This document shows, piece by piece, positions 1 to 64,000 of a stretch of DNA of 64,000 bases. Made by a program: the position numbers and the translations under genes. Source of the stretch: Lacimicrobium alkaliphilum (GTDB lineage Bacteria; Pseudomonadota; Gammaproteobacteria; Enterobacterales; Alteromonadaceae); NCBI RefSeq assembly GCF_001466725.1, contig NZ_CP013650.1:1178001-1242000 (forward strand), given 5' to 3'. The first letter of the stretch is position 1. The number at the start of each line of letters is the position of its first letter. Below the pieces are notes generated by a model, which had not been told where the DNA came from, did no database searches, and worked only from the letters and a program-made list of their open reading frames with translations.

Positions 1-69
1 ATTTATCTGACAAAAAAATGAAAGTTGTTTTGTAATCTTTCTTTTTGTGTTTCAGTTTTTTTTGGTTTT

Positions 70-906
70 TTATTGTCTTATCAGGCGCTCAAACTGTGGG
101 TTAGCCTCAAAGTTACTGCGAAAAGGGCTGATATCAAGCCCGCCTCTTCTGGTGTAGCGGGCATAAACGCTGAGTTTTTCCGGTTGGCATTGACGCAGGA
201 TGTCACAGAAGATGCGCTCGACACATTGCTCATGAAATTCGTTGTGCTGCCTGAATGTAATCAGGTATCTCAACAGGCTGTCGGCAAAAATTTCTCTGCC
301 CTGGTAATGAATGCTGACGCTTCCCCAGTCTGGCTGTTGGGTAATCAGACAATTGGATTTGAGCAGATGACTGATATGCTGGCGTTGCACCACACTATCG
401 CCACATTGCAGTATACCGGGTTCCGGGTGATACTGGTCGACTTCAATATCGAGATTGTCCAGTAACTCGCCTTCACCGGCATGGATCTGGAATGCCTGTA
501 TATCATCCAGCGAATACAATTTCACCTCAACATCAGCTCCAGCGCATTGGCTTAAATCCTGAATCAGAATCTGTTGCAGCTCTTCTGAGTCGCGGACTTT
601 CCATTGGTTAAAACTGTTCAGATAGAGTTTGAAAGACTTGGACTCAATCAGGTTCGGGCTGCTTGCTGGAACGTAGGCCTGAAGCACGGCGACACAGGGT
701 TTTCCTTTGGGGTTGAGCCAGGAAAGCTCATAACCATTCCAGATATCTACCCCGGTGAAAGGTTGCCGTTGAACAATTCCTAACTCTTCCCGGTTAAGAC
801 TCCTCGGCACCGGCTGCAGCAGTTGTGGGCTGTACTGGTCAATATATTCCGAAGTCTTACCCAGGCTCAGATGAGTCAGTGAAGCCGGTGTGTGTGCGTC
901 AGTCAT
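70..906 (-). CDS. queF: NADPH-dependent 7-cyano-7-deazaguanine reductase
   Basis: This 278-residue protein fits the long, YqcD-type QueF family (about 280 residues). The family reduces the nitrile preQ0 to the amine preQ1 with NADPH, a cytosolic step in making queuosine for tRNA. The catalytic Cys lies near residue 186 in SNCLITQQPDWGS, followed by the conserved Asp near 193. The QueF signature ESKSFKLYLNSFN lies near residues 88-100. The C-terminal part has the R-RRGGLDI-PFRS segment typical of the long form. It is divergent from syd, an arrangement also seen in E. coli. Identification is firm. Confidence 0.95.
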   Translation of the reverse strand: MTDAHTPASLTHLSLGKTSEYIDQYSPQLLQPVPRSLNREELGIVQRQPFTGVDIWNGYELSWLNPKGKPCVAVLQAYVPASSPNLIESKSFKLYLNSFNQWKVRDSEELQQILIQDLSQCAGADVEVKLYSLDDIQAFQIHAGEGELLDNLDIEVDQYHPEPGILQCGDSVVQRQHISHLLKSNCLITQQPDWGSVSIHYQGREIFADSLLRYLITFRQHNEFHEQCVERIFCDILRQCQPEKLSVYARYTRRGGLDISPFRSNFEANPQFERLIRQ

Positions 907-977
907 AAATTACCCTGAGATCTGGAAATGATACAATGGATGTTAGCAGTGCATTATATCGCTTAAATGGATAACAG

Positions 978-1535
978 ATGAATAACAGTGTTACACAAAG
1001 CCTGGACGATTTTATTCAGCGCTATATTGAGGCTCATCAGCAACAGAACCATGGCCTGAAAACGCAGTGGGATGAGCAATGGCCATCACCCTGCGAATTG
1101 GGGCAGCCGGATCCACAGGGGCTGATCCGATGGCAACCGGTGAAACGACATCAACAAGCTGACTTCAGCGCAACCGAGCAAGCGCTGGAGATGGTTTTTC
1201 ATGCTGATATCAAAACGTATTACTCCAGTTACTGGAGTGAGGGCCTTAATGCCAGTACGGCACGAGGAGGCTTACAGTTGCTTCAGGCCTGGAACGAGGA
1301 TGATTTCGAACGCTTGCTGCAAAATCTGGTCGGCCATGTATTGATGAAACGGCGGCTGAAGCAGCCTGAGACGCTGTTTTTTGCTGTTACCGATGATGAT
1401 GATTTTATCATCAGTCTGGACAACGCATCGGGTAAGGTGATGCTCGAACAGGTTGGTCTGGAACCAAAAGAAGTGCTGGCTGAGAGACTGAGTGAATTTC
1501 TGACAAAAATCGAACCGCAGGTTCAGTCAGTGTGA
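978..1535 (+). CDS. syd: SecY-interacting protein Syd
   Basis: The 185-residue product matches Syd (E. coli about 181 residues), a soluble protein that binds the cytosolic face of SecY and is thought to survey assembly of the SecYEG translocon. The family-typical stretch YYSSYWSEGLNA and the acidic TDDDDFIISLDN segment are both present. The protein is acidic with no membrane segment. Its 3' end overlaps the convergent 99-residue gene by 13 bp. The queF/syd pairing supports the call. Confidence 0.93.
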   Translation: MNNSVTQSLDDFIQRYIEAHQQQNHGLKTQWDEQWPSPCELGQPDPQGLIRWQPVKRHQQADFSATEQALEMVFHADIKTYYSSYWSEGLNASTARGGLQLLQAWNEDDFERLLQNLVGHVLMKRRLKQPETLFFAVTDDDDFIISLDNASGKVMLEQVGLEPKEVLAERLSEFLTKIEPQVQSV

Positions 1536-1822
1536 TCTGTCCGCATTTTCTTATCTAACAGTTTTTCCAACAGCGTTTCCAGCCTGTCCATGCGGACCTC
1601 CAGCTTGTCCAGTCGCTGCTCCGTTGATATCGGCGTGACAGCCGCTTGCCGGGGTTTGGGTAACTCAATATTCGGATTCTTTTTCCATTTTTGCAGCACT
1701 GCCAGAATTTCCGGTAGTGGTAACGGGTGACTGGCGTGGCGTTTAATCAGGGCTACAGAGGGCGTTTTTCCGGATTGGCTCAGCGACTGACACAGCGACA
1801 GAATGTAGTGGTGATGTTGCAT
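1523..1822 (-). CDS. Small protein with C-terminal coiled coil, unknown function
   Basis: This 99-residue product is not recognised with confidence. The N-terminal half (residues 1-45) could form a small helical DNA-binding-type fold: it has SVALIKRHASHPLPLPEILAVLQ, loosely reminiscent of KfrA-type N-terminal domains. The C-terminal part (about 65-93) is a heptad-rich LDKLEVRMDRLETLLEKLLDKK coiled coil. A His-rich start (MQHHHY) is notable. It converges on syd with a 13 bp overlap. A real gene is likely because of the structured composition and its standalone position; the DNA-binding idea is a guess. Confidence 0.6.
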   Translation of the reverse strand: MQHHHYILSLCQSLSQSGKTPSVALIKRHASHPLPLPEILAVLQKWKKNPNIELPKPRQAAVTPISTEQRLDKLEVRMDRLETLLEKLLDKKMRTDHTD

Positions 1823-2041
1823 GGTGGTGTTGGTCTCTTTGTTGGTATTGCTAAAAACTGGTCAGATTCGCTATTTTATCATGGGGTACCGAGATGGGTA
1901 TTTTAATAAACTCATATTTTTCAGTTAGTTATCTTTTGGCCTTGATGTTGCAGAGCTAAAACTCCAATCCCGAGCAGAGACGGGTGAGTTCAGGGTTGTG
2001 CGATCTTGCAGACAGCCCTCATTTTTCAAAAAGAGGTAACA

Positions 2042-2407
2042 ATGAAAACAACAATAGCGGCACTCTCACTGATATCTGTCTTTACCCTTAGCGGTTGTGT
2101 AATTTCTGTAGATGGTAATGGCGATGGATACAGTGACAGTGGTTGGCAAAAACGAGAAGCTCAGAATCGACAATTGATTGCGAGACTGGAGCCGGGCCGG
2201 GACTTTAATCAGATTTCAGCTGAATTTGGTTCGCCTGATTTCAGTGAATTTCATCAGAATGAGCAGGGCAGTTATCAGGTGCTATTTTATCGTACCCACA
2301 AGAACAAAGGTGATGGTGTGACCACTATTGATGAGTGTACGCCACTGGTATTTAAGGATGGCGAGCTTGTTGGTTGGGGAACCAGCGCTTATGCTGCGGT
2401 AAACTAG
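2042..2407 (+). CDS. DUF3192-type lipoprotein
   Basis: The ATG at 2042 follows a good ribosome site (GAGGTAACA) and gives 121 residues with a lipoprotein signal: a hydrophobic segment ending in the lipobox LSGC near residues 15-18. The mature part carries NRQLIARLEPGRDF-QI, a GSPDFSEF segment and YRTHKNKGDGVTTIDECTPLVFKDGELVGWG, which match the DUF3192 family of gammaproteobacterial lipoproteins. The fold is expected to resemble the SmpA/OmlA lipoproteins. The exact role is unknown. An upstream in-frame ATG exists at 2006 but would remove the signal peptide context. Confidence 0.85.
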   Translation: MKTTIAALSLISVFTLSGCVISVDGNGDGYSDSGWQKREAQNRQLIARLEPGRDFNQISAEFGSPDFSEFHQNEQGSYQVLFYRTHKNKGDGVTTIDECTPLVFKDGELVGWGTSAYAAVN

Positions 2408-2430
2408 CCTGATACCGCTATTTATCTGGT

Positions 2431-2459
2431 AACAGGCTGAGGTATTATCTCAGCCTGTT
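2431..2459. terminator. Bidirectional hairpin terminator
   Basis: AACAGGCTGAG and CTCAGCCTGTT form an 11 bp perfect stem around a 7-nt loop. It lies between the convergent DUF3192 and DUF2789 genes and overlaps the last codons of the latter. T-runs are weak, so efficiency is uncertain. Confidence 0.6.
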
Positions 2460-2675
2460 ATTGAGTTGGTCTATCACTTCTGCCCAATCCGCATCTTCCT
2501 GCAAGGCACCACGAAGCAGGCTGGATTGTGAAGAACTCCAGAACGGTGCGTCTTCCAATCTGGTTTTGCTGTCCAGCCCTTTATGCGTGTCAATAAAGTG
2601 ATTAATAGCTGCTTCGTCATCTGCCAGCCCCAACTGGCCAAACAAATCCTTTAGTGTAGGGTTACCGATATTCAT
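2445..2675 (-). CDS. DUF2789 family protein
   Basis: This 76-residue product has the DUF2789 pattern: LKDLFGQLGL-DDEAAI-FI at the start, LEDAPFWSSSQSSLLRGALQEDADWAEVIDQLN-RLR at the end. The family is made of small cytosolic helical proteins of unknown function, common in gammaproteobacteria. It sits alone between two plus-strand genes. Confidence 0.85.
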   Translation of the reverse strand: MNIGNPTLKDLFGQLGLADDEAAINHFIDTHKGLDSKTRLEDAPFWSSSQSSLLRGALQEDADWAEVIDQLNNRLR

Positions 2676-2760
2676 ATTTTGACTCTGCCTCTTAACAAGG
2701 GTTTAACAAACCGTGCGGCTTGAGTTATTGTAACTATAGTCAACCCTCTCGGATTTTTGC

Positions 2761-3402
2761 ATGAATACAGCTCCCCTGAACCCGGATGATATTAAAGCCG
2801 TTTATCTGACAGAAGAAGATCTGGTAGTGGCCTCATCGATTTTGTATCAGGCATATCATGATGACCCGCTGTTTATGGAGATTTTCAAGGCAGAGGATGA
2901 TGAATATGAGTCCAGATTACGGGGCGCAATCCGCGAAGAGCTGAATACGTTCTGGCGGGCCCGCCAGCCGATGATTGGCATTTTTGAAGGTCAGCGATTA
3001 TTGGCTGTGGCCTGCGTGTTGAGACCGGACGCAGGTTTTGGTCCCGGACGTTTCTGGCACTGGCGTCTGAAAATGTTGCTCACTGCCGGCCTTTTCGGAA
3101 CCCGGCAGATGGTGGAAAAGGAGCAGAAGGTCAAAGACAATGTGCCGGCCAGACACTACCACCTGCTGTCTTTTATCGGAGTACATCCTGATCATCAGCA
3201 CCGTGGTCTGGGACACCTGCTGATGGGGGCCGTAGACACCCTGGTCAGAGAAGATCCGCAGAGTCAGGGCGTGGCGGTACTGGTAACGTTGCCAAAATGC
3301 CTGAGTTTTTTTGAGCATGGTCAGTATCATCATTTGAGCGAACTTCAGGTTGGACGTATTCGTGGTCAACTGATGTTCCGGGACCGCTCTGAAAAGTCGT
3401 AA
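2761..3402 (+). CDS. GNAT family N-acetyltransferase
   Basis: The 213-residue protein has the GNAT acetyl-CoA binding motif A in LLSFIGVHPDHQHRGLGHLLM (the Q/R-x-x-G-x-G loop near residue 140-150), with the upstream beta strand typical of the fold. GNAT enzymes transfer acetyl from acetyl-CoA to an amine; the substrate cannot be read from sequence. No Shine-Dalgarno is visible before the ATG, so the start is less certain than the family. A CsrB-type RNA lies downstream on the same strand. Confidence 0.82.
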   Translation: MNTAPLNPDDIKAVYLTEEDLVVASSILYQAYHDDPLFMEIFKAEDDEYESRLRGAIREELNTFWRARQPMIGIFEGQRLLAVACVLRPDAGFGPGRFWHWRLKMLLTAGLFGTRQMVEKEQKVKDNVPARHYHLLSFIGVHPDHQHRGLGHLLMGAVDTLVREDPQSQGVAVLVTLPKCLSFFEHGQYHHLSELQVGRIRGQLMFRDRSEKS

Positions 3403-3420
3403 GAAGAGTGCCTCTCCTTT

Positions 3421-3438
3421 TGTACGAAATATCTTACA
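3421..3438 (+). promoter_or_regulatory. GacA/UvrY-type binding box
   Basis: TGTACG-AAATAT-CTTACA matches the known GacA/UvrY upstream activating sequence TGTAAG-N6-CTTACA at 11 of 12 arm positions. It lies about 160-190 bp before the presumed start of the CsrB-like RNA, a distance typical for csrB promoters. Inference: the BarA/UvrY (GacS/GacA) two-component system controls the RNA. Confidence 0.7.
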
Positions 3439-3607
3439 TTTTTGTAGGAAAATCTGACTTTCTGCATCAGTAGAAAGACCTACAAAATTTCTTAACATAT
3501 TGAAAATAAATAATAATTTAAAAGTCTTTCCGGTTTGCGATATTTCTGTGCCCAGAAACTTTTTTACCTGCCCATGGCAAACTTCTGCCGTTGCTATATC
3601 TTTACTC

Positions 3608-3868
3608 CTGTCACAAGGAAACACGATGGGTCACGGACGCATTCCAGGGACAACTTCAGGATGAAGAATACCGGTATTGAGGATGGCCGGTAATGATGGA
3701 AAACGGAAAGGGATAGGTTCAGGATGAACCTCTCAGTCAGGATGATTGAGTAATAAGGAGAGGATGACAAAAGGATTTGGAACAAGGACTGATACAGCAA
3801 AGGCATGCATTATAGGGAAGTAGTCATCGGTAGGGGCGCGGCTTTTTAGCCGCGCCTTTATTTATTTG
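3608..3868 (+). ncRNA. csrB: CsrB-family CsrA-sequestering small RNA
   Basis: This gene-free stretch contains about 16 GGA triplets in 230 nt. Several are AGGAT cores presented in the loops of short hairpins, for example AGGTTC-AGGAT-GAACCT (3716-3732), CTCAGTC-AGGAT-GATTGAG and ACCGG...CCGGT around GAGGAT. That is the hallmark of CsrB/RsmZ RNAs, which titrate the translational regulator CsrA. A strong intrinsic terminator ends it (GGCGCGGCT-TTTT-AGCCGCGCC then T-rich, 3835-3868). A weak -10 (TATATC, 3595-3600) without a good -35 and the upstream GacA/UvrY box suggest activator-dependent transcription. The exact 5' end is a guess. Confidence 0.85.
3835..3868 (+). terminator. Intrinsic terminator of the CsrB-like RNA
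   Basis: Perfect 9 bp GC-rich stem (GGCGCGGCT / AGCCGCGCC) with a TTTT loop, followed by TTTATTTATTT. Its strength and position fit the 3' end of a structured small RNA. Confidence 0.85.
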
Positions 3869-3988
3869 CGGTCGCTGAAACCTGCTATCGGCTCCATCCG
3901 CTATCTCCGTATTGGTTCTTTGTCGCTCTGATAATAGCTATATCTCAACATCATCGAGATAACTTGCCGTTGAGTCTGGTATTTTTAT

Positions 3989-4291
3989 TCAGATTCTATA
4001 GGGTGGCAATGTGGTCTGGGTCACATGTCGGCCACGCATTACCAGCACGCCCTGATAGGCATCTTCGCCATTACCGGAAAACTCGAAGTTGAACTCTGTA
4101 TGCCAGTCCAGTTTGCCCCGGTAACTGCCAATCCGGGTTTTACGCCGCGACAGAGAAATTAATTGCAGGCCCTGTTGGTTACAGTAACGGGTCAAATATT
4201 CACTGGCACTCTCACTGATGGCACGAATACGCCAGAACTGCCAGCCAACCCCAACCAGCACAAAGATAAGAACCAGTTCAAACAGTGTCAT
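3989..4291 (-). CDS. DUF3301 family membrane-anchored protein
   Basis: 100 residues. A single N-terminal membrane helix (about residues 3-20, LFELVLIFVLVGVGWQFW) is followed by a soluble domain with CNQQGLQLISLSRR and FNFEFSGNGEDAYQGVLVMRGR, as in DUF3301 proteins. The function is unknown. Its start overlaps the stop of the DUF3549 gene by 4 bp (ATGA), so the two are translationally coupled. Confidence 0.8.
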   Translation of the reverse strand: MTLFELVLIFVLVGVGWQFWRIRAISESASEYLTRYCNQQGLQLISLSRRKTRIGSYRGKLDWHTEFNFEFSGNGEDAYQGVLVMRGRHVTQTTLPPYRI

Positions 4292-5328
4292 CGTCCCTGC
4301 TCACTAAAAAGGGTGCCGATAGCCCTGAGCAGTGTCTGGCTCTTATGAGGACTGCGCAGCATACCAAGCATCTGCTGTCGTAAGGTCGGGATTCTGACTA
4401 AATCGGCAAAAATGGCGCTGAATAACTCCGGCGCCTGTGTCGCCACAGTGTCCATATAGCGATTAAACAATTCATGCTCAGTCAGACGATGCCAGTGCCG
4501 GCCGCTGATGGTGATCAGAATATCCGTGGCCAGCGCCGGCTGACTAAGTAACTGACGAATAAAATCTGACACACGGCGATTCTCTTTACTTCGGGATAGC
4601 GCCCGCAGCGACGCTATCTGCACTTGATCCTCGGTTGATGAATTTGCCCACTCCAATATCAGATCAGTAAAGGCCACATCGGGATGATGATTTTCCATGG
4701 CTTCACAGAGATGAAGCCTGACTTCGGCAGCCAGCTGGGAAAACTTTTCCAGCACAATGTCGCGGACGCCGGGATCGTCCATGGCCGCAGCAATATCATT
4801 GATGCCTTGTAAGGGTAATTCTGTCCAGTCCTTGTCCTGTGGCGCCTGCATATAGGCCAGGGCCTGTTCAAAGTACTGACTGCGCGGTAGCGCCAGCTGT
4901 TTCCTGATCAGACTATTAAAACCTGCCATCTGCTGTTGTGGGGGGGCAAAGCTGTAAGGATGATCTGGCACATCCTGTACAGATTCTCCCTGGGCCTGTC
5001 TGGCCAGGGCCTCGAGCAGAATACGCAGGAAGTGATCCCTGGGTCCCGGAACCAGCTTGCTCTGCTCATCAAGGGGAAGCTTTAAAAACCAGATAAAATA
5101 TTCTGGCGCAGGGCTGTGGGCAACGGCATGTTGTCCTGGAGTAGCTTGCCAGAACAGCACAGCGATCCACGCAGCGCCAAGCCTGGGTGAAGGGTGGGGG
5201 ATAAGGCCATTTTCAATATCCACAAACTCTTGTGCAGTTAACGTCCGGATCCCCCGGGACATATCAAAAACCTGATATTGGCTATTGGCGTGTAGCAGAA
5301 ATTCACTAATAGTACTGATGTTCGACAT
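4288..5328 (-). CDS. DUF3549 family protein
   Basis: The ATG at 5328 has a good ribosome site (AAGGATAAC) and starts MSNISTISEFLLHANSQYQVFDMSR, as in the DUF3549 family; an upstream in-frame start at 5418 would add 30 unlikely residues. The 346-residue product is largely helical with HEAT-like character in the second half (LEKFSQLAAEVRLHLCEAMENHHPDVAF, ASLRALSRSKENRRVSDFI). It has no signal peptide. The function is unknown. It forms a two-gene unit with the DUF3301 gene and is divergent from yqcC-truC-yqcA. Confidence 0.82.
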   Translation of the reverse strand: MSNISTISEFLLHANSQYQVFDMSRGIRTLTAQEFVDIENGLIPHPSPRLGAAWIAVLFWQATPGQHAVAHSPAPEYFIWFLKLPLDEQSKLVPGPRDHFLRILLEALARQAQGESVQDVPDHPYSFAPPQQQMAGFNSLIRKQLALPRSQYFEQALAYMQAPQDKDWTELPLQGINDIAAAMDDPGVRDIVLEKFSQLAAEVRLHLCEAMENHHPDVAFTDLILEWANSSTEDQVQIASLRALSRSKENRRVSDFIRQLLSQPALATDILITISGRHWHRLTEHELFNRYMDTVATQAPELFSAIFADLVRIPTLRQQMLGMLRSPHKSQTLLRAIGTLFSEQGR

Positions 5329-5421
5329 GTTATCCTTGGCGGTTTTAAACAGGCAATCTGAACCCGGGCAATTATCCAGGCGGATTGGTATTATACCCTG
5401 AGAAGCAGTAACAGGCATCCT

Positions 5422-5757
5422 ATGTCAGCAGTCAGTAGTAAGCACAAACAGACTCTCCGGTTACTCGGGCGATTGCGCCTGAGTCTGGAACAGCAGGCCT
5501 TATGGCAATCAGTGCCGCCATCGTCGGCCGAACTTGCCAGTGAGCAGCCATTTTGCTGCGATACACTGATGTTTGAGCAGTGGTTACAGTTTGTGTTTAT
5601 TCCGAAGATGGAGGCGCTGTGTCAGCATCAGTTGCCTTTACCGGGCCACATGAGCTTACTGCCAATGGCAGAACAGGCCTGGCCGGAACATGTCAGAGGC
5701 AGTGAATTGATGCAAACATTGCATGCTTTCGATCAGTTATACCGGCAGGAGCCATAA
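5422..5757 (+). CDS. yqcC: YqcC family protein
   Basis: The 111-residue product matches YqcC of E. coli (about 109 residues) in length and pattern: LRLSLEQQALWQ, PFCCDTLMFEQWLQFVFIPKMEAL and the closing LLPMAEQAW segment. The molecular role is unknown. It directly abuts truC, as in E. coli, where yqcC, truC and yqcA form one transcription unit. Confidence 0.88.
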   Translation: MSAVSSKHKQTLRLLGRLRLSLEQQALWQSVPPSSAELASEQPFCCDTLMFEQWLQFVFIPKMEALCQHQLPLPGHMSLLPMAEQAWPEHVRGSELMQTLHAFDQLYRQEP

Positions 5758-6495
5758 ATGCTGCCGGTTCTCTATCAGGATGACTATATGATTGCGGTGC
5801 ACAAGCCAGCCGGGTTGCTGGTTCATCGTAGTCTTATTGATAAATATGAAACCCGTTTTGCCATGCAGATGGTGCGTGATCAATTAAATCAGCATGTGTT
5901 TACCGTGCATCGGCTGGATAAACCTACCTCCGGCGTGCTGTTGTTTGCTCTGAATCGCGATGTGGCAAGACTGCTCAACCCGATGTTCGCAGAGGGTAAG
6001 GTAGAGAAAACCTATCGTGCTATTGTCAGGGGTTTCAGCCCACCGGGAGGGCGCATCGAGCATGCACTGAAAGAAAAGCTTGATGCCATTGCAGATAAAA
6101 AGGTCCGTACTGACAAAGAGCCACAGTCTGCAATCAGTGAGTATAAGACAAGGGCACGTTTTGAATTGCCTTTTGCTGTGCGGCCATACAAAACGGCCCG
6201 CTATTCACTGGTGGAGCTTCATCCTCATACCGGCCGCAAGCATCAGTTACGCCGCCATATGGCGCATATTAATCACCCTATCCTGGGGGATGCCAATCAT
6301 GGTGACGGCAAGCACAATGCCATGCTCAGAACCGAATTTGATTTTCAGGGACTGGCATTAAACGCATCTGAGATAGCGCTTAACCATCCGGTAAGCGGGC
6401 AAAAATTAGTGATCAAATCTGAGTCTGAACCACGTATGCAAAGACTCCTGACCCTTTGGCGAGACAATAACTGGGAGAGAGAATGTCCAGAGTAA
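5758..6495 (+). CDS. truC: tRNA pseudouridine(65) synthase
   Basis: TruC isomerises U65 in the T-stem of tRNA-Ile1 and tRNA-Asp. The 245-residue protein has the RluA-family catalytic motif HRLDKPTSGVLLFA with the nucleophile Asp near residue 54, preceded by VHKPAGLLVH, and the later H-GRKHQLRRHM segment. No S4 domain is present, as expected for TruC. It begins at the base after yqcC ends and overlaps yqcA by 13 bp, so the three genes are almost certainly co-translated. Confidence 0.93.
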   Translation: MLPVLYQDDYMIAVHKPAGLLVHRSLIDKYETRFAMQMVRDQLNQHVFTVHRLDKPTSGVLLFALNRDVARLLNPMFAEGKVEKTYRAIVRGFSPPGGRIEHALKEKLDAIADKKVRTDKEPQSAISEYKTRARFELPFAVRPYKTARYSLVELHPHTGRKHQLRRHMAHINHPILGDANHGDGKHNAMLRTEFDFQGLALNASEIALNHPVSGQKLVIKSESEPRMQRLLTLWRDNNWERECPE

Positions 6496-6923
6496 GTATT
6501 TTTTACGGCAGTGTGTATGGCAATGCCCAGCAATTAGCAGAAGATGTACAAACGGAGCTGGAACAACATGGCGTGAAGGCCGAGCTGCTGGATGAGCCAA
6601 AACTGGACGATGTGCAGATGGCCGATGAGCTGTTGTTTATCAGCTCTACTACCGGGCAGGGCGATGTACCACCTAATCTTGAAGGCCTGATTCTGGATAT
6701 GGAGTCCCGCTTTCCACTGCTCGACGGACGCCCCTTTGCGGTGGTGGCGCTGGGCGACAGCAGCTATGGTGATACTTACTGTGGCGCGGGCCGGCATATT
6801 TATGCGTTGCTTGAGGAGTTGCAGGGCAGCGCCAAAGCACCGCTTCTTAAGGTGGATGCCTGTGAGACGCTGGAGCCTCAGGACGAGGTGTTACCCTGGA
6901 TTAAACAGCTTTATACGAACTAA
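6483..6923 (+). CDS. yqcA: YqcA/MioC-type flavodoxin
   Basis: The 146-residue product is a short flavodoxin. The phosphate-binding loop GSVYGNAQQLA (residues 9-19) binds FMN; further FMN contacts are in SSTTGQGDVPPN and the ALGDSSYGDTYCGAGR loop. E. coli YqcA is 149 residues and is likewise downstream of truC. It is a soluble electron carrier whose partner is not known. Confidence 0.9.
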   Translation: MSRVSIFYGSVYGNAQQLAEDVQTELEQHGVKAELLDEPKLDDVQMADELLFISSTTGQGDVPPNLEGLILDMESRFPLLDGRPFAVVALGDSSYGDTYCGAGRHIYALLEELQGSAKAPLLKVDACETLEPQDEVLPWIKQLYTN

Positions 6924-6967
6924 GTCTCTCTCTGAGAATGTTGTTTTTACAGCAGAGAATGACAAAT

Positions 6968-7001
6968 GGAACACCCTGGCAATTCTTTTTCAGGGTGTTC
7001 C
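6968..7001. terminator. Hairpin between convergent yqcA and dapD
   Basis: GGAACACCCTG (6968-6978) and CAGGGTGTTCC (6991-7001) form a perfect 11 bp stem with a 12-nt T-rich loop. Neither side has a strong T-run, so it may act as a weak bidirectional terminator or mRNA end stabiliser. Confidence 0.5.
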
Positions 7002-7016
7002 GGTGCACAGTTGCTA

Positions 7017-7835
7017 TTATTCCGCGGCTCTGAGCAAAGCGTTAATACCGACTTTGGCGCGGGTTTTTGCATCGACTTTTTTCACAATAATGGCGGCATA
7101 CAGGTTGCACTTGCCATCTTTTGAGGGCAGGGTGCCGGAGACCACTACAGAGCCTGCCGGTACCCGGCCATAATGGATCTGGCCGGTTTCTCTGTCATAG
7201 ATACGGGTGCTCTGGCTGATATATACGCCCATGGAAATCACCGCACCTTCTTCTACAATCACCCCTTCGACGATCTCTGAACGGGCGCCGATAAAGCAGT
7301 TGTCTTCAATAATAGTGGGGTTGGCCTGCAGGGGCTCCAGTACTCCGCCAATACCTACGCCACCGGATAAATGTACGTTTTTACCAATTTGTGCGCAGGA
7401 GCCAACCGTAGCCCAGGTGTCTACCATAGTGCCTTCGTCAATATAGGCGCCGATATTGGTGTAAGAGGGCATCAGCACCACATTTTTCGCCACATATGAG
7501 CCGGTACGTACCGTTGCCGGTGGCACCACCCTTACCCCCTCATCGGCAAACTGACGGGCAGTATAATCGGCATATTTCAGCGGTACCTTGTCGTAGAAGC
7601 GACTTTCAGCCCCGTCTATTAACTGGTTGTCATGCAGACGGAAATACAACAGCACGGCTTTTTTCAGCCACTGGTGGACGACCCATTCTCCGGCAATTTT
7701 TTCGGCCACGCGAGCCTCACCCGTGTTAAGCATGGCAATGGCCTGTGACACGGCATCGGCCACTTGCATATCTGCGCTGTCCAGCTCGTTACGCTGTTCA
7801 AAGGCCTGTTCTATGATGGATTTCAGTTCTGACAT
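7017..7835 (-). CDS. dapD: Tetrahydrodipicolinate N-succinyltransferase
   Basis: DapD transfers succinyl from succinyl-CoA to tetrahydrodipicolinate in the lysine/meso-diaminopimelate pathway. The 272-residue product (E. coli 274) has an N-terminal helical domain and a left-handed beta helix of hexapeptide repeats from about residue 105 ([30 protein letters not shown]). The family segment [10 protein letters not shown] is near the end. It overlaps glnD by 13 bp and is last in the map-glnD-dapD unit. Confidence 0.96.
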
Positions 7836-10471
7836 GTTTCACTCTGTGTTTGTTGATTCAAAATGGACATTAGTTGCTTTTTCAGTGTGACCTGTTGTTC
7901 ATTGGTCAGGGCTTCGCCCTGACTGTTGGTGAGAATAAACAAGTCCTCCGCCCGCTCACCTATGGTGGTGATCTTGGCCATATGCAGAGACAAGTCGCAG
8001 ATCACAAATTGTTGCGAGATGGTGGCCAGCAGCCCCGGTGCATCAAGCGCTTCCAGCTCAAGCAGCGTCATATTGGCCTGATTGGTAAAAAAGCGCATTT
8101 TCACCGGAACATTGAGTTGTTTCATCCGTCTGGGCATCTTTCGGTTGTTCTGGTGGGCACTGCCCGGTCGTTCCAGTTGGGCAAGAATGGCATCTTTGAG
8201 GCTCTGACGACGGGAGCCAGAGGTGATGCGGCTGCCATCATCCTCAAGAATTACAAAGCTGTCGAACACGTAGCCATCCTGTGTGCTCATAATCTGTGCG
8301 TCATGGATTGAACAGTTACGGCTGTCCAGTACCGAGGCAATCTGTGCAAACAGGCTGGCCCGGTCGCGACCATAAAGAATAAGCTCGGTACCGGCCTTTG
8401 AGGTATCATCGCTGACTTCAACAATGACCTGATTCTCTGCCAGGCTTTCATTGCCGAGGATGACACTGGCATGCCAGACCAGCTGGCTGGGCTTAAACCG
8501 CACAAAATAGTCCCAGTCCAGGCGATCCCAGAACTGTTGTACCTGATGGTCGTCTTTGCCCATAGAGGCCAACAGGTTAAGGGCTTCCTGCTGGTGTTCT
8601 TCCACTTTGGCTTTAAGATCAATCTGACATTCCAGGCCGCTTTCAAGGGCCTTTTTGGTCATCAGATACAGCTCTCTTAACAACGACGCTTTCCAGTCAT
8701 TCCAGAGGTTATCATTGGTGGCGCGGATATCTGCCAGAGTCAGCGCGTACAGATGCTCCAGATAATTGACATTACGTATCTTGCCGGCAAATTCATTAAT
8801 GACATCAGGATCATAGATATCCCGGCGCTGCGCGGTAACGGACATCAGCAGATGATTCTCTACCAGCCATACCACCAGTTCCTTGTCTTTTTTGCCAACG
8901 CCATGAGTGTCGCAAAAAGCACGCAGATCTTCTGCGCCGAGCTTGGAATGGTCACCACCGCGACCTTTGCCAATATCATGGAAAATGGCGGCGATATACA
9001 ACAACTCAGGCTTGTCCAGATTCTGGAAGATCCTGTGGCAACGGGGGAAGTCCCTGGCGCCTTCACTCTGACTGTAATGATAGATATGTTTGATTAATCT
9101 GTGGGTGTGTTCATCTACCGTGTAGGCATGGAAGAGATCAAACTGCATCATGCCCACAATCTGGTTCCACTCGGGCAGATAGGCCTGCATGATGCCGTGC
9201 TTGTGGGCCACTTCCCAGGCAAAGGAGAAGAAATTCGGGTGTTTGAGCAGTCGCATAAAGAGTTCACGGCAACCAGGGCGTTCACATAAAAACGCCGAAC
9301 GGAAATTACGCCGGGCGTTACGCAGCAGTCTGAGTGTGGCCGAATGTAACCCCTGTGCCTGAGGTGTATCTGAAAGCAGTACTAAAAAACTCAGCAGCTT
9401 TTCCGGGGTGTCAAATACCTGGTCATGGCGGGCCTGTAACAAGCCATCGGCAAGGGCAAAATCCTGATTAATCGGCTCAAACCGGCGCACTTTTGCTGCC
9501 AGTATATCCTGGCGAAAATGCTGCAACAGCATCTCATTGAGCTCTGAAATCCGGCGCACCGTGCGAAAGAACGCTTTCATCATGGTTTCTACCGAGGCTT
9601 TGCCCTCATCACCATATCCCAGGCGTTTCGCCACCTCGGGCTGAAAATCAAACAACAGACGGTTCTCGCTGCGCCCGGCTTCCAGGTGCAGGGCAAAGCG
9701 AATGCGCCATAAATGATTACGACACTCGATCAGCTCTTCAAATTCTCTGGCAGTAAAGTAATTGTGCTCCACCAGTTCCTGACCTTTGAGCACCTTAAAA
9801 TGTTTTTTAGCCACCCAGCCAATGGTCTGAATATCCCGCAGACAGCCGGGGTTCTCTTTGACATTAGGCTCGAGGTTATAGGCGGTGCCGTTAAACTTGG
9901 CGTGGCGTTGACGTTGTTCATCGTATTTGGCTAGAAAGAAATCTTTACTGCTCCAGAACCCTTTGCCCTGAACTTTTTGCTGCAAGCGATTAAAAGTCTC
10001 TTTGCTGCCACTGAGCAGGCGCGCTTCGATAAGATTAGTCGCGATGCTGACATCGTCTTTTGCCAGCTTGATTGTCTGTGACAGGGTTCTGACAGAATGG
10101 CCCACATCCAGACCAATATCCCACAGCAGCGTCACGAAACGACCAAGCTTTTCATTGATCTCTTCGCTGGGCTTTTTGTGATTCAGCAGCAGCAAATCAA
10201 TATCTGAATAGGGTTGCAATTGCCCGCGGCCGTAGCCGCCAACGGCCACCAGCGCCAGTTCAGGATAGCTGTGTAATTCCAGTAGCTGCCAGATATGGCG
10301 CAACAGCGCATCCACAAAGGTTGCCCGGCCGCGCACCAGATTATCCACCTCTGTAAGTGAGGCATTGTCTTCCAGCCATTGATGGTTATTTTCGATACAG
10401 GCCTTGAACGCAGCGATATTATCCACCGTGCTGATGCGTTTTATCTGGCCGAGCAGGCTCTGCAGCGACAA
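7823..10471 (-). CDS. glnD: Bifunctional uridylyltransferase/uridylyl-removing enzyme (PII)
   Basis: GlnD uridylylates PII proteins when glutamine is low and de-uridylylates them when it is high. The domain order is canonical: nucleotidyltransferase ([19 protein letters not shown]), PII-type linker, HD hydrolase ([15 protein letters not shown]) and two C-terminal ACT domains that sense glutamine. The Shine-Dalgarno TAAGGAG overlaps the map stop codon and touches a TTG at 10477, so the better start is the TTG at 10471, six bases further on, giving 882 residues. Confidence 0.95.
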
Positions 10472-10481
10472 GGGCAACTCC

Positions 10482-11267
10482 TTAGTGGTTGATTACCCGC
10501 GCAATTGTTTCATCACTGCGCAGGGTCAGAATTTCACAACCCGTGGCGGTAACCAGCAGGGTATGCTCCCACTGGGCACTGAGACTGCGATCTTTAGTGA
10601 CCACTGTCCAGCCGTCTTTGAGTAGCTTGGAATGACGCTTACCGGCATTGATCATAGGCTCAATGGTCAGGCACATGCCTTCCTGCAACACCTCACCGGT
10701 ACCGGGTTTGCCATAGTGCAGCACCTGAGGATCTTCATGGAATTCGGCGCCAATGCCGTGACCACAATACTCTCTTACCACTGAGTAGTGATGCTGCTCA
10801 GCATGTTGGGCAATCGCATGGCCGATATCACCAAGCTGTACACCCGGGCGTACCAGTTCAATACCTTTATACATACATTCCTGGGTGACTCTGATCAGAC
10901 GCTCCGCAAGAATACTGGGCTGACCTACCACAAACATCTTAGAGGTATCACCGTGATAACCATCTTTGATCACTGTGACATCAATATTGATGATATCCCC
11001 GTCCTTGAGTTTCTTATCTGAGGGGATACCATGACAGATCACGTGGTTGACAGAGGTACAAATGGATTTGGGAAATCCATGGTAATTCAGCGGTGCCGGA
11101 ATAGCACCCTGCTGATTGACAATGTAGTCATGGCAGCGCTGGTTAAGTTCATCGGTGGTGACCCCTTTTTGTACATAGGGACCGATCATCTCCAGTACTT
11201 GTGATGCCAGCTTTCCGGCGATGCGCATCTTGTCTATTTCGTCTTTTGTTTTGATAATGGCGGTCAA
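10482..11267 (-). CDS. map: Type I methionine aminopeptidase
   Basis: Map removes the initiator methionine from nascent proteins. The 261-residue protein shows the five metal ligands of the pita-bread fold: Asp near 96 and 107 (DGDIINIDVTVIKDGYHGDTSKMF), the His in GHGIGAEFHEDP, the Glu in CLTIEPMI and the Glu in WEHTLLV. The start is TTG (TTG ACC GCC). It is divergent from rpsB and followed 10 bp later by the preferred glnD start. Confidence 0.95.
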   Translation of the reverse strand: MTAIIKTKDEIDKMRIAGKLASQVLEMIGPYVQKGVTTDELNQRCHDYIVNQQGAIPAPLNYHGFPKSICTSVNHVICHGIPSDKKLKDGDIINIDVTVIKDGYHGDTSKMFVVGQPSILAERLIRVTQECMYKGIELVRPGVQLGDIGHAIAQHAEQHHYSVVREYCGHGIGAEFHEDPQVLHYGKPGTGEVLQEGMCLTIEPMINAGKRHSKLLKDGWTVVTKDRSLSAQWEHTLLVTATGCEILTLRSDETIARVINH

Positions 11268-11377
11268 TGTTTTTCCACTTTCCTGATTCCAACATTCAGA
11301 GGCGCATTCTAGCCTCTGCGCCGCCGTCTGTATAGGCAGGGAGACAGCATTGAGGCTAACTTCGACATAACAATCAG

Positions 11378-11407
11378 TTGTATCTTATAGCCTGACTATG
11401 GTATAAA
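11378..11407 (+). promoter_or_regulatory. rpsB-tsf promoter
   Basis: TTGTAT (11378-11383) and TATAAA (11402-11407) are 18 bp apart and followed by a GC-rich discriminator (GCCGCCCGC), as in growth-rate controlled ribosomal promoters. The leader to rpsB would be about 160 nt, long enough for the known S2-dependent autoregulatory leader of rpsB, but I did not identify that structure. The remainder of 11268-11574 shows no gene. Confidence 0.6.
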
Positions 11408-11574
11408 GCCGCCCGCAAATTAAGCCTGTTCCAACAGAGCCGGTGTAATTTGCATTAACATTATTTAATCACACACATATATCGACACAGTTTTCGGGGT
11501 GTCTGGGAGTGCTTCAGGTACTGTTCAGATCGAGAACTGGGATATATGGAGGCCTAACCCCATAAGGAAAAATT

Positions 11575-12303
11575 ATGGCAAACGTATCTATGCGCGACAT
11601 GCTGCAAGCCGGCGTGCACTTCGGTCACCAGACCCGTTACTGGAATCCGAAAATGAAACCTTACATTTTCGGCGCCCGTAATAAAGTACATATCATCAAT
11701 CTTGAAAAAACGGTTCCATTGTTCAATTCCGCACTGAACTACCTGTCCGGCGTATCTGCCAAAAAAGGTAAAGTGCTGTTTGTCGGTACCAAACGTGCTG
11801 CCAGCGATGCAGTTAAAGATGCCGCGATCCGTTGCGATCAGTTCTACGTGAACAAGCGCTGGCTCGGCGGTATGCTGACCAACTGGAAAACCGTTCGCCA
11901 GTCCATCAAGCGTCTGAAAGATCTTGAGCAACAGGCTCAGGACGGCACTTTTGAAAAGCTGACCAAAAAAGAAGCCCTGATGCTGACCCGCGAAATGAAT
12001 AAGCTGGAGTCCAGTCTCGGTGGTATCAAGAACATGGGCGGTCTGCCTGATTGTTTGTTTGTTATTGACGCGGTACATGAGCACATTGCTATTACCGAAG
12101 CCAGAAACCTGGGTATCCCGGTTGTTTCCGTAGTGGATACTAACTCAGATCCTGACGGTGTGGATTATGTTATCCCTGGTAACGACGATGCCATTCGTGC
12201 CGTTCAGCTTTACCTGAACGCCGCCGCCGATGCCATCGGTGAAGGCCGTGAACAGAACCTGGAAGCCCAGGCTGAACACGACGATTTCGTCGAAACTGAA
12301 TAA
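11575..12303 (+). CDS. rpsB: 30S ribosomal protein S2
   Basis: The 242-residue product is S2 (E. coli 241 residues): start [36 protein letters not shown], then [24 protein letters not shown] and [27 protein letters not shown]. It belongs to the small ribosomal subunit and recruits S1. The Shine-Dalgarno is AAGGAAAA. It is followed by tsf through an attenuator-like hairpin, the classical rpsB-tsf arrangement. Confidence 0.98.
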
Positions 12304-12316
12304 GCGTCATGCAGTT

Positions 12317-12350
12317 GTCACAGCGGCCTGAAACACTGAGCCGCTGTGAC
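12317..12350 (+). terminator. rpsB-tsf intergenic attenuator hairpin
   Basis: GTCACAGCGGC and GCCGCTGTGAC form a perfect 11 bp stem around a 12-nt loop. No T-run follows, so it probably acts as partial terminator or RNA-processing barrier, adjusting the S2:EF-Ts ratio as known for other rpsB-tsf operons. Confidence 0.55.
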
Positions 12351-12409
12351 ACTGTGTCTCACAAGGGTTCCCTTGTGGTCCAACGAACAACTCTACAGAG
12401 GAAAGAGAA

Positions 12410-13282
12410 ATGGCAGTAACTGCAGCTCTAGTAAAAGAACTTCGTGAACGTACCGGTGCCGGTATGCTGGATTGTAAAAAGGCGCTGGAAGAAACCAATG
12501 GCGATGTTGAGCAGGCCATTGAAAATATGCGTAAATCCGGTCAGGCCAAAGCCGCCAAGAAAGCCGGTCGTATCGCCGCAGAGGGTGTGATCCTGACTAA
12601 AGTCGAGGGTAACCATGCGGTGATGGTTGAACTGAATTGTGAAACCGACTTTGTTGCCCGTGATGAAAGCTTCCTGGCCTTTGGTGATAAGATTGTTGAC
12701 CTGGCCCTGGCTAACAGACTGAACGACGCAGAAGCGCTGAACAATCTGGAACTGGACGGTATCAAAGTTTCTGAAGCCCGTGAAAACCTGGTTGCAAAAA
12801 TCGGTGAGAACATTACTGTTCGCCGTGTGGTCAGCATCGAAGGTGATAACCTGGGTGCCTATGTGCATGGTGGCCGTATCGGCGTATTAACCATCCTTGA
12901 AGGCGGTGATAGCGAGCTGGCTAAAGATGTGGCCATGCACGTTGCTGCGTCTAATCCGCAGTTTGTTAAGCCTGAACAGGTTCCGGCTGATGTGGTGGAA
13001 AAAGAAAAAGCCATTCAGATCGATATCGCCATGCAAAGCGGTAAGCCTGCAGAAATTGCTGAGAAGATGGTTGCTGGTCGTATGAGCAAGTTTACCGGTG
13101 AAATCAGCCTTACCGGCCAGCCGTTCGTCAAAGATCCTTCTCAGAGTGTTGGTGCCTTGCTTAAAGCCAGCAATGCTGATGTGGTCAACTTCGTACGTTT
13201 CGAAGTGGGTGAAGGTATTGAGAAGAAATCTGAAGACTTCGCCGCCGAAGTACAGGCACAAATGGCCGCAGCCAAGAAATAA
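12410..13282 (+). CDS. tsf: Elongation factor Ts
   Basis: EF-Ts is the guanine nucleotide exchange factor of EF-Tu. The 290-residue protein has the UBA-like N-terminal domain with [22 protein letters not shown] and the core with the TDFVAR motif ([13 protein letters not shown]), then the dimerisation part containing HVAASNPQ. The ribosome site AGAGGAAAGAGAA precedes ATG. Length and signatures are canonical. Confidence 0.98.
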
Positions 13283-13350
13283 ACTGGCCTGCGACTTTTG
13301 CCCGGTGGCAATGTCATAGATACCCAAGTCACTCGCAATGTGAGGTTTCT

Positions 13351-13360
13351 TGGGTATAAT
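13351..13360 (+). promoter_or_regulatory. Possible extended -10 promoter upstream of pyrH
   Basis: TGGGTATAAT at 13351-13360 reads as an extended -10 element (TG plus TATAAT). It is embedded in an inverted repeat (ATACCCAAG...CTTGGGTAT). A terminator-like hairpin follows at once, so this may be the core of an attenuated promoter for pyrH-frr. The -35 is poor. The rest of 13283-13568 contains no convincing gene. Confidence 0.4.
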
Positions 13361-13363
13361 ACG

Positions 13364-13389
13364 AGCACCTCTTTAAGGGGTGCTTTTTT
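13364..13389 (+). terminator. Terminator after tsf
   Basis: AGCACC, a short loop, GGTGCT and a run of six T residues form an intrinsic terminator. It closes the rpsB-tsf unit, or attenuates transcripts starting at the adjacent -10-like element before pyrH. Confidence 0.7.
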
Positions 13390-13568
13390 ATGTCCAGGGA
13401 CGGACGGTATGCCGGAGTCGCAGGGAGCACCTCTTCGGCGATGTTTGCTCTGGCGACATCCTTAGATACCGGTGGTAACCTGAACTGGAATGCAATCAGA
13501 GTGCGCCGGTGTTGTCAGGTTGAAAAATGGCGTTGGTTCACCGCAATTTATACAGGAACAACTGATCA

Positions 13569-14309
13569 ATGAGTATTAATCCCAAATCCGCCTACAGACG
13601 CATATTACTCAAACTCAGTGGTGAGGCCCTGATGGGGCAGGAAGGTTTTGGTATCGATCCTAAAGTGTTGGATCGCATGGCTCAGGAAATTAAAGAGCTG
13701 GTAGAGTTGGGTGTGCAGGTCGGCCTGGTTATCGGAGGTGGCAATTTATTTCGCGGTGAAGGTCTGGCTAAAGCCGGTATGAACAGGGTTGTCGGAGACC
13801 ACATGGGTATGCTGGCTACGGTGATGAACGGTCTGGCCATGCGTGATGCCCTGCACCGGGCTTTTGTTAATGCCCGTCTGATGTCCGCTATTCCCTTAAA
13901 CGGAGTCTGTGATGCCTATAACTGGGCCGAGGCTATCAGTCTGTTAAAGTCAGGCCGGGTGGTCATCTTTGCTGCCGGCACAGGCAATCCCTTTTTCACG
14001 ACAGATTCGGCAGCTTGCTTACGAGGTATCGAAATTGAAGCCGATGCGGTGCTTAAAGCGACCAAGGTCGATGGCGTTTTCGACTCGGATCCGGCCAAGA
14101 ACCCGGATGCGGTAATGTATCAGCAACTCACCTATCAGGAAGTGCTGGAAAAAGAACTCAAAGTCATGGACCTGGCCGCCTTTACCCTGGCGCGGGATCA
14201 TAATTTACCTATCAGGGTGTTTAACATGAACAAACCCGGTTGCCTCAAAGATGTGGTGATGGGCGAAGATGTCGGCACCTTGATCGATCATCAGAAGAAT
14301 CTGGCTTAG
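13569..14309 (+). CDS. pyrH: UMP kinase
   Basis: PyrH phosphorylates UMP to UDP in pyrimidine nucleotide synthesis. The 246-residue amino-acid-kinase-fold protein has the N-terminal [13 protein letters not shown] motif, [10 protein letters not shown], the [13 protein letters not shown] loop and [20 protein letters not shown]. coli PyrH is 241 residues. It is 23 bp before frr, in the conserved pyrH-frr order. Confidence 0.97.
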
Positions 14310-14332
14310 AAAAGTAAAACAGGATTACAACA

Positions 14333-14890
14333 ATGCTAAATGAAATTAATAAAGACGCCCAAGAGCGTATGAATAAATGTATCAGTGCCCTGAAGAGTCA
14401 ACTGGGTAAAATTCGTACCGGCCGTGCTCACCCCAGTCTGCTCGACTCTATCACGGTGTCTTACTACGGCGCTGATACACCACTGAATCAGGTGGCGAAT
14501 GTGGTGGCCGAAGATGCCCGTACGCTGGCCCTGACCGTATTTGACAAGAGTGCCACACAAGCTGTGGAGAAGGCCATTATGCAATCAGACCTTGGCCTCA
14601 ATCCCATGAGTGCCGGTACCGTGATTCGTATTCCCATGCCAGCACTGACAGAAGAACGTCGTAAGGATTTTATCAAGGTTGTGCGGGCCGAAGCCGAGCA
14701 AAGCCGTGTTGCCATTCGTAATATCCGTCGTGATGCCAACAGTGATATCAAAGAATTGGTAAAAGAAAAAGAAATTGGCGAAGATGAGGGTCACAGCGCC
14801 GAGGAAGGGATCCAGAAACTGACCGACGAGTTCGTAGGTAAAATCGATCAGTTGTTGGCCGACAAGGAAAAAGAGCTGATGGAAATCTGA
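14333..14890 (+). CDS. frr: Ribosome recycling factor
   Basis: RRF splits post-termination ribosomes together with EF-G. The 185-residue length is exactly family-typical. Signatures include [18 protein letters not shown], the hinge region near [25 protein letters not shown] and the C-terminal [28 protein letters not shown]. Confidence 0.98.
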
Positions 14891-14915
14891 GCGGCGCTCG
14901 GTTCAAAGGATTTTC

Positions 14916-15644
14916 ATGACAGCCAATTCTGCGATACCCAGACATGTTGCCATCATTATGGATGGCAACGGGCGCTGGGCCAAACAACGGGGCAAGATCA
15001 GAACCTTCGGGCATAAGGCCGGGGTCGAGTCTGTGCGCAACGCCGTTACTTTTGCCCGAAAGCAGGGTATCGAGGCCCTGACCCTGTTTGCCTTTAGCAG
15101 CGAGAACTGGAATCGCCCGGCAGAGGAAGTCGGGGTGTTGATGGAGTTGTTCAATCTGGTATTGAAAAGTGAAGTCAAGAGGCTGCACAAGAATGATGTC
15201 CGGCTAAAGGTGGTGGGTGATACCAGTCGCTTTGATGGAAAATTGATTGAGCGGATACATGCCGCTGAAGCCCTGACCGCTGATAACCAGTCACTGGTAC
15301 TGAATATTGCCGCCAACTACGGTGGTCGATGGGATATTATCCAGGCGACCAGAGATTGCGCCGAAAAAGTCCGCGACGGGCAACTGGAGATCAGTGATAT
15401 AGATGAAGAACTCTTTTCCCGTCATATCTGTCTGGCTGCTCTGCCACAGCTGGATTTGCTTATCCGCACCGGTGGCGAGAGCAGGGTGAGTAATTTTCTG
15501 CTCTGGCAACTGGCCTATTCTGAGTTGTATTTTACCCCTACTCTGTGGCCTGATTTTGACGAAGAGGCATTCGGTCAGGCGTTATCCGATTTTGCTGCAC
15601 GCCAACGGCGCTTTGGCATGACCTCTGAGCAGGTGGAAGTATGA
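14916..15644 (+). CDS. uppS: Undecaprenyl diphosphate synthase
   Basis: UppS condenses eight isopentenyl units onto farnesyl diphosphate to give the C55 lipid carrier precursor for peptidoglycan and O-antigen. The 242-residue protein has the active-site HVAIIMDGNGRWAK motif (catalytic Asp near residue 16), the FAFSSENW-RP segment and LLIRTGGESRVSNFLLWQLAYSELYFT. Only a short gap separates it from frr and cdsA. Confidence 0.97.
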   Translation: MTANSAIPRHVAIIMDGNGRWAKQRGKIRTFGHKAGVESVRNAVTFARKQGIEALTLFAFSSENWNRPAEEVGVLMELFNLVLKSEVKRLHKNDVRLKVVGDTSRFDGKLIERIHAAEALTADNQSLVLNIAANYGGRWDIIQATRDCAEKVRDGQLEISDIDEELFSRHICLAALPQLDLLIRTGGESRVSNFLLWQLAYSELYFTPTLWPDFDEEAFGQALSDFAARQRRFGMTSEQVEV

Positions 15645-15678
15645 GCCTCAATTCTGTGCGCTACAGGAGTCATCCCGA

Positions 15679-16542
15679 ATGTTAAAGCAACGGGTAATAA
15701 CAGCGCTGGTGCTGGCTCCGCTGGCCCTGATTGCGATTTTGTTTCTGCCTTTACGTGGCTTCGAACTCTGCATTGGTCTGATTGTGGTACTCGGTGCCTG
15801 GGAATGGGCTAACCTGATGGGGCTTAAGAATCGTCCTGCCAAAGCTCTCTATACCTTGCTGGTAGCGGCAATTTGTACCCTGCTGGCTTATCTGGTGCCG
15901 GTAAAGCAGATATGGGTACAGGGGCAACTCACGGAGTTATATCTCTTTATACTGGTGATAGCAGCGCTGTGGTGGGTAGTTGTGCTGCTGATGATACTGG
16001 CCTATCCAAAATACACTGCGTTGTGGCGTAACAGTCGCTCTTTGCGGGGACTTTTCGGTATTCTGACTCTGGTACCCACCTGGGTAGCTATCGTGACACT
16101 GCGCACTCAGCTCTATGATGTTGACACCCTGTATGGCGCGTCACTGATTTTTTATGTGCTGGGCATCGTGTGGGCGGCCGATATTGGTGCCTTTTTTATC
16201 GGCGTTAAATTTGGCCGGCATAAGCTCAGGCCTAATGTATCCCCGGGCAAGACGCTGGAAGGGCTGCTCGGTGGTATTGCCGCGTCTTTTGCGATTATCG
16301 GTTTTGCTGCTCTGCATTATCAGGTTAATGCCAGCATGATCTGGACGCACCTGATCATAGGTGGATTGACTGTAGCCGTATCGGCACTGGGGGACCTTAA
16401 TGAGAGTATGTTCAAACGTTGTGTGGGCTGTAAGGACAGCGGCACGCTGCTGCCGGGCCATGGCGGTATTCTGGATCGTATTGACAGTCTGACCGCAGCC
16501 TTTCCGGTTTTTGCTCTGTGCTATGTGTTGTGGATGACCTGA
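15679..16542 (+). CDS. cdsA: Phosphatidate cytidylyltransferase
   Basis: CdsA makes CDP-diacylglycerol from phosphatidate and CTP at the inner membrane. The 287-residue protein is very hydrophobic with about eight membrane segments and carries the family motif KLRPNVSPGKTLEGLLGG and the signature VGCKDSGTLLPGHGGILDRIDSL. Its stop overlaps the start of dxr by one base. Confidence 0.96.
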   Translation: MLKQRVITALVLAPLALIAILFLPLRGFELCIGLIVVLGAWEWANLMGLKNRPAKALYTLLVAAICTLLAYLVPVKQIWVQGQLTELYLFILVIAALWWVVVLLMILAYPKYTALWRNSRSLRGLFGILTLVPTWVAIVTLRTQLYDVDTLYGASLIFYVLGIVWAADIGAFFIGVKFGRHKLRPNVSPGKTLEGLLGGIAASFAIIGFAALHYQVNASMIWTHLIIGGLTVAVSALGDLNESMFKRCVGCKDSGTLLPGHGGILDRIDSLTAAFPVFALCYVLWMT

Positions 16543-17741
16543 TGCAACGACTTACTCTGCTCGGCTCAACCGGTTCAATCGGCGAAAGTACGCTGGATGT
16601 TATCCGTTTGCATCCCGGACACTATCAGGTTTTTGCCCTGACCGCCCATACGCGCCTGGACAGACTGATGCAGCAGGCCCGCGAGTTTAAACCTCAATAT
16701 CTGGTGGTGGCCGATAAGGCTGATTACCGCCAAGCCTGCGAGCTGGCATCACAATATCAGGTCAGTAGTGAGGTTCTCGCCGGTGCCGAGGCGCTGGCCT
16801 TTGTCAGCGAACACCAGCAAACAGATTCTGTGATGGCGGCCATTGTTGGCGCTGCAGGTTTGTTACCTACCATGGCTGCGGCCAGAGCCGGGAAAAAGGT
16901 ACTGCTGGCGAACAAGGAAGCGTTGGTGATGTCCGGCCAGCTTTTTATGGATGAGGTCAGCAAAGGCAAAGCACAACTGTTGCCTATAGACAGTGAACAT
17001 AATGCCATTTTTCAGTGTTTGCCGACAGATTATGTCTATGGGGATCCGCAGGCAAAAGGCATTGCCAGAATCCTGCTGACAGGCTCGGGTGGTCCGTTTC
17101 TGCACACAGATAACAGCAAACTGGATACGGTGACACCCGCCCAGGCCTGTGCCCACCCTAACTGGAGTATGGGCCAGAAAATTTCAGTCGACTCTGCCAC
17201 CATGATGAACAAAGGCCTGGAGTTTATCGAAGCCTGCTGGCTTTTCGGTCTTAAGCCTGAGCAAATTGAGGTGGTATTGCACCCACAAAGTGTGATCCAT
17301 TCGATGGTGCAATACAATGATGGTTCAGTACTGGCTCAGTTGGGGCACCCGGATATGCGCACTCCCATTGCTCATGCCCTGGCTTATCCTGAGCGGATTG
17401 CATCTGGTGTTGCACCGCTGGATTTCGCGCGGATGGCAGATTTTTCTTTCCGGGCTCCGGATTTCGACAAGTATCCGAACCTGGCGTTAGCGATAGAAAG
17501 TTGTGCCGCTGGTCAATATGCCACCACCGCGCTCAACGCAGCCAATGAAATCGCGGTGAAGGCATTTCTGGATGGTGAACTCCCATTTACAGGTATCGCA
17601 GAGGTAAACCGCAGCGTGTTGGATCGGCTCAAGCCCTGTGAACTTAACAGTATTGATGACATCATAGGCTTTGATAACGAAGTCAGGGTATTGGCCAGTG
17701 AGTGGATTGGTCAGATGTCACAGCGGGCACTGGGGTTGTAA
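16542..17741 (+). CDS. dxr: 1-deoxy-D-xylulose 5-phosphate reductoisomerase
   Basis: Dxr converts DXP to MEP with NADPH, the first committed step of the MEP isoprenoid route that feeds UppS. Starting at the ATG in 16542 gives 399 residues (E. coli 398) and begins MQRLTLLGSTGSIGESTLDV with the NADPH-binding GSTGSIG loop. The metal/substrate segment LPIDSEHNAIFQCLP and NWSMGQKISVDSATMMNKGLE are present. An upstream in-frame start at 16518 lies within cdsA and is less likely. Confidence 0.96.
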   Translation: MQRLTLLGSTGSIGESTLDVIRLHPGHYQVFALTAHTRLDRLMQQAREFKPQYLVVADKADYRQACELASQYQVSSEVLAGAEALAFVSEHQQTDSVMAAIVGAAGLLPTMAAARAGKKVLLANKEALVMSGQLFMDEVSKGKAQLLPIDSEHNAIFQCLPTDYVYGDPQAKGIARILLTGSGGPFLHTDNSKLDTVTPAQACAHPNWSMGQKISVDSATMMNKGLEFIEACWLFGLKPEQIEVVLHPQSVIHSMVQYNDGSVLAQLGHPDMRTPIAHALAYPERIASGVAPLDFARMADFSFRAPDFDKYPNLALAIESCAAGQYATTALNAANEIAVKAFLDGELPFTGIAEVNRSVLDRLKPCELNSIDDIIGFDNEVRVLASEWIGQMSQRALGL

Positions 17742-19091
17742 ATGTTAAGTTTCCTGTGGAGTTTATTGTTTTTTATTCTCGCCCTGGGGGTGCTGGTGGC
17801 AGTCCACGAATGGGGACATTTCTTTATAGCCAGGCGCTGTGGTGTTAAAGTACTGCGTTTTTCGATTGGCTTTGGCAAGCCACTATGGCGTCGCACCGAT
17901 AAAACCGGCACTGAGTTTGTGATTGCGGCGATCCCACTCGGCGGCTATGTAAAAATGCTGGACGAGCGGGTTGAACCGGTTCGCGATGAGGATTTACCCC
18001 GGGCCTTTAATCGCCAGAGCGTGGGGCGGCGTATTGCCATAGTGGCGGCGGGACCGATGGTGAACTTTATCTTTGCCGTATTTGCGCTGATGTGTATGTA
18101 TATGCTTGGCGTCGAGACCGTCAAACCTGTTGTGGGTAATGTACCAGCGCAGAGTATTGCGGCAGAGGCCGGTACCCGCAGTGGTATGCAGATTCTGCAG
18201 ATCGGTAGCCGGGAAACACCGGATTGGGAAGCGGTTAACCTGGAGCTGGTATCACATATCGGAAAATCTCGGCTGGAGATGATGGTCAGTGATCAGCAGC
18301 AGGGCAGACAACGGCTGGTTCTGGATATCAGCAACTGGCAGTTTGATCCTGACAAGGAGTCAGCCCTGCTCAGTCTGGGTCTGGAACCCTACAGGCCGGA
18401 TGCCACTACGGAGCTGGCATTTGTCGCTGAAGACTCGCCTGCACAGCAGGGAGGTTTGCAGGCAGGAGATAAAATACGGCAACTGAATGGAACTCCTGTG
18501 CAGAATTGGGTACAAATAGTGGATTTTATCAGTGCACGGCCTGATGAAAGCCTGACGTTGCAGGTAGAGCGACAAGGTGGTCTAAGTGACATACAGGTTC
18601 AGGCCGGGCGTCGGGAGATAAATGGTGAATCTCAGGGATATCTGGGGATCGTGCCCCGTTCTGAGCCCTGGCCGGATAGCTACCGGATAACCAGACAGTT
18701 TGGCCCGGTGGGCGCCCTGGTGGAAGGTGCCGATAAAACCTGGCGCTTAATGGTGCTCAGTGTTGAGATGATAGGCAAGCTGATTAGCGGAGATGTGTCA
18801 GTAAAAAATTTGAGTGGCCCTATCTCCATAGCTCAGGGAGCAGGTGTCAGTGCTGGTTATGGGTTGGTGTATTTTTTAAGCTTTCTGGCTTTGATCAGCG
18901 TTAACCTCGGTATTATTAATCTTTTACCCTTGCCGGTACTTGATGGTGGACACCTGCTTTACTATTTTATTGAACTTTTGACGGGCCGTCCTGTGCCTGA
19001 AGGGGTGCAGGAAGTCGGGTTTCGTATAGGTGGCGCACTGTTGTTGCTGTTAATGTCAGTAGCAATTTTTAATGATATCGCTCGCTTGTAG
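17742..19091 (+). CDS. rseP: Site-2 zinc protease RseP
   Basis: RseP cleaves the anti-sigma factor RseA within the inner membrane to release sigma-E, and clears signal peptide remnants. The 449-residue protein (E. coli 450) has the zinc motif HEWGH at residues 22-26 in the first membrane helix, two periplasmic PDZ domains between about 115 and 310 and the third zinc ligand in NLLPLPVLDGGHLLYYFIE. It starts at the base after dxr ends. Placement before bamA is conserved. Confidence 0.96.
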   Translation: MLSFLWSLLFFILALGVLVAVHEWGHFFIARRCGVKVLRFSIGFGKPLWRRTDKTGTEFVIAAIPLGGYVKMLDERVEPVRDEDLPRAFNRQSVGRRIAIVAAGPMVNFIFAVFALMCMYMLGVETVKPVVGNVPAQSIAAEAGTRSGMQILQIGSRETPDWEAVNLELVSHIGKSRLEMMVSDQQQGRQRLVLDISNWQFDPDKESALLSLGLEPYRPDATTELAFVAEDSPAQQGGLQAGDKIRQLNGTPVQNWVQIVDFISARPDESLTLQVERQGGLSDIQVQAGRREINGESQGYLGIVPRSEPWPDSYRITRQFGPVGALVEGADKTWRLMVLSVEMIGKLISGDVSVKNLSGPISIAQGAGVSAGYGLVYFLSFLALISVNLGIINLLPLPVLDGGHLLYYFIELLTGRPVPEGVQEVGFRIGGALLLLLMSVAIFNDIARL

Positions 19092-19147
19092 ACTAATAAC
19101 AATATGGGCTTTTCGCGAATCCCAGCAGTTTGGATGAATATTTTTTG

Positions 19148-21619
19148 ATGAAGTTGAAACAGTTAGTTGTTGCCGGATTGATGCTATCCGGAGCCTTTTT
19201 TGCGTCGGCAGAAAACGCCAGCGAATTCGTGGTGGAAGATATAAAAATTGAAGGTCTGCAGCGGGTAGCACTTGGTGCAGCCCTGACCTACCTGCCGGTT
19301 AATGTGGGTGATAAACTGAACTCCTTCCGGATATCTCAGTTGATTCGATCTCTTTATGATTCGACTCATTTCGAGAGTATCAAAGTGCTCAGAGATGGTG
19401 GCACTCTGGTTATACAGGTGCGTGAGCGGGCCACTATCAGCCGGATTAATTTTGAAGGTAATAAAGACATCAAGGACGAGCAGCTTCAGCAAAGTCTTGA
19501 AGAGAGCGATATCCGTGTCGGTGAGCCGCTGGACAAGACGGTACTGACCTCGATTGAGAATGGTCTGAAAGATTTCTATTACAGCATCGGTAAATACAAC
19601 GCCGATGTCAGCGCTATCGTGACGCCGTTGCCCCGTAACCGGGTTGACCTCAAATTGTTATTTGAAGAGGGTGATGCGGCCGATATCAAGCAGATCAACA
19701 TTGTCGGTAATGAAGTATTCAGCGATGCGGAACTGCTGGAACAAATCGAACTGCGCTTTGACACGCCCTGGTGGGACTTTTTATCAGAAACCCGTTATCA
19801 GAAACAAAAGCTGACGGGTGATATGGAAACGCTCGAGAGTTACTATAAAGACCGGGGGTATCTGCGCTATAGCCTGGACTCCACACAGGTGTCTATGACG
19901 CCGGATAAATCTGGTATCTATATCACTCTGAATATGGATGAGGGCGAGCAATATACTATCTCAGAGGTGGAGCTTATCGGTGATTTGCTTGGCCAGGAAG
20001 AAGCCATCAGCCGGATTCTGCCTCTCTCCGAAGGCAAAATGTATAACCTGGCGGAAGTCACTTACACAGAAGAGTTTCTCAGTAAGTACCTTGGGCGTTT
20101 CGGTTATGCTTTTCCCGAAGTGACCACCATCCCTGAAATTAATGATGAAGATAAGACCGTTAAGCTGACCTTGTCTGTGGATCCGGGTAAACGTATTTAT
20201 GTCAGACGCATCAATTTCAGTGGCAATGATGTCACTGCCGATGAAGTACTGCGCCGTGAAGTGAGACAGATGGAAGGTGCCTGGTTGTCGAATACGGCGC
20301 TCGAGACTTCCAAAGCCCGTATGTCAAGACTGACTTACATGGAAGAGGTCGACTTTGAAACGGTGCGCCTGCCCGGTGAAGAAGACAAGGTGGATGTGAA
20401 CTTCAAGGTCAAGGAGCAGCCGTCCGGTTCCTTCAATGCCGGTATCGGTTACGGCGATCGCACTAAACTCAGTCTGCAGGCCGGTATTCAGCAGGATAAC
20501 TTCCTCGGCACAGGCAAAAGACTGGGTCTTAATCTGAATACGGTTTCTTACCAGCAAAGCGCGACCATTTCCTACACGGATCCCTACTTTACCATTGATG
20601 GTATCAGCCTCGGTGGCACCCTGTTTTATTCAGAATTCGATGCCGGTAACGCCAACCTGGTGCAGTACAATAATAAATCCTGGGGTTTAGGCGCTAATTT
20701 CGGTTATCCGGTGGATGAATATAACCGTCTGAATTTCGGCGTAACCTACAAATATAACAAGATCTCGCAACTGCAAACCTATGATCAAATCAGAAATTTT
20801 TATGACATGTTTGCCGACCCTAACGATCCGGATGCCGGCATCCAGTTTAATACCTATGAATTCAGTGCAGGATGGAGCCGCAGTACACTGAACCGTGGTG
20901 TGTTCCCGACAGCAGGTTCATCTCAGCGGGCAACGGCAAAGATTACTGCCCCCTTTTCTGATGTGGACTACTTCAAGATTAATTTTGATACCAAGTTCTA
21001 CTTCCCATTGTCGAGAGACCAGCGCTGGTCGTTCCTGGCAAGATTGGAAGCGGGCTACGGTAACGGCTACGGTGACCTGGACGGCAACGATCAGATTTTG
21101 CCATTCTGGGATAATTTCAGGGCTGGCGGTAGTGATTCACTGCGTGGTTTCGAAAATAATACGGTAGGACCAAGACCCATTTATCGCCGCCCCAGTACTA
21201 TTACCGCCCCTGATGGCAGTCAGATTCCGCTTGGCCCTAATGCTGATACCATAACCGATACCACCAGACTGCGTGCCATTGGTGGTAATGCCATGGTGCT
21301 CGGAGGCGTGGAATTAATTGTACCCACACCATTTCTGGATGAAGAGCTGGATAATTCTGTGCGTACCAGTCTGTTTGTGGACGTAGGGAATGTATGGGAC
21401 ACTGAATTCAGAGTAGAAAATTATGATGGACTGGCGGAATCGGAACGCAACAAGATTGCCGATTATTCCGATATCGGTCGTTTCCGCGCCTCTGCGGGCC
21501 TGTCGGTGCAGTGGCTGTCTCCCATGGGGCCGATGATTTTCAGCTTTTCCCGTATCCTCAAAGAAGAAGATGGTGATGAAAGTCGCTTCTTCTCCTTTAA
21601 TATCGGGCAGACATTCTAA
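19148..21619 (+). CDS. bamA: Outer membrane protein assembly factor BamA
   Basis: BamA is the essential beta-barrel insertase of the outer membrane. The ATG at 19148 starts a classical signal peptide (MKLKQLVVAGLMLSGAFFASA, cleaved before ENASEF); an in-frame TTG at 19130 would add six residues. Five POTRA domains span about residues 22-420 and the Omp85 barrel fills the rest, ending in the C-terminal Phe. Barrel hallmarks visible are GNGYGD and WDNFRAGGSDSLRGFENNTVGPR. The 823-residue length is usual. Confidence 0.96.
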   Translation: MKLKQLVVAGLMLSGAFFASAENASEFVVEDIKIEGLQRVALGAALTYLPVNVGDKLNSFRISQLIRSLYDSTHFESIKVLRDGGTLVIQVRERATISRINFEGNKDIKDEQLQQSLEESDIRVGEPLDKTVLTSIENGLKDFYYSIGKYNADVSAIVTPLPRNRVDLKLLFEEGDAADIKQINIVGNEVFSDAELLEQIELRFDTPWWDFLSETRYQKQKLTGDMETLESYYKDRGYLRYSLDSTQVSMTPDKSGIYITLNMDEGEQYTISEVELIGDLLGQEEAISRILPLSEGKMYNLAEVTYTEEFLSKYLGRFGYAFPEVTTIPEINDEDKTVKLTLSVDPGKRIYVRRINFSGNDVTADEVLRREVRQMEGAWLSNTALETSKARMSRLTYMEEVDFETVRLPGEEDKVDVNFKVKEQPSGSFNAGIGYGDRTKLSLQAGIQQDNFLGTGKRLGLNLNTVSYQQSATISYTDPYFTIDGISLGGTLFYSEFDAGNANLVQYNNKSWGLGANFGYPVDEYNRLNFGVTYKYNKISQLQTYDQIRNFYDMFADPNDPDAGIQFNTYEFSAGWSRSTLNRGVFPTAGSSQRATAKITAPFSDVDYFKINFDTKFYFPLSRDQRWSFLARLEAGYGNGYGDLDGNDQILPFWDNFRAGGSDSLRGFENNTVGPRPIYRRPSTITAPDGSQIPLGPNADTITDTTRLRAIGGNAMVLGGVELIVPTPFLDEELDNSVRTSLFVDVGNVWDTEFRVENYDGLAESERNKIADYSDIGRFRASAGLSVQWLSPMGPMIFSFSRILKEEDGDESRFFSFNIGQTF

Positions 21620-21664
21620 TAAAATAGGCCTGCTTACAGGCTCAGTATAAATAAGGAGAGTATT

Positions 21665-22180
21665 TTGAATAAATTCAACAAAGGTGTTTTAGCTGCAGCG
21701 GTACTTGGTAGCTCTATGCTCAGTTCAGCAGCCATGGCGGCGCAGAAAATCGGTGTGGTGAATGTTCAGGGCATTTTTCAGTCTTTGCCTCAGGCGGCAG
21801 TGATCCAGGAAAACATCCGTAATGAATTCAAGGACCAGATCGAAGAGATCGGTCGCATGGAAAAAGACATCAAGTACTACATGGAAAAACGCGAGCGTGA
21901 TGCCGCCACGATGAGTGATGCCGAGCGCAAAGAGCTGGAAGACAAGCTGATTTCACTGCGTGATGAATACGCCGGCAAGACGCAGCCCCTGCAACAGCAG
22001 ATCCAGACCCGTCAGGGTGAAGAGCGCGACAAATTGCTTGGCCTGATCAAACAAGCGATCGATGGTATTGCTGAGAAAGAAAACTATGATCTGGTACTGA
22101 ACTCTAATGCCGTTGCTTATATGGCTGAAGCCAACAATCTGTCACAGCAAGTGGTGGATCAGGTCAGTAAAATCAAATAA
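21665..22180 (+). CDS. skp: Periplasmic chaperone Skp (OmpH)
   Basis: Skp holds unfolded outer membrane proteins in the periplasm for BamA. The 171-residue product begins with a signal peptide (MNKFNKGVLAAAVLGSSMLSSAAMA, then AQKIGVVNVQGIF) and has a long charged helical arm (about 60-130) typical of the trimeric jellyfish fold. The start is TTG behind a strong ribosome site (AAGGAGAG). The bamA-skp-lpxD order is conserved. Confidence 0.95.
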   Translation: MNKFNKGVLAAAVLGSSMLSSAAMAAQKIGVVNVQGIFQSLPQAAVIQENIRNEFKDQIEEIGRMEKDIKYYMEKRERDAATMSDAERKELEDKLISLRDEYAGKTQPLQQQIQTRQGEERDKLLGLIKQAIDGIAEKENYDLVLNSNAVAYMAEANNLSQQVVDQVSKIK

Positions 22181-22196
22181 CAGGCCGATTTGGTAG

Positions 22197-23243
22197 ATGA
22201 AAACCTACAGCCTCAGTCAACTGGCTGAGTACCTTGGCGCCGAAGTCCGGGGCGATGGCGATGTGAAGATTCACGCCGTCTCAACCCTGGCCAGGGCGGG
22301 CAAAGGTCAGATTTCCTTTTTATCCAATAGCAAGTATCGTAGCCAGCTCAGAGACACGAAGGCTGATGCTGTGATCGTGCAGCCAGACGACCTGGAGTTC
22401 TGTCCTGTTAATGCGCTGGTGATGAAAAACCCCTACGTGGGCTTTGCCAGACTGGCGCAATTGATGGACACAACACCGGCGGCGGCAGAGCTGGTATCAC
22501 CTCACGCGGTGATGGCGGCAGATGTCGAGCTGGGCCGGGGAGTCGGGATTGGCGCCAATGCAGTGATTGAATCCGGGGTCAAGCTTGGTGACGGTGTGCA
22601 AATTGGCGCAGGTTGTGTCATTGGTAAAAACGTGACCATTGGTGCCGGTACTAAACTCTGGGCTAATGTGACCCTTTATCACGATGTACAGATCGGTCGT
22701 GATTGCCTGATCCAGTCCGCTGCGGTGATTGGTGCAGATGGCTTCGGGTATGCCAATGATAATGGCCAGTGGGTTAAGATCCCCCAGCTTGGCCGTGTCA
22801 TTATCGGTGACCGGGTCGAGATTGGTGCCAGTACCACAATAGACAGAGGCGCACTGGATGATACCTGCCTGGCTGATGGTGTGATCATCGATAACCAGTG
22901 CCAGATAGCGCACAATGTGGTTATAGGTGAAAACACGGCGATAGCCGGTTGCACTGTAGTGGGAGGCAGCACCCGTATTGGTCGCAACTGTACCATAGGG
23001 GGGCTGAGCGCCATTACCGGCCATGTTGAAATAGCCGATAATGTGCACTTTACCGGTATGAGCATGGTGACTAAGGGGGTCAGTCAGGCCGGGGCCTACT
23101 CATCGGGCTTACCGTCCCAGCCAAGCCGCGAGTGGCGTAAAGCCGTGGCGAATGTGCGCAGTCTTGAGCGGCTCAGCCAACGTGTCAGAAAACTGGAAAA
23201 ACATTATTCAGAGCACGACAGTGCTGACAAAGGAGACAGGTAG
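22197..23243 (+). CDS. lpxD: UDP-3-O-(3-hydroxyacyl)glucosamine N-acyltransferase
   Basis: LpxD adds the second hydroxyacyl chain in lipid A synthesis. The 348-residue protein has an N-terminal uridine-binding domain (LAEYLGAEVRGDGD---HAVSTLA), a hexapeptide-repeat left-handed beta helix from about 110 to 300 with the catalytic His in CQIAHNVVIGENTAIAGC, and a C-terminal helix. It stops directly before the TTG start of fabZ. Confidence 0.96.
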   Translation: MKTYSLSQLAEYLGAEVRGDGDVKIHAVSTLARAGKGQISFLSNSKYRSQLRDTKADAVIVQPDDLEFCPVNALVMKNPYVGFARLAQLMDTTPAAAELVSPHAVMAADVELGRGVGIGANAVIESGVKLGDGVQIGAGCVIGKNVTIGAGTKLWANVTLYHDVQIGRDCLIQSAAVIGADGFGYANDNGQWVKIPQLGRVIIGDRVEIGASTTIDRGALDDTCLADGVIIDNQCQIAHNVVIGENTAIAGCTVVGGSTRIGRNCTIGGLSAITGHVEIADNVHFTGMSMVTKGVSQAGAYSSGLPSQPSREWRKAVANVRSLERLSQRVRKLEKHYSEHDSADKGDR

Positions 23244-23690
23244 TTGGCTAACGAGTTAAAGCGCATCGACATCGAAGAGATCATGGAGCTATTGCCCCAT
23301 CGTTATCCTTTCTTGCTGATAGACAGGGTGACAGATTATGAGCTGGGTGTTTCCATCAAGGCCTATAAGAATATTTCATTTAATGAACCCTGTTTTACCG
23401 GGCATTTCCCGGGTAAGCCTATTTTCCCCGGCGTGATGATTCTGGAAGCCATGGCACAGGCAGCGGGGATACTCGGCTTTAAAACTGCGGGAAATACCGA
23501 TGAGCTGTATCTGTATGCCGGCATTGATAAGGCTCGTTTCAAGCGTCCGGTGGTGCCCGGTGACAGACTTGAGTTCGATGTGGTGCTGATCAAAGAAAAA
23601 CGGGGAATCTGGAAGTTTTCCGGTGTTGCCAGTGTGGATGGTGAGGAGGCCTGTAGTGCCGAATTCATGTGTGCAATGAGGAAGATGTAA
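23244..23690 (+). CDS. fabZ: 3-hydroxyacyl-ACP dehydratase FabZ
   Basis: FabZ dehydrates 3-hydroxyacyl-ACP in fatty acid elongation. The 148-residue hot-dog protein has [14 protein letters not shown] and the catalytic His/Glu segment [26 protein letters not shown]. The start is TTG with an AAGGAGACAGG ribosome site inside the end of lpxD. Sharing an operon with lpxD/lpxA balances phospholipid and lipid A use of hydroxyacyl-ACP. Confidence 0.96.
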
Positions 23691-23694
23691 TAAG

Positions 23695-24465
23695 GTGATT
23701 CACCAGACAGCCCTAATAGATCCTGCCGCCACCCTGGGCAGCAACGTAAAAGTTGGTGCTTATACCGTGATTGGTGCAGATGTAGAGATTGGTGACAACA
23801 CGGTGATCGAGTCCCATGTGGTGCTCAAGGGGCCGAGCCGTATTGGCAAAGACAATCATTTTTATCAGTTCTGTTCCATCGGTGAAGACTGCCAGGATCT
23901 CAAATATGCCGGTGAGCCGACAAGGCTGGAAATTGGTGATGGCAATACCTTCAGAGAATGTGTCACGGTGCACCGGGGCACGGTTCAGGACAATTCATTA
24001 ACCCGCATAGGTAACAACAATCTGCTGATGGCCTATGTGCATCTTGCCCATGATTGCATGGTAGGTAGCAATAATATCTTTGCTAACAATGCCAGCGTTG
24101 CCGGCCATGTACATGTTGGTGACTGGGCCATCTTAGGTGGCATGTCAGGAGTGCACCAGTTTTGTCATGTGGGATCTCATAGCTTCTGTGCCGCAGGGAC
24201 CATACTGCTGCGTGATTTACCCCCTTATGTAATGGTTGGTGGTAAAGGGGCCAGTCCTCATGGTATTAACGCCGAAGGCCTGCGTCGTCGTGGCTATTCA
24301 AAAGAAGCCATATTGCAGATCCGCCGTGCTTATAAGGTGCTTTATCGCAGTGGTAAAACCACCGAAGAGGCATTGCGTGAACTGCGTGAGATGGCAAAAC
24401 GGGCACCAGAACTGGAAATGTTGGTGGACTTTATCGCTAACTCATCCAGAGGCATCGTCCGCTAG
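23695..24465 (+). CDS. lpxA: UDP-N-acetylglucosamine acyltransferase
   Basis: LpxA performs the first acylation of lipid A synthesis. The 256-residue protein (E. coli 262) consists of hexapeptide repeats with the catalytic His in MAYVHLAHDCMVGSNNIFANNASVAGHVHVGD, then a helical C-terminal region (GINAEGLRRRGYS---ILQIRRAYK). The start is GTG (GTG ATT CAC). It lies 4 bp after fabZ. Confidence 0.96.
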   Translation: MIHQTALIDPAATLGSNVKVGAYTVIGADVEIGDNTVIESHVVLKGPSRIGKDNHFYQFCSIGEDCQDLKYAGEPTRLEIGDGNTFRECVTVHRGTVQDNSLTRIGNNNLLMAYVHLAHDCMVGSNNIFANNASVAGHVHVGDWAILGGMSGVHQFCHVGSHSFCAAGTILLRDLPPYVMVGGKGASPHGINAEGLRRRGYSKEAILQIRRAYKVLYRSGKTTEEALRELREMAKRAPELEMLVDFIANSSRGIVR

Positions 24466-24470
24466 TTTCT

Positions 24471-25631
24471 ATGACAACCTCAGTAACCCGAATTGGTCTT
24501 GTCGCCGGAGAAGCCTCCGGCGATATTTTAGGTGCCGGCCTGATTCAGGCCCTTAAAAAAAGGCTGCCTGAAGCCGAGTTTGTTGGTATTGCGGGACCAC
24601 AGATGCAGCAGCAAGGCTGCCGGACGCTTTTCGATATGGAAGAGTTATCGGTAATGGGCCTGATCGAAGTACTTTCGAGAATACGTCGGTTGCTGGCCGT
24701 GCGACGTTCCCTGGTTGAACATTTTACTGTTAACCCGCCCGATGTATTTGTGGGCATTGATGCTCCGGACTTTAATCTGGGCCTGGAAGAAAAGCTCAAG
24801 CAGCAGGGCATACCCACAGTGCACTACGTCAGCCCCACAGTGTGGGCCTGGCGGGAAAAACGTATTGTGAAAATAGCCCGGGCCACCAACATGGTGCTCA
24901 GCCTGCTGCCGTTTGAAAAGATCTTTTATGATCGCCATCAGGTGCCCTGTACTTTTGTCGGCCATACCCTTGCCGATGCTATTCCGCTGAAGCCGGATCA
25001 GCGGGCGGCCAGGCATGAGCTGGGACTGGACGATAATGATAAAGTACTGGCAGTGTTACCGGGCAGTCGTGGTGGTGAAGTACAACGCTTGCTGCCGCCC
25101 TTCTTGCAGACGGTTTCATTATTACAACAAAAAATACCCGGGCTAAAGGTGCTGATCCCCGCCGCCAATGACAGACGCAGGGAGCAGATTCTAGCCGGTC
25201 TTGAGGACTGTTCTGCAAAGCCGGATGTCAGGGTGCTGGATGGTCAGTCCCGCCAGGTTATGATAGCTGCAGATGCGGTTTTACTGGCTTCCGGGACGGC
25301 CTCATTAGAAGCCATGTTGTGCAAAAAGCCGATGCTGGTGGCGTATAAATTTAACTGGCTGACTTACCAGATGGGTAAACGTATGTATAAACCGGAGTGG
25401 TTTTCACTGCCAAATCTGCTGGCCAATGAAGAGTTGGTACCTGAGCTGGTTCAGCATCAGGTGGTGCCACAGACCATGGCTGAGAAATTACAACCTATGC
25501 TGGAAAATGGCTCCCCGGAACTGATTTGCCGCTTTGAACAATTGCATCAGCAGTTGAAGATTGGCGCCGATGAGCGGGCTGCCGAGGCCATTATAAGGTT
25601 GTTAAATGCGAACGAACATGCAGCAATATAA
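24471..25631 (+). CDS. lpxB: Lipid-A-disaccharide synthase
   Basis: LpxB joins UDP-2,3-diacylglucosamine with lipid X. The 386-residue GT19-family enzyme shows [19 protein letters not shown] at the N-terminus, [33 protein letters not shown] and [21 protein letters not shown]. It overlaps rnhB by about 26 bp. Confidence 0.96.
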
Positions 25632-26214
25632 ACTTATTGCCGGTGTGGATGAAGTGGGCCGGGGCCCTCTGGTGGGCGATGTGGTGACGGCTGCGGTTAT
25701 TCTCGATCCCAGACACCCCATTCAGGGGCTGACAGATTCCAAGGCCCTGAGCGAGAAGAAGCGTCAGCATTTTTATGCACTTATCAAAGAAAAAGCACTG
25801 TGTTGGGCCATCGGCAGAGCGAGCCCGGCAGAGATCGACAGCCTGAATATACTGCATGCCACTATGCTGGCCATGGAGCGGGCGGTAGAGGGGCTGTTTA
25901 TTCAGCCTGAACACGTGATGGTAGATGGCAACCGCTGCCCCAACTGGCGCTACTCCAGTGAAGCGGTGGTAAAAGGTGACGGTCTTATTCCAGCCATATC
26001 GGCGGCGTCAATTCTTGCCAAAGTCACCAGAGATACGGAGATGGCCGAGCTGGCCAGGCGTTATCCTGAATATGGATTCGAACGTCACAAGGGCTACCCC
26101 ACCCCGGCGCATCTTCAGAGTCTGACCGAACTCGGCCCGATTTCACAGCACCGACTCAGTTTTAAACCCGTGCAGCGTGCTCTGCAACAACAGCAGGACA
26201 GTACCGATGGCTGA
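25606..26214 (+). CDS. rnhB: Ribonuclease HII
   Basis: RNase HII removes ribonucleotides misincorporated in DNA. The 202-residue protein has the catalytic DEDD set, with the first two acids in [21 protein letters not shown], another Asp in VMVDGN and one in SILAKVTRD. The listed ATG overlaps lpxB; a second ATG at 25618 (MQQYKLIAG) is an equally plausible start. The lpxB-rnhB-dnaE order is conserved. Confidence 0.93.
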
Positions 26215-29200
26215 ACCGGATTTCGTACACCTGCGGGTGCACAGCGACTTTTCGATGATGGATGGCCTGAATAAAACCGGGCCGATTCTGGATAAGGTCA
26301 GGGCGCTTAACATGCCGGCGGTAGCGATAACCGATCAGATGAATCTCTGCGGCCTGGTACGTTTTTATGACAAGGCCCATAGTCTGGGCATTAAACCCAT
26401 TATCGGTGCCGATTTCTGGATTCAGAGTGACGCACTGGGCGAACAGATTTATCGTCTTACCCTGCTGGCGAAGAATAATCAGGGCTATCAGAATATTACC
26501 CAGCTTATTTCCCGGGCTTATTTGCGCGGGCATATTCAGGAACGCCCGGTTATTGATCAGAGCTGGCTGGCAGAACATGCTGAGGGCATTATTCTGCTCA
26601 GTGGCGCCATGCAGGGCGATCTGGGCATCGCCCTGAGCAAAGGCAATGGGGAGTTGGCAGAGGACATAGTGGCTTTTTACCAGCGCCATTTTGCCGGACA
26701 TTATTATCTGGAGCTGATGCGCACCGGCCGCCCCGGTGAAGAAGATTATCTGCATCGGGCGGTGGACATTGCCAGGCAACATCAGTTACCTGTGGTGGCG
26801 ACCAATGAAGTGTGTTTTCTGGAGGCCCGGCACTTCGATGCCCATGAGATTCGGGTGGCTATTCATGATGGTTACACCCTGGACGATAAACGCCGGCCAA
26901 AACGTTATAGCGCGGAGCAGTATCTTCGCAGCAGTGAAGAGATGGCTCAGCTGTTTGCCGATATTCCCGAAGCCCTGCAAAACAGCGTAGAGATCGCCAG
27001 GCGCTGCAATGTGACGGTGCGTCTGGGCGAATACTTTCTGCCCAAATTTCCTACCGGTGACATGACCGATGAAGACTTCCTGGTGATGAAGTCTGAGCAG
27101 GGGCTGGAAGAGCGGCTGGCATTTTTATTTCCCGATTCGCAGGAGCGTCAGGCCAAACGTGGCGAATATGATGAGCGGCTGAAGATAGAACTGCAGGTCA
27201 TCAACCAGATGGGTTTTCCCGGTTACTTTCTGATCGTGATGGAATTTATTCAATGGAGTAAAGATAACGGTATTCCGGTGGGACCGGGGAGAGGCTCAGG
27301 TGCCGGTTCTCTGGTGGCCTATGCGCTGAAAATTACCGACCTTGACCCGCTGGAGTTTGACCTGCTGTTCGAACGTTTTCTTAATCCTGAACGGGTATCC
27401 ATGCCGGATTTTGATGTGGATTTCTGCATGGACCGGCGGGATGAAGTGATCGATCACGTGGCGGATCTTTATGGTCGCGAAGCGGTCTCTCAGATTATCA
27501 CCTTCGGCACCATGGCGGCCAAGGCCGTGGTGCGCGATGTGGGCAGGGTGCTTGGACACCCCTATGGGTTTGTCGACAGGATTTCCAAGCTGATCCCCGG
27601 CGACCCCGGTATGACCCTGTCCAAAGCCTTTGAGGTAGAACCCCGTCTGCCGGAAACCTATGCTCAGGACGAAGAGGTTCGGGATCTTATCGATATGGCC
27701 CGCATCCTTGAGGGGGTCACCCGTAATGCCGGTAAACACGCCGGTGGCGTGGTGATTGCGCCGACTAAAATCACTGACTTTTCACCTTTATATTGTGACG
27801 AGCATGGTCAGTATCCGGTTACCCAGTTTGACAAAAACGATGTGGAAACGGCCGGGCTGGTTAAGTTCGACTTTCTGGGACTGCGCACCCTGACCATTAT
27901 CCAGTGGGCGCTGGATATGATCAAAAGCGGTCAGGGCAAAGACATTGATATCACCGCTATTCCTCTTATAGATTCCCCCAGTTTCAAACTGTTGCAGAAT
28001 GCCGAGACCACGGCGGTGTTTCAGCTTGAATCCAGGGGCATGAAGGATCTGATCAAGCGCCTGCGCCCGGACAGTTTTGAAGACATTATCGCCCTGGTGG
28101 CGCTATTTCGGCCCGGGCCGCTGCAATCTGGCATGGTGGACAACTTTATCGACCGTAAACATGGTCGCGAAGAAATTTCCTATCCCGATGCGCAGTATCA
28201 GCATGAATGCCTGCAGGAAATTCTTGAACCCACCTACGGTATTATTCTGTACCAGGAGCAGGTGATGCAGATCGCTCAGGTGATGGCCGGTTATAGCCTT
28301 GGCGAAGCCGACCTGCTGCGCCGGGCAATGGGTAAGAAAAAGCCCGAGGAGATGGCCAAACAACGGGAAGTGTTCAGAACCGGAGCGGCGAAAAACAATA
28401 TTGATCCTGATCTGGCGATGAAGATCTTCGATCTGGTGGAGAAATTTGCCGGCTATGGATTCAACAAGTCCCATTCGGCCGCCTATGCACTGGTGTCTTA
28501 CCAGACGCTGTGGCTGAAAACCCATTATCCGGCCGAGTTTATGGCGGCGGTGATGTCGGCGGACATGGACAATACCGATAAAATCGTCACCCTGGTGGAT
28601 GAATGTCAGCGTATGGGGCTGACAGTATTGCCCCCGGATGTGAATACCGGTCAGTATAAATTTTCGGTTAACGGCCAGGGGCAGATTGTTTACGGTATTG
28701 GCGCTATCAAGGGAGTGGGTGAAGGCCCCATTGATGCCATTATCGAAGCCAGAGCCAAAGACGGCGGCTTCAGTGACCTGTTTGACTTCTGTGCGCGGCT
28801 GAACCTTAAACGCATCAATAAAAGGGTACTGGAAAAGCTGGTGCTGGCCGGTGCCATGGATAACCTTGGCCCCCACCGCGCCTCTTTGATGGCCAGTTTA
28901 CCGGAGGCTATCGCCGCCGCCGATCAGCATGCCAGGGCTCAGTCCTTTGGTCAGGAAGACATGTTTGGTCTGCTGAATACCGAGCCTGAGCAGGTACAAC
29001 AAGCCTTTGCCGATGTACCTCAGTGGCAGGAAAAAGTCTGGCTGGATGGCGAGCGCGAGACGCTGGGGCTGTATCTTACCGGCCACCCCATCAATCAGTA
29101 TCAGCAGGAAATCCGTCACTACAGCCATGGCCGTCTGGTGGATATCAAGCCCACCGGCAGGGAGGGCAGTGCCACTGTCGTGGGGCTGGTGATCGACATG

Positions 29201-29674
29201 CGGGTGTTAGTGAATAAGAAGGGGCGGCGCTGGGCGATTGTGACACTGGATGATAAAAGTGCCAGAATGGACGTACGTTTCTTCCCTGATATGCTGGAAG
29301 AATATGAAGCTGTGCTGCAAAAAGATAAAATTTTGGTAATATCAGGACAGGTCAGCTTTGATGACTATTCCGGGGGCAATACAATGTCGGCCCGTGAAGT
29401 GATGGACATTATTCAGGCCAGGGAAAAAAATGCCAGAGCGGTTATACTGCAAATTCAGCAGCAACAGTGCAGCATGGCGCAGGTGGCACAGTTAAAAGGG
29501 TTATTGAGTCAGTTTCAGGGGGGAACCTGTCCGGTTCATTTCGATTATTATCACCCTCATGCGCAGGCCGTATTGGCGGTTTCCGCCAACTGGTATGTCA
29601 CCCCGGATGATGATTTACTGCATCAGTTACAACAGGTATTGGGAGAAGAGCAGGTCAGGCTGGAATTTCATTAA
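26207..29674 (+). CDS. dnaE: DNA polymerase III alpha subunit
   Basis: DnaE is the replicative polymerase catalytic subunit. Starting at the ATG in 26207 gives 1155 residues (E. coli 1160), beginning [20 protein letters not shown] with the PHP domain. The C-family catalytic aspartates are in [20 protein letters not shown] near residue 400, with [16 protein letters not shown] before them. A helix-hairpin-helix region, an OB domain and a C-terminal tau-binding region follow. It overlaps rnhB by 8 bp. Confidence 0.97.
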
Positions 29675-29797
29675 CCAGTACCGCACTTTTTACCAGAGCG
29701 CCGCCCGGCGGTATGCATAGCAGACAAAGGGCTGGCAACAGAATTTTTATTATTTTCCCTGATACAGGGGAAATTTCAGACGTGTTAAGGTTGTGGG

Positions 29798-30754
29798 ATG
29801 AGTTTGAACTATCTGAGTTTTGAGCAGCCGATTGCTGATTTGGAAGCCAAGATCGAAGAATTACGCCTGGTGAATCAGGGCGGCGAATTCGATGTGGGGC
29901 TGGAAGAAGAAATTACCAAGCTCAGGGAAAAAAGTGCTGAGCTGACCCATAAGATCTTCAGTGATTTGGGTGCCTGGCAGGTTTCTCAACTGGCCCGCCA
30001 TCCTCTGCGTCCTTATACGCTGGATTATTTACCACGTATTTTCACCGAGTTTGATGAGCTGGCAGGTGACCGGGCCTTTGCTGACGATAAAGCTATTATC
30101 GGTGGTCTGGCCAGGCTGGATGAGCAGCCAGTAATGGTTATCGGCCATCAGAAGGGCCGCGATACCCAGGAGAAGATCAAGCGCAATTTTGGTATGCCCA
30201 AGCCAGAAGGTTATCGCAAAGCGCTCAGGCTGATGAAGATGGCGGAGCGATTTAATCTGCCTATTATCACCTTTATTGACACTCCCGGCGCTTATCCCGG
30301 GGTGGGTGCTGAAGAGCGGGGGCAGAGCGAGGCCATCGCCCACAATCTCAAAGTGATGGCCGGGCTCAAGGTTCCGGTTATCTGCACTGTGATTGGTGAG
30401 GGTGGTTCAGGCGGCGCACTGGCCATAGGTGTCGGGGACAGGGTCAATATGCTCAAGTACTGCACCTATTCGGTGATTTCTCCCGAGGGTTGTGCCTCGA
30501 TTCTGTGGAAAAGCGCAGAAAAAGCCCCGCTGGCCGCTGAAGCCATGGGTGTCAGCGCCGAGCAGATCAAGAAGCTGGGCCTGATCAACAGCATAGTGGA
30601 TGAGCCCTTAGGAGGCGCTCATCGAGATTATGATGGTACCGCAGCCAGCCTCAAAGCCTGTCTGAAACAACAACTGTCGCAGCTACAGAAACTGGCCATA
30701 CCGGAATTGCTGGAAGAGCGGTATCAGCGGTTAATGTCTTTCGGATATTGTTAG
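29798..30754 (+). CDS. accA: Acetyl-CoA carboxylase carboxyltransferase alpha subunit
   Basis: AccA with AccD transfers carboxyl from biotin-BCCP to acetyl-CoA, committing carbon to fatty acids. The 318-residue product (E. coli 319) has the start [18 protein letters not shown], then [54 protein letters not shown] and [16 protein letters not shown]. Its stop codon lies in the stem of an intrinsic terminator. Confidence 0.97.
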
Positions 30755-30780
30755 AGCCGCACCCGCGGCTCTTTTTTTTT
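30753..30780 (+). terminator. Intrinsic terminator after accA
   Basis: AGAGCCGC, loop ACCC, GCGGCTCT and nine T residues form a strong terminator at the end of the long rpsB-to-accA run. Confidence 0.9.
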
Positions 30781-30793
30781 GTGTTGATGGCCG

Positions 30794-32119
30794 ATGCTTT
30801 ACAATGAGTTTGAACAACGCCTGCTCATCAGTCTGCAACCTTCGCAGCCGGTTTATGTGGCCTACAGCGGGGGGATGGACTCCCATGTGGTGCTGCACCT
30901 GCTGGCGCGTTTTGGCGCCAGCCATCCGGGGCATTCCTATGGCGCTGTGCATATACATCACGGTTTAAGTGACAATGCCGATAGCTGGCTGGAGCACTGT
31001 GCGGCGATCTGCAAAACCATGGGTATCGACTTTGTCAGCCAGCGCCTGACATTCAGCCAACAGAAACGCCAGAGTCTTGAAGCCCAGGCCAGAACCGCCC
31101 GATATCAGGCGCTGGCCACTGTTATACCCCAGGGATCCCTGGTATTGCTGGGACAGCATCAACAGGACCAACTGGAAACCATGCTGTTACAGTTAAAGCG
31201 TGGTGCCGGCCCTAAGGGACTGAGCGCCATGGCGGAGCTGTCTGAACGGGACGGACTCCGTTATTTGCGTCCGCTGTTGGCATGTAGCCGTCAGCAGTTG
31301 AGTCAGTATGCCCGCCAGCATGGTTTGCAATGGATCGAGGATGAATCTAATCAGGATTCAGGCTTTGACCGGAATTTTCTGCGCCATCAGATTATCCCGC
31401 TGTTAGAACAGCGCTGGCCAGGTATTCAAAAAGCCGTTGCCCGCAGCGCGACACTGTGCGCCGAGCAGCAGCAGCTACTGGATCAGCAAAGCCATATTAG
31501 CCTGGAGCAAGTGAGGGCTGAGGATAACACCCTGTGCCTGGCTGCTCTGAGTCAGTTCAGCAGCGCCTGGCGCAGCCAGATAATCCGGACCTGGCTGTCT
31601 GAGCAGGGAGCGCCCATGCCGCCACAGACCGTCATAAGCAGACTCCACCAGGAACTGATTGAGGCCAGAGCGGATGCCTCGCCATGCATCAGTTGGGGAG
31701 CCTGGCATTTCAGACGTTTTGATCAACGCTTATATTTACTCAAAGGTCAGCCTGCCGCGACGGCAAAAAACCTAATATGGCAGGGAGAGACCGAGCTGAA
31801 TCTGAACCATGGCGGTTGTCTTTATTTGCAGCGGAGCGAGAATCCGCCAGAACAGGGTGATTGGCTGGGGATGCAGGTGGATGGCAGGATCAGTATCGAA
31901 TTTGACGGTTGGTCAGAGCGTTTTCGTCCTTCTGGTGCTGATGTCAGTAAGCCCCTGAAGCAATGGCTGAGGTTATGGAAAATACCGCCCTGGCAAAGAG
32001 CGCAACAGCCTTTACTCAGAAGTGATGGCCGCCTGGTGGCCGTGCCAGGCTATGCTGTGGCTGAAGGGTACCAGCCCAAGAAGGGGGATAAGCGCAATCT
32101 TTGGGTGGCAATTGTATGA
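30794..32119 (+). CDS. tilS: tRNA(Ile)-lysidine synthase
   Basis: TilS forms lysidine at C34 of the minor tRNA-Ile so that it reads AUA. The 441-residue protein has the PP-loop AYSGGMDSHVVLHLL (ATP binding, residues about 23-37), then VHIHHGLSDNADSW and GQHQQDQLETMLLQLKRGAGPKGLSAM, plus the C-terminal substrate-binding domain. It lies just past the accA terminator, so some readthrough or its own promoter must serve it. Confidence 0.95.
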   Translation: MLYNEFEQRLLISLQPSQPVYVAYSGGMDSHVVLHLLARFGASHPGHSYGAVHIHHGLSDNADSWLEHCAAICKTMGIDFVSQRLTFSQQKRQSLEAQARTARYQALATVIPQGSLVLLGQHQQDQLETMLLQLKRGAGPKGLSAMAELSERDGLRYLRPLLACSRQQLSQYARQHGLQWIEDESNQDSGFDRNFLRHQIIPLLEQRWPGIQKAVARSATLCAEQQQLLDQQSHISLEQVRAEDNTLCLAALSQFSSAWRSQIIRTWLSEQGAPMPPQTVISRLHQELIEARADASPCISWGAWHFRRFDQRLYLLKGQPAATAKNLIWQGETELNLNHGGCLYLQRSENPPEQGDWLGMQVDGRISIEFDGWSERFRPSGADVSKPLKQWLRLWKIPPWQRAQQPLLRSDGRLVAVPGYAVAEGYQPKKGDKRNLWVAIV

Positions 32120-32131
32120 CTTCAGCGACAT

Positions 32132-32157
32132 TTAAGCGGCAAACCATTGCCGCTTAA
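32132..32157. terminator. Bidirectional hairpin between tilS and the GGDEF gene
   Basis: TTAAGCGGCAA and TTGCCGCTTAA form a perfect 11 bp stem with a 4-nt loop between convergent genes. It overlaps the stop codon of the minus-strand gene. T-runs are short. Confidence 0.6.
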
Positions 32158-33038
32158 GCGGATTCCACTTCCTGGAAATTACCTTCTTTGAGCTGATAAA
32201 GAGCCATATCGGCCCGTTCAAACAGGCTGTCGCTGCTGTCACCCTGGCGGTACAGGCTGACCCCTATGCTGCAACTGACATTGTGCTGACGCAGTAAGGG
32301 GTAGCCATTCATAGCCCGGCGAATGCGTTGGGCAATACAGAGCATGGCCTTCTGATCGGCATCTTCGATCAGACAGCAAAATTCGTCGCCACCGAAGCGA
32401 AATGCAAAGTCGGTGTCCCGCAGACAATCGTTTATGGCTTTGGCCACGTTGATCAACACCTTGTCACCTTCCTGATGACCGTATTCATCATTGATCGCTT
32501 TGAACTTATCCATATCGATCACCACCAGTCCAAACAGGCTTCCGTTGCGTCGGGCATGACTGATCAGACGTTGCAGCGCTTCATCAAAGCAGGCCCGGTT
32601 ACCCAGTCCGGTGAGATGGTCTTTGGTCGCCATTCTGGATAACTGAGCGTGTCGCATAGCATGAGCCAGTGGCACGACAATACAATCATGCAATTCGTAT
32701 AACAGCCTTTCTTCATGGCTGCCGGGTTTTCGTGCAAAGCGATAGCTGATGTTGATCTGAGGCTCGGTATGGTGAGGTGCCTCAAGCTGACGGTGATAGA
32801 CGCCTGCCAAACCTGTGGCATAACCCAGCTCCGGCGTGTGAATCTCCAGCCCGGTTACGGTCAGTCGCTCTCCCAGCAAAGTCAGAGCAATATCTGCCAG
32901 CTTATCCAGCTCCGGTGTTGACAACATACGCTGTAATATTGCCAGCATTTCGCTATCAGATAGCAAACGGCCGGAGTCGCCAAAATGGAAGAATCTGTTT
33001 TTATCAGTACTGCTGTATAAGGGGGCTAATTGGTCCAA
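32154..33038 (-). CDS. GGDEF-domain diguanylate cyclase
   Basis: The 294-residue protein has an N-terminal domain of about 130 residues, of unrecognised type and without membrane segments. It is followed by a complete GGDEF domain with DHLTGLGNRACFDEAL, IDMDKFKAINDEYGHQEGDKVL and an intact RFGGDEF active-site loop. Such enzymes make cyclic di-GMP from two GTP. I see no RxxD inhibitory site five residues before the GGDEF motif (the stretch is DTDFAFR). The signal sensed by the N-terminal part is unknown. Confidence 0.9.
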   Translation of the reverse strand: MDQLAPLYSSTDKNRFFHFGDSGRLLSDSEMLAILQRMLSTPELDKLADIALTLLGERLTVTGLEIHTPELGYATGLAGVYHRQLEAPHHTEPQINISYRFARKPGSHEERLLYELHDCIVVPLAHAMRHAQLSRMATKDHLTGLGNRACFDEALQRLISHARRNGSLFGLVVIDMDKFKAINDEYGHQEGDKVLINVAKAINDCLRDTDFAFRFGGDEFCCLIEDADQKAMLCIAQRIRRAMNGYPLLRQHNVSCSIGVSLYRQGDSSDSLFERADMALYQLKEGNFQEVESA

Positions 33039-33136
33039 AACTCACTCCTGCCGGGTTTTTGACGTCAGGTCAATGGCATCACACTTGGTAAATGCATGAG
33101 CAAATTTTGTGCCAGATAAGGTACTTCCGATTAGTG

Positions 33137-34264
33137 TTATATTTCCAGAAACGCACCAATCTCTTCGAGGCGTTGTACACCATCCTCATAACCTTGCTGG
33201 ATAAGTGCCTGGCAAAAGGGACCATCAAACAGCAGATAGCTGAGCAAGCTGGATTCTGAATCCGGGCGAATACCAATCAGTCGCATCAATGTGCGCACGC
33301 CTCTGGGCAGACGTTGGTAATAGCGGGCGGCAATCTCATTAAAATTGACGTTGGGATTGATGACCAGGCAATCAATAGGCTTAAGGTGGGTGGCTTTACG
33401 CTGTTTGTCACTGAGTAATGACAGAGTATGGTTAATACGGTACAGACGCTCCAAATCAGCATGCAGCGTATCTGCAAAAATCGTATCCAGCAAATGGCCG
33501 GCAATCATGGCGCTGCTGGGATGGTGCTGAAGCTGATGCTTTTTGTCTGGTTTCGGTTGTTCCACCCCTATCACCAGAATTTTTTCTGCGCCTAAATGTA
33601 TGGGGGTACTTAAGGGCGATAGCTGATGGATTGAGCCATCCCCATAATATTGCTCTGCGATGCGAACACTGGGGAACACCAGAGGAATGGCGGAGGACGC
33701 CATCAGATGCTCGACATTAAGTTGGCTGATAGTGCCCTGGCGCTTAGCCCGCCGCCAGGGTTGCAGGTCCGAAGCGCCCTGAAAGAAGCTGATAGAATCA
33801 TTGGTACTGTAGCTCGAAGCGGTAACACTGATGGCTTTAAGGTAACCGCGCTGGATATTGCGATCGAGGCGGTTAAACTCCATATTTTGTCTGAGCAGAT
33901 GGTTGAGCGGACTGTTGTCCAGCAGGCTGGTAGGGCGGCGGGGATGATCTTTTGTCTGTAACCCCTGCAACTGATTTTTGAGTAAGTAACCAAATACTGA
34001 TGTCAGATCGCTCTTGTACACCTGTTCACTGCGAAAGTTTTTCCATACCCATTCCATCTTTCTGACACCAAGATGATAACAGGAAGCATAGCAAGCCAGC
34101 GAGGTGGCATTAATAGCGCCGGCTGAGGTACCGCAGATAATCGGAAAGGGCAGGCTGTGGCTGCGTGGCAGCAGATGAGTAATGGCTTTGAGTACGCCAA
34201 CCTGATAGGCGGCTCTGGCACCACCACCACTGAGCAGCAGGGAAAATCTGTGTCGTTCGAGCAT
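33137..34264 (-). CDS. Patatin-like phospholipase
   Basis: The 375-residue protein has the patatin hallmarks: oxyanion hole SGGGARAAYQVGVLKA, nucleophile elbow GTSAG with the catalytic Ser, and the catalytic Asp in YYGDGSIHQLSPLS. The C-terminal half looks like the DUF3336-less bacterial form. Likely an acyl hydrolase acting on phospholipids; the true substrate is unknown. The ATG at 34264 shares a base with the stop of the MBL-fold gene (TAATG), so the two are translationally coupled. Confidence 0.9.
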   Translation of the reverse strand: MLERHRFSLLLSGGGARAAYQVGVLKAITHLLPRSHSLPFPIICGTSAGAINATSLACYASCYHLGVRKMEWVWKNFRSEQVYKSDLTSVFGYLLKNQLQGLQTKDHPRRPTSLLDNSPLNHLLRQNMEFNRLDRNIQRGYLKAISVTASSYSTNDSISFFQGASDLQPWRRAKRQGTISQLNVEHLMASSAIPLVFPSVRIAEQYYGDGSIHQLSPLSTPIHLGAEKILVIGVEQPKPDKKHQLQHHPSSAMIAGHLLDTIFADTLHADLERLYRINHTLSLLSDKQRKATHLKPIDCLVINPNVNFNEIAARYYQRLPRGVRTLMRLIGIRPDSESSLLSYLLFDGPFCQALIQQGYEDGVQRLEEIGAFLEI

Positions 34265-35103
34265 TATAGGTTCACGCAAATCCCTTCAGCTGCGGCGAAC
34301 AGCTTAAGATCCATCTGGCCGATTTCAATCACTTCCTGGCAGTGCTGTTCAACGGATTCGATCTCCGCATCGGTGCGCATTTCATCATGGCTGTAAAGAG
34401 CCAGTTGTCTGGCCCGGCAGGCCATAGCCAACTTTACAGCTTCTTCGGCTACAGAGTGACCCCAGCCCGATTTTTTTGGCATATCGGATAACATATACTG
34501 GGCATCATGGATAATCAGGTCAGCCTCTTTGGCAAAGTTGACCCAGTCGAGAAAATCCGTGGCTTTTTTATACGGAGGATAGAGCTCGTTATCGGTGATA
34601 TAGGCAACCCTGGCATTATCAGCCTCGATTAAAAAGGCACTGCCATTACCGGGATGATTCATTTTATTACGTGTGATGGTGGCGCTGTTAACAGACCAGC
34701 TTGAAACATTGTCAGGTATCGGCTCAATACAGATGTTCGAAGGTAATGTCTTATAATCCACCGGAAAATAACTGCCACTCATTTGCTCAAGAATGGCATA
34801 TGGCGTATCGGGTGTGGTCTGCCCTGGGGTGATATAAATATTTCTTCCCGCCTGATAAATAGGCGCGAAGAAAGGAAAACCCTGAATATGATCCCAGTGA
34901 TTATGGGTCAACAGCAGATGGATATCATCCTGTTTCCGGAGTAGCTTTTTCCCCAGATTGCGGATGCCGGTGCCGGCATCCAGGATAATATCGGTGCCAT
35001 CATTCAGTTCGATATGCACACAGGCGGTATTGCCGCCGTAGCGGACATACTCGGGACCCGGTGTGGGCACTGAGCCTCTGACACCATAAAAGGTTAATTT
35101 CAT
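34264..35103 (-). CDS. MBL-fold metallohydrolase
   Basis: 279 residues. The metallo-beta-lactamase-fold metal motif is THNHWDH (H-x-H-x-D-H), preceded by DIILDAGTGIRNLG, with a later metal His in MNHPGNGSAFLIE and an Asp in AYITDNE and DLIIHDAQY. The N-terminus MKLTFYGVRGSVPTPGPEYVRYGGNTACV is typical of the cyclic-phosphodiesterase-like MBL group. The substrate is not predictable. It is coupled to the downstream patatin gene. Confidence 0.88.
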   Translation of the reverse strand: MKLTFYGVRGSVPTPGPEYVRYGGNTACVHIELNDGTDIILDAGTGIRNLGKKLLRKQDDIHLLLTHNHWDHIQGFPFFAPIYQAGRNIYITPGQTTPDTPYAILEQMSGSYFPVDYKTLPSNICIEPIPDNVSSWSVNSATITRNKMNHPGNGSAFLIEADNARVAYITDNELYPPYKKATDFLDWVNFAKEADLIIHDAQYMLSDMPKKSGWGHSVAEEAVKLAMACRARQLALYSHDEMRTDAEIESVEQHCQEVIEIGQMDLKLFAAAEGICVNL

Positions 35104-35241
35104 ATTCTTATCTGACCTGTTTCTGATCTCAACGTCGGCTCCATCCGAAGCGCAATATAAATCAATAACAGTATAAGCTACAGGAACATCAAAGTTCGAT
35201 CAGCTTTTGTCAGGTATATTCGCGGGAATATCTGTATAGAT

Positions 35242-35270
35242 AAAAAATGCCGGTTATTAACCGGCATTTT
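35242..35270 (-). terminator. Intrinsic terminator of proS
   Basis: On the minus strand AAATGCCGGTT, loop AAT and AACCGGCATTT are followed by further T residues, an 11 bp stem and U-tract just after the proS stop. Confidence 0.85.
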
Positions 35271-35289
35271 CAATACTCAGCAAAACCTG

Positions 35290-36999
35290 TTACAAACCGC
35301 TGACAAAGCCGGCAATCTGGTCCAGCACCATCAGTTGTTTTTCGCCGCTGCGGCGATTTTTATATTCCACCTTGTTTTCATCCAGATTACGTTCACCGAT
35401 GATGATCTGATGAGGTACCCCAATCAGTTCCATATCCGCAAACATCACACCGGGGCGCTCTTTGCGATCATCGATAAGCACATCCACTCCCGCTTCAATC
35501 AGCTGATTGTACAGCTGGTTGGCAGCCTCCTGAATACGATGGGATTTATGCATATTCATGGGAATGATGGCGACTTTAAAGGGCGCAATAGCATCCGGCC
35601 AGGTGATGCCGAATTTGTCATGATTCTGCTCAATAGCGGCCGCCACAATGCGGGTCACGCCGATACCATAACAGCCCATAGACAGCGGCTGGTGTTTGCC
35701 TGACTCGGTCAGTACACCGCAGTTCATTGACTGTGAGTATTTATCGCCAAGCTGGAAAATATGGCCCACTTCGATACCGCGCTTAATCTCCAGTACACCC
35801 TTACCGTCAGGAGACGGGTCACCCGCCTGAACATTGCGGATATCCGCGCTTTCAGCAGGTTCAACGTCGCGTTGCCAGTTGATATTGAAAAAGTGCTTAC
35901 CGTCGATATTGGCGCCGGCAGCAAAATCACTGATACAGGCGACGCTGTGATCGATGATAAAAGGGATAGGCAGATTGACCGGGCCCAGTGAGCCCGGACC
36001 TGCGCCTATACTGCGGCGGATTTCTTCTTCCGTGGCAAAAGTCAGCGGGCTGGCCACCTGAGGCAGTTTTTCGGCTTTTACTTCGTTTAATTCATGATCA
36101 CCACGTACCAGCAAGGCAACCAGCTCGCTGTCGCATTGATCACTGGCTTTGACGATCAGGGTTTTCACGGTCTTTTCTATGGGTACCGGGAATTGTTCAA
36201 CCAATTCCGCGATAGTAGTGGCTTTGGGGGTTTCGACCAGTTCCATTTCCCCTTGTGGGGCAACCGGGGATTGCTGAGGCCCTTTGAGTTCAGCCATTTC
36301 CACATTCGCGGCAAAATCAGACTCAGTACTGAAGGCAATGGCATCTTCCCCCGAGTCCGCCAATACATGAAATTCGTGCGACATACTGCCGCCAATCGAG
36401 CCGTTGTCGGCGATAACCGGGCGATAACTCAGGCCAATGCGCTCAAAAATGTTGCAGTAGGCACGGAACATCTGCTGATAAGATTGTTCCAGGGACTCCT
36501 GAGTCAGGTGAAAAGAATAAGCATCCTTCATGATAAACTCGCGGCTGCGCATCACACCGAAACGGGGGCGCACTTCATCACGGAATTTAGTCTGGATCTG
36601 AAACAGATTCAGTGGCAGTTGCTTGTAACTGCTGACTTCACGCTTGACCAGGTTAGTGATGACTTCTTCATGAGTGGGGCCTAATACAAAGTCACGCTTA
36701 TGTCTGTCATTCAGCCGCAGTAATTCCGGGCCATACTCATCCCAGCGTCCGGACTCCTGCCACAGATCGGCAGGTTGCACCATGGGCATTAAGATTTCCA
36801 GCGCGCCCGCTCTGACCATTTCTTCGCGCACAATATTGGTGACCTTGTTCAGCACCCTGAGTCCGGTTGGAAGCCAGGTATACATACCGGAAGCCAGTTT
36901 GCGGATCATACCGGCACGAATCATCAGCTGATGACTGATGATTTCCGCGCTGGCAGGCGTTTCTTTCTTGGTTGATAGTAAATACTGACTGCTTCGCAT
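35290..36999 (-). CDS. proS: Prolyl-tRNA synthetase
   Basis: ProS charges tRNA-Pro. The protein is the bacterial long type with class II motifs (motif 2 [28 protein letters not shown], motif 3 [18 protein letters not shown]) and an editing INS domain in between (about 220-400). The start is taken at [16 protein letters not shown] as in homologues, giving 569 residues; in-frame GTG and ATG codons at 37008 and 37005 are alternatives. Confidence 0.96.
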
Positions 37000-37105
37000 A
37001 GGCATCACTCAATAGTAGGCACCTGATTCTGAGGGTACCTTGACCAAAAATCGGGCGCCATTCTAACAGCCCCCCCGTCAGGGCAGAAGTGTAGTCAGCA
37101 GATTT

Positions 37106-37840
37106 TTATGCTTTTTCGGCACAAATGTTCTCAATGCCCACCACTTCGATGCGATTCTGCTCACTTTGCCAGTGAATATTCAGATTATCCAGACGTATGG
37201 CAAAAGATTGTGGCCGGGATTGGCTGGATTTGTAGGCAGGGCGGGGGTCCTGGGCCAGTACAGCCTGGATCAGGCGCTGCATTTTGTCCGGTTCCGGGCT
37301 CAGTTGCTCAAGCTGGATCATAGCATCTGCTGAGAACCTTACCGGTACAGGCTGCGGGGCTTGACTGGCAAAACCACCGGCGGCCCCGGGATGCGCATCG
37401 GCATAAGGCAGATATGGTTTGATGTCGACAATGGGGGTGCCATCGAGCAGATCCATGCCTCTGACCTGCAGGCTCACCTGACCCTTATCTGTCTTCAGAC
37501 TGACAAATTCCACCACGGATAAACCCAGCCCGTTGGGTCTGTGGGTACTGCGACTGGCAAAGACGCCAACACGCTGATTGCCTCCCAGTCTTGGCGGGCG
37601 GACTGTCGGTTTCCAGCCGCGCTCCTGAACCTGATGAAAGCGGAACAGCAGCCACAGATGAGAAAACTGCTCAATACCGCGGAAACAATTGATGTCATTA
37701 AAAGGTGAAAAAAAACGGATTTCACCTATGGCCTCACTGACCAGACCGGGCTGGCGGGGGATGGCGAACTTTTGCTTGTAAGGAGTGTGGATAATCCCCA
37801 ATGGTTGCAGAGATATGGGTGCCGGCTCAGTTGTTGTCAT
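37106..37840 (-). CDS. trmO: tRNA (t6A37) N6-methyltransferase TrmO
   Basis: TrmO (YaeB/TsaA) methylates t6A37 to m6t6A in threonine tRNAs that read ACY. The protein has the beta-barrel family pattern: [21 protein letters not shown], then [37 protein letters not shown] and [19 protein letters not shown]. Starting at MTTTEPAPI (37840) gives 244 residues (E. coli 235); the longer reading frame is inside rnt. It overlaps the rnt end by 14 bp. Confidence 0.93.
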
Positions 37841-38489
37841 TCGCCTGTCCCTGCGGTTCCTGTTCACAGAGCGGCCAGCCCCCCAGGTGGTGCCAGCGAT
37901 TGATGATAGTGCAGAACAGATCGGCGGTTTTCGAGGCGTCATATAAGGCCGAGTGGGCCTCATTCTGATCAAAGGAGACTCCGGCCGCCTGACAGGCTTT
38001 CACCAGTACGGTCTGACCGAATGCCAGGGCCGCAAGGCTGGTGGTATCAAAGGAGACGAATGGATGAAATGGGGTGCGTTTGATCCCACAGCGCTCAATG
38101 GCAGCATTGACAAAATTCTGATCAAAGGCGGCATTATGGGCCACGATCACCGAGCGCTGGCAGTCCGCCTGTTTTTGCTGCTTGCGGATCTGCTTGCACA
38201 AATCTTTCATCGCGTCACTCTCGTCAATGGCGCCGCGCAAAGCGCAATATGGGTCGATACCATTAAACTCCAGTGCCGCTTTTTCCAGATTGGCGCCGGC
38301 AAAAGGCTGAATATGGTGATGAAAAGTCTGATCTTTGTGTAACAGCCCCTGTTCATCCATCTTCAGTGTTACGGCGGCTATCTCCAGCAGGGCGTCGGTT
38401 TGATGATTAAAGCCAGCGGTTTCCACATCAATAACCACCGGAAAATAGCCTCTGAATCTTTGCTTGAGTTGTGGTGTTGGCGCTGTCAT
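37827..38489 (-). CDS. rnt: Ribonuclease T
   Basis: RNase T is a 3'-to-5' DEDDh exonuclease that trims tRNA and other stable RNA 3' ends. The 220-residue product (E. coli 215) begins near [19 protein letters not shown] with the first catalytic Asp/Glu, has [15 protein letters not shown] with another Asp, and the His/Asp pair in [13 protein letters not shown]. The ATG at 38489 follows AAAGGTCACA; the longer in-frame start at 38552 is unlikely. Confidence 0.95.
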
Positions 38490-38548
38490 TGTGACCTTTT
38501 TGCAACTTGGGGGCGCGGCATTATGCCAATTCCGGGGCAATTTTGCCA

Positions 38549-38575
38549 TCAAGTGACGGTCCCTGTTGCCGATAA
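38549..38575 (+). promoter_or_regulatory. Sigma-28 (FliA) promoter of motY
   Basis: TCAAGTGA, 11 bp and GCCGATAA reproduce the flagellar sigma-28 layout (consensus TAAAGTTT-N11-GCCGATAA), with a perfect -10. It is about 90 bp before motY, which fits late flagellar gene control. Confidence 0.75.
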
Positions 38576-38663
38576 GATGAGTATATTGACTATAGTGTAA
38601 TGAGTATAATCAGGTCTGTGGGTCATCACAGGCCGGGTTCGTCTGCAGATAACAGGATAAAGC

Positions 38664-39527
38664 ATGAAAAAGTGTATTGTGGCGCTGATGGCAATATTGG
38701 TATTGCCCGCCTCTGCCAGTATCCGGCACTATGCGGCCAAAGTGGAGGATTCGCAATGGCAATTACTCAATCAATCCCGCCTGCAATGTACCCTGAGCCA
38801 CACTATACCAGGGTATGGTGATGCCCTGTTCACCAGCCAGGCCAGTAAGGAACTGAATCTGGAGTTTGAGCTGGCCATGCAGAGGCTGCCCAAGCAGTAT
38901 GGCGTGGCCGCGGTCTATTCCATTCCGCCCTCGTGGATGCCCGGTGCGATGCAAAAAGAAATTGCCGATATGTCCATTCGCAAACAGTTTAATGGCGATT
39001 TGCCGGAACAGGCGGCCTGGACTATTTTATCGGAGCTGGAGAAAGGATACTGGCCTACCATTTACTATCAGGACTGGCACAATCCCTATGACAAAGTGGC
39101 GGTGGGGCTTAATGCCAGTAATTTTGTCCGTCAGTATTATGCCTTTTCCCAATGCGTTGCCAATTTGTTGCCCTTCAGCTTTGAGGATATTGCATACTCG
39201 GTATTGACCTATGAAAAAAATTCCGATGAATTTACCCGTCAGTCAAAGAAAAAACTGAACATGATCGGTGAGTATCTCAAAGAAGATCCTGAGCTTGAAC
39301 TGGTGCTGTTGGATGCCTATACCGACAGCTATGGCGGTAGCTGGCACAATGAGCAGCTCTCTGTCCGCCGGGCAGAAAAAGTTAAAAATTACTTTACCGG
39401 AATGGGCGTGCCGGAGGGCAGAATCGAAGTGACCGGACATGGTGAGCGGCGCCATATTGCCCCGAACACGAATGAGCTGTCGCGGGCCAAAAACCGGCGG
39501 GTTGTGATCCGGATGGACAGACTTTAA
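38664..39527 (+). CDS. motY: Sodium-type flagellar motor protein MotY
   Basis: MotY forms the T ring of the sodium-driven polar flagellar motor with MotX and anchors the PomAB stator. The 287-residue protein has a signal peptide (about 1-19), the MotY N-terminal domain with VPPSWMPG-like IPPSWMPGAMQKEIADM, ELEKGYWPTIYYQDWHNPYDKVAVGLNASNF and NLLPFSFEDIAYSVLTY, then a C-terminal OmpA-type peptidoglycan-binding domain (DAYTDSYGGSWHNEQLSVRRAEKVK, GHGERRHIA). A sigma-28 promoter precedes it. Confidence 0.95.
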   Translation: MKKCIVALMAILVLPASASIRHYAAKVEDSQWQLLNQSRLQCTLSHTIPGYGDALFTSQASKELNLEFELAMQRLPKQYGVAAVYSIPPSWMPGAMQKEIADMSIRKQFNGDLPEQAAWTILSELEKGYWPTIYYQDWHNPYDKVAVGLNASNFVRQYYAFSQCVANLLPFSFEDIAYSVLTYEKNSDEFTRQSKKKLNMIGEYLKEDPELELVLLDAYTDSYGGSWHNEQLSVRRAEKVKNYFTGMGVPEGRIEVTGHGERRHIAPNTNELSRAKNRRVVIRMDRL

Positions 39528-39574
39528 TCCAGAGTCTGTTCGTCCGTTTATTGCTGTGCTTTGAAGGCTGGCGA

Positions 39575-40546
39575 TCAGCGTATGCGGTCAGGGAAGTCGG
39601 TAAAAATCCCGTCTATCTGCAGATCCTTTAGTACCTTAAGCCATTGGGACCAGCTCATCTCGCCGTGCAAGTCATCAACTCTGAGGGTATAAGGATGAAT
39701 CACCAGTCCGGCGGCTCTGGCCTGTTTAACCAGCGACAATGGTTTTCCACTGTTAATATCTATCAGCTGAGGCAGCCATGGGCCGATTCCCTGGGCATAG
39801 CGGGCCACCTCAGCCAATCCTTCTGAGCTTTGCAGATAAGCATAATCAGTAGTGCTCTCCCGCCAGGCGTTTTCACCGATCAGCTGAATAATTGGCAGCC
39901 TGGCATTAAGTTCAGTGCGCAGACGCTTTATTTCATCAAAATCAAAGCACTGTAAAAAGATTCTGGCATCGCTGCGGTCCAGATCATGCTCACGTAACAG
40001 GCTCATCACTATCTGGCTGATATCCTGACCTTCCTGGCGGTGAAAGGCTGGCGCCTTGATTTCCGGATACAAACCCACCTGCTTGTTTGTGGTGCGGTTA
40101 AGTTCCTGAATCAGCTCCAGCTGTTCGGTGAAAGTGGCAATACGAAAGTGGCCGTTGCCCCGATACCGTGTCGGGTACACCTGGTGGCCCTCAGGATCCC
40201 GGCGTTCATTAACCCAAAGGGTTTTCAGCTCGGCCAGAGTGAAATCTATGACATAAAAGCGGCCATCCTCTCTGGCTCGGTCGGGATAGTGCTCAGCCAC
40301 ATCGGTAACGGTATCCAGATGGATATCATGCAATACAACCGGCACCGCGTCTTTACTCAGTACCAGATCCTGCTCGATATAATCGGCACCCTGAGCATAA
40401 GCAAGTATGGCAGCCTCAAGCGTGTGTTCCGGCAGGTAGCCGGAGGCGCCTCGGTGGGCAATGATGAGGGGTGTGGCTATGGCAGTGACACTGAAAAAGG
40501 CGAGTACCAGCGAGCCCAGCCAGATTTGGAGCTGTGCGTGTTTCAC
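39575..40546 (-). CDS. glpQ: Periplasmic glycerophosphodiester phosphodiesterase
   Basis: GlpQ hydrolyses deacylated phospholipids to glycerol 3-phosphate and alcohol in the periplasm. The 323-residue product has a signal peptide (about 1-24) followed by [40 protein letters not shown], with the catalytic His and metal ligands, and [13 protein letters not shown]. It overlaps gloA by 4 bp (ATGA). Confidence 0.94.
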
Positions 40547-40926
40547 TGCCGCTGGATCAGCTCTATGGCATAACCATCGGGGTCACGGACAAAGGCAATT
40601 TCGGTGCTGCCACCTTTGACCGGCCCAGGCTCCCGATAGACATCAGCCCCTTTGGCATTGAGGGTTTTACACAGGCTGTAAATATCTTCACAGCCTATGG
40701 CGATATGCCCGAAAGCCTCACCCATTTCATAGCTGTGCTGGTCCCAGTTGTACGTCAGCTCTAATACAGTGTGATCCGTTTCCTCACCATATCCGACGAA
40801 AGCGAGGGTATAGCGATATTGCGGATTATCAGACTGGCGCAGCAGTTTCATTCCCAGCAATCCGGTATAAAAATCGATGGAGCGCTGTAAGTCGCCGACT
40901 CTGAGCATGGTATGTAATAAGCGCAT
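40543..40926 (-). CDS. gloA: Lactoylglutathione lyase (glyoxalase I)
   Basis: GloA converts the methylglyoxal-glutathione hemithioacetal to lactoylglutathione. The start [26 protein letters not shown] is canonical, with metal ligands His in LLHTML, Glu in VLELTYNW, His in GHIAIG and Glu in AIELIQ; 127 residues (E. coli 135). Its Shine-Dalgarno (GGAGG) lies inside the last codons of the nth remnant, four bases before the ATG region begins, so the ancestral nth-gloA coupling is still visible. Confidence 0.95.
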
Positions 40927-40930
40927 GACG

Positions 40931-41179
40931 CTAATCCTCCGTTTTGTCTTTAAACTCACATAAATCTTCGATCAGGCAGGCGCCACAGCGCGGCTTTCTG
41001 GCCACACAGATATAGCGTCCATGCAGGATCAGCCAGTGATGCACATCCACTTTAAATTCTTTGGGTACCACTTTGAGCAGTTTCTGCTCCACCTCGTTGA
41101 CGTTTTTTCCTTTAGCCAGGCCGGTGCGGTTACTGACTCTGAAGATATGCGTATCCACGGCGATGGTTGGCCAGCCAAA
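40931..41179 (-). pseudogene. nth: Displaced native 3' end of nth
   Basis: On the minus strand the reading frame FGWPTIAVDTHIFRVSNRTGLAKGK... continues to the FeS motif [17 protein letters not shown] and a stop at 40931. This is the C-terminal 80-odd residues of endonuclease III in its usual sequence (FGWPTIAVDTHIFRV). It has no N-terminal part: an in-frame TAA lies a few codons before FGW in island DNA. It is the host 3' end cut off when the island integrated, and it retains the gloA ribosome site. Confidence 0.93.
41170..41179. other. attL core of the island
   Basis: GCCAGCCAAA occurs here and again at 52763-52772 inside the chimeric nth, which marks the two island junctions. On the host side the sequence continues as native nth, on the island side as AGATAATTAAAAC. 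The presumed crossover dinucleotide is CA at 41172-41173 (TG on the nth coding strand). Confidence 0.88.
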
Positions 41180-41209
41180 AGATAATTAAAACAGATGTTG
41201 TGTATATTT

Positions 41210-41218
41210 TGGTATAAA
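41210..41218 (+). promoter_or_regulatory. Putative integrase promoter (extended -10)
   Basis: TGGTATAAA forms an extended -10 (TGn plus TATAAA at 41213-41218) 49 bp before the integrase ATG and about 35 bp inside attL. No good -35 is visible. Confidence 0.4.
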
Positions 41219-41266
41219 ATCAACGATGGAATCATCTCTGGCAACGTTGGGAAAGGAGCTCTTGCA

Positions 41267-42931
41267 ATGCCGAACGCCCTCAAACCACTATTATACAGTT
41301 ACATCCGTTTTTCAACCGCGGAACAGGCCAAAGGTCATTCTCTCTCTCGCCAAATGAGCTATGCAAAGAAAATAGCTGATGAAAGGGGGTTAAGGCTTGA
41401 TGATTCGCTAACCATGCGGGATCTTGGCCTTAGTGCGTTCCATGGAACGAATATTACGAAAGGTGCATTGGGCACCTTTTTGAGTGCTATACAGCAAGGA
41501 AAAGTTCCAGTTGGTTCTATCTTATTAATTGAGAGTCTAGACAGGATATCCAGGAGAGGGGTAACTGATTGTAACAGCATTATCACCCAGATTATAAATG
41601 CTGGTATCACTGTGATAACAGCAATGGACAACAAGGAGTATAACAAGCAGCTTATTGATGAAAATCCGTTTGAGCTATTTGCTATGTTGATGATTTTTAT
41701 TCGGGCAAATGAGGAAAGTGCAACGAAGTCTAAACGTGTTCGTGATGTTCTTACTGCGCAGTGTGAAGACTGGTTGGCTGGTAAGCGTGAATTCCGGGTT
41801 AAATGTGGTAAGGCACCTAAATGGGTGAAGTGGGATGAGAATATTAAAGGCTTTGTTTTCGAGCCGCGAGAACGTGACATTGTCCTGCGAAAAATTGAAC
41901 TATATAAGCGTGGATATGGTGGTTTGAAAATTGCCGAAGTGCTTAATTTTGAATTCGGTGCTGGGACAGTACACCACACAGGAGCAAATGTGTATAAAGA
42001 GGTTAAGCGCCGCTCTTTAGTTGGTGAACTTCAGGTCAAAGTGGGGGAAATTGATTACATTTTGGATGGTTACTTCCCGGCATTGATCACTCACAGCGAG
42101 TTCAATTCATTAGTCGCTGATTCATCAAAGCGTGGCGCGATCAAGCACTCGCAAAAGTTTGTTGGGATTCTTGCCGGGATTGATGTATTCAAGTGCGGGA
42201 GGTGTGGCAGGTCCGTCGGTTCTCACGTTATATATAGAAAAAAAGAAATTGATGATGTAAAAAGCAGTCACAAGCGGTATGGCTGCATAGAAGCTAGACG
42301 AAATAACAACTGTTCTATGAAGTCGACTATCCAGATAGATATCGTCGAGAAGGCCCTTGTGCGCTTTTGTCAGGATAAAGTCAACTTACAGCGGATCTTG
42401 CTCAATGGCAGTGACCGCGATGACATTAATGCTGAAGAAGTACAACTTAAAACTCGGTTAGAAAAAGTCGAACGAAACATTGATTCACTGCTAGAAACTT
42501 TACTTATTCTTACTGAAGAGCCCCCACAGGCAATTGCTAATAAAATTAGAACTCTTGAATCTGAAGTTATTGATATCCGGGAAAAAATTACTGTTAACAA
42601 AAATAAACTGGCTAGGATCGACAATTCATACAGGGATGAAGTGACAGAGCGTTGGCTATCTCTGACCGAGAACCTGAACAGGCTGGATAGTGAAAGGCGT
42701 TTGCAGCTACGTCAGCTGGTTAAAGACACGTTCAAGTCAGTCACTCTACAAGTTGATGTAAAAGAAAAGCTGGATTTAAAAGGATTGGAAAGCTTGATTG
42801 ACGCTCAATTAACTGGGGGTCAAACGGATAAGTGCTTTGACCTAACATTAGAGTTTCATAATGGAAAGAAGCGAATGCTTAGACTAGACAAGTACTCAGG
42901 AGAACTCATGGCTGGTTTTGATCTTGCCTGA
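41267..42931 (+). CDS. Large serine recombinase (integrase)
   Basis: The ATG at 41267 with an AAAGGAG ribosome site gives 554 residues. The N-terminal resolvase catalytic domain has YSYIRFSTAEQAKGHSLSRQ with the nucleophile Ser at about residue 16, and LLIESLDRISRRG. A recombinase domain follows, then a zinc-ribbon (CGRCGRSVGSH ... YGCIEARRNNNCSM) and a coiled-coil arm near the C-terminus (LEKVERNIDSLLETLL ... IREKITVNKNKLARID). This is the architecture of large serine integrases, which recombine short attP and attB sites. It sits next to attL, as expected for the enzyme that inserted the island. Confidence 0.95.
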   Translation: MPNALKPLLYSYIRFSTAEQAKGHSLSRQMSYAKKIADERGLRLDDSLTMRDLGLSAFHGTNITKGALGTFLSAIQQGKVPVGSILLIESLDRISRRGVTDCNSIITQIINAGITVITAMDNKEYNKQLIDENPFELFAMLMIFIRANEESATKSKRVRDVLTAQCEDWLAGKREFRVKCGKAPKWVKWDENIKGFVFEPRERDIVLRKIELYKRGYGGLKIAEVLNFEFGAGTVHHTGANVYKEVKRRSLVGELQVKVGEIDYILDGYFPALITHSEFNSLVADSSKRGAIKHSQKFVGILAGIDVFKCGRCGRSVGSHVIYRKKEIDDVKSSHKRYGCIEARRNNNCSMKSTIQIDIVEKALVRFCQDKVNLQRILLNGSDRDDINAEEVQLKTRLEKVERNIDSLLETLLILTEEPPQAIANKIRTLESEVIDIREKITVNKNKLARIDNSYRDEVTERWLSLTENLNRLDSERRLQLRQLVKDTFKSVTLQVDVKEKLDLKGLESLIDAQLTGGQTDKCFDLTLEFHNGKKRMLRLDKYSGELMAGFDLA

Positions 42932-43104
42932 TGGATAAGTGGGCGATTAAGTGGATTAATTATTAACAATTCGAAGCCTAATGTTAGTGGAAGGCTGAAA
43001 ATATGAGTTAGTAGATAATATCTATCCTAGATGAAATTAGGTTATTCACATTCACTCTTTCCCAGAGCTAATGATGTTGCGAATTTATAACCAGTTAATA
43101 AAGT

Positions 43105-43134
43105 TTGATAAAACTAAAAAATCAATGCTATTAT
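43105..43134 (+). promoter_or_regulatory. Putative promoter of the 90-residue island gene
   Basis: TTGATA (43105-43110) and TATTAT (43129-43134) with an 18 bp spacer, about 85 bp before the ATG at 43219. The surrounding AT-rich DNA lowers the specificity of this call. The rest of 42932-43218 holds no gene I can support. Confidence 0.4.
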
Positions 43135-43218
43135 TAATGTGTGATAATTTTCTATTTAAATGGATCTGCATAATTTAAATAAAAAGTGGCGATTTGTACA
43201 AAACAAAATGAGGGTGGA

Positions 43219-43491
43219 ATGTCAGAATTGGAACTCAACCTATTTATAAAAATATTTAAACAAGGTTCAAATAAGGACTTGGTAAGTAAGCTGTTTGAAG
43301 AATTAAGCGATGTAGACAGTATTTCTGCTCTAGAGGGTTTTGTTGAGAGCTGTCTTGTCGAAGAAAAAAATGTAGATGGATTTAGAGACTGTGTCATCCG
43401 TAAAATAAAAAGTGAAAAAAATCAAAAAAATAAAATAGTATTGAACTCTATTTCATCAGTTATGGACTTGAAAAGAAGACGAAATCGGTAG
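43219..43491 (+). CDS. Small island protein, unknown function
   Basis: ATG at 43219 follows GAGGGTGGA and gives 90 residues beginning MSELELNLFIKIFKQGSNKD. The product is helical and highly charged with a basic C-terminus (DLKRRRNR) and no membrane segment. An in-frame GTG at 43186 would add 11 residues. I do not recognise a family. It lies just after the integrase on the same strand and could be a regulator or directionality factor, but that is only positional inference. Confidence 0.5.
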   Translation: MSELELNLFIKIFKQGSNKDLVSKLFEELSDVDSISALEGFVESCLVEEKNVDGFRDCVIRKIKSEKNQKNKIVLNSISSVMDLKRRRNR

Positions 43492-43641
43492 GTCGCTCGA
43501 CTCTTTACTGTACTGAAAAGGACGTAAAACACATGGTTTGTGCTCCATTCTTCTCAGGGGGGATTTTATGACCAGCGTTAACGTCGTCCTCTGCAACTCA
43601 GTCCACTAACTCAAAAGATTTTACAGTCTCATAGAGGAAAG

Positions 43642-43848
43642 TTAAGGCCAAATTTTTTCCTTCAGCTTTCCTATCAGTGAATGAAGAATAATTCTTTCTT
43701 TATCAGTGATTGCGTCTACTCCATAGTCATGTATCTTGAGAGCAACACATGCTTCTTCCTTGTTTAATTTGATATTGTAAGTTCCGCCCGATGTCAGAAA
43801 TGTGTAAGATGAAGCTGGTTTGGTCTTAAAAAAATTTTCAATTTTCAT
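43642..43848 (-). CDS. Small island protein, unknown function
   Basis: 68 residues: MKIENFFKTKPASSYTFL, GGTYNIKLNKEEACVALKIHDYGVDAI, then KERIILHSLIGKLKEKIWP. Mixed alpha/beta composition, no recognised domain. Its start region (AGAGAAAACGA before ATG) is acceptable. AT-rich like the rest of the island. Existence as a gene is likely but not certain. Confidence 0.45.
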   Translation of the reverse strand: MKIENFFKTKPASSYTFLTSGGTYNIKLNKEEACVALKIHDYGVDAITDKERIILHSLIGKLKEKIWP

Positions 43849-44010
43849 TCGTTTTCTCTTATAAATCTGAAAGGTTAATTCAATTATCTCTAAAATTAAT
43901 GTCAGCGGTTAGTATGTCATTGAAAAACTCTATAAAAGTAAAGCTCTACAGTTATGGGGGTTTATGATGAACATTTATACTTATTATTGCAGGATCATCA
44001 TATCTGCTTT

Positions 44011-44298
44011 CTATTTGAAATCAGCATCGGTAAAACCTTTGAATCTGGCGCAGAAACTTTTTATGACTTGTGCTGACAATTCTTCGAAGATTTGATTTCC
44101 TATACTGATACCTTTTTTCACGATCTTTCCTCGTTTGTCAATGACAGCCAATTCGTATCCTTGCGCAACAAGTAGTCCACTGTTTGATGCTTTAATCAGA
44201 CGGCTATTTTGGTCTTGGTGGGAAATGTCAGCAGAATTTTCTGTTTGGGAAATTCGTTTGTTTAATGAGGTCTTTGTGTGTTCTGTCGTCCTAGACAT
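44011..44298 (-). CDS. Small island protein, unknown function
   Basis: 95 residues. The first 30 are polar and probably disordered (MSRTTEHTKTSLNKRISQTENS); the rest (LIKASNSGLLVAQGYELAVIDKRGKIVKKGISIGNQIFEELSAQVIKSFCARF) looks like a small folded domain with a beta hairpin and helix. I do not recognise it. It lies downstream of vapE on the same strand beyond a terminator, so it probably has its own promoter in 44299-44738. Confidence 0.5.
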   Translation of the reverse strand: MSRTTEHTKTSLNKRISQTENSADISHQDQNSRLIKASNSGLLVAQGYELAVIDKRGKIVKKGISIGNQIFEELSAQVIKSFCARFKGFTDADFK

Positions 44299-44693
44299 GT
44301 TGATTCCTTTTTTTTGCTTTCCAGATTCCAGTTGATTTTATTTTAGCTGATTTTTATTGGAGCAGGCCAGAAAATCCAAGTTTTTTTGAGACTATTTTGT
44401 CTTTTAAATCAATGTGTTGGTTGGCTGTGTTTAAAGTTTTATTATATTACTGTCAATAATGTTAAATATTTGGGGTTGCAAGTGCCTTTTTTGTTTCCCG
44501 GTTTTGGGTTAATTGGTTAATGGTGATCTATCGTGTAGATAAAATCATGAAAACTTCTTATGTGACATTTGTTAATGTTCTAGATCTTATTAACCATTTA
44601 ACCATTTAACCATTTTGTTAGGTTCGCTCTATTAGTTTATGGGGTTGTTCTGTTAATGTTATAGTTGTTTTACAATAAAGTTGTTTTTGCTAA
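44299..44693. other. AT-rich gene-free segment with tandem repeats, origin candidate
   Basis: No gene is visible. Three perfect tandem copies of TTAACCAT occupy 44590-44613, and a related inverted form (TTAATTGGTTAATGG) lies near 44508-44522. A short hairpin ATCTA-TCGTG-TAGAT is nearby. Iteron-like repeats next to a VapE/primase-type gene suggest a replication origin, which is inference. Confidence 0.35.
44590..44613 (+). repeat. Three tandem 8-bp iteron-like repeats
   Basis: TTAACCAT is repeated three times without interruption, downstream of the island vapE gene. Confidence 0.7.
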
Positions 44694-44720
44694 AAAAATA
44701 CCCACGATATCGTGAGTACT
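44692..44720 (-). terminator. Terminator of the island vapE gene
   Basis: On the minus strand ACTCACG-ATAT-CGTGGGT is followed by ATTTTTTTA, a 7 bp stem plus U-tract 20-45 bp past the vapE stop. Confidence 0.7.
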
Positions 44721-44738
44721 TGTAATAAAGGGTGGAGT

Positions 44739-46055
44739 TTAGTAAAAACCATTCTTATCGCGTGATCTAGAAAGTTTCAACTCATAATAAGTTGCATTGG
44801 CTCTTCCTTTCTGGCTTTGTATTTTTCCTTCAGCGACTAGACGTGTCAATGCTTGTCCTACCTGCCTTACGAATCGCTTATCAATCTTCTCAAGATCGCA
44901 AATATCTGTTGCTTTAAACAAGCGTTTAGTGCATGCCTCATCGTCTACAAGCACATAACGATCAAGCAGTATTTCATACCAGCCACCTTTGTCAGCATGT
45001 TTGTCGTTGTTCAGCGCAAATTGTGCCACTTGGTCAGGAGTTAGGTTCCAACTTTTGCCTGACTCATAGCAATGTTTTACTTCTAGCCAAAATTGCTTAA
45101 GTTTATTCGGTTCTTGAAGCTGGATGCGACCTTGTTCATAACTCCACCCCAACAGGTAGTTAAGCTGCTTTATATCTACGGCTTCTTTGAGTTCAATCAC
45201 TACATAACGACTATTACCGCTATCATCCTTTAGAAAATTGGTTCCGTTGACGGACGCAATTAAGTGAGTTTGTCGAGGTTTCTGCACGTCGATGCGCGCA
45301 TACGGTGGGCGCACTGTATCTATTTGTCGCGTGATAAAAGCCTTTAAGCTACCCTGTGAGTTTCTGCTCGTTCGCTCTAATTCACCAAGTTCAACTACCC
45401 AACTTTTAATAACACTCAACACAGAATCTTTTACGTCAGGGTTCAATTCAGCACCCTCCAAAAAGGCACCTGAAACAACGCTGCAAATACGTTTTATTGC
45501 GGTTGTTTTCATGAAGCTTTGATCGCCTTGTATTATCGGCACAAGCTTTGAGCTAAAGTCAGCTTCGTAAAGGGATGCAACGCAGCCTATTAGCCAGTGT
45601 TGAAGAACCACTTTAGCATCGCCAGGGTTCTTTGCGTTGAGGCATGAGATCACCTTTTCTACTCTATTAGTTCCATCCCAGTTTCCGTCTTCCAGCCACT
45701 TTGCTACGGGGTGAACGCAGTTTTCTTCCGCAATGGCGGAAAGATGGTCGTCGATAGCTATCTTCGGCAATCCAAAACGGCCACACCAGCCAACCAAGTT
45801 ACTACGTAAGGCATCAAATGACGTAAAAATCACTTCGTTATTTTTGGTTACCTCCAGTTCTAGGTTCATTGCGTTTCGTTGTACCCGATAACCCAAATGT
45901 TCGATCATTGCTTCAAGGTTTTCAGCCGTATTTAAAAGAGTTGTTTTGCCCTTACAGCTCGTAGAAAAATCTGGGAAGTCAGGTTTTGTACATGACCGTA
46001 CGGTGCTAGATCCCCATGAGTGGATGTTTTGGATAGGATTGATTGAATTAAACAT
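44739..46055 (-). CDS. VapE-family P-loop ATPase/helicase (replication protein)
   Basis: The 438-residue protein matches the virulence-associated E (VapE) family found in phage satellites and islands, related to replicative helicase/primase proteins. The domain has HPVAKWLEDGNWDGTNRVEKV, WLIGCVASLYEADFSSKLVPIIQGDQSFMKTTAIKRIC, the Walker B-like WVVELGELERT, KAFITRQIDTVRPPYAR and LIASVNGTNFLKDDSGNSRYVVIEL. The Walker A is unusual: GDQSFMKT lacks the second Gly of G-x4-GK-T. No N-terminal primase domain is seen. Its terminator and the iteron-like repeats follow. Confidence 0.85.
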   Translation of the reverse strand: MFNSINPIQNIHSWGSSTVRSCTKPDFPDFSTSCKGKTTLLNTAENLEAMIEHLGYRVQRNAMNLELEVTKNNEVIFTSFDALRSNLVGWCGRFGLPKIAIDDHLSAIAEENCVHPVAKWLEDGNWDGTNRVEKVISCLNAKNPGDAKVVLQHWLIGCVASLYEADFSSKLVPIIQGDQSFMKTTAIKRICSVVSGAFLEGAELNPDVKDSVLSVIKSWVVELGELERTSRNSQGSLKAFITRQIDTVRPPYARIDVQKPRQTHLIASVNGTNFLKDDSGNSRYVVIELKEAVDIKQLNYLLGWSYEQGRIQLQEPNKLKQFWLEVKHCYESGKSWNLTPDQVAQFALNNDKHADKGGWYEILLDRYVLVDDEACTKRLFKATDICDLEKIDKRFVRQVGQALTRLVAEGKIQSQKGRANATYYELKLSRSRDKNGFY

Positions 46056-46303
46056 AGAAACTCCATTTGATTACCAGCATAACATCGCTCTGTTCATTCG
46101 AGATAAGATGCTAGCTTCTTCCTGTTGAACTTAACCTTAGGCAATTGGGGCACCCGCTTGCCTCATTTCACATTCATGATAGTAGCTGATTTTTTTTAAA
46201 AGCATCGCGATTGAATTATTTAATCTTAATAGTTTGAATTTAAAGGACTTATCTCTCTTAGGAAGTTGATGCCAGTTAGAAATGTTTTTTTTGCCTCGCA
46301 GAG

Positions 46304-46334
46304 CTTACGGTATTTCGAAGAAATGCGGAGTAAG
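46304..46334. other. Candidate oriT inverted repeat upstream of the relaxase
   Basis: CTTAC, then GTATTTC-GAA-GAAATGC, then GTAAG form a nested imperfect palindrome about 115 bp before the relaxase start, in the 395 bp gene-free gap between vapE and mob. MobV relaxases usually nick at an inverted repeat just before their gene. The nick site cannot be read from sequence. Confidence 0.35.
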
Positions 46335-46447
46335 TCCTTCGTTTACTTATAAATCATATTTTGTCTATACATTCACACCTTCATAAATATCATGAATGTA
46401 AATCTAAAATGAATTCATTTGATATATAATAAAAAGCAAGGAGGAGC

Positions 46448-47359
46448 ATGATGAACGAACAATTAAAGAGCTATGGAATATTTCGATTGGAGAAGCTTAA
46501 GTCAATTGGTGAAGTGCGACGTTCACTCATGCATGTTTTTCGTGAGCAAGAGACACCCAATGCTGACTCCAGTAAGTATCATCTTAATCAAAATTTGATC
46601 GCCAAGTACGTAAAGGATAGCGACAGTGCTTTGGCTCGTTTGCGAGCCCGACTTGAACGCATGTCAAAGTCCCCCCGAAAAAACGCTGTCTTAGCTGTTG
46701 AGGCGGTTTTTACCGCCTCACCTGAGGCGATGTTGCAGCTGGCAGTAGAACAGCGCATACGATATTTTAGAGACTGTGTTCGATGGGTTGGCAAGTTCGT
46801 GGGGGCGGAAAGCATCATTACAGCACAAGTGCACAGATGCGAAACGACAGATCACCTCCATGTCATTTTTTCTCCGATTCCTCAAGGCGATAACTCGCTG
46901 AACTTCAGAAAGCTCTTCGGTGGAAATAAACATCGGCTGTCACAGATCCAAGATCAGTTTCATCAGGAAGTCGCGGGAAAGTACGGACTTGACAGGGGGG
47001 TAAAGGGGTCTCGAGCCACCCACCAATCCCTAACTGAATACAATTCGTTGGTTAATCATTCATTACCAGAGCTTCGAGCAGAGAAGCATGAGCTTGAGCG
47101 TCAGTGCAACGACCTAAACAAAAAAATACTACGAGGACGTCAGTTGTTAGACGCCATTACTTCTGACATTAAAAAAGCAGTGGTGGAACATTCAAATACT
47201 GTCCGATATTGCTTAACTGCTCTAAAAGAACGACTGATGGACCGTTGGGGCATGATCTATGAGGGCAATAACCAGTTTAAGCGTGAAGCAGATGAGTTTA
47301 TAGAGGAAGTCGAGGATAAGCCTAAAAGGGAGCACCCCGTGCCAAGACGGCGTATGTAA
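46448..47359 (+). CDS. MobV/Pre-type relaxase
   Basis: The 303-residue protein resembles plasmid mobilization proteins of the Mob_Pre family. The metal-binding motif is AQVHRCETTDHLHVIFSPI (His129, Glu132, His136, His138; family HxDExxPHxH), preceded by the strand VEAVFTASPEA. Then come FRKLFGGNKHRLSQIQDQFHQEVAGKYGLDRGVKGSRATHQSLTEY, a diagnostic MobV stretch, and a coiled coil (about 205-245). Such enzymes nick oriT and lead the strand into a recipient through a helper conjugation system. The ribosome site is AAGGAGGAG; an ATG three bases later is also possible. Confidence 0.88.
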   Translation: MMNEQLKSYGIFRLEKLKSIGEVRRSLMHVFREQETPNADSSKYHLNQNLIAKYVKDSDSALARLRARLERMSKSPRKNAVLAVEAVFTASPEAMLQLAVEQRIRYFRDCVRWVGKFVGAESIITAQVHRCETTDHLHVIFSPIPQGDNSLNFRKLFGGNKHRLSQIQDQFHQEVAGKYGLDRGVKGSRATHQSLTEYNSLVNHSLPELRAEKHELERQCNDLNKKILRGRQLLDAITSDIKKAVVEHSNTVRYCLTALKERLMDRWGMIYEGNNQFKREADEFIEEVEDKPKREHPVPRRRM

Positions 47360-47378
47360 AATAAGGGTACAGATAAGT

Positions 47379-50300
47379 CTATTTAGTAATCTCTCGAATG
47401 TGGGTGTTGATTGCGTCAAAACTCATAAAGTGGCCTTCGATAAACTGAGTAGCTAGTTGTCTGATTAGGATATTTAACTTTGGTATGTGTCGTAAATGCT
47501 CCATAACAGCGCATAGTAACAACGCAAGTTTTTGCTCAGCTTCTTTACCATCAGCTTGGTGGATTGCAAGCTGACAGCAGGAATTGAAGACATGCTCTGT
47601 ATACTCAAAGTTTCCGGGGTTTGTCATCCAATTTTTCCGTGAGGTCTCTCCGTTAAAAATAGTTTGAGCGAGAGTAATCACCAAGATTTTATGAAGGTGT
47701 GCTATTGCCTCTTCAGTGTTCTGATAGGCGTTAGGATACATTTGTAGCAGCTTCGCCAAAAAGTAGTTTGAGTACTCATCCTTGGATCTGGCTAGTTGTA
47801 ATAGCTCTTCGTAAGTGAGCGGATAAGGGATTCCACAAGTGACATGGCGATAGAGCCCTACAAGTTTTTGCTCAATATCTAAATTTACACTGATGGACAT
47901 ACAAAATTGCAAGGAATTCGCTATTGGATAGCTTGCTTGCTTTGATAATTGGGCAAACGTTGGATCAATGCATAGCCATGGTATATCGTTCGAAATAGAA
48001 AGGCTGAGGCTTGAATACACCGATTCATCTACTGAGGCGTGGATCTGCACAATGTCTGGCGGCATATCCACTAAACGCGGGGTTATTATTTCCGCTGTTT
48101 CAAGTGCGTGCTTTATCGCGTTTTGAACATCGGCGGTATACGCCTTTACATGTGCAGACGTCGTTATTCTTATTTTTCTTGTGTCTTTCTCAATGCCCAT
48201 CCTCATATAGTCTTCCCTGTTAATATTTTCAAGGAATGCTTCAAGTAAGGCCTTGGTTTCCATGGTGATCGCCAAGGTGGTAGTGCTCTGAATCAGGCCA
48301 TGAATCAACCCGGTTAAACCAAGGTAGACAATTGCATAAACATCTAAGATGATTTGACTTGGTTGACTTTCCCCAAAGTTCGGCAGCGGGTGTTTGATAG
48401 AAGAAGTTGAGCAGTACTGATTAAGTGCTGCGTGCACAGGACACTGCTTTTCAAATCGGTGTCCTTTTAGAAATAGAGGGATTGCTGGGTTAGAGCATAT
48501 GGCTTCTTCGGTACCGTCCGTGCTGAGCAGCAGTTTTCTTTCTACGCTGCTGATCATTTCTTCCGGGTCCTCAGGTAGCGACAACTGATAAAAGCAATCA
48601 CTGCCATCATTGTTGGTTTGTCTCAGATCGCATGCCATCCTCAGTATTGCAACGTAGGGTGGTAAAACCTCCACAAGTTTGACTTCCTGCATCCCATGGT
48701 TGGCGCTCTCTCCCACCTGCATATTAAGCAAAATCTCACCCAATGGGGAGTCACTTTTCAGCAACGAGGAGTGACTTGGTTCGATATTCTGTACTATCAG
48801 TTTGGAGACTGCTTTTCCTTCGAGAAGGAAATTGAAGCCCCCTAGACATACATCTGTTGTTTTTGATGGCTCGAGGTGCAAATCCTCTTTTTTAAGTGCT
48901 GCCTTGGAAAAATGGAAATTGGTTATATCTTTAGCACAGTCGTTCGGGTTTTCTACAAACCAGTTGACAAGAATATTCTCAGCCCGAAAAAAACCATCGT
49001 TGCAGGATATTTCAATGAGTAATGGCAATGCCAGCTTGGATGGACGTATGAACAACTCGTTGGGAATATTTTTGAGTAGAGCCGCATACTTTGCTTTTGG
49101 TGTTTGATTTCTTTTGTGCAGATGAATTAAGTAATGCCATAGTGGGAGAGGATCAGCATCCAACTTCAGTGCTGACTCCATGGCCTCGATAGCACCGGAT
49201 ATATCATTGATCCTCTCAAGCTGTCTAGCTTTGACTTCCCACAAGAATCCGCACCAGTCTTCCGCTGGTATGTCATCTAATATAGCTTTGAGGGTGATCA
49301 GTTGGTGGCTGTTAAAAAGAGCGATGATGTAGATTCTAACAAGTGGTGATAGCCATAAATCTCCTTTGGGTACTACCGGATTCAAAAGAGTGCATACTTG
49401 TGAGGCTAGATCGGCATCAGTTAATTTGGTGGTTAAGTCCAGCATTCTGTGCGGGTTTAATTGTGATAACTCACTTGTGTGGGCTGATACTAACTTAGCA
49501 ACTGCGTTTTTGATTTCCAGCTTGGATTTTGGGCTGCCATCGTCTTTAAGACAAAGTAATTCTATAGTGACAAAGTGTCGTTCTATATCGTTGGTTGTGT
49601 CAACCTTACCGCCTCGATTGAGCCACTGAGCAATGTCATTGGATTGGGCGATATGACTGAGTATGAAAAATTGCTCTCGTGAGATCTCCGCATTTTCTGT
49701 TAGACGCTTAATCAAGAATTTTCGATAAGAGAAGTCCCTCTCTGCCTTATCGATTTCAGCCTGAGGGCCTGTAAGGGTGTTCGAGCTACGTTCCTTTATA
49801 CTCCGCAGAATCGAGGCTGCCTTAGAGTCCAGTTGCTCAATGGCGGAAATGTGCTTCCAGCAAGCATCGATCAAGCGGTCTTCGCTTCCGCCAAAATAGT
49901 TTAGAAAGCCAATTGATTGAATAATCAATCTTTTGTCTTTGCCCTGACATTCATTCAGCAGTGCTATGGCCTCGTCTACAAGTTCCATAACCAGCCTTTT
50001 TTCTGAGCGGGTTATGAGCCAATAATGCGTTGGAGAAATTAGACTGTTGAAATGATTACAGCGTGTAATCAAGCTTACAACTTTGCTATTGAAGGATGGG
50101 TAGATAGTTTTTAGGCGCTCGGCAGCCGCGACGGACTGCTCAAGACTCTCACATCGCAGTAGCCCTCGGGTCAATCCGCATAGTGTTATCTCTGTTAAGG
50201 CAGTTGCTTTGCTGGTGAAATGACTCTCAAGATAGTTTTTTGTAGCAATAAACTCAAAATACACTTCCTGGCAATATTCACCCTGCGGGCTAGTGACCTC

Positions 50301-50708
50301 ATATCTGGAGATGGCATCTTTACTCCTTTCGTTGTGGAGATCTAGCCTCATCAAAATTGAAAGGGCAATGTCGTTAAAAAGGCCATCAGGAAAGGCTCTG
50401 ATGCAGTTTTCTATTTGTGAATAGCTATTTTCTGGAGGCTGGCCGTATGCCAGTTCAACAAGCACAGAGGCTGCCGACAATATTGCTGTAGTAGAGGCAT
50501 CGAGTTGATCTGTTGTTTGAAGTGTTGTGAGTTTTTCTTTGGCAGTGTCTATGTTGCGATGACGAAGGCTAGTGAGTATATCAACAATCGGTTTCTGGAT
50601 TACTGATGGAGTTATTGCTTGGTGAACGTGCTTTTCTCTGACGTTATCTCCAAGTCCAGAATGGTTTTGAATAATCCGCCCAGTGGGGGGGCCATTGTCC
50701 TTTATCAT
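47379..50708 (-). CDS. TPR / GreAB-C-like / PIN-like conflict protein
   Basis: The 1109-residue protein begins with the motif HSGLGDNV (16-23), which recurs in its small partner. Residues about 40-610 are helical repeats with TPR character (clearest near 485-545). Residues about 615-690 contain SPLGEILLNMQVGESANHG, close to the C-terminal domain of GreA/GreB (SPLGxALLGKxVGD). Residues about 785-935 look like a PIN nuclease: Asp in IILDVYAIVYLGLTGLI (789), Glu in LAITMETKALLEAFL (817) and acids in SNDIPWLCIDPTFAQL (908, 915). A helical C-terminus follows. TPR-GreABC-PIN proteins are, from memory, known in prokaryotic conflict surveys. Likely an RNase effector; this is inference. The start overlaps the 110-residue gene by 4 bp. 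Confidence 0.75.
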   Translation of the reverse strand: MIKDNGPPTGRIIQNHSGLGDNVREKHVHQAITPSVIQKPIVDILTSLRHRNIDTAKEKLTTLQTTDQLDASTTAILSAASVLVELAYGQPPENSYSQIENCIRAFPDGLFNDIALSILMRLDLHNERSKDAISRYEVTSPQGEYCQEVYFEFIATKNYLESHFTSKATALTEITLCGLTRGLLRCESLEQSVAAAERLKTIYPSFNSKVVSLITRCNHFNSLISPTHYWLITRSEKRLVMELVDEAIALLNECQGKDKRLIIQSIGFLNYFGGSEDRLIDACWKHISAIEQLDSKAASILRSIKERSSNTLTGPQAEIDKAERDFSYRKFLIKRLTENAEISREQFFILSHIAQSNDIAQWLNRGGKVDTTNDIERHFVTIELLCLKDDGSPKSKLEIKNAVAKLVSAHTSELSQLNPHRMLDLTTKLTDADLASQVCTLLNPVVPKGDLWLSPLVRIYIIALFNSHQLITLKAILDDIPAEDWCGFLWEVKARQLERINDISGAIEAMESALKLDADPLPLWHYLIHLHKRNQTPKAKYAALLKNIPNELFIRPSKLALPLLIEISCNDGFFRAENILVNWFVENPNDCAKDITNFHFSKAALKKEDLHLEPSKTTDVCLGGFNFLLEGKAVSKLIVQNIEPSHSSLLKSDSPLGEILLNMQVGESANHGMQEVKLVEVLPPYVAILRMACDLRQTNNDGSDCFYQLSLPEDPEEMISSVERKLLLSTDGTEEAICSNPAIPLFLKGHRFEKQCPVHAALNQYCSTSSIKHPLPNFGESQPSQIILDVYAIVYLGLTGLIHGLIQSTTTLAITMETKALLEAFLENINREDYMRMGIEKDTRKIRITTSAHVKAYTADVQNAIKHALETAEIITPRLVDMPPDIVQIHASVDESVYSSLSLSISNDIPWLCIDPTFAQLSKQASYPIANSLQFCMSISVNLDIEQKLVGLYRHVTCGIPYPLTYEELLQLARSKDEYSNYFLAKLLQMYPNAYQNTEEAIAHLHKILVITLAQTIFNGETSRKNWMTNPGNFEYTEHVFNSCCQLAIHQADGKEAEQKLALLLCAVMEHLRHIPKLNILIRQLATQFIEGHFMSFDAINTHIREITK

Positions 50709-51037
50709 TGGTGGTTAATTATCTTATTACCGGCTACATTGTCGCCTTTGCCTGAGTGTGTCTGAATTATTGTTGTGGATTTGTTGGGTTTAATCTGGCG
50801 GATGATCTCCAGAGTGTCGTTAGAGGCGAGCAGGCTCCTTTCAATTGCAGATTCACTCATATCACTATTGAGTTCCATGCGGGAAATCTGGTTTTCTAAC
50901 GCTCTCAGTGTTGAATCATCAACAAGCCAGTTTTTCAAACGGTCTTTGAGGTTTGCTCTTGAGAGGGCCAATGAGTGCTTCAGCATGTCGTAGATGGTGC
51001 TGGCTAATATTGATGTAGTGATAGCCTCAGAAATCAT
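50705..51037 (-). CDS. Small HSGxGDNV-motif partner protein
   Basis: 110 residues. An N-terminal helix (EAITTSILASTIYDMLKHSLALSR) and a charged middle are followed by a basic linker and a C-terminal TTIIQTHSGKGDNVAGNKI (motif HSGKGDNV at 94-101). The same HSGxGDNV motif opens the downstream 1109-residue protein. Its ATG has a CCGGAG ribosome site. The stop overlaps the next start (ATGA), so the two proteins are made together and probably interact. I know no firm family name. A sensor, adaptor or immunity role is possible. Confidence 0.7.
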   Translation of the reverse strand: MISEAITTSILASTIYDMLKHSLALSRANLKDRLKNWLVDDSTLRALENQISRMELNSDMSESAIERSLLASNDTLEIIRQIKPNKSTTIIQTHSGKGDNVAGNKIINHQ

Positions 51038-51258
51038 GGAGTACTCCGGTTTTTATTTCGCATGACTATCCATTTTTACAGATATTGGTTTTGCTGTTTA
51101 GTTATACTTTGCTTAACTGAAGAGTTTTTCAAGTGTAGTATTGAAAATAATTGTCTTTGGAGTAGCCAAAACAGGATTACTCGACGCCAAGACGGCATAG
51201 GAGAAGCGAGCAATTTGGATAAGGCTGAGAGAGAAGTTTATGCACAGTTAAAAGAAAA

Positions 51259-51281
51259 AAGCCGACTGACCAGTCGGCTTT
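51259..51281 (-). terminator. Terminator after the SIR2-like gene
   Basis: AGCCGACTG and CAGTCGGCT (51260-51279) form a perfect 9 bp stem; on the minus strand TTTTTTCTTTT follows. It closes transcription coming from nth/SIR2 and separates it from the 110-residue gene. Confidence 0.85.
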
Positions 51282-51309
51282 TGGAAACTGTAAGAGTTAA
51301 CAACCTTTG

Positions 51310-51438
51310 TTACTTGCTATTGACGCGTGTTACTTTGCGAGTACTGCCTTCTTTTAAGGCCTTTGTGAAGGCTGCACCTAAAGCTCGCATACCATCAATT
51401 TTGCGTTGGGAAAGTTCGCCTTGTCGGTTTGAAAGCAT
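51310..51438 (-). CDS. Candidate 42-residue small protein
   Basis: ATG at 51438 has a strong Shine-Dalgarno-like GAGGGGGAT with 4-6 bp spacing and opens MLSNRQGELSQRKIDGMRALGAAFTKALKEGSTRKVTRVNSK. It overlaps the 3' end of the SIR2-like gene by 86-44 bases in another frame and stops 29 bp before the terminator, so it is positioned as the last gene of the unit. Basic, helical, no homologue recognised. It may be a true small gene or chance. Confidence 0.4.
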   Translation of the reverse strand: MLSNRQGELSQRKIDGMRALGAAFTKALKEGSTRKVTRVNSK

Positions 51439-52474
51439 GATAATCCCCCTCTGAGTAACCATGATCTTTGTGGCTCAATAACCAGTGGTCAAATTCTACC
51501 CTTTTTTTAGTTACATTTGCAAGCCTAGCATAAAAGGCGTTGAGTTTCGAATATTGAGCCTGGGCTATGTACAACGATACGTCTATGGTGGCGCTGTGTG
51601 CGTTGATGAAGGCAATAATTATCTCCCCGAGAATGCGCATCTCTTTTAGTTGGAAATTGCTCTTAGGTCGTTGATATGGCGTACATTTTTCACGATTACT
51701 TACAAGGTCAAATTTTATTTCGTAAGTATGCTCATCAGTAATTACCCCTGTAACTTGTTCAATGTGAGCTAAAGTTTCAGCGGGCAAAGTAGAGGTTGTG
51801 TCAGTTTTGGGAGTAAAATAAATCTCGTACTGTTCGCCCAATAGCTCGAATTGAGCAACTTGCACTGGGATTTTCTCTCCAACGTCAAAATCCTCAAATG
51901 TCAGAGGGACGTATCGTAAAACTTCAGTACAAGACAGTATATCCAAGAGATCACCTTGGACTTGTTTACCGGTGAGATGAGGCTGTTTACTTAGATTGTA
52001 ATGATACGGCGTCCCCCCTGCTGTAATGATCATGGATTCAATATGTGCCAGCGGCAAACCATCTTCACTTATACCCAGAAAGAAAACTATATCCCCCCTT
52101 TCCCAGATAAATGTAGATAGATCAACTGTAGGAAGGTCTCTCTGATCTAATAGTGATTGGATATTATTGATACAGCCGTAGACATGGGTAACCGTACCGC
52201 CTGATTGCTCGAGCAGATTGTCAATATTCAATGTGTAATGCATGAATTCAATATTCATGTATCTACAGATCTCTTCGAGTCTACTGCACTCTTTATGAAC
52301 TGAGCTCGGACTATATTGCTCAAAGGCATTTCTGATTTCTTCTGAAGCAGCTAGTGCTTCACAGCTGGATTTTGACAAAAACTTTTGATACAGAGGATGT
52401 TCTGAAATCTCCTCATAAGTTGGCGCGCCAGATGTTGCGGATAAACCTGCACCGGAAATCAGTACTAACCTCAT
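51395..52474 (-). CDS. SIR2-like NAD-binding protein (probable defence gene)
   Basis: From ATG 52474 the 359-residue protein begins MRLVLISGAGLSATSGAPTYEE, the sirtuin NAD-binding GAGxSxxSGxPT loop, followed by HYTLNIDNLLEQSG (residues 79-92; sirtuin TQNIDxL) and a strand-turn-strand ending FFLGISEDGLPLAHI. The usual catalytic HG is replaced: the aligned position reads VYG (Tyr99), with a His two residues before. No zinc-ribbon cysteines are present. About 170 C-terminal residues are unrecognised. Such SIR2 domains in islands often act as NADases in anti-phage defence; that is inference. It lies 22 bp after nth in the same direction. Confidence 0.78.
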   Translation of the reverse strand: MRLVLISGAGLSATSGAPTYEEISEHPLYQKFLSKSSCEALAASEEIRNAFEQYSPSSVHKECSRLEEICRYMNIEFMHYTLNIDNLLEQSGGTVTHVYGCINNIQSLLDQRDLPTVDLSTFIWERGDIVFFLGISEDGLPLAHIESMIITAGGTPYHYNLSKQPHLTGKQVQGDLLDILSCTEVLRYVPLTFEDFDVGEKIPVQVAQFELLGEQYEIYFTPKTDTTSTLPAETLAHIEQVTGVITDEHTYEIKFDLVSNREKCTPYQRPKSNFQLKEMRILGEIIIAFINAHSATIDVSLYIAQAQYSKLNAFYARLANVTKKRVEFDHWLLSHKDHGYSEGDYHAFKPTRRTFPTQN

Positions 52475-52496
52475 TGAGAACTCACTTTTGATATAT

Positions 52497-53159
52497 TCAA
52501 TATTCGGTCTTCTCTTTGAACTCACACAAGTCTTCAATGATACAGGCACCGCACTTCGGCTTGCGCGCCGTGCAGACATATCGGCCATGCAAGATAAACC
52601 AGTGGTGTAGGTTGAACATAAACTCTTTTTTGTTAGGAGTATTTTTTATAATCGCTTGCTCAGTCTGCTCAACCGTCTTGCCTTTGGCGTAGCCAGTACG
52701 GTTCGCCACGCGCTGAATGTGCGTATCAACGGCGAGGAAGTATCTACCTTCATTATCTTTTAGCCAGCCAAAGGCGGTATTGAGCACCACATTGGCTGTT
52801 TTACGGCCAACTCCCGGCAGGGCTTCCAGTGCGGCTCTGTCCTGGGGCACCTGTGAGCCATGTTGTTCCACCAGTATACGGCAGGTTTTGATTACATTTT
52901 CGGCTTTGGCGTTAAACAGGCCGATGGTTTTGATATAGTCTTTCAGGCCATCAACCCCCAGAGCCAGAATGGCTTCAGGGCTATTGGCTACCGGATAAAG
53001 TCTGGCTGTGGCCTTATTCACCCCCACATCAGTAGCCTGTGCGGATAAGATCACCGCGATCAGCAATTCAAACGGGCTGTTGTAGTTAAGCTCCGTAGTA
53101 GGGTGGGGGTTATCGTCGCGCAGACGGCTGAGGATTTCTCTGCGTTTAAGGTTATTCAT
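52497..53159 (-). CDS. nth: Endonuclease III, host/island chimera
   Basis: Nth is a DNA glycosylase/AP lyase for oxidised pyrimidines. The 220-residue protein has the helix-hairpin-helix LPGVGRKTANVVL with the catalytic Lys, the catalytic Asp in AVDTHIQRV, and the 4Fe-4S cysteines in CTARKPKCGACIIEDLC. Up to NTAFGW the sequence is host; then comes LKDNEGRYFLAVDTH in place of the native PTIAVDTH, so everything downstream is island-supplied. The junction adds five residues before the catalytic Asp loop. It follows rsxE by 9 bp. The displaced native end is at 40931-41179. Confidence 0.95.
   Translation of the reverse strand: MNNLKRREILSRLRDDNPHPTTELNYNSPFELLIAVILSAQATDVGVNKATARLYPVANSPEAILALGVDGLKDYIKTIGLFNAKAENVIKTCRILVEQHGSQVPQDRAALEALPGVGRKTANVVLNTAFGWLKDNEGRYFLAVDTHIQRVANRTGYAKGKTVEQTEQAIIKNTPNKKEFMFNLHHWFILHGRYVCTARKPKCGACIIEDLCEFKEKTEY
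52763..52772. other. attR core of the island
   Basis: GCCAGCCAAA here encodes F-G-W (minus strand TTTGGCTGGC) of the chimeric nth and matches the attL core at 41170-41179. Host nth lies to the right; island DNA (TTATCTTTTA on the plus strand) to the left. Expected crossover dinucleotide at 52765-52766. Confidence 0.88.
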
Positions 53160-53168
53160 AGCGGACCT

Positions 53169-53861
53169 TTAATTTTCAGCGGTGACTCTGGCACGCTGTA
53201 CTACTTTATCAGGGGCCCGGGCCAGTTGCTCAAAGCGTTTGTCGAGCAGGTTTTTCAGCGCAATCAGAAGGCCCATACCAATAAAGGCGCCGGGCGGTAA
53301 AATGGCCAGTAGAAAGTTATTGTCACTGTGGAAAAAGGTGATCAATAAGGATTTGGCCCAGTCACCGAGTAAAAATTCAGCCCCGACAAACAGGGTGCCA
53401 TAACCCAGCAACTCGCGCATGGCACCGAGTAACACCAGTACTATTGAGAACCCCAGTCCCATCATCAGACCGTCGAAGGCGGCGAACTTAACCGGATTTT
53501 TTGACGCATAAGCTTCCGCCCGGCCTATGATGGCGCAGTTTGTGACGATCAGCGGAATAAAAATACCCAGTGCCAGATAGAGGTTAAAGGTAAAGGCATT
53601 CATCAATAACTGCACTATGGTCACAAAGGCGGCGATAATCATCACGAAGATAGGAATACGGATCTCATTTGGCACCCAGTTACGTACCAGTGAGACGGTG
53701 GTATTGGAGCCGATTAACACTAAGGTGGTGGCCAGCCCCAGACCCAGCCCGTTGATCAGGGTGCCGGTCACGGCCAGCAACGGGCAAAGTCCCAGCAGTT
53801 GCACCAGAGCCGCATTGTTTTTCCACAGGCCCTGATGGGAAAGGGTTTTATACTCACTCAT
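53169..53861 (-). CDS. rsxE: Electron transport complex subunit RsxE
   Basis: RsxE is an integral membrane subunit of the Rsx/Rnf complex, which couples electron flow between NADH and ferredoxin-type carriers to ion movement and, in E. coli, keeps SoxR reduced. From ATG 53861 the 230-residue protein (E. coli 231) starts [34 protein letters not shown] and has about six membrane helices, with [15 protein letters not shown] as the family mark. Overlaps rsxG by 8 bp. Confidence 0.95.
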
Positions 53862-54510
53862 GCTGACTCTCCTGAGGATTCTGAGGCAGGCACTGATTCC
53901 CGGCCTGATAGAGCTCACTCTGGCGCTGTGTTACAAAAACCAATGCTTTTCTCACAGACTCCACCACGGCTCTGGGGGTGATAGTGGCACCGGTAAACTG
54001 ATCAAAATCGCCACCATCTTTGCGTACGGCCCAGCTTTTCTGGTTGCTATCGGTCAGGGACTTGCCGTCAAAGCTTAATATCCAGTCAGAAATCCGCCTT
54101 TCTATTTTATCTCCCAGCCCCGGTGTTTCTCTGTGCTCCAGCACGCGCACGCCACTGATAATACCATCAGCACCGACACCGACAATCAGGCGAATATTGC
54201 CGCTGTAGCCATTTGGCGTCATGGTTTCAATGGCCAGTGCCTGTGGCTGGCCATCGAGTCTGGCCCGATAGACAGTCTTTGGCTCTGCATTACCCAGCAA
54301 CTCTGAATTGACCACCAGGGTGCAGTCATGCTCCAGATCATTATCGTGCCAGTGGGGCGGAATAATGCTGTTAAGGGTTTTTTGCAGCTCGTTGCGCTGC
54401 TGTTGTTGAATAACCGGACTGGTAAAAAAATCTGTCAGTGCAATCAGGCCCGAGGTTACCAGCGCAAAGGCGGCCAGAATATAGCCATTTTTCTGCATAC
54501 TTCTGGTCAT
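53854..54510 (-). CDS. rsxG: Electron transport complex subunit RsxG
   Basis: RsxG carries a covalently bound FMN in the periplasm. The 218-residue product has an N-terminal membrane anchor (about 10-28) and the flavinylation site [18 protein letters not shown], in which the second Thr of TGATxT links FMN. The [18 protein letters not shown] segment is conserved. It overlaps rsxD by 4 bp. Confidence 0.95.
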
Positions 54511-55583
54511 GACTTTTTCACCTTTTGTCTGGCGCGACTGTGGCCATAAGTTCGCGGCCGGGTGTAATAATCGATCAACGGCACCGCCATATTCATCAGT
54601 ACAACGGCAAAAGCGATGGCATCGGGATAACCGCCCCAGGTGCGGATGATAATAATCCAGACACCAATAAAGGCACCGAAAATCAAGCGGCCTTTATTTG
54701 TGGTGCTGGCTGACACCGGGTCCGTGGCAATAAAAAAAGCGCCGAGCATGGTGCCGCCACTGAGCAGATGAAACAATGGTGAGGCAAACAGATCGCTGTT
54801 ACTGATATGCAGAATACCGGAAATCAGCGCCATGGCACCGAGCATACTCAGCGGGATATGCCATTTAATCGCCCGGACTTTGAGCAAAAACAGGCCACCG
54901 GCCAGATAGGCCAGATTAATCCAGTACCAGCCTGCGCCCAGCCCGTTGCTGAACTCAGGTTTGTCGAGGGCTTCGGTATAGGTCAGTCCCATGCCTAAAT
55001 CGGTTTTTACACTGTCCAGCGGTGTCGCCATGGTGTAACCATCGGCCAGACTGCGCACCTGATTGAGACTGTAACCTTCGGCGGTAAAACCGGTAAAGAT
55101 CAGGTAGCAGGCATCCAGAAAATCATAGCCCCTGGCAGCCAGTTCCTGCGGTGGCAGCCAGGCTGTCATGGCCACAGGGAAAGACACCAGCAGGGCGATA
55201 TAAGCCGCCATGGCAGGATTAAACAGGTTAAATCCTAGCCCGCCATAGAGCTGTTTGACGATAGCGATGGCAAAGAAAGCGCCGATAGCCACCACCCACC
55301 ACTCGGCCAGCGGCGGCAAACACAAGGCCAACAGCAAGGCGGTCAGTAGTGCACTGCAATCAGACAAGGCCTTCTCAAAGTCTTTTTTACGGATCTCCAG
55401 AATCAGCGCTTCGGTGCCCAGGGCAACGACGGCGGCGATAGCAAACTGAATCAGTGTGCCCCAGCCGAAAAACCATAACTGGGCGGCAAAACCCGGTAAT
55501 GTGGCGTAACAAACCAGGCGCATTAACTGTGCCGTGCTGCGCTGATGATACTGGTGGGGCGAACTGGTTACAGCGGTGTTCAT
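54507..55583 (-). CDS. rsxD: Electron transport complex subunit RsxD
   Basis: RsxD (358 residues) is a polytopic membrane subunit like NqrB, with about nine helices. The covalent FMN site is in [13 protein letters not shown]. Other hallmarks are [23 protein letters not shown] and [31 protein letters not shown]. It overlaps rsxC by 4 bp. Confidence 0.95.
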
Positions 55584-57661
55584 GATGAGTCTTTATCCTT
55601 CATGGCTTTTTTAGCCTTGGCTCTGGCAATGGCGGCAGCCACTTTCTGTTTCTTTTCTTTATCAGCGGATATTAATGGTGTATCGCCGTCGGAGCTTGTC
55701 TGCTCCGGCTCTTTTTGGGTCTGAGCCGCTTGCTTTTTCGCTTTGGCACGGGCCACCGCAGCGGCGACCCTGGCGGCTTTATCCTCTGCAGGGGGGCCTG
55801 AATCCTGACTCTGTTCAGCCGGTTGTTGTTTTGCCGCCTGTTTTTTGGCTTTGGCGCGGGCTACCGCAGCTGCAACCTTACTCGCTTTATCATCCGCAGG
55901 GGAGCCGGAATCCTGATTCTGTTCAGCCGGTTGCTGTGCTGCCGCCTGTTTTTTGGCTTTGGCGCGAGCTACTGCAGCAGCCACTTTACTGGCCTTATCA
56001 TCCGCAGCCGGGCTGGCGCCCTGATCTCCCCGGGCAGTATTTTCCTGAGCCGCTTGCCTTCTGGCTTTTGCCCGTGCAATCGCGGCGGCCACTTTGTCTG
56101 AGGTCCCAGCGGCGGGTTGTTCAACGTCTTGTTTGGCTTTAGCTCTGGCCAGTGTCGCCTCTACCCGGGCCCGGTTGTCACCGCCATCTTTTTCCATGGC
56201 CGCTTTTCTGGCTTCACTGGCTCTTTGGTGACGGGCTTCCCGTTCGGCTTTTTCCTGCTCCAGTCGCTGTTTTCTGGCTTCAAACCGCTCCCGGGCCTTG
56301 TCGGCCTTTTGTTTTTCCTCTTCTTCGGTGCGTATTTCTGCCTTGGCAATACGGTAGTAATGTACCAGTGGGATTTTGCTCGGACAGACGTAGGCACAGG
56401 CCCCACATTCAATACAGTCAAACAGGTTATAGTCTTTGGCCTTATCCAGCTCTTTGGCCTGTGCATGCCAGAAAAGTTGTTGTGGCAGCAGCTCAGCGGG
56501 GCAGGCATCGGCGCAGGCACTGCAGCGAATACAGGGCTGTTCGTCAGCGGCTACCGGCATTTCCTGCTTATCGGGTGCCAGAATACAATTGGTTATTTTA
56601 ACCACTGGCACCTGTGTTGAAACCAGTTCAAAGCCCATCATTGGCCCGCCCATAATCAGCTTTTGCCGTTCTGCCGCTTTGATGCCTGCATGCTCAAGCA
56701 AGTGGGCTACGGGGGTGCCGAGCAACGCCCAGACGTTTCCCGGATGTTGCAGTGCCCGGCCGGTAAGAGTGACAACCCTCTGTAGCAGGGGTTTACCGGT
56801 AAAAATGGCGTCGGCAATGGCATAGCAGGTGGCCACATTCTGCATCACCACACCGACATCCACGGGCAGACCGTTGTGCGGTACTTCCCGTTCAGTAAGC
56901 ATCTGGATCAGCTGCTTCTCGCCACCGGCAGGGTACTTGGTGGGCACTGAGCAGATAATGTAATCAGGGTTTTCCTGACAGGCCACCTGCATCGCATTGA
57001 TGGCCTGAGGCTTATTGTCCTCAATGGCAATCAGCACATACCTGGGGTTCAGAAGATGGCAGAGAATGTCAATGCCCTGGCGGATCTGCCAGCTATGTTC
57101 ACGCATCAGGCGATCATCGGCGCTGATATAGGGCTCGCATTCCACTCCGTTAATGACCAGAAATTCGATGTCTTTTTTCGGAGATACCTTGATATGGGTC
57201 GGAAAACCGGCGCCACCCAGACCACTGATGCCAGCCTGGCAGATGCTTTCCAGCAGTTTAGCTTTAGATTGCTGGCGGTAATCCAGCATGGGTGTCAGTT
57301 CGACCCACCGTTCTTCACCGTCAGGGGTCAATTCGACAGTCAGTTCCGGTAATCCTGAGGGGTGAGCGGAAACATGTTCTGTGATGGCGGTGATTTCACC
57401 CGATGTGGAGGCATGTACCGGCACAGCAAAAGGGTTCATACTCTGAGTCAGGGCCTGACCTTTGTCGACCTTGTCCCCGACGGCCACTTTCAGTTGTCCC
57501 TCCACGCCAATATGCTGCTTTACCGGTATAAAGAGTTTATCTGGTAAGGGGATCCGTGCGATTGGCGTCTGATTGGACAGCTCTTTGAACTGCCCTGGAT
57601 AGACTCCCCCCGGAAAGTCCGAGAAGCTGCCCTGGCGAATTTTTTCTATCAGTGACTGCAA
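55580..57661 (-). CDS. rsxC: Electron transport complex subunit RsxC
   Basis: RsxC is the peripheral subunit predicted to bind NADH and FMN; it also has two 4Fe-4S motifs, [12 protein letters not shown] and [29 protein letters not shown] and [33 protein letters not shown] mark the flavin/NADH region. The 693-residue protein ends in a long Ala/Lys-rich tail with repeats of [20 protein letters not shown] spaced by Gln/Pro-rich linkers, as E. coli RsxC also has in another sequence form. Confidence 0.95.
55725..56015 (-). repeat. 108-bp in-frame tandem repeats in rsxC
   Basis: Nearly three copies of a 36-residue (108 nt) unit encode [20 protein letters not shown] followed by a QQPAEQ-QDSG-PA linker. 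Related shorter copies ([11 protein letters not shown]) continue on both sides. In-frame repeats of this size are prone to copy number change. Confidence 0.8.
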
Positions 57662-57687
57662 TGGAAATCCTATTAATCAGACCATGG

Positions 57688-58242
57688 TTATTCTACGTTT
57701 TTGACGGCAATACTGTTTAATTGCCAGCGCCAGGATGAAACTGTGGGTTTGAGCGGCACCATATCGATACAATCGACCGGGCAGGGATCCACACAGAGAT
57801 CACAGCCGGTACATTCCTCAATCAGCACAGTGTGCATCTGTTTGGATGCTCCGACTATGGCATCAACCGGACAGGCCTGAATACACTTTGTGCAGCCAAT
57901 ACATTCATCTTCGCGGATGTAGGCGACCTTTTTGTTGTCTTCTTCACCATGAGCACTGTCCAGGGGCTTAGCTTCCACACCCATCAAATCGGCCAGATGT
58001 CTTATGGTCGCTTCACCACCGGGTGGACACTTGTTGATTTCATCCCCCTCGGCAATCGCCTGAGCATAGGGACGGCATCCGGGATAACCACATTGACCAC
58101 ACTGAGTTTGTGGTAAAATCGCATCGATCTGATCCACCAGTGGATCACTTTTAACTTTGAAACGGATTGCGGCATAGCCGAGAATCAGACCAAATATCAG
58201 TGCCATTGCACCGATAGCAATCAGGGCAAACAACACCGGCAT
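57688..58242 (-). CDS. rsxB: Electron transport complex subunit RsxB
   Basis: RsxB is the iron-sulfur subunit. The 184-residue protein has an N-terminal membrane helix, a 4Fe-4S binding [16 protein letters not shown] near residues 48-63 and two ferredoxin-type clusters [12 protein letters not shown] and [12 protein letters not shown]. Its start overlaps the rsxA stop by one base; 26 bp separate it from rsxC. Confidence 0.95.
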
Positions 58243-58823
58243 CAGAGTTTAACCAAACCGGTGAAGCCCATAAAGGCCAGCGACATCAGGCCCGCGGTTA
58301 TCATGGCAATGGAGGCGCCTTTAAATGGGGCCGGGACATTAGCGGCCGCCAGCCGTTCACGCATTGCGGCAAACAAAATCAGTACCAATGAGAAACCCAG
58401 CGCCGCCCCCAGACCATAGATGACGGATTCAATAAAATTGTGCTGTTCACGCACATTTAACAGGGCAACTCCGAGTACTGCGCAATTGGTGGTGATCAGA
58501 GGCAGAAAAATACCGAGCAGACGGTACAGGGTCGGGCTGGTCTTATGCACCACCATTTCAGTGAACTGCACAACCACGGCGATCACCAGAATAAAGCTCA
58601 GGGTGCGCAGGTAGCCGATATCCAGTGGTAACAGGATATAGTGCTCAATCAGATAACTGCTCAGAGACGCCAGTGTGAGTACAAAAGTGGTGGCCATGGA
58701 CATGCCGATGGCAGTTTCCAGTTTATTGGATACCCCCATAAAAGGGCATAACCCGAGAAAATTCACCAATACAAAATTGTTTACCAGCACCGTGCCAATC
58801 AGCAACAGCAAGTATTCAGTCAT
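58242..58823 (-). CDS. rsxA: Electron transport complex subunit RsxA
   Basis: RsxA (193 residues) is a six-helix membrane subunit, paralogous to RsxE. Marks are [59 protein letters not shown] and FAAMRERL. It is first in rsxABCDGE-nth. Confidence 0.96.
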
Positions 58824-58867
58824 GCCTCAGTACAGAGCCTTATCAGTGCGTTAAAAATCCGGCGCCC

Positions 58868-58896
58868 ATTATCCGTATTTATGCGCTGTTTAACAA
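58868..58896 (-). promoter_or_regulatory. Putative rsx operon promoter
   Basis: On the minus strand TTGTTA and GATAAT are separated by 17 bp, about 45 bp before the rsxA start. If correct, it also drives nth and the island SIR2-like gene. Confidence 0.5.
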
Positions 58897-58938
58897 CTTG
58901 ATATTAAAACCAATTACATTAGATAACTGAACGACTCA

Positions 58939-59215
58939 GAGCGAGTCAGAAGGGCTTAGGTCAAGGCGACGTTTTACTCCGGGCATCCATGCCCTCCGCC
59001 TTACGGCCCTCCTTCGGATGTTCAAAGATTTTCCCGAAATCTTTGTGAAGGCATAGTGGTTCTACGTCAAGAAGCGGCAACGCAGAGATAAGCCCTTCTG
59101 GTCGCTCCCTGCGGGCGAAGCTAAAATGCCCCCTGGCTTCGTTATGGTCCTTTGATTTAGACCCACTAGACCTTCAGGACCATGCCTTGCCAGAGAACAT
59201 TTTAGCGCTCGCTGA
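58939..59215. repeat. Structured intergenic repeat with nested inverted repeats
   Basis: A copy of GAGCGAGTCAGAAGGGCTTA (58939-58958) is mirrored, with two differences, by TAAGCCCTTCTGGTCGCTC (59089-59107). Inside are GGGCATCCATGCCC and CAAAGATTT...AAATCTTTG (59023-59045). A second nested arm follows: GCTAAAATG (59120-59128) and CATTTTAGC (59198-59206), with TGGTCCT/AGGACCA inside. No coding potential. It looks like a dispersed MITE- or REP-like unit; multiplicity in the genome cannot be seen here. Confidence 0.6.
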
Positions 59216-59314
59216 GTGATCAATTATCTAGTGAAATTGGTATCCGGGTTATTCTGATGGAAGTTGTGCATAAAAGTGCACACTTTGCCGACTCATCAAT
59301 CGTTTTGAGAAAGA

Positions 59315-59391
59315 TGGCTCCCCCTCCCCGACTCGAACGGGGGACCTGCGGATTAACAGTCCGTCGCTCTAACCAACTGAGCTAAGGGGGA
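59315..59391 (-). tRNA. tRNA-Asn (anticodon GTT)
   Basis: 77 nt with encoded CCA. The 7 bp acceptor TCCCCCT/AGGGGGA, the D-loop AGCTCAGTTGGTTAGAGC, the anticodon loop CTGTTAA (GTT) and the T-arm GGGGG-TTCGAGT are all present. Second of two tandem copies in transcription order. Confidence 0.97.
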
Positions 59392-59417
59392 AAAGCAGGA
59401 TAGATATGCAAGGAATT

Positions 59418-59494
59418 TGGCTCCCCCTCCCCGACTCGAACGGGGGACCTGCGGATTAACAGTCCGTCGCTCTAACCAACTGAGCTAAGGGGGA
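59418..59494 (-). tRNA. tRNA-Asn (anticodon GTT)
   Basis: Identical 77 nt copy of the neighbouring tRNA-Asn, 26 bp before it and nearer to the promoter, so both are probably cut from one transcript. Confidence 0.97.
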
Positions 59495-59566
59495 GCAGAA
59501 AATTACCCTGATAGATTGAAATGTTTCAGCTTCGAACAGATTCGAGGCTGTTTTCAACGGATGCGA

Positions 59567-59595
59567 ATATTAATGAGGCCCTCTGTGACTGTCAA
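59567..59595 (-). promoter_or_regulatory. Promoter of the tRNA-Asn pair
   Basis: On the minus strand a perfect TTGACA (59590-59595), 17 bp and TAATAT (59567-59572) stand about 70 bp before the first tRNA-Asn, a near-consensus sigma-70 promoter. Confidence 0.85.
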
Positions 59596-59599
59596 CAGC

Positions 59600-60282
59600 G
59601 GATGTCATTATTTTTCCGCCTTTCTGCGTTTCTGGCTGTTTGCTGAACAATAATATTAATTTTCGCTGAGCGGGGGGAGGTAATGGCAGTGAAAAGCGGC
59701 GTGAAATTTATAAAGTACGCATATATTAAGTGAGATAGTTATTCGATTTTAATATTATAATCTGCTTGTCATCTGTATGGATAAACAGGGTTTAACAAAA
59801 CCGTAACATTGCTATCCGGGGCATAAGGTTAGTGTTGACTTACAAAATTTTGTCCACAGTAACGCACAGCGGGCGTGGTGATTGGCGAGTAAGAAGTTAT
59901 CCACTAAATCTGTGGATAACTATGTTGATGAAATGGTCTGAAAACCTGCAGTGCCTATATCCTCGCTGTCAATAGGCTTGCCACAGAATCTGATAAAATA
60001 ATATAAAGTTAATTTAAAACAATGAGTTATGTTTCTGTTGGGGTTTGCCGGAATAAATTGGTCAGCTAATGCACGATTATTCCATTGACTTGTTAGTTAT
60101 TTACCTTGCCTCTGCATAAAATTCCAGCCAAAACAGCTTTTTATTGGTCGTAATCAGTAACTCTGTGTTGTTGCAGGAAATTTCTCCGACCTGTGCTTTT
60201 GGCTGTCTGTCGATCAAGCCATGGTTTTCTTACCGGCAGTCACCTATCATATCGCTCCCTCATCCATCTCAAGAGTGATCCA
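59600..60282. other. Gene-free region between tRNA-Asn and the MATE gene
   Basis: No gene is supported in this roughly 680 bp. It is AT-rich in parts and contains three DnaA-box-like sites (listed separately). The distal part presumably holds the MATE gene promoter, which I could not place. Confidence 0.6.
59850..59919. promoter_or_regulatory. Cluster of DnaA-box-like sites
   Basis: TTGTCCACA (59850-59858), TTATCCACT (59897-59905) and TGTGGATAA (59911-59919) are one-mismatch, one-mismatch and perfect matches to the DnaA box TTATCCACA. The last two form an inverted pair (GTTATCCAC-N7-GTGGATAAC). This could be a DnaA-controlled or DnaA-titrating site; no replication origin genes are nearby. 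Confidence 0.45.
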
Positions 60283-61662
60283 GTGAGTCAGACCAGTAAG
60301 CCCGATCTGCTAAACAGCTCTATCCCCGGCACGTTGCGTCGTATGACTGTGCCGATGATTCTGGGCATGATTATGCTGATGACATTTGGGCTGGTAGATA
60401 CCTTTTTTGTCAGCTTATTGGGTACAGAAGAACTGGCCGCTATCAGTTTTACCTTTCCGGTTACTTTTACTCTGATCAGTCTGAACATAGGTCTGGGCAT
60501 TGGCACCTCGGCCACTATTGCCCGATATCTGGGGTCGGGGAAATCCTATCTGGCCAGGGAGTTTGGCACCGGGGCACTGATGTTGTCGTTATTGTTGGTA
60601 GGCAGCCTGGCAGTGATTGGCTTTTTGACTGTTGATCCCATTTTCCGTCTGCTTGGGGCCAGCAGCGAACAGATGGTACATATCAAAGACTACATGTATG
60701 TCTGGTATCTGGCAGGCGTTTTCCTGGCGTTTCCTATGGTGGGTAATTCGATTCTGCGGGCCGCCGGTGATACCAAGACCCCCAGTATCATTATGGCCGC
60801 CGGTGGCTTGATTAATGCGGTGCTGGACCCTTTGCTGATATTTGGTTATGGCCCTGTTCCTGCGCTGGGAATTCAGGGCGCGGCCATTGCGACTATGATT
60901 GCCTGGGGCAGCGGCTGTGCTTATATTCTGTATTTACTGGTTCACAAGCGCCAGTTGATTCTGCCAAGGTTGCTGACGTTGCCGGAGTTTCGTCAGACCA
61001 GTAGCGAGATCCTTAAAATTGGTTTGCCCGCAGCAGGGGCTAATATGCTCACGCCCATTGCAAATGGTATTCTTACTGCTATTGTTGCCACCTATGGCGC
61101 TGAAGCGGTGGCCACCTGGGGGGTTGGCAATCGTCTTGAATCCATCGCTTCTATTGTGATCCTGGCGCTGTCGATGAGTTTACCTCCCTTTATCAGCCAG
61201 AATTATGGTGCCGGAAAGCTTCATCGGGTTAAACAGGCCTATATGTTGTGTATTGGTTTTGTACTGATATGGCAGTTACTGATATTCGTGCTGATGTGGC
61301 TTGCCTCACCTTATATTGCCATGGCCTTTGCCGAAGAAAAGAAAGTGGCCGAGCTAATCCAGCTGTTTCTGTTGATAGTGCCCCTGGGATATGGGCTTCA
61401 GGGAGTGATTATTCTGACAAATTCATCTTTTAACGCCTTGCACAGACCCATGAGCGCGCTGTGGCTGAGTATTTTACGCTTGTTTGTATTCTTTGTACCC
61501 ATTTCCTATCTCGGCAGTCTTGTTTATGAGCTGGCCGGGATGTTCTGGGCAGGGGTGCTGGCAAACCTGATGACCGCTTGTGTGGCTTTTCTATGGTTCA
61601 GACACCGGTTAGAGTACGAGCAGAAACTCCATGATCAGAATGTCCGGGAAGTGATGTCATGA
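60283..61662 (+). CDS. MATE family multidrug/Na+ efflux protein
   Basis: From GTG 60283 (AAGAG upstream) the product is 459 residues, the usual MATE length; an in-frame ATG at 60193 adds 30 hydrophilic residues. About twelve membrane helices form two six-helix halves, with [41 protein letters not shown] in the first and [38 protein letters not shown] in the second. MATE pumps export cationic drugs in exchange for Na+ or H+. Its stop overlaps uvrB by 4 bp (ATGA). Confidence 0.92.
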
Positions 61663-63662
61663 GCAGAGGATTTGAACTGGTATCGTCCTATAAACCGGCC
61701 GGCGATCAGCCCAAAGCCATAGAAGCACTGGTGGAAGGGCTGAATGACGGCCTTGCGAGCCAGACGTTGCTTGGTGTAACCGGCTCCGGCAAGACCTTTA
61801 CCATGGCCAGCGTGATCAACCATGTGCAGCGCCCGACTCTGATCCTGGCGCACAATAAAACCCTGGCGGCACAGCTCTATGGAGAGATGAAAGAATTTTT
61901 CCCTAACAACGCTGTTGAGTATTTCGTTTCTTATTATGACTACTACCAGCCAGAAGCGTACGTGCCCACTACCGATACCTTTATTGAGAAAGACGCCTCC
62001 ATTAATGATCATATTGAGCAGATGCGGCTGTCGGCCACCAAGGCGCTGATGGAGAGGCGGGATGTGGTGATCGTATCCAGTGTATCGGCTATCTATGGTC
62101 TGGGTGATCCCGAGTCTTATATGAAAATGCTGCTGCATTTGCGTCAGGGCGATCTGATGGATCAGCGCGATATTCTGCGCCGGTTGGCAGAACTACAATA
62201 CACCCGCAATGATGTGAATTTCGAGCGCGGTACCTTCAGGGTACGTGGTGATGTGATTGATATTTTCCCGGCAGATTCTGATCGTGAAGGGATTCGGGTT
62301 GAACTGTTCGATGAAGAGATCGAGAAGATCAGTCTGTTTGACCCGCTCACCGGTGCGGTTGAGCGCTCTGTGGTCAGGGCCACGGTATTCCCCAAAACCC
62401 ACTATGTCACGCCGCGGGAAAAGATCCTCGATGCCATAGAGAAAATTAAGGTGGAACTGGCAGAACGCCGTGAACAACTGAAATCGGTCAATAAGCTTAT
62501 TGAAGAGCAGCGTATCAGCCAGCGTTGTCAGTTTGATATCGAGATGATGCTGGAACTGGGCTATTGCTCAGGCATTGAGAATTACTCCCGCTACTTGTCC
62601 GGCCGGGCGCCCGGCGAGCCACCACCGACTTTGATCGATTATTTTCCTGCCGATGGGTTGTTGTTCATTGATGAATCCCACGTCACGGTTTCGCAAATCG
62701 GTGCCATGTACAAAGGCGATCGCTCACGTAAGGAAACCCTGGTGGAATACGGCTTTCGTCTGCCCTCGGCGCTGGACAACCGGCCCCTGAAATTCGATGA
62801 GTTTGAGGCGCTGTCACCGCAGACGATTTATGTGTCGGCCACCCCCGGGAATTATGAGCTGGAAAAATCCGATGGGGATGTGGTGGAGCAGGTGGTAAGG
62901 CCCACAGGTCTTATCGATCCGGAAATTGAAGTGAGGCCGGTGGCGACTCAGGTGGATGATTTATTATCTGAGATCCGGTTGCGTAGTGAAGTTGATGAGC
63001 GGGTGCTCGTCACCACACTGACCAAACGCATGGCCGAAGATCTGAGTGATTATCTGGATGAACATGGGGTAAAGGTGCGCTATCTGCACTCGGATATCGA
63101 TACGGTAGAGCGCATGGAGATCATTCGCGATCTGCGTCTGGGCAAGTTTGATGTATTGGTGGGTATTAACCTGCTGCGGGAAGGTCTGGATATGCCGGAA
63201 GTGTCGCTTGTGGCGATACTGGACGCGGATAAGGAAGGCTTTTTGCGCTCTGAGCGTTCATTGATCCAGACTATGGGCCGGGCGGCCAGGAACCTTAATG
63301 GCAAGGCCATTCTGTATGGCGATGTGATCACCGGCTCTATGCAGCGGGCCATTGATGAAACTCAGCGTCGTCGGGAAAAGCAGATTGCCCATAATCTGGC
63401 TCACGGGATCACGCCGACCAGCCTGAACAAGTCGGTGACCGATGTGATGGATCTGGGAGGCAGTTGGATTTCCAACAAGCGTCGCAAGGTGGCCGAATCT
63501 GAAAAGCAATATCAACTGCGCTCACCCGATGAAATCATGAAACAAATCAGTGATATAGAGTCAAGAATGTTTGAACATGCCAAGAATCTGGAATTTGAAC
63601 AGGCGGCGGCATTGCGTGATGAAGTGGAAGCCTTGCGTCAGCGACTGGTGGCCCTGTCGTAA
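61659..63662 (+). CDS. uvrB: Excinuclease ABC subunit B
   Basis: UvrB is the damage-verifying helicase-like subunit of nucleotide excision repair. The 667-residue protein (E. coli 673) has Walker A GVTGSGKT (about 39-46), the beta hairpin [25 protein letters not shown], the DESH box [13 protein letters not shown], motif VI-like QTMGRAARN and a C-terminal UVR coiled-coil domain ([29 protein letters not shown]) that contacts UvrC. It overlaps the MATE gene by 4 bp. Confidence 0.98.
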
Positions 63663-63753
63663 AAGATACGCGGCAAGCCGGCAGAACAGTTTGCATCTGT
63701 AGCAAAAACGGGTGTAGTATGTTTTGGCATACCTATAACAAGATCTGAAAATT

Positions 63754-64000
63754 ATGCTGAACAGACTACAAGAATCCGACATCAAGCTGCTGCGCGTATT
63801 TTATGCCGTAGCCTCCTGCAACGGTTTTACCGCTGCCGAGCCGGTCTTGCGTATGCAGAGGCCGAATATCAGTGCGGCGATCAAAAAGCTGGAAGAGCGA
63901 CTGGATCTGGTGCTTTGCCATCGTGGTCGGGGCGGGTTTCAGATGACCAAAGAAGGTGAGGTGGTCTTCCAGGAAACCAAGCGTATATTCAATGCCTTCG
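63754..64000 (+). CDS. LysR-family transcriptional regulator (cut by window end)
   Basis: The first 82 codons are in the window: MLNRLQESDIKLLRVFYAVASCNGFTAAEPVLRMQRPNISAAIKKLEERLDLVLCHRGRGGFQMTKEGEVVFQETKRIFNAF. This is the LysR winged helix-turn-helix: LRVFYAVASCNGFTAAE, recognition helix SAAIKKLEERLDLVLCHR, wing GFQMTKEGE. The effector-binding domain lies outside, so the regulated pathway is unknown. Confidence 0.9.
   Translation, partial: MLNRLQESDIKLLRVFYAVASCNGFTAAEPVLRMQRPNISAAIKKLEERLDLVLCHRGRGGFQMTKEGEVVFQETKRIFNAF

Follow-up and report, generated by a model that had tools for sequence, protein, structure and literature searches.

TPR-GreAB-C-PIN conflict systems have been described as a core of TPR repeats, a GreAB-C-like domain and a PIN domain to which an effector is fused at the N-terminus, and as mostly standalone (Kaur et al. 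2021, PMC8195603). The variable effectors in that account include a domain from the N-terminus of fungal HetE proteins, which from its name we infer to be Pfam HetE-N, and action of GreA/B-C and PIN on hijacked RNA polymerase was already proposed there for this architecture. Amyloid motifs at the C-terminus of an effector and the N-terminus of a receptor encoded by the adjacent gene are likewise an established layout (PMC7889193). In BASS, a small helical effector (BELL) and a large NLR receptor with NACHT or NB-ARC share their motif in this way, and TIR and CHAT domains also occur (PMC7889193, PMC8086366); the systems are described mainly from filamentous actinobacteria and cyanobacteria (PMC7889193). 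RHIM, PP and BASS3 are short homotypic motifs, rich in G and N/Q, that connect receptor to effector (PMC7885112). Closest to the small protein considered here is the BabyBass soluble domain (PDB 9h9v, 2025), a HetE-N domain of the GapS6a type; its name suggests that the depositors view the domain in the light of BASS, and the literature search found no paper on it.

The window analysed is a stretch of 64,000 nucleotides from the gammaproteobacterium Lacimicrobium alkaliphilum. On its reverse strand an open reading frame for 110 residues (50705-51037) precedes one for 1109 residues (47379-50708), the stop of the first and the start of the second sharing the four bases ATGA. The sequence-only reading had proposed a defence pair, perhaps related to TPR-GreABC-PIN or GAPS6-like pairs, and profile matches and neighbourhoods bear this out. 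The 110-residue protein scores 118.7 bits against NCBIfam GapS6a (cut-off 90) and the 1109-residue protein 1164.4 bits against GapS6b (cut-off 850); both matches (NF047935/NF047936) cover nearly the full protein length, and the family's gene order, a then b, is kept. GapS6a adjoins GapS6b in all 14 assessable loci found from the GapS6b side, window included. By these profiles the pair is a GapS6a/GapS6b system of an antiphage family, and no feature was found that sets it apart from other members.

GapS6b has the same core order as the system of Kaur et al., without its N-terminal effector fusion: the shared motif stands at its start, and GapS6a, encoded separately, is the proposed effector. 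Residues 34-605 (48894-50609, reverse strand, as for all features below) form a TPR-like alpha-solenoid of helices in the AF2 model, in keeping with the repeats first suggested, and TPR_14 matches below the cut-off (E 0.008). Structure searches with the whole model (Foldseek, VIA) returned mainly helical-repeat proteins among the PDB matches listed; as the query was the entire GapS6b model, the absence of GreAB-C and PIN from those matches carries no information. A GreAB-C-like domain is weakly indicated at residues 621-682 (48663-48848) by beta strands in the model and by a profile, built with four chassis relatives included, that matches GreA (E 0.008), GreB (0.027) and Rnk (0.029); the Pfam scan gave no direct match to the GreA/GreB C-terminal domain. 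Such a domain could perhaps link GapS6b to RNA polymerase. The PIN region that had been suspected lies at residues 787-923 (47940-48350; Pfam PIN-TPR-GreABC, 57.1 bits, cut-off 27.8). Among the acidic residues earlier listed for it, D789 and D915 are conserved in 20 of 20 aligned sequences and position 817 lacks such conservation (E in 9 of 20); the third acid is probably D894, present in 19 of 20. A helical region (residues 932-1108, 47385-47915) completes the model. Unlike BASS receptors, GapS6b has no NACHT or NB-ARC match in the Pfam scan.

GapS6a consists of a HetE-N helical domain (residues 1-86, 50780-51037) and a motif-bearing tail. In its AF2 model the helices lie within residues 2-79, with block means of 76-92 as far as residue 80, and the tail is mostly at pLDDT <50 (residues 88-96 and 102-110). 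The domain superimposes on 9h9v with 33% identity and an rmsd of 1.6 over 82 residues; the deposited chains (82-85 residues) stop before the motif, whereas GapS6a carries it. Membrane insertion by GapS6a was considered and set aside, the hydropathy windows sampled in residues 1-46 giving no clear transmembrane helix (best 19-residue value, 1.06).

Both window proteins contain IIQ-x-HSG-x-GDNV, as IIQTHSGKGDNV at residues 90-101 of GapS6a and as IIQNHSGLGDNV at residues 12-23 of GapS6b. The reading frames and the motif had thus been correctly recognised from the sequence, but the small protein does not end with the motif: 9 residues follow, so that it lies near, not at, the C-terminus. By conservation and predicted disorder the putative docking elements extend over residues 90-105 of GapS6a (IIQTHSGKGDNVAGNK; 50723-50770) and 12-26 of GapS6b (IIQNHSGLGDNVREK; 50631-50675). 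The motif is the most conserved stretch of GapS6a, with a mean majority frequency of 0.87 at residues 92-105 against 0.57 at residues 1-86 (30 sequences). In GapS6b it is an island in an otherwise variable N-terminus (0.75 at residues 14-26 against 0.18 at 1-13 and 0.40 at 27-33; 20 sequences), and residues 1-29 have pLDDT <50. Each partner carries one copy of the consensus, Q-x-H-x-G-x-G-D-N-V/I, in predicted disorder.

Recurrence decides whether the likeness is real. Taken by itself the window pair is only moderately striking, since its best local score is matched by 19 of 2000 shuffles of the entire large protein (none of 20000 when the two termini alone are shuffled). Across pairs, the top-scoring local alignment runs from the small protein's tail to the partner's head in 31 of 32 (28 of the first 29, and all three added later, L050, L109 and L113), a count that contains near duplicates (the 26 GapS6 pairs of the first 29 reduce to 23 at 90% identity) and in which the GapS6a side is partly selected, many loci having been found by GapS6a patterns containing the motif, whereas the partner side is not. 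The one exception, L035, has a chance alignment with a score of 60 as its best; L037, a near twin, gives the motif alignment, with 59. The pair counts omit L047, where GapS6a seems broken next to a GapS6b frame that is open; L110-L112 duplicate the contigs of L094-L096. In L032, L042, L044, L063 and L065 the partner protein is incomplete or interrupted, and its N-terminus alone matters here. The first regular expression misses variants (the L032 partner, L062, L063, L067, L068, L070 and L088), which were read by eye. In favour of coupling, both proteins of the divergent pair L070 read GHNV; against it, L113 has GHN in GapS6b and retains GDN in GapS6a, and one GapS6b, P0030, differs in its N-terminal sequence. 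A GapS6a alignment searched against genome contigs gave 30 loci, and a GapS6b query against the same kind of target gave none. The loci L048-L061 owe their match chiefly to the motif or are distant, and only L050 and L051 were counted, an adjoining second motif-bearing gene being found there alone; L059 has a second motif-bearing gene on the opposite strand. From this sequence evidence the shared motif very likely couples GapS6a to GapS6b, as the sequence-only reading had supposed of the two termini. Identity with RHIM was rejected: none of the 29 pairs searched has the G-phi-Q-phi-G core in its termini.

Covariation between particular partners was also considered as proof of docking and was discarded, the signal resting on the single locus L070. 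Free permutation of 23 GapS6 pairs gives p 0.018 and a partial Mantel r of 0.43 (p 0.007); without L070 the own and other scores are 57.9 and 57.5 (p 0.37) and r falls to -0.03 (p 0.63). Adding L109 and L113 gives p 0.007 and r 0.44 when L070 is included, and p 0.18 and r 0.09 when it is not. Within-clade permutations give p 0.20-0.41.

The motif is not confined to GapS6 and spans four kinds of partner protein. At two loci (L062, L063) a HetE-N protein accompanies an unrelated 924-residue protein; at L051, a NACHT protein (27.4 bits, cut-off 26.7) stands with a distant member of HetE-N (26.7 bits, cut-off 25); and at one locus (L050) the motif links a TIR/DUF4062-like protein with a TPR protein. 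Neither the NACHT nor the 924-residue partners gave a PIN match.

Among 16 TPR-GreABC-PIN proteins found without use of the motif, two carry it and have a GapS6a neighbour; the other 14 are extended at the N-terminus, and two regular expressions and reading of the first 240-260 residues showed no motif in them. The PIN domain begins at residues 787 and 777 in the two motif-bearing proteins and at 993-1180 in 12 of the extended ones (the Pfam scan took in these 12, with L093 and L120 left out), although starts were set at the longest open frame, so that the added length may be overstated (most likely in L086, L091 and L118). L119 and L120 have N-termini that look near identical, and pass the PF20698 cut-off only with neighbouring matches summed; a further candidate relative, L121, fell below the cut-off and turned out to be unrelated. 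The extra regions include matches to an Mrr-like nuclease, a hydrolase-like domain and DUF4365. The 924-residue chassis repeats the pattern. Of its 22 plasmid relatives, six were opened besides L062 and L063, and all six have at least 130 residues before the shared body and no motif; the added part of L105 is short, at 130 residues. GapS6a occupies the place of the relatives' extra N-terminal regions, some with nuclease or hydrolase matches, and is therefore better read as an effector. The roles first assigned, a small sensor and a large effector, are thus better exchanged: the large protein would be the sensor, with the PIN domain as a second effector.

The reading we prefer, with a probability of roughly 0.6, is that in GapS6 the effector is clipped to its sensor by the motif instead of being fused to it, through a homotypic and probably amyloid-type co-assembly; the shared tag probably clips a killer protein onto a sensor in the manner of fungal and animal immune proteins. 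GapS6b would be the sensor chassis: the solenoid and GreAB-C-like domain would detect the state of infection, possibly on RNA polymerase, and the PIN domain could presumably cut RNA. Infection would cluster or rearrange GapS6b and bring the N-terminal motifs together; these could then nucleate a homotypic beta assembly, probably of amyloid type, which would recruit GapS6a by its tail, so that crowded HetE-N domains act on the cell. The layout matches that of BASS: a small helical protein, here the putative effector, bears the motif near its C-terminus, and the adjacent gene encodes a large receptor that bears it near the N-terminus. The effector here matches HetE-N, and a NACHT receptor appears only in the related L051 pair.

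Alternatively, the motifs might form a constitutive beta-zipper or a small heteromeric beta-solenoid that holds GapS6a and GapS6b in a pre-assembled complex without a polymer. Conservation in both proteins, the tail-to-head arrangement of nearly all pairs and overlapping or very close genes, which suit co-translational assembly, all fit such a complex. Use of the motif across different effectors and chassis, within tails predicted to be disordered, is more like signalling amyloids than a fixed interface, and we consider this alternative unlikely.

Less probable still is that GapS6a serves as sensor or adaptor and that the PIN domain, tied to RNA polymerase through GreAB-C, is the sole effector. 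The invariant or nearly invariant D789, D894 and D915 favor this, as does the proposal of Kaur et al. outlined above. It sits poorly with the nuclease, hydrolase and DUF4365 regions that hold the place of GapS6a in relatives, with the TIR/DUF4062-like protein that uses the motif in the same manner, and with the service of HetE-N to proteins that gave no PIN match.

An antitoxin-like arrangement, in which the tail of GapS6a mimics the N-terminus of GapS6b and keeps it inactive until infection removes GapS6a, is improbable. An antitoxin gene usually precedes its toxin gene, and here a small upstream gene is coupled to that of a large nuclease. However, HetE-N also pairs with the NACHT and 924-residue proteins, which lack any PIN match found, and the broken GapS6a of L047 beside an open GapS6b frame is awkward for an obligatory inhibitor. 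Chance likeness, or a functionless relic of gene duplication, which the 19 shuffles might allow for the window pair alone, can be dismissed given recurrence of the motif in 31 of 32 pairs and with four partner kinds, and its rank as the most conserved part of GapS6a.

The literature searched held no account of the shared motif as an exchangeable docking element, PADLOC 2023 no model for GapS6a or GapS6b at E up to 1, the phage collection no GapS6a match, and the E. coli collection no match in a near-mode search with the L096 pair. The BabyBass entry indicates that others already study the HetE-N domain, and the surprise is accordingly lower. A wider proposal is more tentative, and we hold it short of even odds: bacterial immunity might use Q-x-H-x-G-x-G-D-N-V generally as a plug and socket in place of gene fusion, the motif being probably a signalling amyloid that lacks the RHIM core. 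One effector type would then serve unrelated sensors (GapS6b, the 924-residue chassis and NACHT proteins), different effectors (HetE-N and TIR/DUF4062-like) would plug into sensors, and cross-talk between systems in one cell would be allowed.

If the preferred reading is true, the cooperation of GapS6a and GapS6b would be explained. TPR-GreABC-PIN and other systems may then switch effector by swapping a tag of about 15 residues rather than by fusing genes, and immune signalling of the amyloid type would extend to unicellular gammaproteobacteria and to sensors that are not NLRs.

The 110-residue product of 50705-51037 and the 1109-residue product of 47379-50708, both encoded on the minus strand, match the NCBIfam models GapS6a (118.7 bits, cut-off 90) and GapS6b (1164.4 bits, cut-off 850), respectively. 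The smaller protein also matches Pfam HetE-N, residues 787-923 of the larger one match Pfam PIN-TPR-GreABC, and the genes overlap at ATGA, where the GapS6a stop meets the GapS6b start. Because both proteins exceed the NCBIfam cut-offs, the pair is, by profile, a new member of the named antiphage family GapS6, and the guess of kinship to TPR-GreABC-PIN or GAPS6-like pairs made in the sequence-only reading holds. GAPS are systems located on Gamma-Mobile-Trio islands. A literature search by system names found no publication about the GapS6 system.

The pair sits on an apparent ~11.6-kb element within nth (41170-52772). A 10-base repeat, TTTGGCTGGC, flanks the element at 41170-41179 and, inside nth on the minus strand, at 52763-52772. 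A large serine recombinase (41195-42931) lies next to one end, and the cargo includes, with GapS6, a VapE-like protein, a MobV relaxase and a SIR2-like protein. A displaced 3' fragment from a second nth copy persists outside the element at 40931-41179, and on the opposite side nth has its full length, with a 3' part apparently supplied by the element. The SIR2-like gene (51395-52588, minus strand; Pfam SIR2 below cut-off, E 0.0008), a possible second defence gene, lies just upstream of GapS6a in the same direction, and its true start probably lies after the nth end.

When GapS6b was searched without GapS6a, the latter was directly upstream at 14 of 14 loci: 7/7 plasmid records, 4/4 viral-collection loci and 3/3 genomes with GapS6b over cut-off, the window's own among them (a fourth genome, G753, is outside this count, its GapS6b scoring under the cut-off and being truncated by the contig). 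The earlier concern that the two genes might never co-occur in homologues is answered by this arrangement. The family is rare: GapS6b exceeded the cut-off in 1/369 genomes of the class, the window's own, and in 2/341 of a different order, including the positive genome that served as the centre of the search. Viral-collection contigs L094-L096 and L109 carry pairs, and some copies may be prophage-borne, since the gene preceding GapS6a in L109 resembles, by eye, a phage repressor.

The terminal motif shared by the two proteins (Q-x-H-x-G-x-G-D-N-V/I), first seen in this pair, was seen again elsewhere, with small-protein tail to partner head being the top local alignment in 28/29 pairs, a set that includes near duplicates, and in 3/3 added later. 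Many pair loci were retrieved with patterns containing the GapS6a motif, so that the partner side alone is selection-free. For the window pair alone, 19/2000 shuffles of the large protein equalled the observed alignment, and 0/20000 did so when only the termini were used. In GapS6a (n=25 sequences) Q92, H94, G96, G98, D99, N100 and K105 are invariant; over 30 sequences the majority frequency averages 0.87 for the motif versus 0.57 for the domain. In GapS6b (n=20) no sequence departs from Q14 or G20, while H16, G18, D21, N22 and K26 reach at least 90%, with a mean majority frequency of 0.75 in the motif versus 0.18 and 0.40 in the flanks and 0.43 in the solenoid. Both motif copies lie in predicted disorder.

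A joint change is evident in the Pseudoalteromonas pair L070 (VTQSTNTGHNVYS in GapS6a, VHQQTEKGHNVFA in GapS6b), whose own-pair score is 48; its tail averages 22.5 against the heads of other pairs, and its head 17.3 against their tails. Without L070, the motif is so uniform that mates cannot be distinguished (p 0.37, partial Mantel r -0.03); within-clade permutation gave p 0.20-0.41. At locus L113 the motif has changed in one partner only. Separately, a GapS6b homologue on a contig of 3434 bases (P0030) has, within residues 1-30, the N-terminus TINQKNNQVFNGNIVGGNLTINQ instead of the usual motif.

The motif had also been proposed as something to look for in partner proteins elsewhere, and it does occur there. 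Two of nine plasmid records bearing GapS6a (L062, Buttiauxella; L063, Photobacterium) gave no GapS6b match; the gene after GapS6a encodes a different protein, beginning SVSQ-N/S-HTGTGHNVAGD. The L062 partner (6318-9092), a 924-aa chassis, has no Pfam or NCBIfam match, and that of L063 is cut by the record origin. Eighteen plasmid relatives listed besides these two align to the 924-aa protein from its residue 34-50 onward, and the six opened (L100-L105) have at least 130 residues before the shared body, with no motif seen. N-termini in this plasmid family of ~900-1350 aa, for whose body no Pfam model was found, are exchanged, with the motif in two and longer N-terminal sequence in six.

Further loci were retrieved via the motif and show places of occurrence, not frequency. 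In the Thiotrichales locus L051, 140 bases separate the gene for a distant HetE-N protein (26.7 bits, cut-off 25) from the next gene, whose NACHT product has the motif at its N-terminus. In L050 (Algoriphagus, 6315-9667) the motif ends a 221-aa TIR/DUF4062-like protein (TIR_2 E 0.005, below cut-off; 42% identity over 72% with a protein that carries the DUF4062 annotation) and starts an 894-aa TPR protein encoded two bases later. Among cyanobacterial loci, NB-ARC/TPR proteins carry it N-terminally (L052, L057 and, with NB-ARC below cut-off, L053), and at others it follows a TIR (L056), EAD11 (L054, L060), Roc-COR (L048, L061) or pentapeptide (L055) region. At most loci so retrieved no second motif-bearing gene was seen adjoining the first. 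Leptolyngbya locus L059 has the motif in two opposite-strand genes (152 aa, plus; 260 aa, minus), and a 123-aa protein at a contig end (L049, 6818-7189) has two copies and, by eye, a hydrophobic stretch. On two large viral contigs of ~240 kb, proteins of 517 aa (L097, 4597-6150) and 570 aa (L099, 4495-6207) bear HSG-T/S-GDNV motifs near the C-terminus, which may be decoy or chance.

A search for the PIN-TPR-GreABC family (PF20698) that made no use of the motif covered 398, 385 and 399 genomes, the last two sets centred on already positive genomes, and gave matches above the cut-off in 16 distinct genomes, with the window's own among them. Fourteen of the 16 proteins are extended by an extra region at the N-terminus, and no motif was seen in them; the other two (window and G494) have the motif, no extra domain, and GapS6a adjoining. 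The extra regions comprise Mrr-like nuclease matches at or below cut-off (L089-L091), DUF4365 above cut-off (L119) and an alpha/beta-hydrolase match below cut-off (L118), the remainder being judged by eye, without family assignment, or outside the Pfam scan. The G494 GapS6b starts with two tandem motif-like copies, one degenerate (L088, 2653-2760). Some amyloid signalling proteins also have motif repeats. In the TPR-GreAB-C-PIN architecture, as described by Kaur et al. (PMC8195603), the N-terminal position is a variable effector slot, and a domain of fungal HetE N-termini is among the effectors listed. The simplest reading of these sequences is that the motif replaces a covalent effector-chassis link.

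The pair (GapS6) and the architecture (Kaur 2021, PMC8195603) are already known, as is, through later papers, the idea of bacterial amyloid signalling (Dyrka 2020). The literature search found no publication that describes the extra-domain-or-motif pattern or presents the motif as a link exchangeable among several effectors and chassis. The PDB name BabyBass (9h9v, a GapS6a-type HetE-N domain), for which the literature search found no publication, suggests that others view HetE-N/GapS6a in the light of BASS amyloid signalosomes. The RHIM core is absent, the motif is not assigned to a BASS family, and the likeness is one of layout. As outlined in PMC7889193 and PMC8086366, amyloid signalosomes are encoded by adjacent genes, one for a small helical effector that bears the motif C-terminally, the other for a larger receptor that bears it N-terminally, and GapS6 has the same layout, which is why a clustering and templating model is proposed. 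Motif binding, fibre formation and HetE-N action we infer: activated GapS6b would gather its N-terminal motifs into a cluster that templates GapS6a tails, and the templated tails would draw HetE-N domains together, while PIN and GreAB-C would form a second arm, acting at transcription.
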